Shown: positions 1-64,000 of the stretch, piece after piece
Numbering within the stretch: position 1 is the first letter of the stretch
Layout: each line of letters opens with the position of its first letter
Program-made: the position numbers and the translations under genes
DNA from: Siphonodentalium dalli
Lineage: Eukaryota > Mollusca > Scaphopoda > Gadilida > Siphonodentaliidae
NCBI GenBank assembly: GCA_032622095.1
Contig: CP136062.1
Span: 9,947,710 to 10,011,709, forward strand
DNA length: 64,000 nt
Reading direction: 5' to 3'
Notes under the pieces: generated by a model
What the model was told of the DNA's origin: nothing
The model's input: the letters and a program-made list of their open reading frames with translations, nothing else
Databases searched by the model: none

Positions 1-652
1 TCTGTGTCCTTTGGCTAGCCCCTATCGAGTCCCGGCCGGTGGAGGGTTCCACTGGGGTAACTCGATAGTCCAAAGTCACCTGCAGTCGGCCCGCGTTAGA
101 GTGCAAAGTCCATCCAACACAATGAGCCGACTGCAGGTCGCTCGGCACGAGACAGACTTGGCGGGGGATTAAATCCATTCCGCCAAGTCCCGATAGAAAT
201 AGTCACCGAACGCTCACGGCTTAACGCGTCGAGCATAAAATGCGACCATCCCGCGAGCGCTCCAGAAGCGAATGAATACCAATGATGATAATATATTTGA
301 TGTTTCACTTGTTCAAAAAAGTATTTGGGTATAACCAAAATGGCAAGAGAGATTTATTTTAAAGGGAATTGCTGCTCTTGAAAATATTGCAATAAAAACA
401 TGATATGCAAGTGAAAAGATGTTGGCCATCCTTAGGATTAAGATGAATTTGTTGATTAATTAAGTCTATAATCTCAGGATTAATCAAGCAGATAGTAACA
501 ATGCTCTATAATGGAATTGTTTTATTGCAATTTGACCAAAAACTCATCTTAGACATTGTTTGGTTCAACACATAATCAGCTTTATATTTATTATTGTTAG
601 TAGGAAATTAATCCCAACTAGCAGCTGATACTTCTGATGGGTTTCACAGTTT

Positions 653-752
653 NNNNNNNNNNNNNNNNNNNNNNNNNNNNNNNNNNNNNNNNNNNNNNNN
701 NNNNNNNNNNNNNNNNNNNNNNNNNNNNNNNNNNNNNNNNNNNNNNNNNNNN
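653..752. other. Assembly gap (100 N)
   Basis: A run of exactly 100 Ns, the usual size for a scaffold gap of unknown length. The sequence before it (1-652) recurs almost unchanged after it (from about 1238). Confidence 0.98.
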
Positions 753-1472
753 CCTCAGCAGGAAGAATTTGTAATTACTGAGCTGGTATTTCTTTCCTGC
801 TGAGTGATGTGAGTTGATCGCTCTTGCGATTCGGCGACGCTCCTCGTCAATGATTTCCCGCTCTGTTTTGTTGGGCAACGCCGGGCTCTCCTCGTACCTC
901 GGCGTCGCAGGGGCGGGGGTGGTGCTTTCCGCCCCTGGTGGAGTCTGGCTTGGTGGAGTAGCCATCTCCACGTCGAAGACAGCGGCAGGAACCTCCGGGA
1001 TGACGTCGGTGTTCCTGGTTCCGCTGTCCTCGCCGACGGCAGGGACATCCGGGGTGACATCGGCATCCCTGCTCCGTCTGGTGGTGGTAATATCATCTTC
1101 TGCCGGCTGATGTTGCTGCTGGGTGGCCAAGTGGGGAAGAACTGGGCGTCTCTCAGTTCCTCCTCTTCTCCACTTGGCCCTCCTCTCGGCATCCCTACGG
1201 CGCTGTGAAGGGGTCTTCGCCTTCCTCTTCCTCCCGGTCTGTGTCCTTTGGCTAGCCCCTATCGAGTCCCGGCCGGTGGAGGGTTCCACTGGGGTAACTC
1301 GATAGTCCAAAGTCACCTGCAGTCGGCCCGCGTTAGAGTGCAAAGTCCATCCAACACAATGAGCCGACTGCAGGTCGCTCAGCACGAGACAGACTTGGCG
1401 GGGGATTAAATCCATTCCGCCAAGTCCGATAGAAATAGTCACGGAACGCTCACGGCTTAACGCGTCGAGCAT
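753..1472 (-). pseudogene. Partial repeat-type ORF, N-terminal part, broken by the gap
   Basis: An open frame on the minus strand runs from a Met at 1472 into the N gap, about 240 residues. It begins MLDALSRERSVTISIGLGG, has a hydrophobic start, then a very basic stretch (GRKRKAKTPSQRRRDAERRA) and a Pro/Thr/Ser-rich linker, ending in a charged helix (TEREIIDEERRRIARA). The basic KTPSQRRRD block resembles one seen in uncharacterised, often repeat-encoded proteins of molluscs and cnidarians; that link is from memory. GC content is clearly higher than in the surrounding DNA, as expected for coding sequence. The left flank (96-338, minus) carries a second, frameshifted copy. Product unknown; a gag/ORF1-like retroelement protein is one possibility. 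Confidence 0.4.
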
Positions 1473-1984
1473 AAAATGCGACCATCCCGCGAAGCGCTCC
1501 AGAAGCGAATGAATACCAATGATGATAATATATTTGATGTTTCACTTGTTCAAAAAAGATTTGGTATAACCAAAATGGCAAGAGAGATTTATTTTAAAGG
1601 GAATTGCTGCTCTTGAAAATATTGCTATAAAAACATGATATGCAAGTGAAAAGATGTTGAGCATCCTTAGGATTAAGATGAATTTGTTGATTAATTAAGT
1701 CTATAATCTCAGGATTAATCAAGCAGATAGTAACAATGCTCTATAATGGAATTGTTTTTATTGCAATTGACCAAAAACTCATCTTAGACATTGTTTGGTT
1801 CAACACATAATCAGCTTTATATTTATTATTGTTAGTAGGAAATTAATCCCAACTAGCAGCTGATAACTTCTGATGGGTTTCACAGTTTAACATAGATGAA
1901 CTGTAATTATCATTAATCCCCCCCCTGCCACAGAAAATATACATGCTTCAATGTCAACAATGATAGTTATTCATAGTGAATGAT

Positions 1985-2747
1985 AAAATGTAGATGTTAA
2001 GGTATGGAAAATCCAGGCGGGAAGATAAACTAGGTAAATTCCAATGAAAATTCTCCGAACTATAATTATTGTCTCTTTTACAGAAAAGTCATGCTTCCTT
2101 GTCACCTATGATAGTTTTTCTTAGTCACATAGTGATAGTGAACGATAAAATGAGACTAACTCGCCAATAGATGTTAAAGTATGGAAAATTCAGGCGGGGG
2201 GGGGGGGGGGAGATAAACTGGGTGATTTTCAATAAAAAAAAATCTGAACAATAATGTCTCTGCCGAAGAAAAGACATGCTTCCTTGCCACCAATGATAGT
2301 TTTTCTAAGTCACATAGTCATAGTGAATGATAAAATGAGACTATCTCGCCAATAGATGTTAAGGTATGGAAAATTCAGGCGGGTGGAAGATAAACTGGGT
2401 GATTTTCAATAAAAAAAAATCTGAACAATAATGTCTCTGCCGAAGAAAAGACATGCTTCCTTGCCACCAATGATAGTTTTTCTAAGTCACATAGTCATAG
2501 TGAATGATAAAATGAGACTATCTCGCCAATAGATGTTAAGGTATGGAAAATCCAGGCGGGGGGGGGGGGGGGGGGGGATAAACTAGGTAAATTCCAATGA
2601 AAATTCTCCGAACTATAATTATTGTCTCTTTTACAGTAAAATCATGCTTCCTTGTCACCTATGATAGTTTTTCTTAGTCACATAGTGATAGTGAACGATA
2701 AAATGAGACTAACTCGCCAATAGATGTTAAGGTAAAAATAATTCAGG

Positions 2748-2787
<40 letters not shown>

Positions 2788-3345
2788 AGATCAACTGGGT
2801 GATTTTCAATGAAAACAAATCTGAACAATAATGTCTCTGCCGAAGAAAAGACATGCTTCCTTGCCACCAATGATAGTTTTTCTAAGTCACATAGTCATAG
2901 TGAATGATAAAATGAGACTATCTCGCCAATAGATGTTAAGGTATGGAAAATCCAGGCAGGGGGGGAAGTTAAACTAGGTAAATTTCAATGAAAATTCTCC
3001 GAACTATAATTATTGTCTCTTTTTACAGAAAAATCATGCTTCCTTGTCACCTATGATAGTTTTTCTTAGTCACATAGTGATAGTGAACGATAAAATGAGA
3101 CTAACTCGCCAATAGATGTTAAAGTATGGGAAAATTCAGGCGGGGGGGGGGGGGGGATAAACTGGGTGATTTTCAATAAAAAAAATATCTGAACAATAAT
3201 GTCTCTGCCGAAGAAAAGACATGCTTCCTTGCCACCAATGATAGTTTTTCTAAGTCACATAGTCATAGCGAATGATAAAATGAGACTATCACGCCAATAG
3301 ATGTTAAGGTATGAAAAATCCAGGCGGGGGGGAAGATGCGCAGGG
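1985..3345. repeat. ~180-bp satellite with poly-G tracts (about 7 units)
   Basis: The phrase AGATGTTAAGGTATGGAAAA recurs near 1993, 2169, 2356, 2533, 2722, 2931, 3114 and 3299, giving 177-209-bp units. Each unit holds a G-run just after CAGGC, variable in length, with the longest of 38 G at 2749-2786. Two unit types occur, one with TCTCTTTTACAG and one with TCTCTGCCGAAG, in an irregular A-B-B-A-B-A-B order. Unit-length differences come almost entirely from the G-runs. Confidence 0.92.
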
Positions 3346-3940
3346 GGGGGAAGATGTCGTAGCACACCGGTACTTCTGTTGCGGGGGTCATTTTAGCCAG
3401 ACAAGGGAGACAAGCAGAACTCTCCTGGCTTGATTATATATTAGCGTGGGGGGACGGAACCGGGCCACGTGGGGCGATCCGATACATTGCATGTCAAAAG
3501 GTTCAGTACTTTATAGGATTTTTAGGAAACATTTTGACTCTATTTACATGTAGCTGTTATGGTTCTGCCCAGCTTGTGGTATATATTCTGGGTCAACTGA
3601 AATCATTTGGATTTGTTAACAATACGAAGATTATAATAGTAGTATGGCGTTGATCCATGCTACGAACCCGACGGGCATGAATGCGACAATTAGAGTGGAC
3701 TAGCCGATCATGATTATGCCTGAATCTTGCTTCATCATTACTTGCGCCAGTCCATTCTGGACGCAAGTAATGTTTTCGGCTCGGATGTCTGTTTATCCTT
3801 CCTTCCTTCGTGAATATGTTACGTCATACCGGGAAGTACATACTGTAAAAAATGAACACACGCTAATATGAAATGGTTGCATCAATTGTAATTTAAATCC
3901 ACATATATACTTAATTTGCATTGTTATCTGGTTTTATTAG
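3346..3940. other. No gene recognised
   Basis: Mixed-composition DNA without a convincing ORF. A short inverted repeat (ATTACTTGCG against CGCAAGTAAT) lies at about 3738-3771. Confidence 0.5.
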
Positions 3941-3941
3941 C

Positions 3942-4760
3942 TCACCTGAGACAAAGTCTCCGGTGGAGCTATAGTCATCACTCCTCGTCCGTCGTCCGTC
4001 CGTCTGTCTGTTCGTCCGTCAAACTTTTTTAAAAACATCTTCTCCTCTGAAACCATCATACCGTATTGGTTCATATTTGGTGTGGATGTTCCCTAGGTGA
4101 CTCTCATTCAGATTTGTTCAAATGAGGTCACCCGGTCAATTAGTTGAGAAACCAGGGCCATAACTCATTTTAATTCTTACAATGACTTCTTCTAAAAAAA
4201 TATTTGGCCGATTTAGCTTATATTTGGTACATAGATACCTTGGGTGACTGGGGTTCAGATTTGTTCAAATTGGGTCACTGGGTCAAATAGGGGCAGAGCC
4301 AGGGACATAACTTTAAAAAAAAATAATTTAATTTTTGCATTTTGACCTTTAATTTTTGTTTAGGACACATCACAGCCTCATATTTCTTACCTAGATTTTT
4401 CTTAGCATGTTCTTCATCTGTATGGATTTTGGTATTGTTTATTTAACTCCTTCCACTCTTGTTTTGATATAGAATTCATCCAAGACAGGATTACTCAAAC
4501 ATTTTTCATCTGATCAACACCCAATTTGGTATATGAATATGGGTTTGATCCGATATATTTTAACAGAGTTATGGCCCTTTATAATTCAGACCTCTTTGCT
4601 ATGCACTATTAATTTTTAAGAGAACACTGAAGCCTGTATTATTGAAAAAGCCAATTTATCATAGTGTGGTCACCCAATACTCTTGCTTCAGACTGCTTGC
4701 TTCAGACCAGTTTACCATCTGTCATTACACGACATGACATTAGCTAAACAACTATTCTAC
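3942..4760 (+). mobile_element. Degenerate AGCTCACCTGAG-type repeat
   Basis: Starts TTAGCTCACCTGAGAC, with a terminal hairpin closing on GTCTCCGGTGGAGCT, followed by a pyrimidine tract of CGTCCGTC units and then blocks containing CATATTTGGTGTGGATG and CAGATTTGTTCAAAT. The same blocks recur at 6590-7360. The layout (terminal hairpin, CGTCC tract, repeated body) parallels the Helentron-like elements in introns 1-3. A related block (ACTCAAACATTTTTCATCTG) is at about 4493. Confidence 0.6.
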
Positions 4761-4796
4761 CAGAGTCTACAATGAATAGTCCATTGTTCATTTCTC

Positions 4797-4940
4797 CAAG
4801 CCTGGACATAGTGTGTCTGACATTTGCAGAATGAAGTCCCCAGATGGTGAATTTAGTGTTGCTACCCCATACAGCAGGCTAGCATAACCAAATACACCCT
4901 CAATTACCTTATTCTGCTTAGGCCTCATCTTCTGGGACAA
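4797..4940 (+). mobile_element. Degenerate CAAGCC foldback element, partial
   Basis: Begins CAAGCCTGGACATAGTGTGT, then GCAGAATGAAGTCCCCAGA and a diverged inverted copy. Only the left part is kept. Confidence 0.6.
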
Positions 4941-5325
4941 TTTTTTTTAAACATGTTTTAAAATTTGAAAAAAAGTCACACCATTATATATAACATCTGC
5001 AGAGTTATGAAACTTTACTCTTTAATGAAATTATGGAAACATTCCACCCTCCCCCCACCCACCCCCTCCCACATGGCCCAGGCCCAACCCTGCCATCAAC
5101 CAACATCCCTTCCAAGCCATATCACCTCTCAATTTAATACCTCTTCTCACCACAGAGGCATATATATCTGTAAAGGTTCAGGTCATTAATTATATAAACT
5201 GGCCAGATGACATGTATTATTCTAATCTAAACATATCTGTAGCAATTTAACAACAAACTGGTGCTTCCATTCAATGTTAGGTGATGACTGACATTCAATG
5301 ATACTGTGAATGGCTTTGATTTCTT

Positions 5326-5880
5326 CAAGTCTGGAAATAGTGTGTCTGACATTTACATAGTGAGGTCCCCAGATGGTGAATTTAGTGTTGCTACCCCATA
5401 CAGCATGCTAGCATCACCAAATACACCCGCCAGGGACCTAATTCTGCTTAGTCCTCATCTTCTGGGAAGTATCCTAAGTATCAAATTGACAGTTTGATTT
5501 AGTCACTTTTTCCACCTGTTCAGTTTCAATGTCCCCCTAATTTACAGAAGATAAAATGCATAATTGAGGTGCTCAATGGGTGTGTATCACCAACTTCAAC
5601 TGTAGGACTTCATTGATTTAGTCACTTTTTTCCACCTGTTCAGTTTCAATGTCCCCCTAATTTGCAGAAGATAAAATGCATAATTGAGGTGCTCAATGGG
5701 TGTGTATCACCAACTTCAACTGTAGGACTTCAATCTGTTCCTTGGTTTTATTGGCCATTGAGGCCTAATCAGATTGAGGATGAATTTGGTGATGCTAGCC
5801 TGCCTTACAGAATATTGTCATTAAATCCACATTTTTGGGACCTAATTCTGCAAATGTCAGACATACTAAATTCAGGTTTG
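5326..5880. mobile_element. Older CAAGCC foldback element with internal duplication
   Basis: Left end CAAGTCTGGAAATAGTGTGT and right end ACTAAATTCAGGTTTG are diverged copies of the family ends described at 41586. The centre holds two tandem ~116-bp copies (about 5499-5732) containing GTCCCCCTAATTT and TAAAATGCATAATTGAGGTG. No clear target duplication. Confidence 0.65.
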
Positions 5881-5984
5881 GCCATTTCATATTATTGTTT
5901 TAATCACCACTTATCCAGATGAAATCATACGACTAATATTCAAAGAAAAATGGGGGGGTATATATTGGATTAAATTTGTCTTCT

Positions 5985-6405
5985 ATCTGGCATTTGCAGA
6001 ATGAGGTCCCCAGAGGGTGAATTTAGTTATGCTACCCTGCACAGCAGTCTAGCATCACCAAATACACTAGCCAGGGTCCTCATTCTGCTTAGGCCTCATC
6101 TTCTGGGAAGTATATAGGCACTTAAATTGACATTTTTACTTACTTTAGCCCTTCTGTTTAGTTTCTATATCCCCTAATTTGTGAATATAAAATGCATAAT
6201 TGAGGTGCCCAATGGGTGCACATCACCAACTTTAACTGGAGAACTTCAATCTAATGCTATGTCTCCCATAGCAGTTGAGGCCTACACAGAATGAGGTCCC
6301 CAGAGGGTGAATTTGGTGATGCTAGCCCGCATTGCAGGATTGTGTCATTAAATTCACCCTTTGGGGACCTCATTCTGCAAATGTCAGACAATTTGTTCAG
6401 GCTTG
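5985..6405. mobile_element. Older CAAGCC foldback element, long form
   Basis: Starts near GGCATTTGCAGAATGAGGTC and ends TTTGTTCAGGCTTG. Both arms carry the GAGGTCCCCAGAGGGTGAAT palindrome. The centre is the long-form spacer also seen at 15878-16267. The 5' extremity is diverged. Confidence 0.65.
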
Positions 6406-6589
6406 TCTGTTCGAATATTATGTTCTTAACCACCAGTATCCAGTTGAACTCATTATACCCTGATTTTGCAAAGAAAACTTGGGGGGGGGGGGTATATTGG
6501 ATTGAATTTGTCAGTCTCTATGTCAGACTGTTCTCCCATCCATCCATCTGTCATTATGTCTCTATCCGTCCATCAATTGTTTTCTTCTC

Positions 6590-7365
6590 CAGATACATAT
6601 TAAAGACCAAATGGGTTTATATATTTAGGTGTGGATGTCCCCCAGGTGACTCACATTCAGATTTGTTCAAATGAGTTCATCAAGTCAAATAGGTGAGAAG
6701 TCAGGGCCATAACTCTTTCCTTCCATAGTAATTCTTAAAACAATTTCTTCTCAAGAACCATCTGGACTATTTAGATTATGTTTGGTATGGATGGTCCTTC
6801 GGTGACTGGGGTTTAGATTTGTTCAGATTTGGGGTCATTTTAGGAAAATCAGTTCAGTTCAACTCTTAAAATCTAATGTCTGAAATTACCAAATGAATGG
6901 ATCTCATAGATGGGGATTCATGTTTGTTCAAATAGGGGCGGAGATATAAGAGATTTAATTACCAACCAGCCACCCTACCCGTGCTCCGGTGGAGCTATAG
7001 TCATCACTCCTCGTCCGTCCATCGTCTGTCCGTCCATCCGTCCGACAACAATTATTTGAACATCTTCTCCTCTGGAACCATAAGACCAAATGGGTTCATA
7101 TTTGGTGTGGATGTTCCCTAGGTGATTCTCATTCAGATTTGTTCAAATGAGTTCACTTGAAATAGTTGCGAAGCCAGGGCCATAACTCTTTCCCTCCATA
7201 GTATTCTTAAAGTGACTTCTTCTCAAATACCATCAGGCTATATGGGTTCATATTTGGTATGAAGGATCCTTGGGTGACTGGGGTTCAGATTTGTTCAAAT
7301 CAGGTCACTGGGTCAAATGTGGGCGGGGCCAGGGACATAACTCCAATTTTTTGTTTTAGATTTAA
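6590..7365 (+). mobile_element. Two degenerate AGCTCACCTGAG-type repeat copies
   Basis: Blocks matching 3942-4340 lie at 6600-6960 and 6985-7352. The second copy keeps the CCGGTGGAGCTATAGTCATC start and the CGTCCATCCG tract. Confidence 0.6.
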
Positions 7366-7369
7366 CTCT

Positions 7370-9400
7370 TTAGATATCTACTTCTTTTAAAGTGATTATG
7401 AAAAGTTCTGACTGTTGTGGTCTCCAGAGTCCCAGTCTTATCAGTCTTTGCAGTCTGGTGAGCGACCCCACAGTCATTGACTGTCTTGTTTTGGTAAGAA
7501 ATCGTTCATAAATGAACAATATTGAATTATTTCTTTCTGGAAACGGATCAAGACGCCATGACGTAACGACGCACATCATGACGTCACAAGCTACATGGGC
7601 GCGCAAAACACCAGGCATGATTGCATCGATGTCCAGACAGCTGAGACTCGTATTACACGGACAGGCTAAACCATTCCATCTGCCAACAACTTCGTATTTT
7701 ATTATTATAAATATATATACTGCATGTAAAACAAACGTGGGCAACAGTACATGTCCATTAGAAGCCTATTTTATGTAACTTGAAACTCAAGGAAATGAGT
7801 TGAGATCAAGTCTAAAAGATGCGTGCGGAATCGTTTTTTCGCAGTGACTGTGAGGTGCGAACATATTTCTGGAAAGTTCAAAACATTTTTGAAAGATCCT
7901 GGTGCATATAAATCATGTCCGGCCAAACAGTCGAGCGCGTGGTTCAATTGAAAAACAATTGCACTGAAAATGTGAATGGGGAAACATGGATTATTAAAAT
8001 GGCTTATTAATTAACTGGGAAAACAAGCTTTCTCATTCTCAACGCAATAGACATTTTGAAATGTTCCCGAAGTCTGTAGATCAGTCGCTAAGGGCATGTT
8101 CACATTGACACATTGTTAATCAAAGACTAATCAATGATCGCGTTTCTTTTATTTAATTGTGTCGGTATTTTATAATTTACTTTGATGGTTTTTGCCACTG
8201 GCATACACACTTGATATCATTCTAATCAAACTAGTAAGTTAACCCAATTGGTATAATATATCATCATCGGCAATCAATAGTCTTCACACCCTTCATATGA
8301 ACGATGTCTACATTGTTATATTAATATTCAAACAACTCGTACGTATTACTAAGGCTATCATTAGTGTAATAGATCAACTTGAGATAACAGAGATATTATG
8401 TCCGTACATACAACTATTTCAGCGATGGGTGAACAGAGATTTTATATCTAGATTTTTGTTATCGATCTCTCAAACGAGGGGCCAGCACCCGTGGTTCAAA
8501 CTGGTGTTGGCAAGACACCACACAACATGCCAAATGTGTGATGGGCGCAAGTATAGGCAGCTCCAGTGAGTGCATTCTAGTTGGTTATGGATTCGTTCTT
8601 ATGCACGTGCATCTTGGTGCTGACCATTCCCGCTCTGCGTCCAGGTGATAACATTATTTACACTCAAACGGGCAATAGGTAAAAGGACATACTTTAGGGA
8701 CAACTCATATCGCCATGCCTAGTGTTCTTATCATGTAACCATAAACATGTATCTCGTGCATTATAGATGGGCTATATATTGAGCCCAAGTTGCATAGGGT
8801 TATAAGGACATGGTATTCCAGAATTGGTATGAGTTATTGTGCCAAGTAGTTGCCTGATACCGGTAGTTTGCACGAAAAACGTGTTACTTCAGAAGTCTGC
8901 ATTTGGTGTTATTGTCTTCGTTTTACAACAGAAGAAAAATTATCGCAATTCATCGACTTGAATACATGTCGACTTGTCACATAAAGCACATACAAATTCT
9001 TGGCAGGATGAAAGTGGGTCATCATTGATATTAGTAGATTGTTGAAGTTGTTGCATAGTATGATACATTGCACTTCTTTTTCATAATAAGTCATTATGCT
9101 ACCTTTTTCCTGCAGCCCGAGAATACAAGCCTGGTATCCATGCAAGGCTTCACATATTCTGTGTCCATGACACAGTTCCAGACAATGCCACATATTTATC
9201 AGGTGGTGATAACAAAGACTCCTTGACATGCTTCTATTTTTTCGTGAATGGTCGAGTGCAGAATCTATATGCTGTTTCAAAACACTGAATTATGTTCGCC
9301 ATTGGGTCGAATGTCACGTGATACGGTCCGTGAATGGCGACGTTCGCTTAGAGATAGTTCCTAATCTCTTGCTAGTAATTGTTACCATGAGGAAGCGGAA
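7370..9400. other. No gene recognised
   Basis: AT-rich unique-looking sequence. Short open frames (90-124 codons) show no recognisable domain, and no repeat array is visible. Confidence 0.5.
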
Positions 9401-9409
9401 ACAGGTAGG

Positions 9410-10110
9410 CTGTTACATGCAGACAATACAGCACGCTTCGGTCGGAAGCAAGTTATTGTTTTTTTATTCCCCTGACGTACATGTCGAAGTACTAGAATTT
9501 TATGTTTCTCGATGAATAAGAGCTAGGATAATTCTTCATACTGAAAACAAAAATAGGTCACGTGTCATTTCCGTGAACGACATATCGGACAGTATTGTCC
9601 AAGAGATGTGTGAAACCTTGCCTCTAATTCACGCGTTGACTGGCTGCGACATTCACAAACACCTATAAAATGAAGCCGTTTGACTTAATTGTTAAAATCA
9701 GTAAAATGTGATGCGAATTTTGTACCAATTTGTGCAATCTATTAATGTTGACGATGACACTATATATCCTACCAAGTTTGCATGTGGGTTATATTATAGT
9801 GAGCCATAATGTCGTCAATTCGACAAATTAACAAACACGTTCTTATGTTGTATAACCGAACACTGGAACACATCTTCTACCGCCAGCAGCCACAGACTCC
9901 GTAAGAAATTATATTAGCACATCTTCGTGCGAACTATATCAGTGATTGGCACATCACACTAACTCCCCAGCCTGGTGTACCATTTCATGACAACCATGGC
10001 TGGTCGCTCTTTGATTGAGTCCTACAAACAAGGTCGGATTATACTTCCTCCCGATCTACTGTGACTACTGAGCCGTGGCTGTAAAGATTCATATCAATCT
10101 AACAAATGAG
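9410..10110 (+). pseudogene. Decayed repeat-encoded ORF (HALTGCD / RANY / HGW family)
   Basis: Fragments in order along the plus strand match a family of uncharacterised proteins that is repeat-encoded in many invertebrates: YSPDVHVEVL (family SPDTDVxVL) near 9465-9494, LPLIHALTGCD near 9622-9654, HLRANYISDW near 9920-9950, then PGVPFHDNHGW and, in another frame, LLSRGCKDS before 10110. The frame changes between 9664 and 9926 and stops interrupt it, so it is not functional. Family recognition is from memory; the order and spacing of five motifs make chance unlikely. Confidence 0.6.
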
Positions 10111-13035
10111 CTTGTTTCACCGCAGACTAACCATGTAACGATGTATGTGAGAATGTCTACAATAACTGAAATAGTGTAAATTTTGACGACTCATATGATG
10201 AGCAGAGTGAGATAACTCAACTTATAGAATAGGAAGTAGTAGCATGCCTTGAAAACTGTTTGGCAACACAATATTATATACTGCAAAAGTTATTTCTTTA
10301 TTGACAAAAAAAATCCTCTGTAAACAACTAATTTCGTTATTATAAAATATTTCACCTGAACACATGTTTACATCAGAGATAGGCAACTTGAAATTGGAGG
10401 CCGGTAATTTTAACATACAATTTCAATTTCTTCAGAAAAATTCTATAATTTGATACTACTTATCTAAATTGACCCAAAAGGCACATGTTAGTGATGATTG
10501 TTTTAATATTTCTATACATTGACTTTTATCAAGTATTCCCCCAATAAATGAGTATCTATAGTCCTTAAGACAATCAATTATTCATTAGGTTAAATTAAAT
10601 GAAACAATAGTATGGTTCTTCGGTTTGTTTATGGTTACCAGTGAACTAATTACCATGATTAACAATTCCCTTGTCCACAGATAACGAACTCAGTCACGTT
10701 TGTGGCGGGAAGTGTGAGAAACTTCGATTTTGTTGGCCGTTTTGGATACCATCCTAAACTTATTGTCAAATATGAAGCATATTGTAATGCCATATCTATT
10801 GTCAGTTGTGATCACTGTCCCGACATGCGCGGCACAAATAAGAAAATACTGTTCTGTATAACCTTAGTCTCACACATAAGCCTTTGTAGCCATATGTGTT
10901 CAGTTGAAATATATATATATATAATCTTTCCATAAAAATTATAGTAAAAATTGAAAAATATACAAAATAGTTGCCAGAAAGGTCATCGCATGAGGTTTTA
11001 TGAACTTACTAATTCTAGACCAGTGTTATCGCGAGGTTATACCATAGCCTATCAAAATTTAATCACAATGTTGCAAGTTTTACATAAATTAGTAAAATTT
11101 CTCATTTTTTTCTTCAAATTTTAATCTTAGATCACGTTCAGACACTGTTATTTATAATTCCCTTCATCACTCTCTATACTGTTTCAGTTTATGCTTCCAA
11201 AACCAACTTGACATGCAGCATTCTAAGTGTAAACTACATAATTCGTTTTTTTGCAAAAGTTATATTTTAGGGGGTGGGGTTAAGTTTACGCTCATATCAC
11301 ATTTTCACAGCAATACTCTTGGCATTCCATTACTAAAATGGTTTTGGTATGTTTTTGGGGCAAATTTTTAGCCATGTTGCGGATCAATAGCCCATGCTGT
11401 TCACAAGTTATAGCCATTTAAAAGTGACAATGTTTTTAAAAATCCAAGTAATTTTTTGCGATTTCAAAATATTTATCGCATTTTTTTCTAACTAGCTCAC
11501 TAGCTCATAAATTGGTCTAGTTTTGTATCTCGTGTCATTTTATGATCATTTCTTATTTATATAAACGTTATATTGTGCAGTTTATAACTGCAATATTTTG
11601 ATTATGCTCTGACACTTGTACTCGAGAAAATTCTCATTTTATTTTAGCGGTAAGAGTTGTATTCCCTGAAAAATATATTTTGGGACACTTTCTGAAACGA
11701 GCAACAAACAAAATCTGATGCGCCATATGATTACCTTTAATTTGATATATAGAAACCTTTGTTGGAGGGGGGTGCAGCCAATTTGAAAAATATCCTGATT
11801 TGCCCACGGACTAATTGGCAACAATATTAATTGATATATATACATAGTAATTAACACACATCAACAAATTCAAATAATGACATGAATATTTATTTAAAAC
11901 ATGGAAGAATCAGTCAATCTATACATTTTACATGATAAAACATCTGATTATTTATTGATTAAAAACAAGATAAAACATGGAAGAATCAATACATTATTTA
12001 TTTATTTATTTATTAAAATTAAAAACATGGCGTATACGTTCACGTTGGTCTTCTTTTCTTCTTCTTTCTTCTGTTGGTCTTCTTTAGTTCTTTGATTGGC
12101 CGTTCTTGTAAATGTTGTTGACATTCTTCAGAAATTCTGTTGTTTTGTTGGTACCGTCTTTGTATGTCTGTGTCTATTTTCGCGTATTTGACTTGATGTC
12201 GGTCTCAAGGTCCCACCGCTACTTCGATGTGTGCAGCTTCTTTTTGGAGCACTTGAATGAGAGGGTAAAAGGACAATCTGCTCCCCTTCATGTTTAGCCA
12301 TCTGTGCCAAGCTGTGAAGAAGAAGAAATTTCATTAAATTTGTTTGTACTTTTGTAGTTCAATTAAAATATCGATCAAATTCAAATATTGTGAAGAAGAA
12401 GAATACCGTACTTTTGTTATTCAATTAAAATATTTATTTCAATTTCGCCTTTGTGTATGTATAAAATTTGTTATTGTGATAGGCATGAACAAGCATGTTG
12501 TGATGGCACGAACAAGCCTCACTTAAACAAACAACTCACCAACCGAGTGATTCTCAACTCAGATCAATCACCGTTTTATCTTGTTCAAACAAACATGCCA
12601 GAAGCCGATCTGAGTGTAAAAAGGTAGATACATGTACCAATCTATATAGAAACATATATATACAACTTTATTATCAACTTTCTCACAGACAAATCACAGG
12701 TAAGAATATTAAATCAAATCATAAGATCAAGATATATAATATAAACTAGAGCAATGCTACCCTTTTATACACTTTAATCAAAATATTAAATGCTTTATTA
12801 TAATAATAAAATAACATACAAAAGAAAAATATATTTATCCAAATATCCTACTGATAAAAACATTTTTATGTGAGACTATTCGGCCCAAACCATGGGCCGA
12901 ACAAGCCCGGCCGAACAAGCCCGGCCGAACCAGCCCTGGACGAATCGACCCCGACCCCCTAGGATTAGGAATCACTGTTTGTTAAATAAAATATTATTTA
13001 ATAATATTAAATCAATATATTATATTACATTATTA
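10110..13035. other. No gene recognised; AT-rich spacer
   Basis: Very AT-rich. Small local repeats only: ACATGGAAGAATCA twice (about 11900-11990), TTCAATTAAAATAT twice (12358 and 12421), and a run of AAGCCCGGCCGAAC copies at 12880-12950. No ORF with a recognisable domain. Confidence 0.5.
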
Positions 13036-13039
13036 TCTA

Positions 13040-13476
13040 TCTCATATATATTTTGAAGACCTCTGTTTGTCTGTCTGTATGTTTGTATGTCATTTATACA
13101 AATCTACGATTCTCGACCGATCGGGACGAAACTTGGTACGTGTGTGTAGTTTGACCAGGCGGTCGTCGTTGTCATATTGGCGAGCCCGTGCGGCGCCCGC
13201 TTCGCGCATGCGCAGACGAGATCTCGGAAACGGGTGGAGCTATCGACTTGAAATTTGGTATGTGAATGTATCTTGCCCCGGATACAAATTTTATCGGGTC
13301 GCCGAGCCCGTGCGACGCCAGCTTCGCGCATGCGCAGACCAGATCTCGGGAACAGGGTAGAGCTATCGACTTGAAATTTGGTTTTTGAATAGCCTGGACA
13401 ACGTCGGGCTGGGTAGAGCTATCGACTTGAAATTTGGTTTTTGAATAGCCCGGACAACGTCGGGCTCATCGGCTAG
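13040..13476 (+). mobile_element. Non-autonomous Helitron, copy 1 of 3 in tandem
   Basis: Begins TCTCATATATATTTTGAAG immediately after an A and ends with hairpin AGCCCGGACAACGTCGGGCT, six bases, then CTAG. These are canonical Helitron ends: 5' TC and 3' CTRR with a short hairpin just upstream. The body holds 122-bp subrepeats containing GAGCTATCGACTTGAAATT and CGCGCATGCGCA. The terminal hairpin block is itself duplicated at about 13380-13465. Confidence 0.85.
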
Positions 13477-13903
13477 TCTCATATATATTTTGAAGACCTC
13501 TGTATGTTTGTCTGTCTGTATGTCTGTCATTTATACAAATCTACGATTCTCGACCGATCGGGATGAAACTTGGTACGTGTGTGTAGTTTGACCAGGCGGT
13601 CGTATTGGCGAGCCCGTGCGGCGCCCGCTTCGCGCATGCGCAGACGAGATCGCGGAAACGGGTGGAGCTATCGACTTGAAATTTGGTATGTGAATGTATC
13701 TTGCCCCGGATACAAATTTTATCGGGTCGCCGAGCCCGTGCGACGCCAGCTTCACGCATGCGCAGACCAGATCTCGGAAACGGGTAGAGCTATCGACTTG
13801 AAATTTGGTTTTTGAATAGCCCGGACAACGTCGGGCTGGGTAGAGCTATCGACTTGAAATTTGGTTTTTGAATAGCCCAGACAACGTCGGGCTCATCGGC
13901 TAG
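13477..13903 (+). mobile_element. Non-autonomous Helitron, copy 2 of 3 in tandem
   Basis: Joined directly to copy 1 at CTAG|TCTC, with no intervening base. Same 5' sequence, same body and same hairpin-CTAG end. Length 427 bp. Confidence 0.85.
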
Positions 13904-14645
13904 TCTCATATATATTTTGAAGACCTCTGTATGTTTGTCTGTCTGTATGTCTGTCATTTATACAAATCTACGATTCTCGACAAATCTACGATTCTACGAA
14001 ACTTTGTACGTGTGTGTAGTTTGACCAGGCGGTCGTATTGGTGAGCCCGTGCGGCGCCCGCTTCGCGCATGCGCAGACGAGATCACGGAAACGGGTGGAG
14101 CTATGGACTTGAAATTTGGTATGTGAATGTATCTTGCCCCGGATTCAAATTTTATCGGGTCGCCGAGCCTGTGATACGGAGCTTCGCGCATGCGCAGACG
14201 AGATCTCGGAAACGGGTGGAGCTATCGACTTGAAATTTGGTATGTGAATGTATCTTGCCCCGGATACGAATTTTTTCGGGTCGCCGATCCCGTGCGACGC
14301 CAGCTTCGCGCATACGCAGACGATATCTCGAAAACGGGTGGAGCTATGGACTTGAAATTTGGTATGTGAATGTATCTTGCCCCGGATACAAATTTTATCG
14401 GGTCGCCGAGCCCGTGCGACGCCAGCTTCGCGCATGCGCAGACGAGATCTCGGAAACGGGTGGAGCTATCGACTTGAAATTTGGTATGTGAATATATCTT
14501 GCCCCGGATACGAATTTTATCGGGTCGCCGAGCCCGTGCGACGCCAGCTTCGCGCATGCGCAGACCAGATCTCGGAAACGTGTGGAGCTATCGACTTGAA
14601 ATTTGGTTTTTGAATAGCCTGGACAACGTCGGGCTCATCGGCTAG
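13904..14645 (+). mobile_element. Non-autonomous Helitron, copy 3, with expanded 122-bp subrepeats
   Basis: Joined to copy 2 at CTAG|TCTC and ending in CTAG followed by T, so the whole trio sits between A and T, the Helitron target. The 122-bp internal unit is amplified to about five copies (starts near 14096, 14218, 14340, 14462 and 14584), making this copy 742 bp. After CTAG, the sequence ACTATATATTTTGAGACTTC looks like a diverged start of a related element. Short ORFs repeated here on both strands are a by-product of the repeat. Confidence 0.85.
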
Positions 14646-14659
14646 TACTATATATTTTG

Positions 14660-15470
14660 AGACTTCCGTATATATATGTGTACTTCATAGAATCCAAAAC
14701 GGCTGGCTCGATTGAGTTCAAACTTCCCATCTAAATGTAAAAACCCACGAAATTACAATTAGGCTCCATTCTTTCAACGAACCGTTGTGCACAGAATGTA
14801 ATTAATAACCACCCCACGAAATAAGCCTGCGAATCGGTCAGTTTAATTTCAAATCGAATCAGCCAAATGATTCCGAATCGCCTCAAATCGAATAATTGTA
14901 ATAGTGAAGATCAAAATAATACATGACTCAGAGGCCGTAACAATATCAATTTGCTCATTTCATAACGACGATAAATGTTTGTCAGTATACATTGTAAATA
15001 TTATCTATAAATGAATCAAATGCATGTCTAACCAATTAATTACGTATTCTTTGTGGGCGTCTCTGATACAATAATAAAACAGTATCAGAAGCAATATTGA
15101 AGCCAGAATGAAATCTTGTTTGACATATATATAACATTTTGCAGGGTCAGTTACATGAGTCTTGCAATGCTTCGGTGGTCTACATGTAGCTCAGTCGATG
15201 GCAATGTTATTTGTATGCGGTTGGTATCATAATATATCTTCGCAAAAAAGCAATTCGAAGTAATGAGAATGCAACTGGTGCCAATGATTCCATCCAATTC
15301 ATATCAGGACAGCCGATTTTGAATCCAATCAGATGAAAGATACCAAATCGCATCAATTCGCAGGGCCCTACACGGAGTGTAATTAATAATTATCCCATGA
15401 AATAAGCATTATGCACTGTGAATATATTATTTGATGGAAATCTATAAACGTATTTTGAAAAGAATTTTTT
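14660..15470. other. No gene recognised
   Basis: AT-rich spacer; no convincing ORF or array. Confidence 0.5.
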
Positions 15471-15481
15471 TTAAAGCCACA

Positions 15482-15615
15482 AATACACCCACAGACATCC
15501 ACAGACAATCGGGAGGTAACCTCACAACAGACATCCACAGACAATCGGGAGGTAACCTCACAACAGACATCTACAGACTGGCATCTCAGGCAATCGGGAG
15601 GTAACCTCACAAACG
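15482..15615. repeat. 36-bp minisatellite, about 3 copies
   Basis: The unit ACAGACATCCACAGACAATC followed by GGGAGGTAACCTCACA repeats; the third copy is interrupted by an extra 11-bp segment. Confidence 0.85.
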
Positions 15616-15676
15616 TAACGATATTAAAATATAGTCAGTATTAGAAACTATGAAATTCTAAAATTGATATTTCAAA

Positions 15677-15706
15677 TCTTATCTTATCTTATCTTATCTT
15701 ATCTTA
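15677..15706. repeat. TTATC pentanucleotide microsatellite
   Basis: Five to six uninterrupted TTATC units. Confidence 0.9.
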
Positions 15707-15877
15707 TATATCTATCCGGCCACATTGGTCAACCTCTTGTGAGTAAATCGTCATCACCACATCTACATATATATCTGAAATGTACTTTGAGAATTCAAAA
15801 CCGCCACCACACGTTGCATGTATATACAAACCACAGCTTTGTGTATTCCACCATCATGGTCACTGACAATAGGTAAC

Positions 15878-16267
15878 CAAGCCTGCAAATAGCGTGTGTG
15901 TCATTTGCAGAATGAGGTCCCCAGAGGGTGAATTTAGTGATGCTATCCCGCATAGCGGGCTAGCACCATCAAATTCACCCTCTGGAGACCTCATTCTGAT
16001 TAGGCCTCATCTTCTCGGAAGTATCTATAGTCTCAAATTAACATTGTTTTTAGTTACATTTTCCATTCTGGGAAGTTTCTATATCCCCTAATTTGCAGCA
16101 GATAAAATGCATAATCGAGGTGCCCAATGGGTGAACATCACCATTTTCAACTGGGGAACCACAATCTGACCCTAGGTCTACCATAGCAGTTGAGGGCCTA
16201 AGCAGAATGAGGTCCCCAGACTCTGGGGACCTCATTCTACAAATGACACACACTATTTACAGACTTG
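15878..16267. mobile_element. CAAGCC foldback MITE, long form, with 8-bp target duplication
   Basis: Flanked by the perfect direct repeat TAGGTAAC (15870-15877 and 16268-16275). Ends are CAAGCCTGCAAATAG and its inverted copy. Inside are nested palindromes GCAGAATGAGGTCCCCAGAG and inverse, and a spacer with CCCTAATTTGCAGCAGATAA. An 8-bp duplication points to hAT-type transposition. Confidence 0.88.
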
Positions 16268-16344
16268 TAGGTAACTCTACTACACCATCACCTGAAATGT
16301 CTATCAACTTACGCCCCAAAGGGAGGAATTTTGACAGGAAATTT

Positions 16345-16593
16345 ACTTTAATTTAGCCATTAACCCATGGATTGTTGCCCACGGTACGGTTCTTTAACGT
16401 GCACACAGCCATTTATGTCCCTACCCAATGGGATGGCGTGATCAAACCATTTTCGTACATGACACTGGGCGGGAGAGGATTATCGCTTAATGACACCTCA
16501 GCAAGGCATACGCAGTCGTGAATCGATCCGGGGTCCAACCAAAATTTCAGGCCAGTAGTTGAACATGCTAACCACTCGGCCATCGCAGCTCCC
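16345..16593 (-). mobile_element. tRNA-derived SINE
   Basis: On the minus strand the element starts GGGAGCTGCGATGG. It has a box A, TGGCCGAGTGG (16582-16572), and a box B, GATCGATTC (16528-16520), both matching the RNA polymerase III consensus and 43 nt apart. The head resembles a Ser/Leu-type tRNA. The tail contains GGGACATAAATGGCTG and TGCACGTTAAAGAACC, sequences common in invertebrate SINEs. It sits about 48 bp upstream of the exon-1 acceptor, in the opposite orientation to the gene. No tRNA cloverleaf survives, so it is not a tRNA gene. Confidence 0.75.
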
Positions 16594-16679
16594 AATCAAA
16601 CTACAATACAATACCATTATTAACACCCATTTCTTGTACAGATGCTGTAACTCTGAGGGTGATTAAGGGAGTGACTACA

Positions 16680-16851
16680 ATGGCTAAGACGTTTACAGTG
16701 ATCCACTTCAATGATGTATATAATATCGAGCCAGCAAAGGGAAGTAACTGCGGTGGATCAGCCAGGCTATCTGGATATATCAAGTCATGTAAAGCATACG
16801 GCTTGAATCCACTTGTTCTATTCAGCGGAGATGCATTCAACCCATCACTAC
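16680..16851 (+). CDS. Metallophosphatase exon 1 (first visible coding exon)
   Basis: Encodes residues 1-57, beginning MAKTFTVIHFNDVY, with metal-binding Asp12 in the first beta strand and Asp51 in FSGDAF. The exon itself probably starts at 16642, after an acceptor (TTCTTGTACAG ending at 16641). The reading frame stays open from 16642 to the ATG at 16680, so an upstream coding exon is not excluded. The ATG is preferred because family members usually start only a few residues before the first beta strand. The donor GTGAGT is at 16852 and the exon ends one base into codon 58 (57 codons plus 1). The second position of the usual D-x-H motif is Tyr14 here; DVY is, as far as I recall, typical of this subfamily rather than damage. 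Confidence 0.88.
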
Positions 16852-16874
16852 GTGAGTCTTTAAAATACTATTTA

Positions 16875-19800
16875 ACACTTCCATGATTCCTGCATGGAGC
16901 CCCATAAATATAGCCAGCTTGTATTGCTGAGTGCCATCTGCTCATGTCTGTGGTAGGCTCCATACGGGTAGTTTAACCCTTCCATGACTGGAGCTCCTGC
17001 ATGGAGCCCCATACATGTGGCCACCTTGTATTGCTGAGTGTCGTCTGCTCATGTCTGTGGGAGGCTCCATACGGGTAGTTTAACCCTCCCATGACTGGAG
17101 CTCCTGCATGGAGCCCCATACATGTGGCCACCTTGTATTACTGAGTGTCCCCTGCTCATGTCTGTGAGAGGCTCCATAAGGGTAGTTTAACCCTCCCATG
17201 ACTGGAGCTTCCTGCATGGAGCCCCATACATGTGGCCACCTTGTATTACTGAGTGTCGCCTGCTCATGTCTGTGAGAGGCTCCATAAGGGTAGTTTAACC
17301 CTCCCATGACTGGAGCTTCCTGCATGGAGCCCCATACATGTGGCCACCTTGTATTGCTGAGTGTCGCCTGCTCATGTCTGTGAGAGGCTCCATACGGGTA
17401 GTTTAACCCTCCCATGACTGGAGCTCCTGCATGGAGCCCCATACATGTGGCCACCTTGTATTACTGAGTGTCGTCTGCTCATGTCGTGAGGGGCTCCATA
17501 AGGGTAGTTTAACCCTTCCATGACTGGAGCTTCCTGTAGGGAGCCCCATACAGGTGGCAGCTTGTATTGCAGAGTGTCGTCTGCTCGTGTCTGTGTGAGG
17601 CTCCATAAGGGTAGTTTAACCCTTCCATGACTGGAGCTTCCTGCATGGAGCCCCATACATGTGGCCACCTTGTATTGCTGAGTGTCGCCTGCTCATGTCT
17701 GTGAGAGGCTCCATAAGGGTAGTTTAACCCTTCCATGACTGGAGCTTCCTGTAGGGAGCCCCATACAGGTGGCAGCTTGTATTGCTGAGTGTCGTCTGCT
17801 CGTGTCTGTGTGAGGCTCCATAAGGGTAGTTTAACCCTTCCATGACTGGAGCTTCCTGCATGGAGCCCCATACATGTGGCCACCTTGTATTGCTGAGTGT
17901 CGTCTGCTCATGTCTGTGAGGGGCTCCATACGGGTAGTTTAACCCTTCCATGATTGGAGCTTCCTGTAGGGAGCCCCATACCGGTGGCAGCTTGTATTGC
18001 TGAGTGTCGTCTGTTCATGTCTGTGAGGGGCTACATAAGGGTAGTTTAACCCTTCCATGACTGGAGCTCCTGCATGGAGCCCCTTACATGTGGCCACCTT
18101 GTATTGCTGAGTGTCGTCTGCTCGTATCTGTGTGAGGCTCCATAAGGGTAGTTTAACCCTTCCATGACTGGAGCTTCCTGTAGGGAGCCCCATACCGGTG
18201 GCAGCTTGTATTGCTGAGTGTCGTCTGTTCAAGTCTGTGGGAGGCTCCATACGGGTAGTTTAACCCTTCCATGACTGGAGCTTCCTGTAGGGAGCCCCAT
18301 ACAGGTGGCAGCTTGTATTGCTGAGTGTCGTCTGTTCATGTCTGTGGGAGGCTCCATACGGGTAGTTTAACCCTTCCATGACTGGAGCTTCCTGTAGGGA
18401 GCCCCATACAGGTGGCAGCTTGTATTGCTGAGTGTCGTCTGTTCATGTCTGTGGGAGGCTCCATAAGGGTAGTTTAACCCTTCCACGACTGGAGCTTCCT
18501 GCATGGAGCCCCTTACATGTGGCCACCTTGTATTGCTGAGTGTCGTCTGCTCATGTCTGTGGGAGGCTCCATAAGGGTAGTTTAACCCTTCCACGACTGG
18601 AGCTTCCTGTAGGGAGCCCCTTACATGTGGCCACCTTGTATTGCTGAGTGTCGTCTGCTCATGTCTGTGGGAGGCTCCATAAGGGTAGTTTAACCCTTCC
18701 ACGACTGGAGCTTCCTGTAGGGAGCCCCATACATGTGGCAGCTTGTATTGCCGAGTGTCGTCTGCTCGTGTCTGTGTGAGGCTCCATAAGGGTAGTTTAA
18801 CCCTTCCATGACTGGAGCTTCCTGTAGGGAGCCCCATACAGGTGGCAGCTTGTATTGCTGAGTGTCGTCTGTTCATGTCTGTGGGAGGCTCCATAAGGGT
18901 AGTTTAACCCTTCCATGACTGGAGCTTCCTGCATGGAGCCCCATACATGTGGCCACCTTGTATTACTGAGTGTCGTCTGCTCATGTCGGTGAGGGGCTCC
19001 ATAAGGTTAGTTTAACCCTTCCATGACTGGAGCTTCCTGCATGGAGCCCCTTACATGTGGCCACCTTGTATTGCTGAGTGTCGTCTGCTCGTGTCTGTGG
19101 GAGGCTCCATAAGAGTAGTTTAACCCTTCCATGCAAGAGCTTCCTGCATGGAGCCCCATACATGTGGCCACCTTGTATTGCTGAGTGTCGTTTGTTCATG
19201 TCTGTGGGAGGCTCCATAAGGGTAGTTTAACCCTTCCATGACTGGAGCTTCCTGTAGGGAGCCCCATACAGGTGGCAGCTTGTATTGCCGAGTGTCGTCT
19301 GCTCGTGTCTGTGTGAGGCTCCATACGGGTAGTTTAACCCTTCCATGACTGGAGCTTCCTGCATGGAGCCCCATACATGTGGCCACCTTGTATTGCTGAG
19401 TGTCGTCTGCTCATGTCTGTGAGGGGCTCCATAAGGGTAGTTTAACCCTCCCATGACTGGAGCTCCTGCATGGAGCCCCATACATGTGGCCACCTTGTAT
19501 TGCTGAGTGTCGTCTGCTCATGTCTGTGGGAGGCTCCATAAGGGTAGTTTAACCCTTCCACGACTGGAGCTTCCTGTAGGGAGCCCCTTACATGTGGCCA
19601 CCTTGTATTGCTGAGTGTCATCTGCTGTTGTCTGTGGGAGGCTCCATAAGGGTAGTTTAACCCTTCCATGACTGGAGCTTCCTGCATGGAGCCCCATACA
19701 TGTGGCCACCTTGTATTGCTGAGTGTCGTCTGCTCATGTCTGTGGGAGGCTCCATACGGGTAGTTTAACCCTTCTATGACAAGAGCTTCCTGCATGGAGC

Positions 19801-20348
19801 CCCATACATGTGGCCACCTTCTATTGCTGAGTGTCGTCTGCTCATGTCTGTGGGGGGCTCCATAAGAGTAGTTTAACCCTTCCATGCAAGAGCTTCCTGC
19901 ATGGAGCCCCATACATGTGGCCACCTTGTATTGCTGAGTGTCGTCTGCTCATGTCTGTGGTAGGCTCCATACGGGTAGTTTAACCCTTTCATGACTGGAG
20001 CTTCCTGCATAGAGCCCCTTACATGTGGCCACCTTGTATTGCTGAGTGTCGTCTGCTCATGTCTGTGGGAGGCTCCATAAGGGTAGTTTAACCCTTTCAT
20101 GACTAGAGCTTCCTGCATGGAGCCCCTTACATGTGGCCACCTTGTATTGTTGAGTGTCGTCTGCTCATGTCTGTGGTAGGCTCCATAAGGGTAGTTTAAC
20201 TTTTCCTTGACTAGATCTTCCTGCATGGAGCCCCATAAATATAACCAGCTTGTATTTCCGAGTGTCGTCTGGGAGGCTCCATAAGGGTAGTGTAACCCTT
20301 CCATGACTGGAGCTTCCTGCATGGAGCCCATAAATATAGCCACCTTGT
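16875..20348. repeat. 107-bp satellite array, about 32 units, in intron 1
   Basis: The unit contains TTTAACCCTTCCATGACTGG, GAGCTTCCTGCATGGAGCCC, TGTATTGCTGAGTGTCGTCT and GAGGCTCCATAAGGG. GGGTAGTTTAACCC recurs every 107-108 bp (for example 16966 and 17073). The array starts about 24 bp after the exon-1 donor. Variants (ATGGAGCC or AGGGAGCC; CATACATGTGGCCACC or CATACAGGTGGCAGC) alternate in blocks. Many spurious ORFs of 60-175 codons on the minus strand come from this repeat. Confidence 0.95.
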
Positions 20349-22170
20349 TAGCTCAACTTTACTTTGTAAAGTTTGAGCTATTGCCATGGCTTGGTATCCG
20401 TCGTCCGTGTGTACGTGTGTGTGTGCGTGTGTGATGCGTCAACAATTTCCTTTAGCACGGGCTACAGTTCGTACGTTTAGTCCGATTATTATGAAATTTG
20501 TCATGGATGTTGACATTGACATGTAGATGGGAACGAGTCATTTTGGGGTCATTCGGACAAAAAACATGGCCGCCAGCAGCCATCTTTGATTTTACTCTTT
20601 GTATGACTAAATCCTTTAGCACGGGCTACAGGTCGTACCTTTAGTCTGATCATCATGAACTTTGTCATGGCTGTTGAAATTGGAATGTAGATGGGAACGA
20701 GTCATTTTGGGGTCATTCGGACAAAAAACATGGCCGCCAGTGGCCATCTTGGATTTCAAAATTTAATCCATTAGCACGGGCCACAGGTCGTTCTGTTCGT
20801 CTGATCATCATGAAATTTGTCATGGATATTAATATTGACATGTAGATGGGAACGAGTAATTTTGGGGTCATTTGGCCAAAAAACATGGCCGCCAGCAGCC
20901 ATCTTGGATTTTACTCTTTGTATGACTAAATTCTTTAGCACGGGCTGCAGGTCGTACCTTTAGTCTGATCATCATAATATTTGTCAAGAATGTTAATAAT
21001 GACATGTAGATGGGAACGAGTCATTTTGGGGTCATTTGGCCAAAAAACATGGCCGCCAGCAGCCATCTTGGATTTTACTCTTTATATGACTAAATCCTTT
21101 AGCACGGGCTACAGGTCGTACCTTTAGTCTGATCATCATAAAATTTGTCATGGCTGTCGAAATTGGAATGTAGATGGGAACGAGTCATTTTGGGGTCATT
21201 CGGACAAAAAACATGGCCGCCAGCGGCCATCTTGGAATTAAAAATTTAATCCATTAGCACGGGCCACAGGTCGTACTGTTCGTCTGATCATCATGAAATT
21301 TGTTATGGATGATAATATTGACATGTAGATGGGAACGAGTCATTTTGGGGTCATTCGGCCTAAAAACATGGCCGCCAGTAGCCATCTTGGATTTTACTCT
21401 TTGTATGACTAAATCCTTTAGCACGGGCTGCAGGTTGTACCTTTAGTCTGATCATCATAAAATTTGTCATGGCTGTTGAAATTCGAATGTAAATGGGAAT
21501 GAGTCATTTTGGGGTCATTCGGACAAAAAACATGGCCGCCAGCAGCCATCTTGGATTTCAAAATTTAATCCATTAGCATGGGCCACAGGTCGTACTGTTC
21601 GTCTGATCATCATGAAATTTGTCATGGATGTTAATATTGACATGTAGATGGGAACGACTAATTTTGGGGTCATTTGACCAAAAAACATGGTCGATAGCAG
21701 CCATCTTGGATTTTACTCTTTGTATGACTAAATTCTTTAGCATGGGCTACATGTCTTACCTTTAGTCTAATCATCATAAAATTTGTCATGAATGTTAATA
21801 ATGATATGTAGATGGGAACGAGTCATTTTTGGGTCATTCGGCTAAAAAACATGGCCGCCAGCAGCCATCTTGGATTTTACTCTTTGTATGACTAAATTCT
21901 TTAGCATGGGCTACAGGGCGTACCTTTAGTCTGATCGTCATAAAATTTGTCATGGATGTTAACGATGACATGTAGATGGGAACGACTCATTTTGGGGTCA
22001 TTCGGCGGAAAATATGGCCGCCAGCAGCCATCTTGTATTTTACTTTTCTCTTCATGTCTATAAACTAGTATTAGATATTCAACTTTCCACATTCCTAATC
22101 GCTCCATTGACTGTAATACATTAAATTATTCCCTTTCCAAGTTGAGCTACAGTGTCATTGACACTTTCAA
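20349..22170 (+). mobile_element. Helentron-like element with ~164-bp tandem units, copy 1 (complete)
   Basis: Left end TTAGCTCAACTTTACTTTG forms a hairpin with GTAAAGTTTGAGCTA and is followed by a CCGTCGTCCGTGTG tract. Right end GTTGAGCTACAGTGTCATTG is followed by ACACTTTCA and contains the hairpin AGTGTCATTGACACT. Between them are about 11 units of ~164 bp (TTTAGCACGGGCTACAGGTC ... AACATGGCCGCCAGCAGCC). It sits inside a 107-bp satellite monomer whose halves flank it without duplication. This design fits non-autonomous Helentrons, which carry central tandem repeats. No transposase is encoded. Confidence 0.78.
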
Positions 22171-22212
22171 ATTACTGAGTGCCGTCTGCTCATGTCCATA
22201 AGTGTAGTTTAA
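22171..22212. repeat. Residual 107-bp satellite monomer
   Basis: ATTACTGAGTGCCGTCTGCT onward continues the satellite interrupted at 20348 and ends at the TTAA that begins the next element. Confidence 0.75.
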
Positions 22213-22499
22213 CCCTTCCAAGTAAGGAGCTTCCGGAAATTTTACGAAAACCCTGTGCCAATGCATTCTCTTATATATGCAAGTTGACCATATGTTGCCT
22301 CACATATATAAGAGAATGCATTAGCCTAACAAATTTTATATTATATTTTAATAATTGTTAAAGAATGTAAGAAACAATTATAAAAAAATTTATCAAAAAC
22401 TGTTAGGCCAATGCATTCCCTATGGTCAACTCGCATTTATAAGAGAATGCATTGGCACAGGGTTGCGTCAGAGCCAGCACATCTCCCGCCATGAAAGGG
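22213..22499. mobile_element. TTAA-flanked MITE with CCCTGTGCC palindromes
   Basis: Preceded by TTAA (22209-22212) and starting CCCTTCCAAGTAAGGAGCTT, the same start as the 107-bp satellite monomer. Inside are two inverted copies of the palindrome CCCTGTGCCAATGCATTCTC. It ends CATGAAAGGG followed by TTAT, a one-base change from TTAA. TTAA targets and CCC/GGG ends are typical of piggyBac-type elements. Confidence 0.7.
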
Positions 22500-22732
22500 T
22501 TATATAGCACTCCCTTATGGAGCCCCACACAGACTCAAGCAGACAACAGTCATCAGTGCATTGTTCTCTCTGTCTGGGGCTCCCTAAAGGGATGACAGGT
22601 GGAAGGACTGATTCCTATATACCACCCATAACTTCATTACAGGGGATAAAATACAGAGGATTTATGAAGTACTAACTCACTCAGATAACTTAACCCTTCT
22701 ACTGTAATTTCCAAAGTAATTGACCACTTAAC

Positions 22733-24258
22733 AGGTCGTACCATTAGTCTGATCATCATGAAATTTGTAATGGCTGTTGAAATTGGAATGTAGATGGGAA
22801 CGAGTCATTTTGGGGTCATTCGGACAAAAAACATGGCCGCCAGCGGCCATCTTTGATTTTACTCTTTGTATGACTAAATCCTTTAGCACGGACTACAGGT
22901 CATACCTTGAGTCTGATCATCATGAAATTTTTCATGGCTGTTGAAATTGGAATGTAGATGGGAACGAGTCATTTTGGGATCATTCGGACGAAAAATATGG
23001 CCGCCAGCAGCCATCTTGTATTTTACGGCCATCTTTGATTTATAAATTAAATCCATTAGCACGGGCTACAGGTCGTACTGTTCGTCTGATCATCATGAAA
23101 TTTGTCTTGGATGTTATTTTGGGGTCATTCGGCCATAAAACATGGCCGCCAGCAGCCATCTTGTATTTTACTCTTTGTATGACTAAATCCTTTAGCACGG
23201 GCTACAGGTCGTACCTTTAGTATGATCATCATAAAATTTGTCATGGATGTTAACAATGACATATGGATTGGAACGAGTCATTTTGGGGTCATTCGGCCAA
23301 AAAACATGGCCACCAGCAGCCATCTTGGATTTTACTCTTTGTATGACTAAATCATTTAGCACGGGCTACAGGTCGTACTTTTAGTCTGATCATCATAAAA
23401 TGGATGTTAACAATGACATGTAGATGGGAACGAGTCATTTTGGGGTCATTCGGCCAAAAAACATGGCAGCCATCTTGGATTTTACTCTTTGTATGACTAA
23501 ATTCTTTAGCACGGGCTACAGGTCGTACCTTTAGTGTGATCATCATAAAATTTGTCAGGGATGTTAATATTGACATGTAGATGGGAACGAGTCATTTTGG
23601 GGTCATTCGGCCATAAAACATGGCCACCAGCAGCCATCTTGGATTTTACTCTTTGTATGTCAAAATCCTTTAGCACGGGCTACAGGTCGTACCTTTAGTC
23701 TGATCATCATGAAATTTTTCATGGCTGTTGAAATTGGAATGTAGATGAGAAAGAGTCATTTTGGGGTCATTCGGACAAAAAACATGGCCGCCAACAGCCA
23801 TCTTGGATTTTACTCTTTGTATGACTAAATCCTTTAAGCTACAGGTCGTACCTTTAGTTTGATAATCATAAAATTTGTCATGGATGTTAATAATGACATG
23901 TAGATGGGAAACGGGTCATTTTGGGGTCATTCGGCCATAAAACATGGCCACCAGCAGCCATCTTTGATTTTACTCTTTGTATGACTAAATCCTTTAGCAC
24001 AGGCTACAGGTCGTACCTTTAGTCTGATCATCATGAAATTTTTCATGGCTGTTGAAATTGGAATGTTGATGGGAAAGAGTCATTTTGGGGTCATTCGGAC
24101 AAAAAACATGGCCGCCAGCTGCCATCTTGGATTTTCTCTGTGTATGACTGAATCCTTTACTGCTCATTTTTTACACTCCTTTTTAATCTCTATTCATTGC
24201 CAATCACAAAAAAATACCTTCTTTACAAAGTTGAGCTACAGTGTCATTGACACTTTCA
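22733..24258 (+). mobile_element. Helentron-like element, copy 2 (left-truncated)
   Basis: About nine ~164-bp units, beginning in mid-unit at ACAGGTCGTACCATTAGTC and closing with the full right end (TTTACAAAGTTGAGCTACAG, hairpin, ACTTTCA). Confidence 0.85.
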
Positions 24259-24418
24259 TTTATTATTCACATACCACATTTTCATAAATTTGGCTATAAA
24301 CTTGGTACGAAATTGGTGTCACTAACTTTTTCTAAGAATTTTATCCATAATACTGCCATTATACTGTAGTACCGTACTTGTATTGTGACGACTACATCCC
24401 ATTGTCTGGAGGTACAGT

Positions 24419-25415
24419 CAGGGTTTCCGCTATACCGGCAGGAGGTCCCCTTGACGGCCCCGTTCCCCTCGCCAAGTTTTACCCTCCTGCCATACCCCAG
24501 GACACATACTGCATACATGTCTATAAAGGTATAAAGATGTTTAAAACTTCTGAATTTTGTTGGAATAGTAGTAAGGAATTTTAAAAAGTGAATCTATTTT
24601 ATATCTTGTGAGTGTACACACTCTAAACGCGTTGTTATACAGAAAATTGAAACAGGAATTAATAGCTTCTGACATCGCTTATAGAAGCTATGCCTTTGAT
24701 GCTGGTTAGAGTTACGTTGAAGTTAGTACCCGGTTATGTTATGCAAAAGAGCAGTATTTTAATCGTACCTGTCATGTGTTTTATACCTCAAAATATACTG
24801 TTCACTTTGTAATAGAGCGAGAGAGAAATGTGGGAGTGGGTGGTGTCCAAAACTGACTGGAAAAAAATTCCTGAAACGAAAAAAAGGGTGTCCAAAATTG
24901 CCTGGAAAAAAAGGCCGGAAACGGAAGAAATTGTGTGGGTGGGTCCCCTGAGGCCGGAAAAAATTAAAATGATCATACGTGCCTGGAATTTTTTTTCTGA
25001 ACCCCCCCCCCCCCCCCTGACTGATGACAAATAAATTGTTTGAATATCAAACTACAAGAACATTTTCAACTTAATGTTGGTGTGAAATTTACAACTAATG
25101 TTTTTTTGGCATATACCCATGGTTATATATAAACGGGGTATGAGCATCTGACCGCTGGTGTTCTGACTACTTCTTAAATTAATTTATAACTAATAAATTT
25201 ACTAGTTTTAAAGTTACAGGTACACTTATAAGGTTTGATAGCTTGGAACCTGGGCAGAAATAGAACAAAACAATCTGCCATTTCTACTCTCACACGATTC
25301 TATTGGCCGATATCACGAAAGTAGTTCAACCAGTGCTAAAACAGGCTACTTTTACCTGGATTTTTCCCCTTGATGGCTACCGGCCCCATTCCCCTAACCC
25401 CTAGCGGAAACCCTG
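24419..25415. mobile_element. Non-autonomous hAT-type element, 997 bp
   Basis: Inverted ends CAGGGTTTCCGCTA at both termini, flanked by the perfect direct repeat GTACAGT (24412-24418 and 25416-25422). CAGGG ends and a 7-8-bp duplication are hAT features. No transposase ORF remains. The interior contains a C-run at about 25003-25017 and repeated GTGTCCAAAA blocks. Confidence 0.78.
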
Positions 25416-25422
25416 GTACAGT

Positions 25423-26002
25423 ACACCTATAAACCTAGCATGCCTGGTTTTTGGAAACAGTACCTATACCCCTAACATATGTGGTGATAACATATACAGA
25501 TACACACCCACCATGTCTGTTGATAGTGTTCATATGTTCCATAAGTCCCAAACAAGGCATAAAGCAGGCATGAGATCCACTCTCAGGAAAATTGCAAAAT
25601 TCATGCCCATCAATCCACAACCCATCACACACCTGGGGCTTTTGAGACAGCTGTCACTTCATGGTCACTTTTCACAGGTATATATGTTAGAAACCATGTG
25701 TTTTGTACACTAATGATCATCAATATTTATGAGCATTAGTGGTTAAAAACAGTAAAAAAAAAAAAAAAAAGAATTTTTCCCAAAATATCAATAAAAAGTT
25801 TAGGGTCGGCGGGTTATTTTTAGGGTCAGTCGATGTGCGGAAACATAGCATCTCATTTCTTTGGCCTTATGATTGTTTATATTCATGATTGCATGCATTA
25901 TACATGTATTGACAGAATTATCATCATCCACGTGAAAGCACAGACAATTGTTTCCAAGATGTAAATAATATGTTTTATATAAAATAATAATTATTATTCC
26001 AG
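25423..26002. other. Rest of intron 1; nothing recognised
   Basis: AT-rich DNA with an A17 run near 25755. It leads into the exon-2 acceptor. Confidence 0.5.
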
Positions 26003-26089
26003 TTAGTATATTTCTGAAAGGCGAACAGATGGTTGACGTATTGAACAAGATGGATGTTAAATGTGCCGTTTTTGGAAACCATGACTTTG
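26003..26089 (+). CDS. Metallophosphatase exon 2 (GNHDF)
   Basis: Acceptor TTATTATTCCAG ends at 26002 and donor GTAATT begins at 26090. The exon is 87 nt and continues exon 1 as LLSIFLKGEQMVDVLNKM, reaching the diagnostic GNHDF at residues 82-86 with Asn83 and His84 as metal and catalytic residues. It ends after the first base of the Asp87 codon, which exon 3 completes. The match to both neighbours in phase and in protein context is exact. Confidence 0.93.
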
Positions 26090-27820
26090 GTAATTATATA
26101 AAACTATTCTACCCATTGTCTAAAAGGTCGTACCCGCCATTTTCACTGTCTGATACCCGTTTAGGTTCGGACATTCCAAGATGGCGGCGCCCACTAAAGC
26201 AGATAAACGGTAAGTGTATATATTGTCTCCAAGCAGCAATCAACGACATCTTTCGGTGATACACCTTGAAACAGTTATGTAGGAATTTGTATGCCCAACA
26301 CATACGTAACACGCCTTTCGCATGACAGGCATGTGAATTGTTGTATTTGGCGTGTCAAGTCGTCATAATTTTTAGAAATTTTATCGAGGCGGCGAAATGT
26401 TTGCTTTTTCGTATTTTTCTGGCCCTGGGCTCATGCATCCGCAAATTTATGTATTGTTGTGGGTAGATTAGGTCACCACACATCTTCAGAATGCAAAACT
26501 GGCGATATTTTTATTACCTAGCTCAGAAAAACGACCTTTGAAAATTTCAAAATGTTTCGGATTTGCAACATTCGCGATGATTTTGTTCAGGTTCAGACAG
26601 CTGGTTCAGACACAATTTTCGTTCAGGTTCGGACAAATTTGGTTCAGGTTCGGACGCATCAAAAACTTCGCATAACAATGACACTCCGAGGTACAGTCGC
26701 GTTCTTATTGCGTTTTTGTGCATTTGGTTATCTTCCATTTGTAAAAGAAACGATAAATGGGGAACACGAGGCAAGGTTTTAGCCCACTCGTGAATAATTG
26801 AATAATTTGGGCGGACTTTTTTATTTTATGCGTGTGAGATGTATGTGATCACGTGATTCCCCTCCACATCCACATACGATGCCACGAAGGTCGCCGCACG
26901 TAGATGAGCAGATAACTGTCCATAATATAAGTTACACGGCTTTTTGAGGGGGATACTGTGTGGTATGCCCCGGTAGAGGCTCGTATCCCCCGAGGCGATC
27001 CCCCCTCAACAAGCCGTGTAATGATGTATTTACCCCCAGTCTCTATTAACAATATATTCCCAGACATAAAACGCAGAAACGAGCCACGAACAGTAACTCT
27101 ATTTTGTTAGACTGCTTATACGATGAATGTGATTATATAGCTGTTCCCACAATATATACCATGTTTTGTATCAATAATTAGATGATATATTTGGGTATTC
27201 ACACCAAACATATTCTTTTCAATATAAGCCTTATGTGTTTTGCCTCATTTCTAAATGTTGAATCCAGTTACAAGTTAACCATTTGTCACACGACTATTAT
27301 GCAGGACTATTAATTAGAGCCTGAACATGTTGCGTTCTATTCAGCACTATGCAAACATAGAGAATACCTATGGTTTGCCGAATAATACCTGCAATATGCG
27401 AATATACCTGCAACGAGCGGCGATATTTCAGGAATATATTATTCGAGAAACCATATGTGTTCTCTTTATGTTATGCTTATGGTAAGAAATTCTGCAAAAC
27501 TACAAGTATTTGTTTATCAAAACAAGAATTTAGACGCTGAAGTAGCGAAAATTATGCAAACAATATCAGCTGTTCCGTTGGCAAATTAAGCATCTCTAAA
27601 TTTTGGTGGAACATTTCCTTCATGCGCTTAAGAGAATAGTGTCTACCCAATGGTTAAATATTACACACAGAAACCCAATTAACAAATAACTGAATATGTA
27701 ATAAAACGGGATCATTTATTTTTCTTTAGAACTTATCGCAGTAATAAACTATTTTCAGTCTTCCGCGGAATTTCGCGTAGTTCCATTGATAATACACGCG
27801 TCAATAATTGTGTACCCTTT
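26090..27820. other. Intron 2, 5' part; no gene recognised
   Basis: Unique-looking AT-rich DNA. Small items: repeated GTTCAGGTTC blocks at 26586-26660, and an inverted repeat TTACACGGCTTTTTGAGGGG / CCCCTCAACAAGCCGTGTAA at about 26932-27021 that may be a foldback remnant. Confidence 0.5.
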
Positions 27821-30800
27821 TTAGCTCAACTTTACTTTGTAAAGTTTGAGCTATTGCCATGGCTTGGTATCCGTCGTCCGTGTGTGCACGGGCTACAGGT
27901 CGTATCTTTAATCGGATCATTATAAAATTTGTCATAGCTCTTGACATTGACATGTAGATGGGAACGAGTCATTTTGGGGTCATTCGGACAAAAAACATGG
28001 CCGCCATCGGCCATCTTGGATTTCAAAATTCAATCCATTAGCACGGGCTACAGGCAGTACTGTTCGTCTGATCATCATGAAATTTGTCATGGATGTTAAT
28101 ATTGACATGTAGATGGGAACGAATAATTTTGGGGTCATTCGACCAAAAAACATGGCCGCCAGCAGCCATCTTGGATTTTACTCTTTGTATGACTAAATCC
28201 TTTAGCATGGGCTACAGATCGTACCTTTGATCGTATCATCATAACATTTGTCATGGTTGTTACCAATGACATGTAGATGGGAACGAGTAATTTTTGGGTC
28301 ATTCGGCCAAAAAACATGGCAGTCAGCAGCCATCTTGGATTTTACTCTATGTATGACTAAATCCTTTAGCACGGGCTACAGTTCGTACCTTTAGTCTGAT
28401 CATCATGAAATTTGTCATGGCTGTTGAAATTGGAATGTAGATGGGAACGAGTCATTTTTGGGTCAATCGGACAAAAAACATGGCCGCCAGCAGCCATCTT
28501 TGTTTTCAAAATTCAATCCATTAGCACGGGCCACAGGTCAAATTGTTCGTCTGATCATCATAAAATTCGTCATGGATGTTAATATTGACATGTAGATGGG
28601 AACGAGTAATTTTGGGTTCATTCGGCCCAAAAACATGGCCGCTAGCAGCCATCTTGGATTTTACTCTTTGTATGACTAAATCCTTTAGCACGGGCTACAG
28701 GTCGTACCTTTAGTCTGATCATCATAAAATTTGTCATGGATGTTAACAATGACATGTAGATAGGAACGAGTCATTTTTGGGTCATTCGGGCAAAAAACAT
28801 GGCCACCAGCAGCCATCTTGGATTTACTAATCCTTTAGCACGGGCTACAGGTCGTACCTTTAGTCTGATCATCATAAAATTTGAAATGGATGTTAACGAT
28901 GACATGTAGATGGGAACGAATTATTTTTGGGTCATTCGGCAAAAAACATGGCCGCCAGCAGCCATCTTGGATTTTACTCTTTATATGACTAAATCCCATT
29001 CCTTTAGCACGGGCTACAGGTCGTACCTTTAGTCTGATCATCATGAAATTTGTCATGGCTGTTGAAATTGGACTGTAGATGGGAACGAGTTATTTTGTGG
29101 TCATTCGGGCAAAAAACATGGCCGCCAGCAGCCATCTTGGATTTTACTCTTTGTATGACTAAATCCTTTAGCATGGGCTACAGGTCGTACCTTTAGTCTG
29201 ATCATCATGAAATTTTTCATGGCTGTTGAAATTGGAATGTAGATGGGAAAGAGTCATTTCGGGGTCATTCGGACAAAAAACATGGCCACCAGTGGCCATC
29301 TTTGTTTTAAAAATTCAATCCATTAGCACGGGCCACAGGTCAAATTGTTCGTCTGATCATCATGAAATTTGTCATGGATGTTAATATTGACATGTAGATG
29401 GGAACGAGTAATTTTGGGTTCATTTGGCCCAAAAACATGGCCGCCAGCAGCCATCTTGGATTTTACTCTTTGTATGACTAAATCCTTTAGCACGGGCTAC
29501 AGGTCGTACCTTTAGTCTGATCATCATAAAATTTGTCATGGATGTTAACAATGACATGTAGATGGGAACGAGTCATTTTTGGGTCATTCAGGAAAAAAAC
29601 ATGGCCGCCAGCAGCATATTGGGTTTTACTCTTTGTATGACTAAATCCTTTAGCAAGGGTTACAGGTCGTACCTTTAGTTTGATCATCATAAAATTTGTC
29701 ATGGATGTTAACAATGACATGTAGATGGGAAAGAGTTATTTTGTGGTCATTCGGGCAAAAAACATGGCCGCCAGCAGCCATCTTGGATTTTACTCTTTGT
29801 ATGACTAAATCCTTTAGCATGGGCTACAGGTCGTACCTTTAGTCTGATCATCATGAAATTTTTCATGGCTGTTGAAATTGGAATGTAGATGGGAAAGAGT
29901 CATTTCGGGGTCATTCGGACAAAAAACATGGCCACCAGTGGCCATCTTTGTTTTAAAAATTCAATCCATTAGCACGGGCCACAGGTCAAATTGTTCGTCT
30001 GATCATCATGAAATTTGTCATGGATGTTAATATTGACATGTAGATGGGAACGAGTAATTTTGGGTTCATTTGGCCCAAAAACATGGCCGCCAGCAGCCAT
30101 CTTGGATTTTACTCTTTGTATGACTAAATCCTTTAGCACGGGCTACAGGTCGTACCTTTAGTCTGATCATCATAAAATTTGTCATGGATGTTAACAATGA
30201 CATGTAGATGGGAACGAGTCATTTTTGGGTCATTCAGGAAAAAAACATGGCCGCCAGCAGCATATTGGGTTTTACTCTTTGTATGACTAAATCCTTTAGC
30301 ACGGGTTACAGGTCGTACCTTTAGTTTGATCATCATAAAATTTGTCATGGATGTTAACAATGACATGTAGATGGGAAAGAGTCATTTTGGGGTCATTAGG
30401 GCAAAAAACATGGCCGCCAGCAGCCATCTTGGATTTTACTCTTTGTATGACAAAATCCTTTAGTACGGGCTACAGGTCGTACCTTTATTCTGATCATCAT
30501 GAAATTTGTCATGGCTGTTGGAATTGGAATGTAGATGGGAACGAGTCATTTTGGGGTCATTCGGACAAAAAACATGGCCGCCAGTGGCCATCTTTGTTTT
30601 CAAAATTCAATCCATTAGCACGGGCCACAGGTCAAATTGTTCGTCTGATCATCATCAAATTCGTCATGGATGTTAATATTGACATGTAGATGGAAACGAG
30701 TAATTTTGGGTTCATTCGGCCCAAAAACATGGCCGCCAGCAGCCATCTTGGATTTTACTCTTTGTATGACTAAATCCTTTAGCACAGGCTACAGGTCGTA

Positions 30801-33245
30801 CCTTTAGTCTGATCATCATAAAATTTGTCATGGATGTTAACAATGACATGTAGATGGGAACAAGTCATTTTTTGGTCATTCGGGCAATAAACATGGCCAT
30901 CAGCAGCCATCTTGGGTTTTACTCTTTGTATGACTAAATCCTTTAGCACGGGCTACAGGTCGTACCTTTAGTCTGATCATCATAAAATTTGTCATGGATG
31001 TTGAAATTGGACTGTAGATGGGAACGAGTTATTTTGGGGTCATTCGGGCAAAAAACATGGCCGCCAGCAGCCATCTTGGATTTTACTCTTTGTATGACTA
31101 AATCCTATTCCTTTAGCACGGGCTACAGGTCGTACCTTTAGTCTGATCATCATGAAATTTGTCATGGCTGTTGAAATTGGACTGTAGATGGGAACGAGTT
31201 ATTTTGGGGTCATTCGGGCAAAAAACATGGCCGCCAGCAGCCATCTTGGATTTTACTCTTTGTATGACTAAATCCTATTCCTTTAGCACGGGCTACAGGT
31301 CGTACCTTTAGTCTGATCATCATGAAATTTGTCATGGCTGTTGAAATTGGAATGTAGATGGGAACGAGTCATTTTGGGGTCATTCGGACAAAAAACATGG
31401 CCGCCAGTGGCCATCTTTGTTTTCAAAATTCAATCCATTAGCACGGGCCACAGGTCAAATTGTTCGTCTGATCATCATCAAATTCGTCATGGATGTTAAT
31501 ATTGACATGTAGATGGAAACGAGTAATTTTGGGTTCATTCGGCCCAAAAACATGGCCGCCAGCAGCCATCTTGGATTTTACTCTTTGTATGACTAAATCC
31601 TTTAGCACAGGCTACAGGTCGTACCTTTAGTCTGATCATCATAAAATTTGTCATGGATGTTAACAATGACATGTAGATGGGAACAAGTCATTTTTTGGTC
31701 ATTCGGGCAATAAACATGGCCATCAGCAGCCATCTTGGGTTTTACTCTTTGTATGACTAAATCCTTTAGCACGGGCTACAGGTCGTACCTTTAGTCTGAT
31801 CATCATAAAATTTGTCATGGATGTTGAAATTGGACTGTAGATGGGAACGAGTTATTTTGGGGTCATTCGGGCAAAAAACATGGCCGCCAGCAGCCATCTT
31901 GGATTTTACTCTTTGTATGACTAAATCCTATTCCTTTAGCACGGGCTACAGGTCGTACCTTTAGTCTGATCATCATGAAATTTGTCATGGCTGTTGAAAT
32001 TGGACTGTAGATGGGAACGAGTTATTTTGGGGTCATTCGGGCAAAAAACATGGCCGCCAGCAGCCATCTTGGATTTTACTCTTTGTATGACTAAATCCTT
32101 TAGCATGGGCTACAGGTCGTACCTTTAGTCTGATCATCATGAAATTTTTCATGGCTGTTGAAATTGGAATGTAGATGGGAACGAGTCATTTTGGGGTCAT
32201 TCGGACAAAAAACATGGCCGCCAATGGCCATCTTTGTTTTAAAAATTCAATCCATTAGCACGGGCCACAGGTCAAATTGTTCGTCTGATCATCATGAAAT
32301 TCCTCATGGATGTTAATATTGACATATAGATGGGAACGAGTAATTTTGGGTTCATTCGGCCCAAAAACATGGCCGCCAGCAGCCATCTTGGATTTTACTC
32401 TTTGTATGACTAAATCCTTTAGCACGGGCTACAGGTCGTACCTTTAGTCTGTTCATCATAAAAATTGTCATGGATGTTAACAATGACATGTAGATGGGAA
32501 CGAGTCATTTTGGGGTCATTCGGCTGAAAAATATGGCCGTCAGCGGCCATCTTTGATTTCAAAATTCAATCAATTAGCACAGGCTACAGGTCGTACCTTT
32601 AGTCTGATCATCATAAAATTTGTCATGGATGTTAGCAATGATATGTAGTTGGGAACGAGTCATTTTGAGGTCATTCGGCCAAAAAACATGGCCGCCAGCA
32701 GCCATCTTGGATTTTACTCTTTGTATGACTAGATCCTTTAGCACAGGCTACAGGTCGTACTTTTAGTCTGATCATCATAAAATTTGTCAGGGATGTTAAT
32801 ATTGACATGTAGATGGGAACAAGTCATTTTGGGGTCATTCAGCCTTAAAACATGGCCATGCACCAACAGCCATCTTGGATTTTACTCTTTGTATGACTAA
32901 ATCCTTTAGCACGGGCTACAGGTCGTACCTTTAGTCTGATCATTATGAAATTTTTCATGGCTGTTGAAATTGGAATGTAGATGGGAAAGAGTCATTTTTG
33001 GGTCATTCGGACAAAAAGCATGGCCGCCAGCAGCCATCTTGAATTTTACTCTTTGTATGACTAAATCCTTTAGCACGGGCTACAGGTCATACCTTTAGTC
33101 TGATCATCATGAAATTTTTCATGGCTGTTGAAATTGGAATGTAGATGGGAAAGAGTCATTTTGGGGTCATTCAGACAAAAAACATGGCGCCAGCTGCCAT
33201 CTTGGATTTTACTCTGTGTATGACTATATCCTTTACTGCTCATTT
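27821..33245 (+). mobile_element. Helentron-like element, copy 3 (~33 units, right end missing)
   Basis: Full left end at 27821 (TTAGCTCAACTTTACTTTG). About 33 tandem ~164-bp units follow. The array stops at TGCTCATTT directly against the left end of copy 4. Internal segments of 646 bp (29487 region against 30133) and 823 bp (30601 against 31424) are nearly identical, showing recent block duplication. Confidence 0.85.
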
Positions 33246-36200
33246 TTAGCTCAACTTTACTTTGTAAAGTTTGAGCTATTGCCATGGCTTTGTCGTCCGT
33301 CGTCCGTGTGTGCGTGTGTGCGTGTGTACGTAACGCGTCAACAATAGAGGCTACAGGTCGTACCTTTGATCGGATCATTATGAAATTTGTCATAGCTGTT
33401 GACATCAACATTTGTACCGGAATGATTCATTTTGGGGTCATACGGAAAAAAAACATGGCCGCCAGCGGCCATCTTAGATTTCAAAGTTCAATCCATTAGC
33501 ACGGGCTACAGGCCTTACTGTTCGTCTGATCGTCATGAAATTTGTCATGGATGTTAATATTGACATGTAGATGGGAACGAGTAATTTTGGGGTCATTCGG
33601 CCAAAAAACATGGCCGCCAGCAGCCATCTTCGATTTTACTCTTTGCATGACTAAATCCTTTAGCACGGGCTACAGGTCGTACCTTTAGTCAGATCGTCAT
33701 AAAATTTGTCATGGATGTTAACAATGACATGTAGATGGGAACGAGTCATTTTTGGGTTATTCGGGCAAAAAACATGGCCGCCAGCAGCCATCTTGGATTT
33801 TACTCTTTGTATGACTAAATCCTTTAGCACGGGCTACAGGTCGTACCTTTAGTCTGATAATCATGAAATTTATCATGGCTGTTGAAATTGGAATGTAGAT
33901 GGGAACGAGTCATTTTGGGGTCATTCGGACAAAAAACATGGCCGCCAGTGGCCATCTTTGTTTTCAAAATTCAATCCATTAGCACGGGCCACAGGTCGCA
34001 CTGTTCGTCTGATCGTCATGAAATTTGTCATGGATGTTAATATTGACATGTAGATGGGAACGAGTAATTTTGGGGTCATTCGGCCCAAAAACATGTCCGC
34101 CAGCAGCCATCTTGGATTTTACTCTTTGTATGACTAAATTCTTTAGCACGGGCTACAGGTCGTACCTTTAGTCTGATCATCATCAAATTTGTCATGGATG
34201 TTAACAATGACATGTAGATTGGAACGAGTCATTTTGGGGTCAATCGGCCAAAAAACATGGCCGCCAGCAGCCGTCTTGGATTTTACTCTTTGCATGACTA
34301 AATCCTTTAGCACGGGCTACAGGTCCTACTTTTAGTCTGATCATCATAAAATTTGTCAAGAATGTTAATAATGACATGTAGATGGGAACGAGTCATTTTG
34401 GGGTCATTCGGCCAAAAAACATGGCCGTCAGCAGCCATCTTGGATTTTACTCTTTGTATGACTAAATCCTTTAGCACGGGCTACAGGTCGTACCTTTAGT
34501 CTGATCATTATAAAATTTGTCATGGCTGTTGATATTGGAATGTAGATGGGAACGAGTCATTTTGGGGTCATTCGGACAAAAAACATGGCCGCCAGCGGCC
34601 ATCTTGGATTTCAAAATTTAATCCATTAACACGGGCCACAGGTCGTACTGATTGTCTGATCATCATGAAATTTGTCATGGATGATAATATTTTCATGTAG
34701 ATGGGAACGAGTAATTTTGGGGTCAATCGGCCAAAAAACATGGTCGCCAGCAGCCATCTTGGATTTTACTCTTTGTATGACTAAATCCTTTAGCACGGGC
34801 TACAGGTTGTATCTTTAGTCTGATCATCATAATATTTTTCATAAATGTTAATAATGACATGTAGATGGGAACGAGTCATTTTGGGGTCATTCGGCCAAAA
34901 AAGATGGCCGCCAGCAGCCATCTTGGATTTTACTCTTTGTATGACTAAATCCTTTAGCACGGGCTACAGGTCGTACCTTTAGTGAGATCGTCATAAAATT
35001 TGTCATGGATGTTAACAATGACATGTAGATGGGAACGAGTCATTTTTGGGTTATTCGGGCAAAAAACATGGCCGCCAGCAGCCATCTTGGATTTTACTCT
35101 TTGTATGACTAAATCCTTTAGCACGGGCTACAGGTCGTACCTTTAGTCTGATAATCATGAAATTTATCATGGTTGTTGAAATTGGAATGTAGATGGGAAC
35201 GAGTCATTTTGGGGTCATTCGGACAAAAAACATGGCCGCCAGTGGCCATCTTTGTTTTCAAAATTCAATCCATTAGCACGGGCCACAGGTCGCACTGTTC
35301 GTCTGATCGTCATGAAATTTGTCATGGATGTTAATATTGACATGTAGATGGGAACGAGTAATTTTGGGGTCATTCGGCCGAAAAATATGGCCGCCAGCAG
35401 CCATCTTGGATTTTACTCTTTGTATGACTACATTCTTTAGCACGGGCTACAGGTGGTACCTTTAGTCTGATCATCATCAAATTTGTCATGGATGTTAACA
35501 ATGACATGTAGATTGGAACGAGTCATTTTGGGGTCAATCGGCCAAAAAACATGGCCGCCAGCAGCCGTCTTGGATTTTACTCTTTGCATGACTAAATCCT
35601 TTAGCACGGGCTACAGGTCCTACTTTTAGTCTGATCATCATAAAATTTGTCAAGAATGTTAATAATGACATGTAGATGGGAACGAGTCATTTTGGGGTCA
35701 TTCGGCCAAAAAACATGGCCGTCAGCAGCCATCTTGGATTTTACTCTTTGTATGACTAAATCCTTTAGCACGGGCTACAGGTCGTACCTTTAGTCTGATC
35801 ATTATAAAATTTGTCATGGCTGTTGATATTGGAATGTAGATGGGAACGAGTCATTTTGGGGTCATTCGGACAAAAAACATGGCCGCCAGCGGCCATCTTG
35901 GATTTCAAAATTTAATCCATTAGCACGGGCCACAGGTCGTACTGATTGTCTGATTATCATGAAATTTGTCATGGATGATAATATTTACATGTAGATGGGA
36001 ACGAGTAATTTTGGGGTCATTCGGCCAAAAAACATGGCCACCAGCAGCCATCTTAGATTTTACTCTTTGTATGACTAAATTCTTTATCACGGGCTGCAGG
36101 TCGTACCTTTAGTCTGATCATCATAAAATTTGTCATGGATGTTAACAATGACATGTAGATGGGAACGGGTAATTTTGGGGTCAATCGGCCAAAAAACATG

Positions 36201-37255
36201 GTCGCCAGCAGCCATCTTGGATTTTACTCTTTGTATGACTAAATCCTTTAGCATGGGCTACAGGTTGTATCTTTAGTCTGATCAGCATAAAATTTTTCAT
36301 GAATGTTAATAATGACATGTAGATGGGAACGAGTCATTTTGGGGTCATTTGGCCAAAAAAAGATGGCCGCCAGCAGTCATCTTGGATTTTACTCTTTGTA
36401 TGACTAAATCCTTTAGCACGGGCTACAGGTCATACCTTCAGTCTGATCATCATAAATTTTTCATGGCTGTTGAAATTGGAATGTAAATGGGAACGAGTCA
36501 TTTTGGGGTCATTCGGACAAAAAACATGGCCGCCAGCGGCCATCTTGGATTTCAAAATTTAATCCATTAGCACGGGCCACAGGTCGTACTATTCGTCTGA
36601 TCATCATGAAATTTGTCCTGGATGTTAATGTTGATATGTAGATGGGAACGAGTAATTTTGGGGTCATTTGGCGGAAAAAACGTGGCCGCCAGCAGCCATC
36701 TTGGATTTTACTCTTTGTATGACTAAATTCTTTAGCACGGGCTACAGGTCGTACCTTTAGTCTGATCATCATCAAATTTGTCATGGATGTTAACAATGAC
36801 ATGTAGATTGGAACAAGTGATTTTGGGGTCAATCGGCCAAAAAACATGGCCGCCAGCAGCCATCTTGGATTTTACTCTTTGTATGACTAAATTCTATAGC
36901 ATGGGCTACAGGTCGTACCTTTAGTCTGATCGTCATAAAATTTGTCATTGATGTTAACGATGACATGTAGATGGGAACGACTCATTTTGGGGTCATTCGG
37001 CCGAAAACATGGCCGCCAGCAGCCATCTTGGATTTTACTTTTCTCTTCATGTCTATAAACTAGTATTAGACATTCAACTTTCCACATTCCTAATCGCTCC
37101 ATTGACTGTAATATATTAAATTATTCCGTTTCCAAGTTGAGCTACAGTGTCATTGACACTTTCATTTACACTCCCTTTTAATGTCTCTATTCATTGCTCA
37201 TTACAAAAAATTACCTTCTTTACAAAGTTGAGCTACAGTGTCATTGACACTTTCA
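33246..37255 (+). mobile_element. Helentron-like element, copy 4 (~24 units, double right end)
   Basis: Left end at 33246. A ~1.29-kb block (eight units) is duplicated, for example 33721 against 35015. The right terminus AGTGTCATTGACACTTTCA occurs twice, ending at 37164 and 37255, about 91 bp apart. Confidence 0.85.
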
Positions 37256-37516
37256 TTTATGTTTTTCACAGGGGAGTCGAAAAAAAATTGCAGGCACCTA
37301 TGCTGATTTTTGACTTTCGACCCTTGTTGGGACCCACCCACCCCCTAAATAGGAACAAGTCATTTTGGGGTCATTCGGTCAAAAAAAACATGGCTGCCAG
37401 CAGCCAGTTTGGATTTCAAAATTCAATCTATTAGCATGGGCTACAGGCTATACTGTTTGTCTGATCATCATGAAATTTGTCATTTATGTTAATATTGACA
37501 TATAGATGTGTTTTAA

Positions 37517-37740
37517 CCCTTTACCCAACAAACCGGCCAAAACCGGCCAAATAAAGCTTCAACAGCCTAAAATATCTTCGGTCTGTCTCAATAGAACCAT
37601 ACAAATATGGATATCATTGGAACCGGCTCATTGACCACCTTGTGATGGTTACAGTTATGCCCTGTGCCAATGCATTCTCTTATATATGCGAGTCGACCAT
37701 AGGTCGCCTCGCATATATAAGAGAATGCATTGGCCTAAAA
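37517..37740. mobile_element. TTAA MITE, left half
   Basis: TTAA at 37513-37516, then CCCTTTACCCAACAAACCGG, a block with GGATATCATTGGAACCGGCT, and one CCCTGTGCC palindrome. The right half is missing; compare the complete copy at 46979-47344. Confidence 0.75.
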
Positions 37741-37763
37741 CAAATCTTTTTTTACCATTTTTT

Positions 37764-38293
37764 ATGTTTACCCATACCATAGTATGGTAAACATAGTGTC
37801 GTTGCCCGGATTGACCACTCGTCGTTGGTCCGTCTGTCTGTCTGTCCGTCTGTCCGTCTGTCCGTAGACACTTTACGAGTAATGCGATAACTCAAACATT
37901 TTTTATCCGATCGAAACCAAATTTTGTATATGGGTTTCTCAGCCCAAAATACAGATCGAGTTCGAATTTGGGTTTGATCCGAGATTTGTTACAGAGTTAT
38001 GGCCCTTTTTCAACTTAGAATTCACGCATTCTGCCATAACTCAAACATTTTTTATCTGATTGGAACCAAATTTGGTATGTTAGTTTCACAGCCCATAATA
38101 CAGATCGAGTTTGATCCGATTAATTTTAAAGGAGTTATGACCCTTTTTCGAGAATTTTTTTTTTTTTTTAAATTCATTTTTTTTAGATTTAGCTCCTTGC
38201 TAAATTTAGCATATACAGATATTAAATTTTGTGTTTGAACTTTAATAACAATAAAAAAAAAATTTAAATAATAAAAAAAAATTGACACTTTCA
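37764..38293 (+). mobile_element. Related rolling-circle-type element with a different body
   Basis: Left hairpin TGTTTACCCATACC / ATAGTATGGTAAACA, then a CCGTCTGTC tract, then two ~150-bp blocks starting ACTCAAACATTTTTTATC. It ends ATTGACACTTTCATTT, the same terminus as the ~164-bp-unit elements. An A/T-rich insert lies at 38150-38280. Confidence 0.6.
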
Positions 38294-38970
38294 TTTATTT
38301 TAGTTTTATACGATTAATTAGGTATGAATCCGTGTGATATCCTGTTTTGAAAATATGAAGATTTTATTGCAATAGTTTCATGTAATATAATGATATCAAT
38401 AAATTACCATGTAATCCAACATCCAGAGTATATCAGAGGATTTTTATAGATGTTGTCATTCCAAGTGAAATCTGTTATGAAATGAGTGATGACATATGAT
38501 ACAGAGCTCTGGTGGGTCAAGCAAGATAAACAACACTGGTGGCTGGCTGTTTGTTTATTCTAACTGTCAAATTGATTAATGGCAGCACAAGACAGGTGTT
38601 TTTCCTATTCTTGAAATTTCATTACAGGATGAGATAAGGGCCCCCTCACCTATATAAGTGTCTTCTAAATTCCATTAATTTGCTTCAAAAATAATTAACC
38701 CTTTCCAAGGTTTCCATAGACACATGCTATAATGTACATGGACTCTTCCTCATATCTCTTAATATATATTGGGTATCTTTGCACACTTCTATCAATTTTG
38801 GTATTGACTGATTAATTGATTTTTGAAAAATATATTAACCCTTCAGACACGTGCTTTCAAAATTAAAACAACAGCTGATAGCCAATTTGATTTATCTATG
38901 CAATGGGGAAACAGGCAGATAAATATACATGACTATTGTAAGTGATGACTTGTTTTGAAAATCAATATGG
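38294..38970. other. Intron 2 sequence; nothing recognised
   Basis: AT-rich, no repeats or ORF of note. Confidence 0.5.
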
Positions 38971-38972
38971 TA

Positions 38973-40494
38973 CAGTCGATTTCGGTTAATAGAATATGCT
39001 CGGTGCAGCAATTTTTTATTTGAATAGCCGATTATTTGATTAGACGAATTTGCACCAAAAACGTTGTAATTTCGAGTTGACAATTTCGTAATTTTGAGTT
39101 GTACCACTGACTTGACCGATGTTTGTTTGATATAAAAACTTTTAAATACCTGTTATTAAATGTGTATTTACTTCATAATATTGTTCTCTATATTGCTTGT
39201 TTCATGTAATATTAAAATATTTGTAATACCATTGTCAGATTGTGTGTTTGTTGTTACTTTTTACCGAGGGAAAATTGTAAAAACATCGATCGATAAAAGC
39301 ACGTGTTCAATGTTTACATTGAAGGACTGGTTAGAGTTATTCACCTTTGATCGATTGAAGCACATGTTTAATGTTTAGATTGAAGGACTGGTTAGAGTTA
39401 TTCACCTTTGATTGATAGAAGCACATATAGTGATTGAGGAAGACCATTTATATAGAACATGATTTTATTTATTTTAAAACATATAACGGAGAGGTCTTTG
39501 CGCTTTCGTTTCGAGTTCATAATGACTGAGTAATTATGACTGGTTGTTGTTGAGTCGTTTCCGGCCGAAGGCCGGGTAGGGTGGTCGGACTGCAGTGTGC
39601 AAGTCCCTGGTGTACCCACAGCATCGCATTTATAATAGCCCTGGTTTTGTTTTTACAAGTGACACGTTAATTTGCCCTTTGTTAGCGGGTGTACTCAAAC
39701 AAATACTTAAACAAACACGCTGTCATCATTAATGGGACAATCCTTTGTTCGCGCCATAGAGTGTGAAACGAACAAAACGGTTTGTACAGTCTAATTCTTT
39801 ATGCATGTTCAGACATCAAATACAAAAAAACCGAGTCGCTAACATGTGTCTGTCCAACTACAGTACTGGCTTTTGTTAAACATGCAATTAGTCGCTATTG
39901 TAATGTTGTTCATCCTCTACGTGGACAACGTCACGAATAAAGCGTCGGGTTTATTGATATAAACTATAGACTATAGATGCGGGATTTACCCGCACTGCTT
40001 ACAAAATTTAATATTGTCATTTATGGCGTGAATTATTAGACCCCCAAATCACCTTATCATCATCATCATGGCGTGAATTATGGGAATGTTGGGCAATAAA
40101 ACAACAAGACAAGTGTTATTATAATATTTTAATATTCACATTTAATTGAAAAATCACTTTCTTATAGTAACTTATGACCGTAAAGCACTCGCTTTTGAAA
40201 CATTTTATGTCACCCATTTTCGATCTAATACGATTGTCTGCGGTTTCTTGACATAAACTATAATATTTTGGATGAAATACCTTCAACTGAGTTCTAGAAT
40301 GCACGAAAATAACGACTTTCAGAGCACATTTTTGCGAATTTTCTATTCTATTAAGCGATAGTCCCATCGGGAGTCTATTCGAATAAGCAATTAAAAAATA
40401 AAGATGTACTATTAAAATGGTTTTGGAATCCGAAATATTATTATAATAAACGAATTATTTGATTAACCGTTATTCGATTAATTGGAATTGACTG
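38973..40494. mobile_element. pogo/Tigger-like non-autonomous element, 1.5 kb
   Basis: Bounded by TA (38971-38972 and 40495-40496). Left end CAGTCGATTTCGGTTAATAG; the right end read inversely is CAGTCAATTCCAATTAATCG. CAGT ends with a TA target are typical of Tc1/mariner-pogo elements. The interior contains a 66-bp tandem duplication (AAGGACTGGTTAGAGTTATT, 39285-39425) and no transposase. Confidence 0.65.
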
Positions 40495-40496
40495 TA

Positions 40497-41577
40497 GATG
40501 TTAGTATTTCCAGGAACCTTATTTTCCCATTTGTTCACATTTTCATGGTTGATTGAATTTTAGGGGCCACAGAGCACTTAGAAGATTAACATTGAAGGTT
40601 GTGGCTTTAGTGCCCAAGCTACTTGTAAAACATTGTAATGTGTGAAACCATTCAAATGAGGGCTAACTTACTTTCTTTTATATGAACGATTTAGTGGTCA
40701 TCCCCATCATATTATGTCTGTATAACATTATATAGATAATACTTTTGAATTGTATAAACTACATATATTTTTGAAAAACATACACCCCTGTTATGAAACA
40801 CTTAATCTTATTTAATACACAGGTCAGATCTGATCTTATATCTGTCCATGTTTGATAAACAAATAACTGGGGAGAATGCGGGAAGGGGGGGGGTAATTAA
40901 AGTACCATTTAAATACGAGATGGAATCCCCTACATATATGTCGTTCTAAGCAGTCTGGCTTGTCAACAATTATAATTTCTCTTTAGAAGTGAATAATAAA
41001 TTTTGAATATCTGGCATGTCAAAAGTGGCAAAGATAGGGATTTATCACTTTTGCTTCCAATGAATTAACTTAAACTCCTAAACATGTCCTCCGAAATCAC
41101 TAAACCATTGGATCTCACAGTGAGAGGTCCTTGTGTGAATAGGGACAGAGTTATGAGATTTAAAACTACTCCTCCCCCAACCCAAATACTTTAACCCTTT
41201 CTTAAGACAAATTATTTGAGCTTTTGATTTCAAGTTGGGTACTGATATATGGATTAATTCCTGTGATCATATCTTTGACAAATTATCAGTTATGGCTAGT
41301 CACTATCGCCAAGGTATGGGTTAAACATCTGCCGATCACGATCGGCCTCTCGTTCTTATATTCTTTAACAATTTTATAATTGTTAATGTGTTAAGCCAAT
41401 GCATTCTGTTATATATGTTTTTCAGCGAAGTTCTAAAAGTGTCGTGTAACAACATAAAATCATGTTTTATTATCAACTGGAAGATAAATGAATATGAAAG
41501 TGTATTTATTATAACAACTATGATATCGAGTGTTATCGTGCACAGTTATCAATTGGCAGATACCAATTCTAGTTCCA
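40497..41577. other. Intron 2 sequence; nothing recognised
   Basis: AT-rich. A lone fragment of the GCCAATGCATTCT palindrome is at about 41395. Confidence 0.5.
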
Positions 41578-41585
41578 GAGATAAA

Positions 41586-41839
41586 CAAGCCTTGAAATAG
41601 TGTGTCTGTCATTTGCAGAATGAGGTCCCCAGAGGGTGAATTTAGTGATGCTACCCCGCATAGTGGGCTAGCATCACCAAATTCACCCTTTGGTGACCTC
41701 ATTCTGCTTACACCTCAGCAGAATGAGGTTCCCAGAGGGTGAATTTGGTTATGCTAGCCCGCTATGCGGGGTAGCATAACTAAATTCACCCTCTGGGGAC
41801 CTCATTCTGCAAATGACAGACACCCTATTTCAAGGCTTG
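41586..41839. mobile_element. CAAGCC foldback MITE, 254 bp, 8-bp target duplication
   Basis: Target duplication GAGATAAA at 41578-41585 and 41840-41847. Ends CAAGCCTTGAAATAGTGTGT and its inverse. The element is palindromic along almost its whole length, and each half contains a smaller palindrome (GAATGAGGTCCCCAGAGGGT ... inverse). Confidence 0.92.
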
Positions 41840-42081
41840 GAGATAAATAGTTTTTTTGTCTCCTGAACAATTGGATTTTCCTGGGGTACAACCTTTTAGA
41901 AGCCCACCATCGCCATCTGTTACATTTATTTAACATTCTATACTAAATGGATTTCCCTTTTAGTCAAAAAAGTATTCAACAGTTTATAAAAGTGCAGAAG
42001 GAATCCTATATATTGGAGGGAAATGTTCAGATAATAAGTTCAACAAACAACTTTACATACAACTAAATTTAACCATAGAAA

Positions 42082-42335
42082 CAAGCCTTGAAATAGGGTG
42101 CCTGTCATTTGCAGAATGAGGTCCCCAGAGGGTGAATTTAGTGATGCTACCCCGCATAGTGGGCTAGCATCACCAAATTCACCCTTTGGTGACCTCATTC
42201 TGCTTACACCTCAGCAGAATGAGGTTCCCAGAGGGTGAATTTGGTGATGATAGCCCGCTATGCGGGGTAGCATAACTGAATTCACCCTCTGGGGACCTCA
42301 TTCTGCAAATGACAGACACCCTATTTCAAGGCTTG
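42082..42335. mobile_element. CAAGCC foldback MITE, 254 bp, 8-bp target duplication
   Basis: Target duplication CATAGAAA at 42074-42081 and 42336-42343. Same length and structure as the copy at 41586, with a few substitutions. It lies about 170 bp upstream of exon 3. Confidence 0.92.
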
Positions 42336-42508
42336 CATAGAAATACTTTTATTTGCCAATCAGAATAATCATTATGACAATAAACAAAACAAAATCTGGT
42401 GAATGATTGGAAATGGCAAAAACTTTTTTGAACAATACATTGGTTTTATTTTGATGAGTTTTATTGTGAATATCTTGAATTTTTTGTATATTTGACCTTT
42501 GCATTCAG

Positions 42509-42648
42509 ACTTTGGAGTTGACCATCTTGAGGACATGATAGAAAAGAATGATTTTCCATGGCTCATTAGCAATGTTTACGACAATCTGACGGACCGACCT
42601 CTCGCCGATGGAAAAACCTATCATGTACTGGAATGGGATGGTATCAAG
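42509..42648 (+). CDS. Metallophosphatase exon 3
   Basis: Acceptor CATTCAG ends at 42508 and donor GTGAGA begins at 42649. The exon is 140 nt. It completes Asp87 and encodes residues to 133: DFGVDHLEDMIEKNDFPWL, then an ISNV strand typical of the family (new metabolites or substrates are handled in a domain after GNHDFD), ending VLEWDGIK. Cumulative CDS length is 399 nt, so the next junction is phase 0. The reading frame runs on past the donor, but the extra residues do not resemble the family. Confidence 0.92.
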
Positions 42649-42851
42649 GTGAGAGAGAGTGTTAGCATCGGCTATCGGCTGAGCCGAGGCAATTGCCTGG
42701 GCAAAAAGAAATTTCATCATCTATTTTTTGGCCTGCCAGTGTTTTGTGCACAATTGAAACAAATTTCTGCAGACGTTGTTTTAGTGTCGCACTGTGGAAA
42801 TCTGCATACAGCAAAAATTCATTGTTAAATACCAAGGACTATTGAGATTAC

Positions 42852-43339
42852 TTGTAAGAATGGAGTGGAGGACGAAAAGCATTTTATTATAGACTGTAAG
42901 CCCCTTAACCCTGTGAGAAAGATAATGCTTGAGAAAATTCAGTCCAATATTCCAGAATTTATTAACTATAGCGATGATGAAAAAGTTAATTTCATATTAA
43001 GTCCAAATGAAGTTGACACATTCATAAAGAAAATTTGTATGATGCAAGTTTACAAAATGTATAAGAAAAAGGAATGAGCTTGCGAACTGAAACCCGCTCT
43101 TGGGATATTATCAGATTATAACCACATATTGGCAAATAACTATTTACTATCAGTAAGCTCCACCCAAACCTCTAATTAAAAAGTTAGGCAACTCATGAAT
43201 ATTCTAACCTACACTTTGTTTATCTATGTACTTGATTGTATACATGTATTGATGTAAATGTCCTTTTGTTATGTCCTTTATATGTGTTGGTAATAATCTT
43301 ATAATTGGATTCTATACCAAATAAACAATTTGAATTTGA
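42852..43339 (+). mobile_element. 5'-truncated LINE insertion
   Basis: Flanked by the perfect 11-bp direct repeat ATTGAGATTAC (42841-42851 and 43340-43350). The 5' part encodes the C-terminal end of a non-LTR reverse transcriptase protein: CKNGVEDEKHFIIDC, then about 55 residues ending VYKMYKKKE and a stop at 43077. A C-x(n)-H-F-x3-C pattern is usual at this position. A 3' UTR follows, ending in AATTTGAATTTGA repeats. Only the last ~0.5 kb of the element was copied. The frame is intact, so the insertion is fairly young. Confidence 0.85.
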
Positions 43340-43350
43340 ATTGAGATTAC

Positions 43351-43809
43351 AATGATAACACATGTATCTTGCTAATCAGCAGTTTTATTTAAAGGTCTGC
43401 CATGTATGATAACAGCTCAAGTTCTCAATAAAACCATACAAATATGGATATCATTGGAACCGGCTCATTGACCACATTGTGATCGTTACAGTTATACCCT
43501 GTGCCAATGCACCATGTATTATCTTTTCGTTTGTCTATATATCGTCTGCCCATTATTCCCGAACACCCCACCAAACGAATAATAGACCATTCCAATATAA
43601 TTTTGTAACTGGGCGGGAGATTCCATTTAGTGCCAGCCAAAGACCAGTAAGATGGCGAGTGAAAACTCATGTATCAGCTCAGGTCAGGCATCAGCTTAGA
43701 GGGGCAAAGTGGGCTCGCCTCGCATATATAAGAGAATGCATTGGCCTAAAAAAAATTCTTTAACAATTTTAAAAATATTTTTCTACATTCTTTGACAATT
43801 TTATCATTT
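43351..43809. mobile_element. Broken TTAA MITE interior
   Basis: 43430-43510 matches the interior of the 46979 element (GGATATCATTGGAACCGGCT, CCCTGTGCCAATGCA). Its palindrome is split by about 200 bp of unrelated sequence before TCGCATATATAAGAGAATGC resumes at 43720. Confidence 0.6.
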
Positions 43810-46217
43810 TTAGCTCAACTTTACTTTGTAAAGTTTGAGCTATTGCCATGGCTTTGTCGTCCGTCGTCCGTGTGTACGTGTGTGCGTGTGTACGTGTGTA
43901 CGTAATGCGTCAACAATGCAGTCTACAGGTCGTACCTTTGGTCGGATCATTATGAAATTTGTCATAGCTGTTGACATCAACATTTAGACCAGAATGATTA
44001 ATTTTGGGGTCATTCGGTAAAAAAACATGGCCGCCAGTAGCCATCTTGCATTTCAAAATTCAATCCATTAGCACGGGCTACAGGGCGTACTGTTTGTCTG
44101 ATCGTCATGAAATTTGTCATGGATGTTAATATTGACATGTAGATGGGAACGAGTAATTTTGGGGTCATTCGGCCCAAAAACATGGCCGCCAGCAGCCATC
44201 TTGGATTTTACTCTTTGTATGACTAAATTCTTTAGCACGGGCTACAAGTCGTACTTTTAGTCTAATCATCATAAAATTTGTCAAGAATGTTAATAATGAC
44301 ATGTAGATGGGAACGAGTAATTTTGGGGTCATTCGGCCAAAAAACATGGCCGCCAGCAGCCATCTTGGATTTTACTCTTTGTATGACTAAATCCTTTAGC
44401 ACGGGCTACAGGTCGTACCTTTAGTCTGATCATCATGAAATTTGTCATGGGTGTTAATATTGACATGTAGATGGGAACGAGTAATTTTGGGGTCATTCGG
44501 CCAAAAAACATGGCGGCCAGCAGCCTTCTTGGATTTTACTCTTTGTATGACTAAATTCTTTAGCACGGGCTACAGGTCGTACCTTTAGCCTGATCATCAT
44601 CAAATTTGTCATGGATGTTAATATTGACATGTAGATGGGAACGAGTACTTTTGGGGTCATTCGGCCAAAAAACATGGCCGCCAGCAGCCATCTTGGATTT
44701 TACTCTTTGTATGACTAAATCCTTTAGCACGGGCTACAGGTCCTACTTTTAGTCTGATCATCATAAAATTTGTCAAGAATGTTAATAATGACATGTAGAT
44801 GGGAACGAGTCATTTTGGGGTCAATCGGCCAAAAAACATGGCCGCCAGCAGCCATCTTGGATTTTACTCTTTTTATGACTAAATCCTTTAGCACGGGCTA
44901 CAGGCCGTACCTTTAGTCTGATCATCATAAAATTTGTCGTGAATGTTAATAATGACATGTAGATGGGAACGAGTCATTTTGGGGTCATTCGGCCAATAAA
45001 CATGGCCGCCAGTGGCCATCTTGGATTTCAAAATTTAATCCATTAGCACGGGCCACAGGTCGTACTGTTCGTCCGATCATCATAAAATTTGTCATGGATG
45101 TTAACAATGACATGTAGATGGGAACGAGTAATTTTGGGGTCATTCGGCCAAAAAACATGGTCGCCAGCAGCCATCTTGGATTTTACTCTTTGTATGACCA
45201 AATCCTTTAGCACGGGCTACAGGTTGTACCTTTAGTCTGATCATCATAAAATTTGTCGTGAATGTTAATAATGACATGTAGATGTGAACGAGTCATTTTG
45301 GTATCATTCGGCAGAAAAACATGGCCGCCAGCAGCCATCTTTGATTTTACTCTTTGTATGACTAAATCCTTTAGCACGGGCTACAGGCCGTACCTTTAGT
45401 CTGATCATCATAAAATTTGTCATGGCTGTTGAAATTGGAATGTAAATGGGAACGAGTAATTTTGGGGTCATTCGGCAGAAAAACATGGCCGCCAGCAGCC
45501 ATCTTTGATTTTACTCTTTGTATGACTAAATCCTTTAGCACGGGCTACAGGTCGTACATTTAGTCTGATCATCATAAAATTTGTCATGGCTGTTGAAATT
45601 GGAATGTAAATGGGAACGAGTCATTTTGGGGTCATTCGGACAAAAAACATGGCCGCCAGTGGCCATCTTGGATTTCAAAATTTATTCCATTAGCATGGGC
45701 CACAGGTCGTACTGTTCGTCTGATCATCATGAAATTTGTCATGGTTGTTAATATTGGATTTTACTCTTTGTATGACTAAATTCTTTAGCATGGGCTACAG
45801 GTCGTACCTTTAGTCTGATCGTCATAAAATTTGTCATAGATGTTAATAATGACATGTAGATGGGAACGAGTCATTTCGGTGTCATTCGGCCAAAAAACAT
45901 GGCCGCCAGCAGCCATCTTGGATTTTACTCTTTGTATGACTAATTTCTTTAGCATAGGCTACAGGTCGTACCTTTAGTCTGATCGTCATAAAATTTGTCA
46001 TGGATGTTAACGATGACATGTAGATGGGATACAATCATTTTGGGGTCATTCGGCCGAAAACATGGCTGCCAGCAGCCATCTTGGATTTTACTTTTCTCTT
46101 CATGTCTATAAACTAGTATTAGACATTCAACTTTCCACATTCCTAATCGCTCCATTGACTGTAATACATTAAATTATTCCCTTTCCAAGTTGAGCTACAG
46201 TGTCATTGACACTTTCA
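43810..46217 (+). mobile_element. Helentron-like element, copy 5 (~14 units, both ends present)
   Basis: Left end TTAGCTCAACTTTACTTTG at 43810 and right end GTTGAGCTACAGTGTCATTG plus ACACTTTCA to 46217. Units repeat at 164 bp, for example 44165, 44329 and 44493. T-rich DNA precedes it, as for copies 3 and 4. Confidence 0.87.
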
Positions 46218-46300
46218 TTAATATGTGTTAAGCCAATGACCTATGGTCGACTCGCATATATAAGAGAATGCATTGGCACAGGGCCGTTCTGTTGGGTAAA
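46218..46300. mobile_element. TTAA MITE fragment (right half)
   Basis: Half of a CCCTGTGCC palindrome (GCATTGGCACAGGGC) followed by TCTGTTGGGTAAAGG, the inner side of the 46979-type terminus. Confidence 0.6.
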
Positions 46301-46422
46301 GGTCTGCCATGGGTGATAATTTTTAATTGTGAACTGAAACGATACTTGTATGTGTAGAGCATGCAACTACATGTATGTGGATCCTGGACTTTTTAGCCAT
46401 GGAAATATTTCTGGCCTGGGCA

Positions 46423-46760
46423 GGGGGGGGGGGGTGAAAAAAAAGCCACCAACAAGCAATTTTTTAGTGTTTTGGCAATGAGTTGGGCTTCAAAACCACT
46501 TTGAATGAGAGAAATAATGTAATTCTAACTGGTAAACTGACTGCAGGCAGTTATCGTGTTGTATTTTGTTGCAAATTTCCCCCCGCAAATCTCTGTTTTA
46601 GTGTTAAAAGGGGGGGTGGGTGTCAAAAAATGGTCGGAAAAAACTGCCATAAACGGAAAAAAAATTGGCGTGGGGGTGGGTGGGTACAAAAAATGATCGA
46701 AAGGGGAAAAATGCCATACGTGCCTGAAAATTTTTTCCGACCCCCCCCCCCCCCCCCCCC
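46423..46760. mobile_element. G-run/C-run bounded insertion with 12-bp direct repeats
   Basis: CTGGCCTGGGCA occurs at 46411-46422 and 46761-46772. Between them, the segment starts with 12 G and ends with at least 20 C. It contains two GGGTGG-TCAAAAAATG-type blocks. A similar body, with a C-run near 25003, lies inside the hAT-type element in intron 1, and a fragment lies at about 37265-37350. Confidence 0.55.
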
Positions 46761-46978
46761 CTGGCCTGGGCAATTTTTTAGCATATGAAAATTTTGATAT
46801 GTTTGATTGGGATGGTATCATGGTAAGAGCACATACACATATTCTCAAATAAGTGTCCTTTTTAACGCGGTCCTCAGCTGTTTATAATGTGGCCAGAACG
46901 TAAACACAGTTGTTGAGTTTATAGAGCTTTAAAAGTGCCTTGAGATTGCATTCAAATTAAATGCACTGTTTAGTTTAA

Positions 46979-47344
46979 CCCTTTACCCAACAGAAGGGCC
47001 CTGTGCCAATGCATTCTCTTATATAGGTCGCCTCGCATATATAAGAGAATGCATTGGCTTAACACATTAAAAATTATAAAATTGTTAAAGAATGTAAGAA
47101 AAAATGGTAAAAAGTGTTAATTTTTTTATTTTTTAGGCCAATGCATTCTCTTATATATGCGAGGCGACCTATGGTCGACTCGCATATATAAGAGAATGCA
47201 TTGGCACAGGGCATAACTGTAACTATCACAATGTGGTCAAGGAGCCGATTCCAATGATATCCATATTTGTATGGTTCTATTGAGACAGACCGAAGATATT
47301 TTAGGCTGTTGAAGCTTGTTTTGGCCGGTTTGTTGGGTAAAGGG
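46979..47344. mobile_element. TTAA MITE, complete (366 bp)
   Basis: Flanked by TTAA (46975-46978 and 47345-47348). Ends CCCTTTACCCAAC and GTTGGGTAAAGGG. Two inverted CCCTGTGCC palindromes lie inside (about 47000-47060 and 47135-47220). piggyBac-like by target and end sequence; no ORF. Confidence 0.85.
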
Positions 47345-47438
47345 TTAAATTCACACTGAACTAATTGGATATATATACCTCTTTGTAAAACCACAGGAGT
47401 AAAGGGGTTAACTTTTTGCTCACCCGCTCTACAATGTA

Positions 47439-47650
47439 CAGTAATGCCCTAAATAATCGACTCCTTAACTACAGCAGAATTATGGGTAACTTTTCAGGAT
47501 TTAGTCGGAAATATGGCGTGTTGCATTCATCGGAAAGCTCTCAGTAAGAGCTTTCTTATGAATGGCAACAAGCCATATTTCCGAATAAATCCTGAAAAAT
47601 TACCCATAATTCTGCTGTGGTTAAGGAGTCGATTATTTAGGGCATTACTG
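47439..47650. mobile_element. Palindromic CAGTAATGC MITE, TA-flanked (212 bp)
   Basis: TA at 47437-47438 and 47651-47652. Arms CAGTAATGCCCTAAATAATC and inverse pair almost throughout; the apex is the GAAAGCTCT / AGAGCTTTC region. Tc1/mariner-type MITE. Confidence 0.85.
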
Positions 47651-47716
47651 TACCTGCCCAGATTAGCCACACAATGAGTCCAGTATTGAAGCCTTTGTTT
47701 TAACTTGTGGCAGTCA

Positions 47717-47810
47717 GTTTTATTTCGGACTTAACCAGGAGATTGGCGAGTTGCGGGTTGGAAATGGCACCACCATAGGAGGGATCTATGATAGTTCAGT
47801 GTTCAGACTT
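47717..47810. repeat. 94-bp direct repeat, first copy
   Basis: GGCGAGTTGCGGGTTGG and GGAGGGATCTATGATAGTTC recur at 50134-50227, 2.4 kb downstream, with few differences. Confidence 0.8.
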
Positions 47811-48139
47811 AACCAGGAGATTGTTTTTATGTGTAAGCAATATTTGCTAAGTGGGTGTCTGACCAGGTAACACATTGTCCAGACGTAGTGAACACCAAAC
47901 CTGGCACACCAGAATGACAAAAACAAGTCAAAGTGAGATGCCGGCAGGTAGACCAGAGGCCTTTTGGAAAAGTCAAATGAGGATAAGAGCAAAAAACGGC
48001 TTAAAACATATTTGTCAAAAGAATCGTTCACGCAATACTGCTGGACACATAACACACGGGCTATATATGTTGCAATGTCTCCTCTACACAACACTATGCT
48101 TGGCAATATTTTAAGTTCCCGTCCCGAATACTCAGTAAG

Positions 48140-48420
48140 TAAGGCACATGGTAATAAATGGAGGGGACCTCGATGACCCAGTCAGCAAGGTGCACGAACT
48201 CCCACGCGGAAACCCCGATGTCCCAGTCATCAACGTGTATGACCCTCTTACGGGTTGGATCCCGGTGCCTCAACCGGTAAGGTGCATGGTATTCTCATGG
48301 AAGGACCCGGGTGATATAATTAGTAAGTCGTATACAATCTTATGGAGGGGACCCCGGTATCCAATATTACTACGGAGGCGGCCCCGGTGCTTCAACCAGC
48401 AAGGCGCATGGCCATAAACC
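48140..48420. repeat. Degenerate ~60-bp GC-richer repeat
   Basis: Recurring AAGGTGCA/CATGG, GGGGACC and CCCAGTCA phrases, about four diverged units. It leaves several frames open by chance. Confidence 0.5.
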
Positions 48421-48679
48421 TTAAATTCTTATCTGGTACCCAACATAAATCAGTTTGTGGTGTATCTATGACACAAAGTTTTGTCAGCCACCAAGTAATG
48501 TAATTATATATATATTTATAATATCAAATAACATATATGTAGTGGGGTTGTATATAGTCCAAAGCAACCCCGAAACTCAACACTAGGATGTGATACTAAC
48601 ATAAGATAATAAATTGTTTGTATATTATATTAATAAATGTGTTAAAGTCTATACATATTAATAATGCCATATAGGCAGT

Positions 48680-48780
48680 TAGTCCAAGTCTTCTTGTACT
48701 AAAACCAGCTAAGATATTGGGATGGCGATGCTGGCCATCCCAATATCTTAGCTGGTTTTAGTACAAGAAGACTTGGACTA
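48680..48780. mobile_element. 101-bp perfect hairpin with 9-bp target duplication
   Basis: Arms of 47-48 nt pair without mismatch (TAGTCCAAGTCTTCTTGTAC ... inverse) around a 7-nt loop, GATGCTG (48727-48733). ATAGGCAGT flanks it directly at 48671-48679 and 48781-48789. A 9-bp duplication suggests a Mutator-type miniature element; the transcript would be a long perfect hairpin RNA. Confidence 0.85.
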
Positions 48781-48810
48781 ATAGGCAGTGTGCTTGTTAA
48801 AAATAATAAC

Positions 48811-48875
48811 AGGTAGTAAAGTTCCTCAAAGTAGTAACAGGTAGTAAAGTTCCTCAAAGTAGTAACAGGTAGACT
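48811..48875. repeat. ~28-bp minisatellite, 2.5 copies
   Basis: AGTAACAGGTAGTAAAGTTC plus CTCAA repeats head to tail. Confidence 0.85.
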
Positions 48876-48879
48876 AGTT

Positions 48880-50133
48880 TATAGAATTTATAGTTAATAA
48901 GTGATGGAAAAGTCTAGTTTATAACTATGCCCTTGTTGTTATCGGGTGGTATCTGAATCCAACGAGATCGCATCGCGCGTATAAATTCCTACATTTTAAA
49001 TATTTCCGCGCTATCATATATGCGAATTTTACATATTAAATATCGGTATACACAAATTATGGCATCCAGGTGAGACATAAAAATCTCTTGCGGAAAACAG
49101 ACGAACACGGACGGACGGGCGGACTGAACAAACGGCAGACACGGAATGTCGGCCACAAAACGTTATCCGACATTATATTAAATATGTATTAGCGACTTTT
49201 ATGTGTCAAGGAGTTGATTGAATGCGCGGCTGGAGCTGGACCGTTGGAGTCCGCAATATTTATAACAACCAACGCTATCCAAATACATGCACACGCACGT
49301 GTTTATATGCTTGACACTCTGGGGTCCGGAGCCCCCGTCTTTGTATAAATATGTAAACCATAATATTTATATACTTATTAAAAGATACCAACACTGAAAA
49401 TTTTAAATTATCGAATTATCCACTCTATCATGACAGGTTATTTCGTTTACTTGATCAAGGGAGGTCCCATTGTTTGATCATCGGCAACCATAAGTCCGTA
49501 TTAAAATAAATAAACAAATCCTCATGCAACACAGCAGCCCCGGGTCAAAGGCCAAACATGCAGCAAGCATCCACACATCACACGACAACATGTCCATCTT
49601 ACACTTGTCATGATAATTGATAAATAGGGCTGTTGTTAGTAAGTAATTCAATTACAAACCTATACATATGACATGGTGAACGCTCTTTACGTAGAGTATA
49701 TAACAGTTATGTATATATATGGTACATCGGTTGGAATTGTGTTCAAAGTTCCCATGCATACAATTTGTTATCGTGATAGCAGACAAAAGCGTGGGCCATC
49801 CCACATACATGTATACAATCAACATCCATACGTTAAATGGTTTGTTGGTTAGCGGGTCCTGTTTCTAAAGTGGTGTTGACATGTGGAACTATGTAAACAT
49901 GTCATATTTACTGTATTTGAGTGTTTATTTTTTTAGTGTTTATTTTTTGACTTATCGTACTAGCTTGATAACACAGAAGGAATCAATTGTTTGGAAAATG
50001 TTTACTAAGTCCGTTCCGAAATCATATTTTTGTACCGAAAGTTGGTCCTATAAAAAAATGTTTGGCCACAGCAGCTCATCAGGTACACCTCTGGTCTATA
50101 ACAGATATAAAGCAATCTGTTATTTCATATATG
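48880..50133. other. Intron 3 sequence; no gene recognised
   Basis: AT-rich, no array. An open frame at 49881-50195 shows no known domain and its end lies in a dispersed repeat. Confidence 0.5.
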
Positions 50134-50227
50134 GTTTTATTTCAGACTTAATCAGGAGATTGGCGAGTTGCGGGTTGGGAATGGCACCGCCATAGGAGGG
50201 ATCTATGATAGTTCAGTGTTCAGACTT
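50134..50227. repeat. 94-bp direct repeat, second copy
   Basis: Partner of 47717-47810. Confidence 0.8.
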
Positions 50228-50286
50228 TCTTTAAAGAAAATTATTTATGCTTACAAAAATAATATTTTTCCACTAAAAGAAGCCAT

Positions 50287-50580
50287 ATGCATAGCGGGCT
50301 AGCATCACTAAATTCACCCTCTGGGGACCTCATTCTGCTTAGGCCCTCAACTGATATGGCAGACCTAGGATCAGTTTGAAGTTCCCCAGTTGAAGTTGGT
50401 GATGTTCACCCATTGGGCACCTCATTTATGAATTTTATCTTCTGCAAATTAGGGGATATAGAAACTTCATAGAAGGGAAATGTAACTATTTACATCCAAG
50501 AAGATGAAGCCTAAGCTGAATGATGTCTCCAGGGGGTGAATTTGGTGCTGCTAGCCCGCTATATGGATTAGAATGCAAGC
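50287..50580. mobile_element. CAAGCC foldback element, long form, 5'-truncated
   Basis: Starts within the central palindrome (CATAGCGGGCTAGCATCAC), then the long-form spacer in inverse orientation, and a second palindrome arm to about 50570. Confidence 0.65.
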
Positions 50581-50631
50581 CCAGGAGGAGGATTGAGCAA
50601 TAAAATTAATATCCAAATTCGAGGGGCATGG

Positions 50632-50705
50632 ATGGTAGGGATTCATCTAATAGTACATGGTTGGTAGGGGGCATGGATGGTAGGGATTCATCTGATAGTA
50701 CATGG
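50632..50705. repeat. ~45-bp tandem duplication
   Basis: GGATGGTAGGGATTCATCTR followed by ATAGTACATGGTTGGT occurs twice. Confidence 0.85.
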
Positions 50706-50706
50706 T

Positions 50707-50818
50707 TGGTCGAGAGCTTTCCGATGAATGGCAACAAGCCATATTTCCGACTAAATCCTGAAAAGTTACCCATAATTCTGCTGTGTTTAAGGAGTCGATT
50801 ACTTAGGGCATTACTGTA
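50707..50818. mobile_element. Half of a CAGTAATGC MITE
   Basis: Right arm of the element described at 47439, from the apex to ATTACTG followed by TA. Confidence 0.75.
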
Positions 50819-50984
50819 CTCTCCCAAAACAGATTGCGCATAAATGTGAACTTTTCATGAATCCGCTATGATTTGTTTCGTGAAAATAACTCATATATTC
50901 AGAGTCCTACATTGCTCGAACTTTGACCTCCTCCCTTGTTTTGAAGAAACATCCCAGGTGGTGACATCCAATTCAGAGAGAGAG

Positions 50985-51356
50985 CTTTCCGATGAATGGC
51001 AACAAGCCATATATCCAACTAAATCCTGAAAAATTACCCATAATTCTGCTGTGGTTAAGGAGTTGATTATTTAACCGTTTGAGTGCCAGGTCCGATGTTT
51101 GTATCAACCCATATACCCTGTGCCAATGCATTCTCTTATATATGCGAGTCGACCATAGGTCGCCTCGCATATATAAGAGAATGCATTGGCCTAACAATTT
51201 TTCATCATTTGTTATTATTTTTTACAATTTTTTACAATTTTAATAATTTTTTTTAAATCTTTAAAAAAAAAAATGTTTTTTATTTTTTTAGGGCCGACCG
51301 TAAATTAGGGCCGATGAGATCGGCCCCTGGCACTGAAAGGGTTAAAGCATTACTGT
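50985..51356. mobile_element. Half of a CAGTAATGC MITE, split by a TTAA MITE
   Basis: The right arm runs GAGCTTTCCGATGAATGGCA ... GAGTTGATTATT, is interrupted at 51071, and resumes at 51346 as AGCATTACTG followed by TA. Confidence 0.8.
51075..51341. mobile_element. TTAA MITE nested in the CAGTAATGC element
   Basis: Flanked by TTAA (51071-51074 and 51342-51345). Ends CCGTTTGAGTGCCAGG and CCTGGCACTGAAAGGG. It contains one CCCTGTGCC palindrome at 51117-51192. Confidence 0.87.
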
Positions 51357-51513
51357 ATATTATTCAAGATTGTGACGAATACTCTCTGCCTTAGTGACAG
51401 AACGACCTGCACCATCCTCAATGGATGTCAAGTTAGTAGTTAAAGACATATTATGTTCGGGTTCGTGAAACTGATTTAGTTAGTACCCAGGAGGTATGTC
51501 AAATGTGAGAATA

Positions 51514-52568
51514 CAGTTAAAGTCATTAAGTCGAATCGCAAAGGACCGTTTGATTACTTTGAGTTATCCATGTGTTCGACTTAACCATTTCGACCATTAG
51601 CCGACCCAAAATTCCAACTAGTCGAATTAATTTCGACCCGAAAATAATTGTTTTCAACCTTGTGCACGCTATATACTCGCGCTAGATCAATAGTCAGCAA
51701 CTATGCTGATCATATACAACAGACGGGGTGATATTTGTTCTGATTATTTATTGAATAACAAATTTACGGTAGAGATAACAAAAGTACATTTCATTTGACC
51801 CAGAAGTGGTTACCTTGAATAGTATTTACATAAATTAGGATTCAGGACTGGAAATGACTGGTTTCTGCATATATTTGGAATTTTGGACGTTGAATCTTTC
51901 TACAGTTTATCGCCGACTTCTAGCATTTACATTAGGTCGTCGGCCGTGTTTTCTTGCATCATCATATATCGCACTACAAGGTCACAGCCATGCATTGCAT
52001 CATTTTGCGTTGTTTGCCACCAATCGCTACAAAAAAGCCGTTCTTTGATGCTTTTAACATCATCAGACGGATGGCGCATTTCTTCATTTGGAACATCGTT
52101 TTCGTTTTGGAAAGACATGATTTAATGAAATTATTCTCTATATCAAGCGGTTTAAATATGATTTTTCATTTCGTCTGTCAACACTATACTAATCCTCACA
52201 TGGTGGAAATTGACCCACACACCTCATTAACATGCCAAGTAAATAACGCATTGGGACAAACAAAGACTCTAAGAAATTTCACAGCTTTTTATGCAATTGA
52301 ATGGAAGCACACTTATTATAATCACATGGCGATGCGTTGCCGATGGCACTTCGACTTAACCATAGTAATAAATTAGTGTTATACATGTAAGCTGGCTGGT
52401 GGGACCAAATTTCGTTTCGCCTTAAGCGGGAATTTCGACTTATCCACCTTTGACTTAACCGTGATTATTCTATTGGCTTTGCACACAAGCTCAGCCAGGA
52501 CCAGGCAATGGCTTCGAATTAAGTGGGGTATTCGAATTACCGACGTTCGACTTAACGAAGTTTGACTG
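51514..52568. mobile_element. Tigger/pogo-like transposon remnant
   Basis: Flanked by TA. Left end CAGTTAAAGTCATTAAGTCG; right end read inversely CAGTCAAACTTCGTTAAGTC. On the minus strand, 52118-51927 encodes a fragment with TQNDAMHGCDLVVRYMMMQE, which resembles the acidic C-terminal tail of Tigger-type transposases (a motif of the form A-x-x-x-x-x-x-L-x-R-Y-x-x-x-Q). Most of the transposase is deleted. Confidence 0.6.
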
Positions 52569-52937
52569 TATAGCATTCTACTAACATGGCCAAAAATCTC
52601 CAGGAAGTTGATCATATCACTCCATATAAATCATTGTCTGAACCATGCGTAATTGTAAATATTTACATCTCGATTCGGGACGCAATAATCAGCGATAAAC
52701 TATTGCAAATGATTTTGCCATTGCGAGTTATTGCATTTAATTAATATATGAGAATGACGGCATGTGTTGTAAATTTGGATTGATATTCATAAATATAACT
52801 TTAAGCAAGATTATTCTCCATTTCTATTTGATCACCTGACCGTAGTGTTTGACATCACTTTAATTTAGTAATAAATCTGATTTGTTTTGGAAGTTTGGGC
52901 TCTATTATATGTATTGACGGCATCTTATAATTTACAG
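52569..52937. other. End of intron 3; nothing recognised
   Basis: AT-rich; supplies the exon-4 acceptor. Confidence 0.5.
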
Positions 52938-53066
52938 ATTGGTTTAATTGGCCTGGTAGAAGAAGAATGGATCGACACCCTGGCGACATTAGATTCCGAA
53001 GACGTATCGTATAGAGACTATGTAACAGAGGGTGAAGCATTGGCCAAAATGCTCAGAAATGAAAAG
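52938..53066 (+). CDS. Metallophosphatase exon 4
   Basis: Acceptor TTTACAG ends at 52937 and donor GTAGGT begins at 53067. The exon is 129 nt (43 codons), phase 0 at both ends. It encodes residues 134-176, starting IGLIGLVEEEWIDTLATL and ending LAKMLRNEK. The IGLIGL(V/T) strand is the family's central beta strand, followed by the helix that leads into the ALTH motif of exon 5. Two 91-bp hairpin repeats begin 54 bp after its donor. Confidence 0.92.
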
Positions 53067-53119
53067 GTAGGTAGGGTATGCATACTTAGCTCATACTTTG
53101 CAGGCCTCCAAATATGGAT

Positions 53120-53210
53120 GTCTAACCCATAGAGAGCCCCACATAGACTGGAGCAGACAACACTCCATAGTGTATGGTTCTATCTATGTGAGGCTCTCTG
53201 TGGGTTGGAC
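53120..53210. repeat. 91-bp hairpin repeat, copy 1
   Basis: Arms GTCTAACCCATAGAGAGCCC and inverse enclose a loop with GGAGCAGACAACACTCC. It begins 54 bp after the exon-4 donor. The core is shared with the 107-bp satellite. Confidence 0.88.
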
Positions 53211-53229
53211 ATTGTTTTTTCATCTACCA

Positions 53230-53320
53230 GTCTAACCCACAGAGAGCCCCACATAGACTGGAGCAGACAACACTCCATAGTGTATCGTTCTATCTATGTG
53301 AGGCTCTCTGTGGGTTAGAC
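53230..53320. repeat. 91-bp hairpin repeat, copy 2
   Basis: Nearly identical to copy 1, 110 bp downstream. The 28-bp arms have a single mismatch, which would be G-U in RNA. Confidence 0.88.
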
Positions 53321-53394
53321 ATTGTTATCTAGCTCAAATACAGACCAAGATATCATTAAAATTGACTGGATCTGTGGACACCTGTTCTGTAGCC

Positions 53395-53847
53395 TGAGTG
53401 TAGTCTGCATGTTGTTTGCAGAATGAGGTCCCCAGATTGTGAATTTAGTGATGATATCCCACATAGCGGGCTAGCATTACTAAATACACCCTCAGGAGAC
53501 CTCATTCTGCTTAGGCTTCATCTTCTCTGGAAAGTTTCTTTATTATCAAATTTCTATAGAAACTTCTTCACATAGATCCTATTTATTTTTAGTTTAGTTT
53601 CTCTATATCCCCAAATTGGCAGACGACATATTGCATAATCGAGGTTCCCAATGGGTGTACATTACAATATTAACCATTTGGGAACTTCAATCTGAGTCTG
53701 TCTCCCATAGCAGACGAGGCCATGCAGAATGATGTCCCCAGAGGGTTAATTTGGTGATGCTAGCCTGCTATGCGGGATAGTATCACTAAATTCTCCCTCT
53801 GGGGACCTCATTCTGCAAATGACAGGCACACTAAACTCAGGCTTGGC
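53395..53847. mobile_element. CAAGCC foldback element, long form, diverged
   Basis: Left arm AGCCTGAGTGTAGTCTGCAT, palindrome GCAGAATGAGGTCCCCAGA, long-form spacer, right arm ending ACTAAACTCAGGCTTG. It fills most of the start of intron 4. Confidence 0.75.
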
Positions 53848-53976
53848 TGCACTGTAGTCATGCAATATTTATTGATAAATTATTACTTGGAACAGGAACA
53901 AACTGTGTTATATGATTTCTCCTCCACGGGATAAATTCAAAAGGGAATTGCGAGATGGCGGCAATATGTATTTTAA

Positions 53977-54092
53977 CCCTATCATGACTGGAGCTTCCTG
54001 AAATTTTGTGAAAACCCTGTGCCAATGCATTCTGTTATATATGTGAGTCTCCCATAGGGTGCCTCGCATATATAAGAGAATGCAATGGCCCA
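53977..54092. mobile_element. TTAA MITE, left end
   Basis: TTAA at 53973-53976, then CCCTATCATGACTGGAGCTT, AACCCTGTGCCAATGCATTC and the palindrome. The first 20 bases match the start of the 107-bp satellite monomer. Confidence 0.75.
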
Positions 54093-54289
54093 ACAATATT
54101 TGCTTTGACCTTTTCAGCTAATGCATTCTAGATTTGAAATGATTATCCAACTAATCAACGTCGACGAGAGTATTAAATTAATTGATCCCAAAATCTGCTA
54201 GTCGTTTAGTCAGGAAACTACCACCTCTTGGCTATCATTGGAAAATGTAGCAGTTAACACATAATGAACTTATTCTATACGATGATTAT

Positions 54290-54585
54290 GATCCCCTCTC
54301 TACGAGCAATTTACCTCCTATTTGAAATGATGTATTCTATCAGTGTACCCAGAACCAGTCGATAATAATGAGATGTTGGTCTGTGCTTGAGCTGCACTGG
54401 ACCCACCACATTTCCAAAACTTGTATAAAAAATTAATTGATCCCTCCCTACGAGCAATTTCATTGGAATGTTACCTCCTATTTGAAATGATGTATTCTAT
54501 CAGTGTACCCAAACCCAGTCGATAATAATGAGATGTTGGTCTGTGCTTAAGCTGCACTTCACCCACCACATTTCCAAAACCCGTT
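54290..54585. repeat. ~150-bp tandem duplication in intron 4
   Basis: CCTACTATTTGAAATGATG-type sequence (CTCCTATTTGAAATGATGTA, GATAATAATGAGATGTTGGT) occurs twice, at 54290-54430 and 54440-54585. It ends about 50 bp before exon 5. Confidence 0.85.
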
Positions 54586-54634
54586 GAAAAAATTCAGTTA
54601 GGTGGTATTGTATTTTGGTTTTCTATTATTCCAG

Positions 54635-54757
54635 GGTGTGGATTGTGTGATAGCGTTAACACACATGAGATGGCCAAATGATCGACGATTAGCAGAAAGT
54701 GTTTCCGAGATAGATGTCATCTTGGGTGGACATGATCATGATTATAACCTAGAACAG
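54635..54757 (+). CDS. Metallophosphatase exon 5 (ALTH and GGHDHDY)
   Basis: Acceptor TATTATTCCAG ends at 54634 and donor GTATAG begins at 54758. The exon is 123 nt (41 codons), phase 0, residues 177-217. It carries ALTH (His186) and GGHDHDY (His209 and His211), the remaining metal ligands of the calcineurin-like fold. The last bases of the exon and its donor are repeated downstream (donor-like GT at 54778, 54798 and 54847). Using those would add 20, 40 or 89 nt, all frame-breaking, so the first donor is the functional choice. Confidence 0.93.
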
Positions 54758-54900
54758 GTATAGGGTCGTTAGAACAGGTATAGGGTCGTTAGAACAGGTA
54801 TAGGGTACTTTGTTGAATTTATTATCATGATTATAACCTAGAACAGGTATAGGGTCGTTTGTTGAATTTATTATCTCAACAGGTATATACAGGATTTTTT
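54751..54900 (+). repeat. Repeated exon-5 3' end and splice donor
   Basis: AGAACAGGTATAGGGTCGTT is present at 54751, 54771 and, with a changed end, 54791. A longer copy including ATGATTATAACCTAGAACAG and the donor is at 54827-54859. A further CAACAGGTATATAC follows at 54878. The first copy contains the real exon end. Confidence 0.92.
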
Positions 54901-55283
54901 TACCCTGTGCCAATGCATTCTCTTATATATGCGAGTCGACCATAGGTCGCCTCGCATATATAAGAGAATGCATTGGCCTGACAATTTTTTACAATTTTAA
55001 TAATTTTTTCTTGTATTCTTTAACAATTTTATAATTTCACCCATACAGAGCCCCAGACAAACATGAGCAGACAACACTCTTCTATATGCTTCTATATATG
55101 TGTGGGGCTCCCTGCAGGGTAATGGATGTTTTGTATTTTATGTCCTAAAAATTGTAAGAAACATTTATTTAAAAAAATTGATAAAAAATTGTTAGGCCAA
55201 TGCATTCTCTTATATATGCGAGGCGACCTATGGTCGACTCGCATATATAAGAGAATGCATTGGCACAGGGTAAAAAAATCCCG
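54889..55283. mobile_element. Double-palindrome MITE around a hairpin core
   Basis: GGATTTTTTTACCCTGTGCC at the left and its inverse at the right. Each side carries an ~80-bp palindrome, and the centre (55040-55125) is the GAGCCCCAGACAAACATGAG hairpin related to the satellite. It is an inverted copy of the interior of the 55700-56149 element. Confidence 0.8.
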
Positions 55284-55367
55284 ACTTATTATCTGAACAT
55301 TTACTGATGGATCTACTCATCTATGTGTATTTTGGTAAAGAAAGGTTTTAAGAACGTGACGATAATT

Positions 55368-55690
55368 ATCACCAAATTCACCCTCTGGGGACCTCATTCT
55401 GCTTAGGGGAGACCTAGGATCTGATCGAAGATTCCCGATCGAAGATGGTGATGTTCACGTATTAGTCACCTCGATTATGCATTTTATCTTCTGCAAATTA
55501 GGGGATATAGAAATTAAACAAAAGGGGAAAAGTTACTTAAAACAATGATAATTTGTTACTATAGATACTTCCCAGAAGATGAGGTCCCCAGAGGGTAAAT
55601 TTGGTGATGCTAGCTGTGTGGGTAGCATCACTAAATTCACCCTCTGGAGACCTCATTCTGAAAATGACAGACACATTATACTCAGGCTTG
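55368..55690. mobile_element. CAAGCC foldback element, long form, 5'-truncated
   Basis: Begins in the first arm (CACCAAATTCACCCTCTGGG), includes the long-form spacer, and ends TATACTCAGGCTTG. Confidence 0.75.
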
Positions 55691-55699
55691 TTTTTAATA

Positions 55700-56149
55700 T
55701 GTGACCCGCCATATCAAATCCAGTCGTAAGTCGGGATTTTTTTTCACCCTGTGCCAATGCATCCTCTTATATATGTGAGTCGACCATAGGTCGCCTCGCA
55801 TATATAAGAGAATGCATTGGCCTAACAATTTTTTATCATTTTTTTTAAATAAATGTTTCTTACAATTTTTAGGACATAAAATAAAAAACATCCATTACCC
55901 TGCAGGGAGCCCCACACATATATAGAAGCATATAGAAGAGTGTCGTCTGCTCATGTTTGTCTGGGGCTCTGTATGGGTGAAATTATAAAATTGTTAAAGA
56001 GTACAAGAAAAAATTATAAAAATTGTTAGGCTAATGCATTCTCTTATATATGCGAGGCGACCTATGGTCGACTCGCATATATAAGAGAATGCATTGGCAC
56101 AGGGTAAAAAAATCCCGACTTACGACTGGATTTGATATGGCGGGTCACA
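55700..56149. mobile_element. TGTGACCCGCC MITE, 450 bp, TA-flanked
   Basis: Inverted ends TGTGACCCGCCATATCAAAT, flanked by TA. The interior is the same double-palindrome/hairpin module as 54889-55283, in opposite orientation. A lone right end of the family lies at 60417-60454. Confidence 0.82.
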
Positions 56150-56153
56150 TATT

Positions 56154-57105
56154 GGCAGCTCATAGACTGAACATTATCCATTCAAAATCACTGGTTATCA
56201 GTTAAAGATATAGAATCCGAATTAACGCAAATTTATATTTCCTTGGCTTCAGGGGTAAAAAATATTTGATACGAGTTGAGGAATCCATCCTTCAGAGCTC
56301 AGAGTGGTGGTATCGATTTTTGAAATCTATTATTTTTCAGCACCAATAATATTTAGTGGCCCAGTAAAAGTTGACGAGAAGTCAGTCTCAGACCAAATTG
56401 TGGATGAAGATGGATAACTCTAAAATCAAGTGGCTTTTATGTGTCAGATAATTGACAAACCGCAAAATTTTACTGAACAAAATGTTGATAAATAACAGGT
56501 TTTGGGCAATTTTATACTATAGTTGACTGTGGTTAGCATTATTTTTGGGCAATTAATTGATTATGAATACTGAAGTTGCATTTCTAAAAATGTTGTTGTT
56601 GGAATCTGATGGTATGGGGACCATCAAATTGGATTGAGTACCTTTAATTCTATAGACACGTGTTTTCACAAAAATATAACCATAGGAAAAACAGACAAAC
56701 TTTTGTTCATGTATTTAGCCAAATTGTATGTAGTCAAGGAATATAAACCATGGTTCCTTTACCGCATATAATCTCGGTGCCTCAGCAGTCACAGCACAGT
56801 TAACTGCGGTGCAATTACCGCAGTTATAAATGCATAATAACCCCCGTTACTGGGACATCAATTATTAGGGCAGTACAGTCGCCGCAAATTTTGCATAGGA
56901 GAATAAACTGTTCACATCACCGGCAACAAAATATATATCTATATATCTATATCTATATTTGCGAATGTCTGTCTGTCTATATCTCTGTGCTCTATAGAAA
57001 TTCACAGGTGACCATCTAGATGCCACAAAAGGGGTCTAATATGGGAATCTTTCGAAAGTGACGCCGTTGTTGTTCGAGGCAGAAAAGGGGAAGGGGCAGA
57101 ATTTT
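56154..57105. other. Intron 5 sequence; no gene recognised
   Basis: AT-rich; a short TATCTA microsatellite lies at about 56935-56960. Confidence 0.5.
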
Positions 57106-59095
57106 TTTTTTTTCGCCGATTGCCACCAAACTTATATAGAATCATCCCCATGATATTAGGATTCTAATGGTGTGGTTTAAATATGTCAAAAGTGATGCCG
57201 ATCGAGTCAGAGATGCACGCCGGAAGGGAATAGGGGCACCAAAATTGATAAAAATAATTTTAGTGCCGATTTCCACCAAATTGATACACATTCTTCTCCA
57301 TGATACAAGGAATCTAATTGTGTGATTTAAAGACACCAAATTGGTGTCATTTGGATGAGAGATTAGGGGGGGTGGACACTAAATCTGATAAGAATTGGTT
57401 TAGTCGTCGATTGCCACCAAACTTATTCAAAATCATCCACATTGTATGAGGAGTCTAATGGTGTGGCTTAAAGCCGACAGTGGCGTCATTCGAGTCAAGG
57501 GCGCACTGAAAGGGAGAAGGGCACCAAAATCAATACACAATAATTTTAGCGCCAATTTCCACCAAATTGATACAAATTCTTATCCATGATGCGAGAAATC
57601 TAATTGTGTGATTTAAAGACGCCATATTGGTGCTGTTTGGGTGAGAGATGGGGGGGGTAATAACTATGATAAGAATTTGTTTAGTTGCCGATTACCACCA
57701 AACATATATAATCATCTCCATTATATCATGCATGCATGAGTCTAATAGACGTGGTTTAAATATGACAAAATTGGCGGTGTTCAAGTCATGCATGTTTGTG
57801 TGAGAGACGAAGTAGGGGGTGGCATGGGCAATAAATTTGATAAAAAATTGCTTAGTCGCCGATTAGCACCAAACTTATAAATAATCATCTCCATGATATC
57901 AGGAGTCTAATTGTGTGGTTTAAAGATGTCAAAAGTGGGGCCATTCGAGTCAGGGGTGCACAGAGGGTGAGAAAGGGACACAACAATTGATAAACAATAT
58001 GTTTAGCGCCAATTTCCACCATATTGATACATATTCTTCTCCATGATACAAGAAATCTAATCGTGTGGTTTAAATACGCCAAATTGGTGCCGTTTGGGTG
58101 AGAGATATGTGGGCCCTAAATTTTATATGAATTTGTATACTTACCAATTTTCACCAATTGTATATATATTCATCTCCATAATGTCAAAAGTGGCACCGCT
58201 TGAGTCTGAAATAGGGACGGGAGGTTCACCAAAACTGATAAAAATATGTTTAATTCCAATTACCATCATATTAATACACGTTATTTTCAAATGATACGAG
58301 GAATCAAATCGTGCATGTTCAAAATGCCACATTTGGTGTCTAGATATAATTGCGAATATCGGTCTATGTTTTCTATATATAACTTCACGGTGTACAATCG
58401 ATATGGCACCAAGGCAGTCTAATAGGGGTAGCTTTTTATGAGGAAGAATATGATGCAAATTAAATTTTTCTAAAGTGACGCTGTTGGTGTCGGTCATAAA
58501 AGGGAGAGTGGCAGCAAAAAAAATATGAAATAGTTTTGTCGCTGATTTCCACCAATCTTATACATAATCACCTTCACGATATGGTGCTGTTCTAGTCAAG
58601 GTGCACTTGGGGAGAGGGGGCACCAACAATTGATTTTAAAAATAAATTTTAATGCTGATTTCCATCAAATTGATATATTATTCTTCTCCATGATACGAGG
58701 AAAATAATCGTGTGATTCAAAAACGCCAAATTGGTGCCGTTTGGGTGAGAGATGTGGGGTGGGTAATAATTATGATAAGAATTGGTTTAATTGCTGATTA
58801 TCACCAAACCTATGTATAATCATCTCCATTATAGCATGCATGCATGAGCATGCATGCATGGACATGGTTTAAATATGTCAAAAGTGGCGCCATTCAAGTC
58901 ATGCATGAGGAGGGGAGTTGAACCAAAACTGATACAAATATATTTAGCACTAATTTCCACCAAATTCATGCACGATCTTCTCTAATGCTACGATGAATTA
59001 AATCACATTTGGTGTTGTTTGGGTCATGGATGGTGAGAGGAGATGCACTAGCCTTAATAAGATTGTTCTATCCGCCGATATCCACCAAAGTTATA
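57106..59095. repeat. Diverged ~145-bp tandem repeat, about 14 units
   Basis: CGATTxCCACCAAACTTAT-like phrases recur near 57116, 57264, 57412, 57553, 57689, 57862, 58010, 58545, 58665, 58795, 58950 and 59080. Each is followed by ATCATCTCCATGATA, GAxTCTAATxGTGTGG and TTTAAA, then GGTGC(C/T)GTTxGxGT. Units alternate between two versions (ACTTATA or ATTGATA). Confidence 0.75.
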
Positions 59096-59097
59096 TA

Positions 59098-59350
59098 CAA
59101 GCCTTGAAATAGTGTGTCTGTCATTTGCAGAATGAGGTCCCCAGAGGGTGAATTTGGTGATGCTAACCCGCTATGCGGGGTAGCATCACCAAATTCACCC
59201 TCTGGGAACCTCATTCTGCTGAGGTGTAAGCAGAATGAGGTTCCCAGAGGGTGAATTTGGTGATGCTAACCCGCTATGCGGGGTAGCATCACTAAATTCA
59301 CCTCTGGGGACCTCATTCTGCAAATGACAGACACACTATTTCAAGGCTTG
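59098..59350. mobile_element. CAAGCC foldback MITE, 253 bp
   Basis: Complete copy with both ends. The flanks GTTATATA and TTTATAGG agree only partly, so the target duplication has decayed or was imperfect. Confidence 0.85.
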
Positions 59351-60416
59351 TTTATAGGTCATTTCCTAGGCCATCTCCATATCGTTCTAAGGAGTTTTTG
59401 GCATTCAAAGTTCACAATCTCGACAAATCGTGACCGAATTAAGTAACTCGAACAATTCTATCTTCTCAACTGTCAAATTTATATGAGGATGGGAATCGGG
59501 GCATTCATATAATGAGCTAGCACAACAGATACATAGAAGAAAGCACTAAAAGTTTATTTACGTGCGCTCGCGCAACAGTATTGCGATCAGACAGATTCGT
59601 AGGTATGTTGGTGTCACCCTACTCCGTTTCACTCCATGTCGTCACCAAAAACGACGTAAAACCTCGTGGCGTTCTGACATTTTTACTGTGCCGCGTTTTT
59701 GCTATGTTTATTTTATGTGTTGTTTTCGATTATTTGTTTGTCGCCGATATCGCCATTTGTCGGGATTCCCTGTTTCTATATTTAAAAATGGCATGCTCGT
59801 AGTGAGCCTCGATTTCGATTTTTTTCTCCCAGGTCAAAATACGTCAGAGTTATGACAAAAATAGATCGACCTACATTTTCTCCATCAGAACTCTACATCA
59901 AAGAGTCTATAGACTCCTTCGGGACCTACATAGACTCCTTCATTTGGGTATTTTTACTTATAATTGGGAAGTTTGATCATTTTTGGTTCGTGCGAAGACC
60001 TCTTTTTATCGTGCGGGAAAAGAGAGACATTCAAAACGCGATTTCGTAATTTGACGCAATAGGCTGAATAGCCTAACCTTCAGCCGAGTTCCGGGTCAAA
60101 TACAATGAATAACGTAACACAAAACAAAACGCATTTGTTGACACAAACACCGTTTGAAGAGTTTATTATTAAAATGATCGTTATTGATTAATTATTTATT
60201 AATTATTGATATGTATTGTTGCATATTGGCTGCTATCAATATTTACACAAATGGTATTAATTATTTCTTATAATTGCTCCTTTGGTCAACTTTGACTATC
60301 GGAAAATGAAAATATGCCGCTGAAAAAAATGTAATTGATATTAAAGTCTCATCCTTTCGGCAACATGGAATTGGTTTTAATCACTTAAATGATTAATATA
60401 GTAATTTGCCTTTTGT
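59351..60416. other. Intron 5 sequence; no gene recognised
   Basis: Two overlapping open frames at 59562-59855 show no known domain. Confidence 0.5.
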
Positions 60417-60454
60417 CCCGACTTACGACTGGATTTGATATGGCGGGTCACATA
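60417..60454. mobile_element. Solitary right end of TGTGACCCGCC MITE
   Basis: CCCGACTTACGACTGGATTT through GGCGGGTCACA, followed by TA. Confidence 0.75.
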
Positions 60455-60530
60455 TGGTTGAGGTTATTACTTGGTTAGTTTGATATCTAGTGAGATATCA
60501 GTCCTCGGTAACATCATATCAACCTGAGAC

Positions 60531-60826
60531 CAAGCCTTGAAATAGGGTGTCATTTGCAGAATGAGGTCCCCAGAGGGTGAATTTGGTAATGCTAGCCCGC
60601 TATGCGGGGTAGCATCACCAAATTCACCCTCTGGGGACCTCATTCTGCTGAGGTTTAGCATCACCAAATTCACCCTCTGGGGACCTCATTCTGCTTACAC
60701 CTCAGCAGAATGAGGTTCCCAGAGGGTGAATTTGGTGATGCTAGCCCACTATGCGGGGTAGCATCACTAAATTCACCCTCTGGGGACTTCATTCTGCAAA
60801 TGACAGACATCCTATTTCAAGGCTTG
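60531..60826. mobile_element. CAAGCC foldback MITE with an extra arm (296 bp)
   Basis: Same ends as the 254-bp copies, but the segment CACCAAATTCACCCTCTGGG through CTCATTCTGCT is present twice in the centre. No clean 8-bp duplication. Confidence 0.82.
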
Positions 60827-61012
60827 ATACCAAACTAACCAAGTGGTAACCAAGTCATTATTTGGTTATTTTAGTATCAACCCATTGATAGCTGTTTTTT
60901 GTTTTTTTACCTATTTACCCAGATAAATTAGAATTATCAATTCTTAATTTGCTGAGATGTTCAGATACCATAAGCAGACAGAAATATCCCATGGATTCCC
61001 ATTCATTCACAG

Positions 61013-61178
61013 GTCAATGGAAAGCACATCATCAAAAGTGGCACGGATTTCCTGAATGCCAGTAAAGTGACCTTCACCTTGACTGATGCATCCTGGGATA
61101 TAGCCATAGAGAAAATAGATTTGGATGAAAATGTGGAAGAGGATGACGAGGTCAAACAGATTGTAAACCAACATTTAG
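61013..61178 (+). CDS. Metallophosphatase exon 6
   Basis: Acceptor TTCATTCACAG ends at 61012 and donor GTGAAT begins at 61179. The exon is 166 nt, entered in phase 0, and encodes residues 218-272 plus one base. It starts VNGKHIIKSGTDF, where the KSGTDF strand follows the GGHDH motif in this superfamily, and ends in an acidic linker (LDENVEEDDEVKQIVNQHL) leading to the C-terminal domain. No further exon was recognised between 61179 and 64000, so the gene continues outside the window. Confidence 0.9.
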
Positions 61179-61332
61179 GTGAATATTATTAGATATACAA
61201 AAATATATAAAATATATGCCATATTATAAACCATTTGAAAGAGGAAGCTCCAAAACATTGTATTATCAACTTATCCGGTGATATACAGTTACAGACGTGT
61301 TTTTTCATCCAGATTGTAGTAAAAAGTGTATT

Positions 61333-61398
61333 ATTTTCAATGGAGGGGGAATAACTGTATATCTTAAAGATTGAGTTATTCCCCTTACATTGAAAATA
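61333..61398. repeat. Short inverted repeat
   Basis: TTTTCAATGGAGGGGGAATA and its near-perfect inverse TTATTCCCCTTACATTGAAA, 17-nt loop. Confidence 0.75.
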
Positions 61399-61399
61399 C

Positions 61400-61800
61400 G
61401 ATCTTTGGTTTCAATGCTGTTGCATTCTTGGAGTCAAAACGGGGGTAATCATCTCTATAATTTCAGCTGTTTTCTGTTTCTGTGTGGGCGTATCAGTCCT
61501 CCTCACGAAGAATTCCTCGCGGGAGTAATAAATTACTCCTGCATAACAGGTTACGGGAGCAATTGCTCCCGCAATTCATAAATGAATAAATGTTCATTAA
61601 CTTCATATTATTGGTAAATTAAATAGTTATTACTGTTTAACATATTAAAATTTACAATGTACAAGTACATGTTGTTGTTTCTACTTTGATTTTGAGTTGA
61701 CTTAAAGTATTATACCCTGGGGTCTTATTACAATGAATGCCAAGTCAATTACATGTAGGGTCCATGAAATTTTATTAATAAATAATTCAACTAGGACTAG
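61400..61800. other. Intron 6 sequence; nothing recognised
   Basis: Includes GCGGGAGTAATAAATTACTC-type small inverted repeats near 61520; no ORF of note. Confidence 0.5.
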
Positions 61801-61863
61801 TTGTTGCACTATTTTCGGCATCAAGTTGCTCGAAATACACAGCACTCAGGTGGCTTTTGGTGT

Positions 61864-62070
61864 TTAAGTGCCGCTCCAGAGTCCATTTGGAAATAAAAGA
61901 CGAACCGGCTGCCGTTTCGTACTATACCGGTAAGTATTTTTCCGAACGCGGTCCGAATGCTTGGCGCATGCTTCACAATAATCTTTCGTGATGATTGTTT
62001 TGCCATCCCTGTTCTCAGTCTCATAACCAAAATATTGTTTAAACATCCATGATAGTGACAGGAAAACCAT
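61864..62070 (-). pseudogene. BED-finger-like fragment, hAT-type
   Basis: Minus-strand frame with SWMFKQYFGYETENRDGKTI followed by TKDYCEACAKH. It follows the W/F-x2-F/Y-G-Y/F-x(n)-C-x2-C start of a BED zinc finger as in ZBED/hAT transposases. The following residues do not complete the H-x-H half in the same frame. Probably a decayed transposase 5' end. Confidence 0.35.
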
Positions 62071-62389
62071 GATTATTTATTTTATTTTCAAAATGTGGTG
62101 CGTTCGATACGATTTCCCGGTATTTCCGGTGAGAATACAATCCGGTCAGAAGTTAACACTAAAGCGCCGTTTCCACTATGAAAAAAGACAGGAGCGATAC
62201 TTTGCGCCAGGGAAATTGAAATTGCGGGCTCTGCTGGGTGCGAGCGGAATAGCGCCCGCTTCGTGGGGAGGACTGGCGTATTCTGAGACACAGATGTTTA
62301 TAGTATTTTAATCATATTTTATGGCATGGATTGTTATTAAAACTGTTTATTACACTCATCTGCACGATTTCCATTGGAAACAACATTAA

Positions 62390-62624
62390 CCCTTTCAGTG
62401 CCAGGGGCCGATCTAATCGGCCCTAAACCTACACAATAAGTCTGTTAAAGAATATAATAAAATATATTAAAATTGTAAAAAAAAAAAAAAAAAAAAAAAA
62501 AATGTTTAAGCCAATGCATTCTCTTATATATGCGAGGCGACCTATGGTCGACTCGCATATATAAGAGAATGCATTGGCACAGGGTATATGGGTTGATACA
62601 AAAATCGGCCTGGCACTCAAAGGG
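62390..62624. mobile_element. TTAA MITE, CCCTTTCAGTGCCAGG family (235 bp)
   Basis: TTAA at 62386-62389 and 62625-62628. Ends CCCTTTCAGTGCCAGGGGCC and CCTGGCACTCAAAGGG (inverse orientation at the right). One CCCTGTGCC palindrome on the right side and a poly-A run (62477-62501). Same family as 51075-51341. Confidence 0.86.
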
Positions 62625-62788
62625 TTAATTAAAAATTGTAATGTCACTAGTGAATTATGTCATTTTCGTTACGTCACATTGAAATTTAGGTGGTTGATCT
62701 TTCTCCACATCGGGACTTTCATGCATTAATACTGTGTGTTTTAATCAAATGAACCAAATGTGTAGTAAATAGAGTAATCAATTAGTTC

Positions 62789-62912
62789 CGAGAATTATGT
62801 TAAATAATTCACTCGAGGTGAGAGGCGTTTAGGTAAGAAGCTTGTGCGCTAACACGCAATCGTTTCTTACCGACGTCTCTCACCTCTCGTGAATTATTTA
62901 ACATAATTCTCG
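62789..62912. repeat. 124-bp foldback
   Basis: Arms CGAGAATTATGTTAAATAAT and inverse, extending through CGAGGTGAGAGGCG and GGTAAGAA, around a ~16-nt centre. No obvious target duplication. Confidence 0.8.
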
Positions 62913-62977
62913 ACAAATTACTGGAAAATCCACCAGTTTGTCCATCTGGCCGTTCATCTCTTGATCTGCCCGTCCAC

Positions 62978-63066
62978 CTACAGTAATGCTCTAAGTAATC
63001 AACTCCTTAACCACAGCAGAATTATGGATAATTTTTCAGGATTTAATCGGAAATATGGCTTGTATA
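62978..63066. mobile_element. Left arm of a CAGTAATGC MITE
   Basis: CAGTAATGCTCTAAGTAATC through TCGGAAATATGGCTTGT, preceded by TA. The right arm is lost. Confidence 0.75.
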
Positions 63067-63446
63067 CCCCCCTCAACATTAATTCAGCTGCAGTTACTGC
63101 ACGTGATGTCAGTCAGGGCCACGTATATCATGACTTATTGCTCAGTCAGCTATTGGTCATTTGTAATAGTCTTGTGTGTTTAAGTCACAGTATGTGTGTG
63201 TTTCTATACTCATAGAAGTGTCGCTAATTAGTCACTTTGGGTTTTAAAGTAGCACCCAATGATATATGCAGACAATGTGTGTAACTTAAATCTTTACGAC
63301 CTCCGATAGATCCTATTGCCTTCCATTTTGGTCGGGAAAGTTGCAAATCACATTTGCTGCAATGCGAATATTGTCACCATATGTATGTATACAAGCACCA
63401 TATATTTAGCAATAACAAACTGTGGTTTAAATTTGGTTTGTTATCG

Positions 63447-63536
63447 CTGCAAATAACATCTAAATCAACTTATACAAACGCATATAGACTACTGCAAATA
63501 ACATCTAAATCAACTTATACAAACGCATATAGACTA
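63447..63536. repeat. 45-bp tandem duplication
   Basis: CTGCAAATAACATCTAAATC plus AACTTATACAAACGC occurs twice. Confidence 0.9.
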
Positions 63537-63584
63537 CTGCGGCTATTCAACACTCAGTACCGGTATCGTGAAATTTGTCCAAGT

Positions 63585-64000
63585 ACTGACGGTTCCGGTA
63601 CCAGTACTGTGACTTTGTCACACCGTACAGGACTGTTCCGGTACCAGTACTGTGACTTTGTCACACCGTACAGGACGATTCCGGTACCACTACTGTGACT
63701 TTGTCACACCGTACAGACGGTTCCGGTACCAGTACTGTGACTTTGTCACACCGTACAGATGGTTCCGGTACCAGTACTGTGACTTTGTCACACCGTACAG
63801 ACGGTTCCGGTACCAGTACTGTGACTTTGTCACACCGTACAGGACGGTTCTGGTACCAGTACTGTGACTTTGTCACACCGTACAGGACGGTTCCGGTACC
63901 AGTACTGTGACTTTGTCACACCGTACAGACGGTTCCGGTACCAGTACTGTGACTTTGTCACACCGTACAGGACGGTTCCGGTACCAGTACTGTGACTTTG
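63585..64000. repeat. 42/44-bp minisatellite running off the window end
   Basis: Unit GGTTCCGGTACCAGTACTGT + GACTTTGTCACACCGTACAG + AC or GAC; about ten units with 42- and 44-bp variants. It contains inverted motifs GTACCAGTAC and GTGACTTTGTCAC. Open frames here reflect the repeat and its mixed lengths, not a gene. Confidence 0.93.

What the first reader, a model, noticed from the sequence alone, without database searches (positions are those of the whole stretch)
13040..14645. Three non-autonomous Helitrons joined head to tail with exact CTAG|TC junctions
The sequence shows TCTCATATA starts, hairpin-plus-CTAG ends, two junctions with no spacer base, and an A to the left and T to the right of the whole trio. 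Helitrons are known to start TC, end CTRR after a short hairpin, insert between A and T and sometimes form tandem arrays. The third copy expanded its inner 122-bp unit, so a tandem array exists inside a tandem array. This is a clean natural record of rolling-circle concatemer formation.
Basis: partly seen in the sequence, partly recalled or inferred. Interest (0 to 1): 0.72.

Follow-up and report, generated by a model that had tools for sequence, protein, structure and literature searches.

The report
Three jumping genes stacked head-to-tail
Three related copies of a short mobile DNA element of the Helitron kind sit end to end with no spacer, directly in front of what looks like the worn starting end of an older one, which suggests that such stacks can grow by new copies landing on the starting end of old ones rather than by one multi-copy jump.

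Summary
They are non-autonomous, repeat-bearing elements with canonical Helitron ends. "Clean record of one rolling-circle concatemer" is not supported. First, the right flank is probably not plain host DNA: TACTATATATTTTGAGACTTCCGTAT at 14646 resembles the element's own 29-base head (0 of 2000 shuffles; best match to that head outside the array). With the left flank joined on it reads A|TCTATACTATATATTTTG, a Helitron-type start (exact start inferred). So the trio seems to sit at an A|T inside the head of an older, diverged Helitron. Second, the copies are not equal sisters: copies 1 and 2 share a 56-bp duplication with the hairpin and a derived base that copy 3 lacks; copy 3 has five 122-bp-type units against two. 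Best reading: stepwise insertion at one A|T, possibly with a dimer or unequal exchange for copies 1-2. No genome was held and collection scans were empty, so other copies and an empty allele could not be checked. Spacerless Helitron tandems, and this very dispute, are in print.

The parts
13036..13039 (+). TCTA, inferred first four bases of the older resident Helitron head, cut off from the rest (14646 on) by the trio; A at 13035 would be its own target A
   Evidence: joined flanks read A|TCTATACTATATATTTTGAGAC, score 32 against 28 for the right flank alone; a 2-base offset also scores 32 and a 6-base offset 30, so the exact start is inference
13040..13476 (+). copy 1 of the non-autonomous Helitron (437 bp)
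13477..13903 (+). copy 2 (427 bp), joined CTAG|TC to copy 1
13904..14645 (+). copy 3 (742 bp), joined CTAG|TC to copy 2; five 122-bp-type units
13447..13466 (+). 3' hairpin of copy 1, ending 10 nt before the end
13874..13893 (+). 3' hairpin of copy 2, with a change in a CpG of the stem
14616..14635 (+). 3' hairpin of copy 3, with a change in a CpG of the stem; weaker fold
13355..13466 (+). 56-bp tandem duplication with hairpin, copy 1
13782..13893 (+). 56-bp tandem duplication with hairpin, copy 2; absent from copy 3
14043..14615 (+). 122-bp unit array of copy 3 (4.7 units by TRF, five unit starts); the three middle units look like last-unit-left / first-unit-right recombinants
14646..14745 (+). 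probable diverged head of an older resident Helitron (likeness significant only in about the first 25 bases); its 3' end was not found

Best explanation
The trio is three copies of one non-autonomous, repeat-bearing Helitron (head, GTCT/GTAT microsatellite, 122-bp tandem units, hairpin, CTAG), stacked stepwise at one A|T site. Shown: ends, junctions, a sequence like an older related head at the right edge, and two structural subtypes among the three copies. Inferred: an old Helitron stood here, starting A|TCTATACTATATATTTTG. A copy-3-type element then inserted at the A|T four bases inside its head. Because the flanking A and the first T of the newcomer make a fresh A|T backed by an AT-rich head, copies of the 56-bp-duplication subtype (copies 1 and 2, singly or as a dimer) inserted at the left edge. 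Each such step leaves CTAG|TC with no spacer.
For: Right flank matches the element head: 0 of 2000 shuffles for the local match, 1 of 5000 for the anchored one with copy 2; with the 29-base head as query it scores 31 against 24 for the best unrelated site outside the array (both strands), and the maxima of 20 simulated 64-kb windows (+ strand) are 22-28. Joining the flanks gives a TC start with A before it and raises the score from 28 to 32. Shared derived marks of copies 1-2: the 56-bp duplication and base 56 of the last unit (A in 2 of 9 units, both in copies 1-2, G in the other 7). Differences in the shared segments (about 371 bp; my tally of the columns, microsatellite columns 28-48 and patch 79-92 left out): 5 for copies 1-2, 9 for 1-3, 11 for 2-3. 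Private substitutions 1, 4, 7 from left to right, the order expected if the leftmost is newest (p = 0.105). The 20 bp right of the targets are 80% A+T against a window mean of 60%; Helraiser prefers AT-rich sequence, most on the side of the element's 3' end (PMC4778049, passage).
Against: With a 120-base query (head plus microsatellite) 4 of 1244 tiles outside the array score as well as or better than the right flank; they lie at 37.8 and 56.9 kb, where one search finds matches to the microsatellite stretch. The anchored score depends on the copy: 18, 27, 31 for copies 1, 2, 3 (only copy 2 shuffled). Beyond the first ~27 bases 211 of 5000 shuffles do as well. The 0 of 20000 shuffles for the joined flanks tests the match, not the join; the gain by joining is small and offsets of 2 and 4 bases tie. 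The left 20 bp are even more AT-rich (90%). The left-to-right trend is not significant and vanishes if indels and microsatellite changes count as events (copy 1 has a 9-bp and a 1-bp indel and its own microsatellite allele); tail base 4 is of open polarity, because copy 1's inner hairpin shares copy 3's T. No 3' end of the resident was found. No other genomic copies or empty alleles could be examined.
Confidence: 0.56

Rival explanations
1. One rolling-circle concatemer of three units inserted in a single event, and the copies diverged later through mutation, change of unit number and conversion between copies 1 and 2.
For: Exact CTAG|TC junctions are what circles or read-through give; Helraiser makes such joined ends (PMC4778049, PMC5876387, passages). 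All three copies belong to one close family (mismatches 2.6 to 4.5%).
Against: Needs later events to place the 56-bp duplication and the derived base in copies 1-2 only. Two of the three middle units of copy 3 carry 4 or more private changes in the compared core, as if already diverse on arrival; the third carries none.
Confidence: 0.21
2. Two adjacent Helitrons came first; the third copy arose by unequal crossing-over between them, so that copy 2 is copy-3-like on the left and copy-1-like on the right.
For: Copy 2 shares the microsatellite allele and the lack of 9 bp with copy 3 on the left, and the 56-bp duplication and base 56 with copy 1 on the right, the mosaic that such a crossover gives.
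Against: The left-side sharing can be ancestral, with copy 1 changed; by substitutions outside the microsatellite the left part of copy 2 is no closer to copy 3 than that of copy 1 is (columns). It does not explain the first junction.
Confidence: 0.19
3. An ordinary tandem duplication or satellite whose unit boundary happens to fall at TC/CTAG.
For: The window is full of tandem arrays, among them periods 107 and 164.
Against: Repeat boundary, hairpin ending 10 nt before it, flanking A and T, and a head-like right flank all fit Helitron ends.
Confidence: 0.04

Closest known systems
Spacerless head-to-tail Helitron pairs in maize (PMC2267711; section 8 read, other passages) and in the bat Myotis lucifugus (Pritham and Feschotte, as told there)
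   Same: TC of one element follows CTAG of the other directly; insertion at A plus the T of the resident head is one of the orders proposed for maize
   Different: Three copies here, of one family but two structural subtypes, plus what looks like the head of an older fourth element
Three Helitrons in tandem in Metarhizium acridum, and FoHeli4 2 bp upstream of a partial FoHeli4 (PMC5148889, passages)
   Same: Three copies; the authors leave insertion into a 5' end twice, or rolling circle, open
   Different: Fungal elements of the Helitron2/Helentron type; here TC/CTAG ends and A|T
Repeat-bearing Helitrons and Cg_HINE of the oyster Crassostrea gigas (PMC8268682, PMC7492417, passages)
   Same: Conserved end boxes, microsatellite, short array of satellite-like units
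   Different: HINEs have subterminal inverted repeats, not found here; no sequence comparison with oyster elements was possible
Rice Mothra Helitrons (PMC4683698, passages)
   Same: Non-autonomous Helitron with inner blocks of tandem repeats that vary between subtypes
   Different: 1252-2741 bp; no tandem stacking of whole elements appeared in the passages seen
Helraiser / Helibat1 (PMC4778049, PMC5876387, passages)
   Same: 5' TC, 3' CTAG, hairpin 11 nt from the end (here 10), A|T target, precise TC-CTAG joined ends in circles
   Different: Reconstructed autonomous element; the copies here are too short to code for a RepHel protein

Membership tests
canonical Helitron (non-autonomous) | 5' TC | tested here: met
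   3 of 3 copies
canonical Helitron (non-autonomous) | 3' CTRR | tested here: met
   CTAG in 3 of 3
canonical Helitron (non-autonomous) | hairpin about 10-12 nt before the 3' end | tested here: met
   Ends 10 nt before the end in 3 of 3; fold better than most shuffles in copies 1 and 2 (8 and 9 of 200 as good), not in copy 3 (58 of 200)
canonical Helitron (non-autonomous) | insertion between A and T without target duplication | tested here: met
   A 13039, T 14646 for the trio as a whole; flanks joined without extra bases give a head-like sequence; no real empty allele seen
canonical Helitron (non-autonomous) | no terminal inverted repeats | tested here: met
   Best first-80/last-80 inverted match reached by 789, 277 and 832 of 1000 shuffles
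canonical Helitron (non-autonomous) | dispersed copies with the same ends | not testable with these tools
   No genome held; no other copy in the window
canonical Helitron (non-autonomous) | autonomous RepHel partner with matching ends | not testable with these tools
   Genome not held; 10 of the 19 ORFs of 120 aa or more listed were scanned against Pfam, no RepHel match
Helentron / HINE | subterminal inverted repeats | tested here: not met
   (first 80 against last 80 bases)
Helentron / HINE | insertion between T and T (recalled) | tested here: not met
   A and T flank the trio
Helentron / HINE | central array of satellite-like repeats | tested here: met
   122-bp units; also found in elements annotated as Helitron in oyster (passages)
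single rolling-circle concatemer | copies identical at birth, hence no inherited marks shared by only two copies | tested here: inconclusive
   56-bp duplication and base 56 shared by copies 1 and 2 only speak against it; later conversion could mimic this
single rolling-circle concatemer | exact TC-CTAG junctions | tested here: met
   2 of 2; also expected from serial insertion

The most novel reading that the evidence does not exclude
Helitron heads act as self-made landing sites: A plus the element's leading T, backed by the AT-rich head, restores a preferred target at each insertion, so that arrays grow leftward one copy at a time with the newest on the left. This locus would record up to three such steps, the first into an older, diverged element.
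Probability: 0.33. Interest if true: 0.5.

Novelty: new member of a known kind. Interest (0 to 1): 0.32.

Why it matters
Head-to-tail junctions and tandem Helitron arrays are cited as support for rolling-circle transposition (PMC5876387, passage). If arrays like this one are built by serial insertion into resident heads, such junctions alone are not evidence for concatemers, and an older head in the flank plus subtype differences give a way to tell the two apart.

Tried and rejected
Other copies were sought by exact patterns: viral contigs and genome contigs, 0 matches in all 7 scans; one of the seven used the 164-bp satellite, not the element. Distant blastn of copy 2 against plasmids and of copy 3 against phages: no match. 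These collections are prokaryotic or viral, so the blanks say little about a eukaryote.

A 3' end for the resident fourth element: not found by perfect-hairpin scan (that strict scan found only 1 of the 3 trio ends, and 5 sites in all against 4-6 in 5 shuffles), by end pattern or by folding before each CTRR in 14700-16660 (best 8 shown, none taken as an end).

A mosaic copy 2 as proof of unequal crossing-over: undecided, since the left-side sharing is in fast-changing features. A relation between the 122-bp unit and the 164-bp or 107-bp satellites of the window: not established (one stretch of each, 11 and 61 of 300 shuffles as good for the 164-bp one on the two strands, 133 and 16 of 300 for the 107-bp one). 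Rfam at gathering threshold and tRNA scan of the window: nothing. A possible exon at 16680-16850: no Pfam match up to E 0.1 and no PDB match up to E 0.01. Paper searches on Helitron tandems and repeat-bearing Helitrons: (one found none, 50 found one). The wheat paper PMC13286980 (passages) speaks of tandem copies only as products of in-vitro amplification and of none in the genomic control.

Full report
Observation. The finding is exact. Copy 1 is 13040-13476 (437 bp), copy 2 13477-13903 (427 bp), copy 3 13904-14645 (742 bp); all begin TCTCATATATATTTTGAAGA and end GGGCTCATCGGCTAG, and both junctions are CTAG|TCTC. The bases outside are A (13039) and T (14646). The end pattern occurs nowhere else in the window with up to 3 mismatches (3 matches, all exact, all in the trio). 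A hairpin (AGCCCG...CGGGCT in copy 1) ends 10 nt before each end; 8, 9 and 58 of 200 shuffles fold as well for copies 1, 2 and 3, so it is weak in copy 3, where a stem CpG has changed. Hairpin plus CTRR plus T by itself is no rarer than chance in the window (5 sites, 4-6 in shuffles); what counts is that it falls on the repeat boundary.

Anatomy. Each copy has a head, a GTCT/GTAT microsatellite just behind it, then 122-bp-type units and a terminal hairpin with CATCGGCTAG. Copies 1 and 2 have two units plus a 56-bp duplication that repeats the hairpin; copy 3 has five units and no such duplication. In the compared core, first units differ from each other by 1-2 bases and last units by 2-3, while first and last units of one copy differ by 5-6, so this layout is older than the array. 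The three middle units of copy 3 carry the last-unit bases at positions 12 and 17 and the first-unit base at 37, as an unequal exchange between first and last unit would give; that copies 1 and 2 lost units is not excluded.

The right flank. The sequence from there, TACTATATATTTTGAGACTTCCGTAT, aligns with the element's own head with 2 mismatches and 1 gap over 24 columns (0 of 2000 shuffles, best shuffle 30 against 31; anchored with copy 2: 1 of 5000). With the 29-base head as query it is the best match outside the array: score 31, next unrelated site 24, maxima of 20 simulated 64-kb windows 22-28. Results against: with a 120-base query 4 of 1244 tiles elsewhere score 31-39 (at 37.8 and 56.9 kb, where one search shows matches to the microsatellite part); anchored scores for copies 1, 2 and 3 are 18, 27 and 31, and only copy 2 was tested by shuffles; beyond the first ~27 bases 211 of 5000 shuffles do as well. 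Joining the left flank gives A|TCTATACTATATATTTTGAGACTTCC, which has a TC start with an A before it and scores 32 against 28; none of 20000 shuffles and none of 2055 ATC sites outside (best 21) reach that. Those controls test the match more than the join: offsets of 2 and 4 bases tie at 32, and an offset of 6 gives 30. I read this as an older, diverged Helitron whose head was split by the trio at the A|T four bases in. No 3' end for it was found.

Relations among the copies. Whole-copy comparison gives 2.6% (1-2), 4.5% (2-3) and 4.5% (1-3) mismatches. On the segments all three share (about 371 bp), leaving out the microsatellite columns and one rearranged patch of copy 3, I count 5, 11 and 9 differences in the same order (my tally of the columns). 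Copies 1 and 2 share the 56-bp duplication and an A at base 56 of the last unit, where 7 of 9 units have G. Private substitutions are 1, 4 and 7 for copies 1, 2 and 3 (p = 0.105 against equal numbers); counting indels and microsatellite changes as events removes the trend. One of copy 3's seven (tail base 4) is of uncertain polarity. Middle units 2 and 3 of copy 3 have 4 or more private changes each in the core, middle unit 4 none.

Mechanism. Two known routes give spacerless junctions. In one, a rolling-circle concatemer or circle is inserted; Helraiser forms precise TC-CTAG joined ends (PMC4778049 and PMC5876387, passages). In the other, a new element inserts at the A|T formed by the flanking A and the T of a resident's head; PMC2267711 (authors Du et al., name recalled) sets out both and found its maize pair to be dissimilar elements inserted in succession, in an order left open (section 8; passages). 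A three-copy tandem in a fungus was left open between the two (PMC5148889, passages). Here the head-like right flank suggests that one step was insertion into a Helitron head, and the two subtypes within the trio speak against one birth. I favour stepwise insertion (0.56), with copies 1-2 perhaps a dimer; one concatemer 0.21; unequal exchange from a pair 0.19; chance tandem duplication 0.04.

Limits. The organism is unknown; a eukaryote is inferred from content (satellite-rich; no genome held). No other copies could be found: 7 pattern scans (one search used the 164-bp satellite) and 2 distant searches of viral, phage, plasmid and prokaryote collections were empty, as expected for such collections. 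Assembly error cannot be excluded without reads; the only run of N in the window is at 653-752.

Novelty. Helitron ends, A|T targeting, inner satellite-like arrays with a microsatellite (oyster, PMC8268682, passages) and spacerless tandems are all described. The locus is a well-preserved new case whose flank helps to choose between two published models.

Noticed in passing
56946-57710: A|TCTATATCTATATTTGCGAATGTCTGTCTGTC followed by a 286-bp tandem repeat: looks like another head-microsatellite-repeat element.
   Followed up: partly
15762-15860: A|TCTACATATATATCTG...: weakly like the resident head at 14646 (6 of 2000 shuffles as good).
   Followed up: partly
14790-14826 and 15371-15407: 37-bp direct repeat, 84% identical, in the region behind the resident head.
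   Followed up: no
20448-24160, 27886-37039, 43923-46092: Large arrays of one 164-bp satellite in several blocks; oyster CgiSat01a has the same length, no sequence compared.
   Followed up: no
16887-20348: 107-bp satellite array of about 32 units.
   Followed up: no
16680-16851: Possible first exon starting ATG and ending before GTGAGT, read by eye as like a 5'-nucleotidase family protein (recalled); Pfam and PDB searches of 16680-16850 gave no match.
   Followed up: partly
48705-48755: Perfect hairpin (12-bp stem, 7-nt loop) followed on both strands by the same ...ATCTTAGCTGGT, so a longer inverted repeat.
   Followed up: no
15878-16267, 41615-41810, 42111-42306: Inverted repeat with GCAGAATGAGGTCCCCAGAGGGTGAATTTAG, like a fold-back element, in several places of the window.
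   Followed up: no
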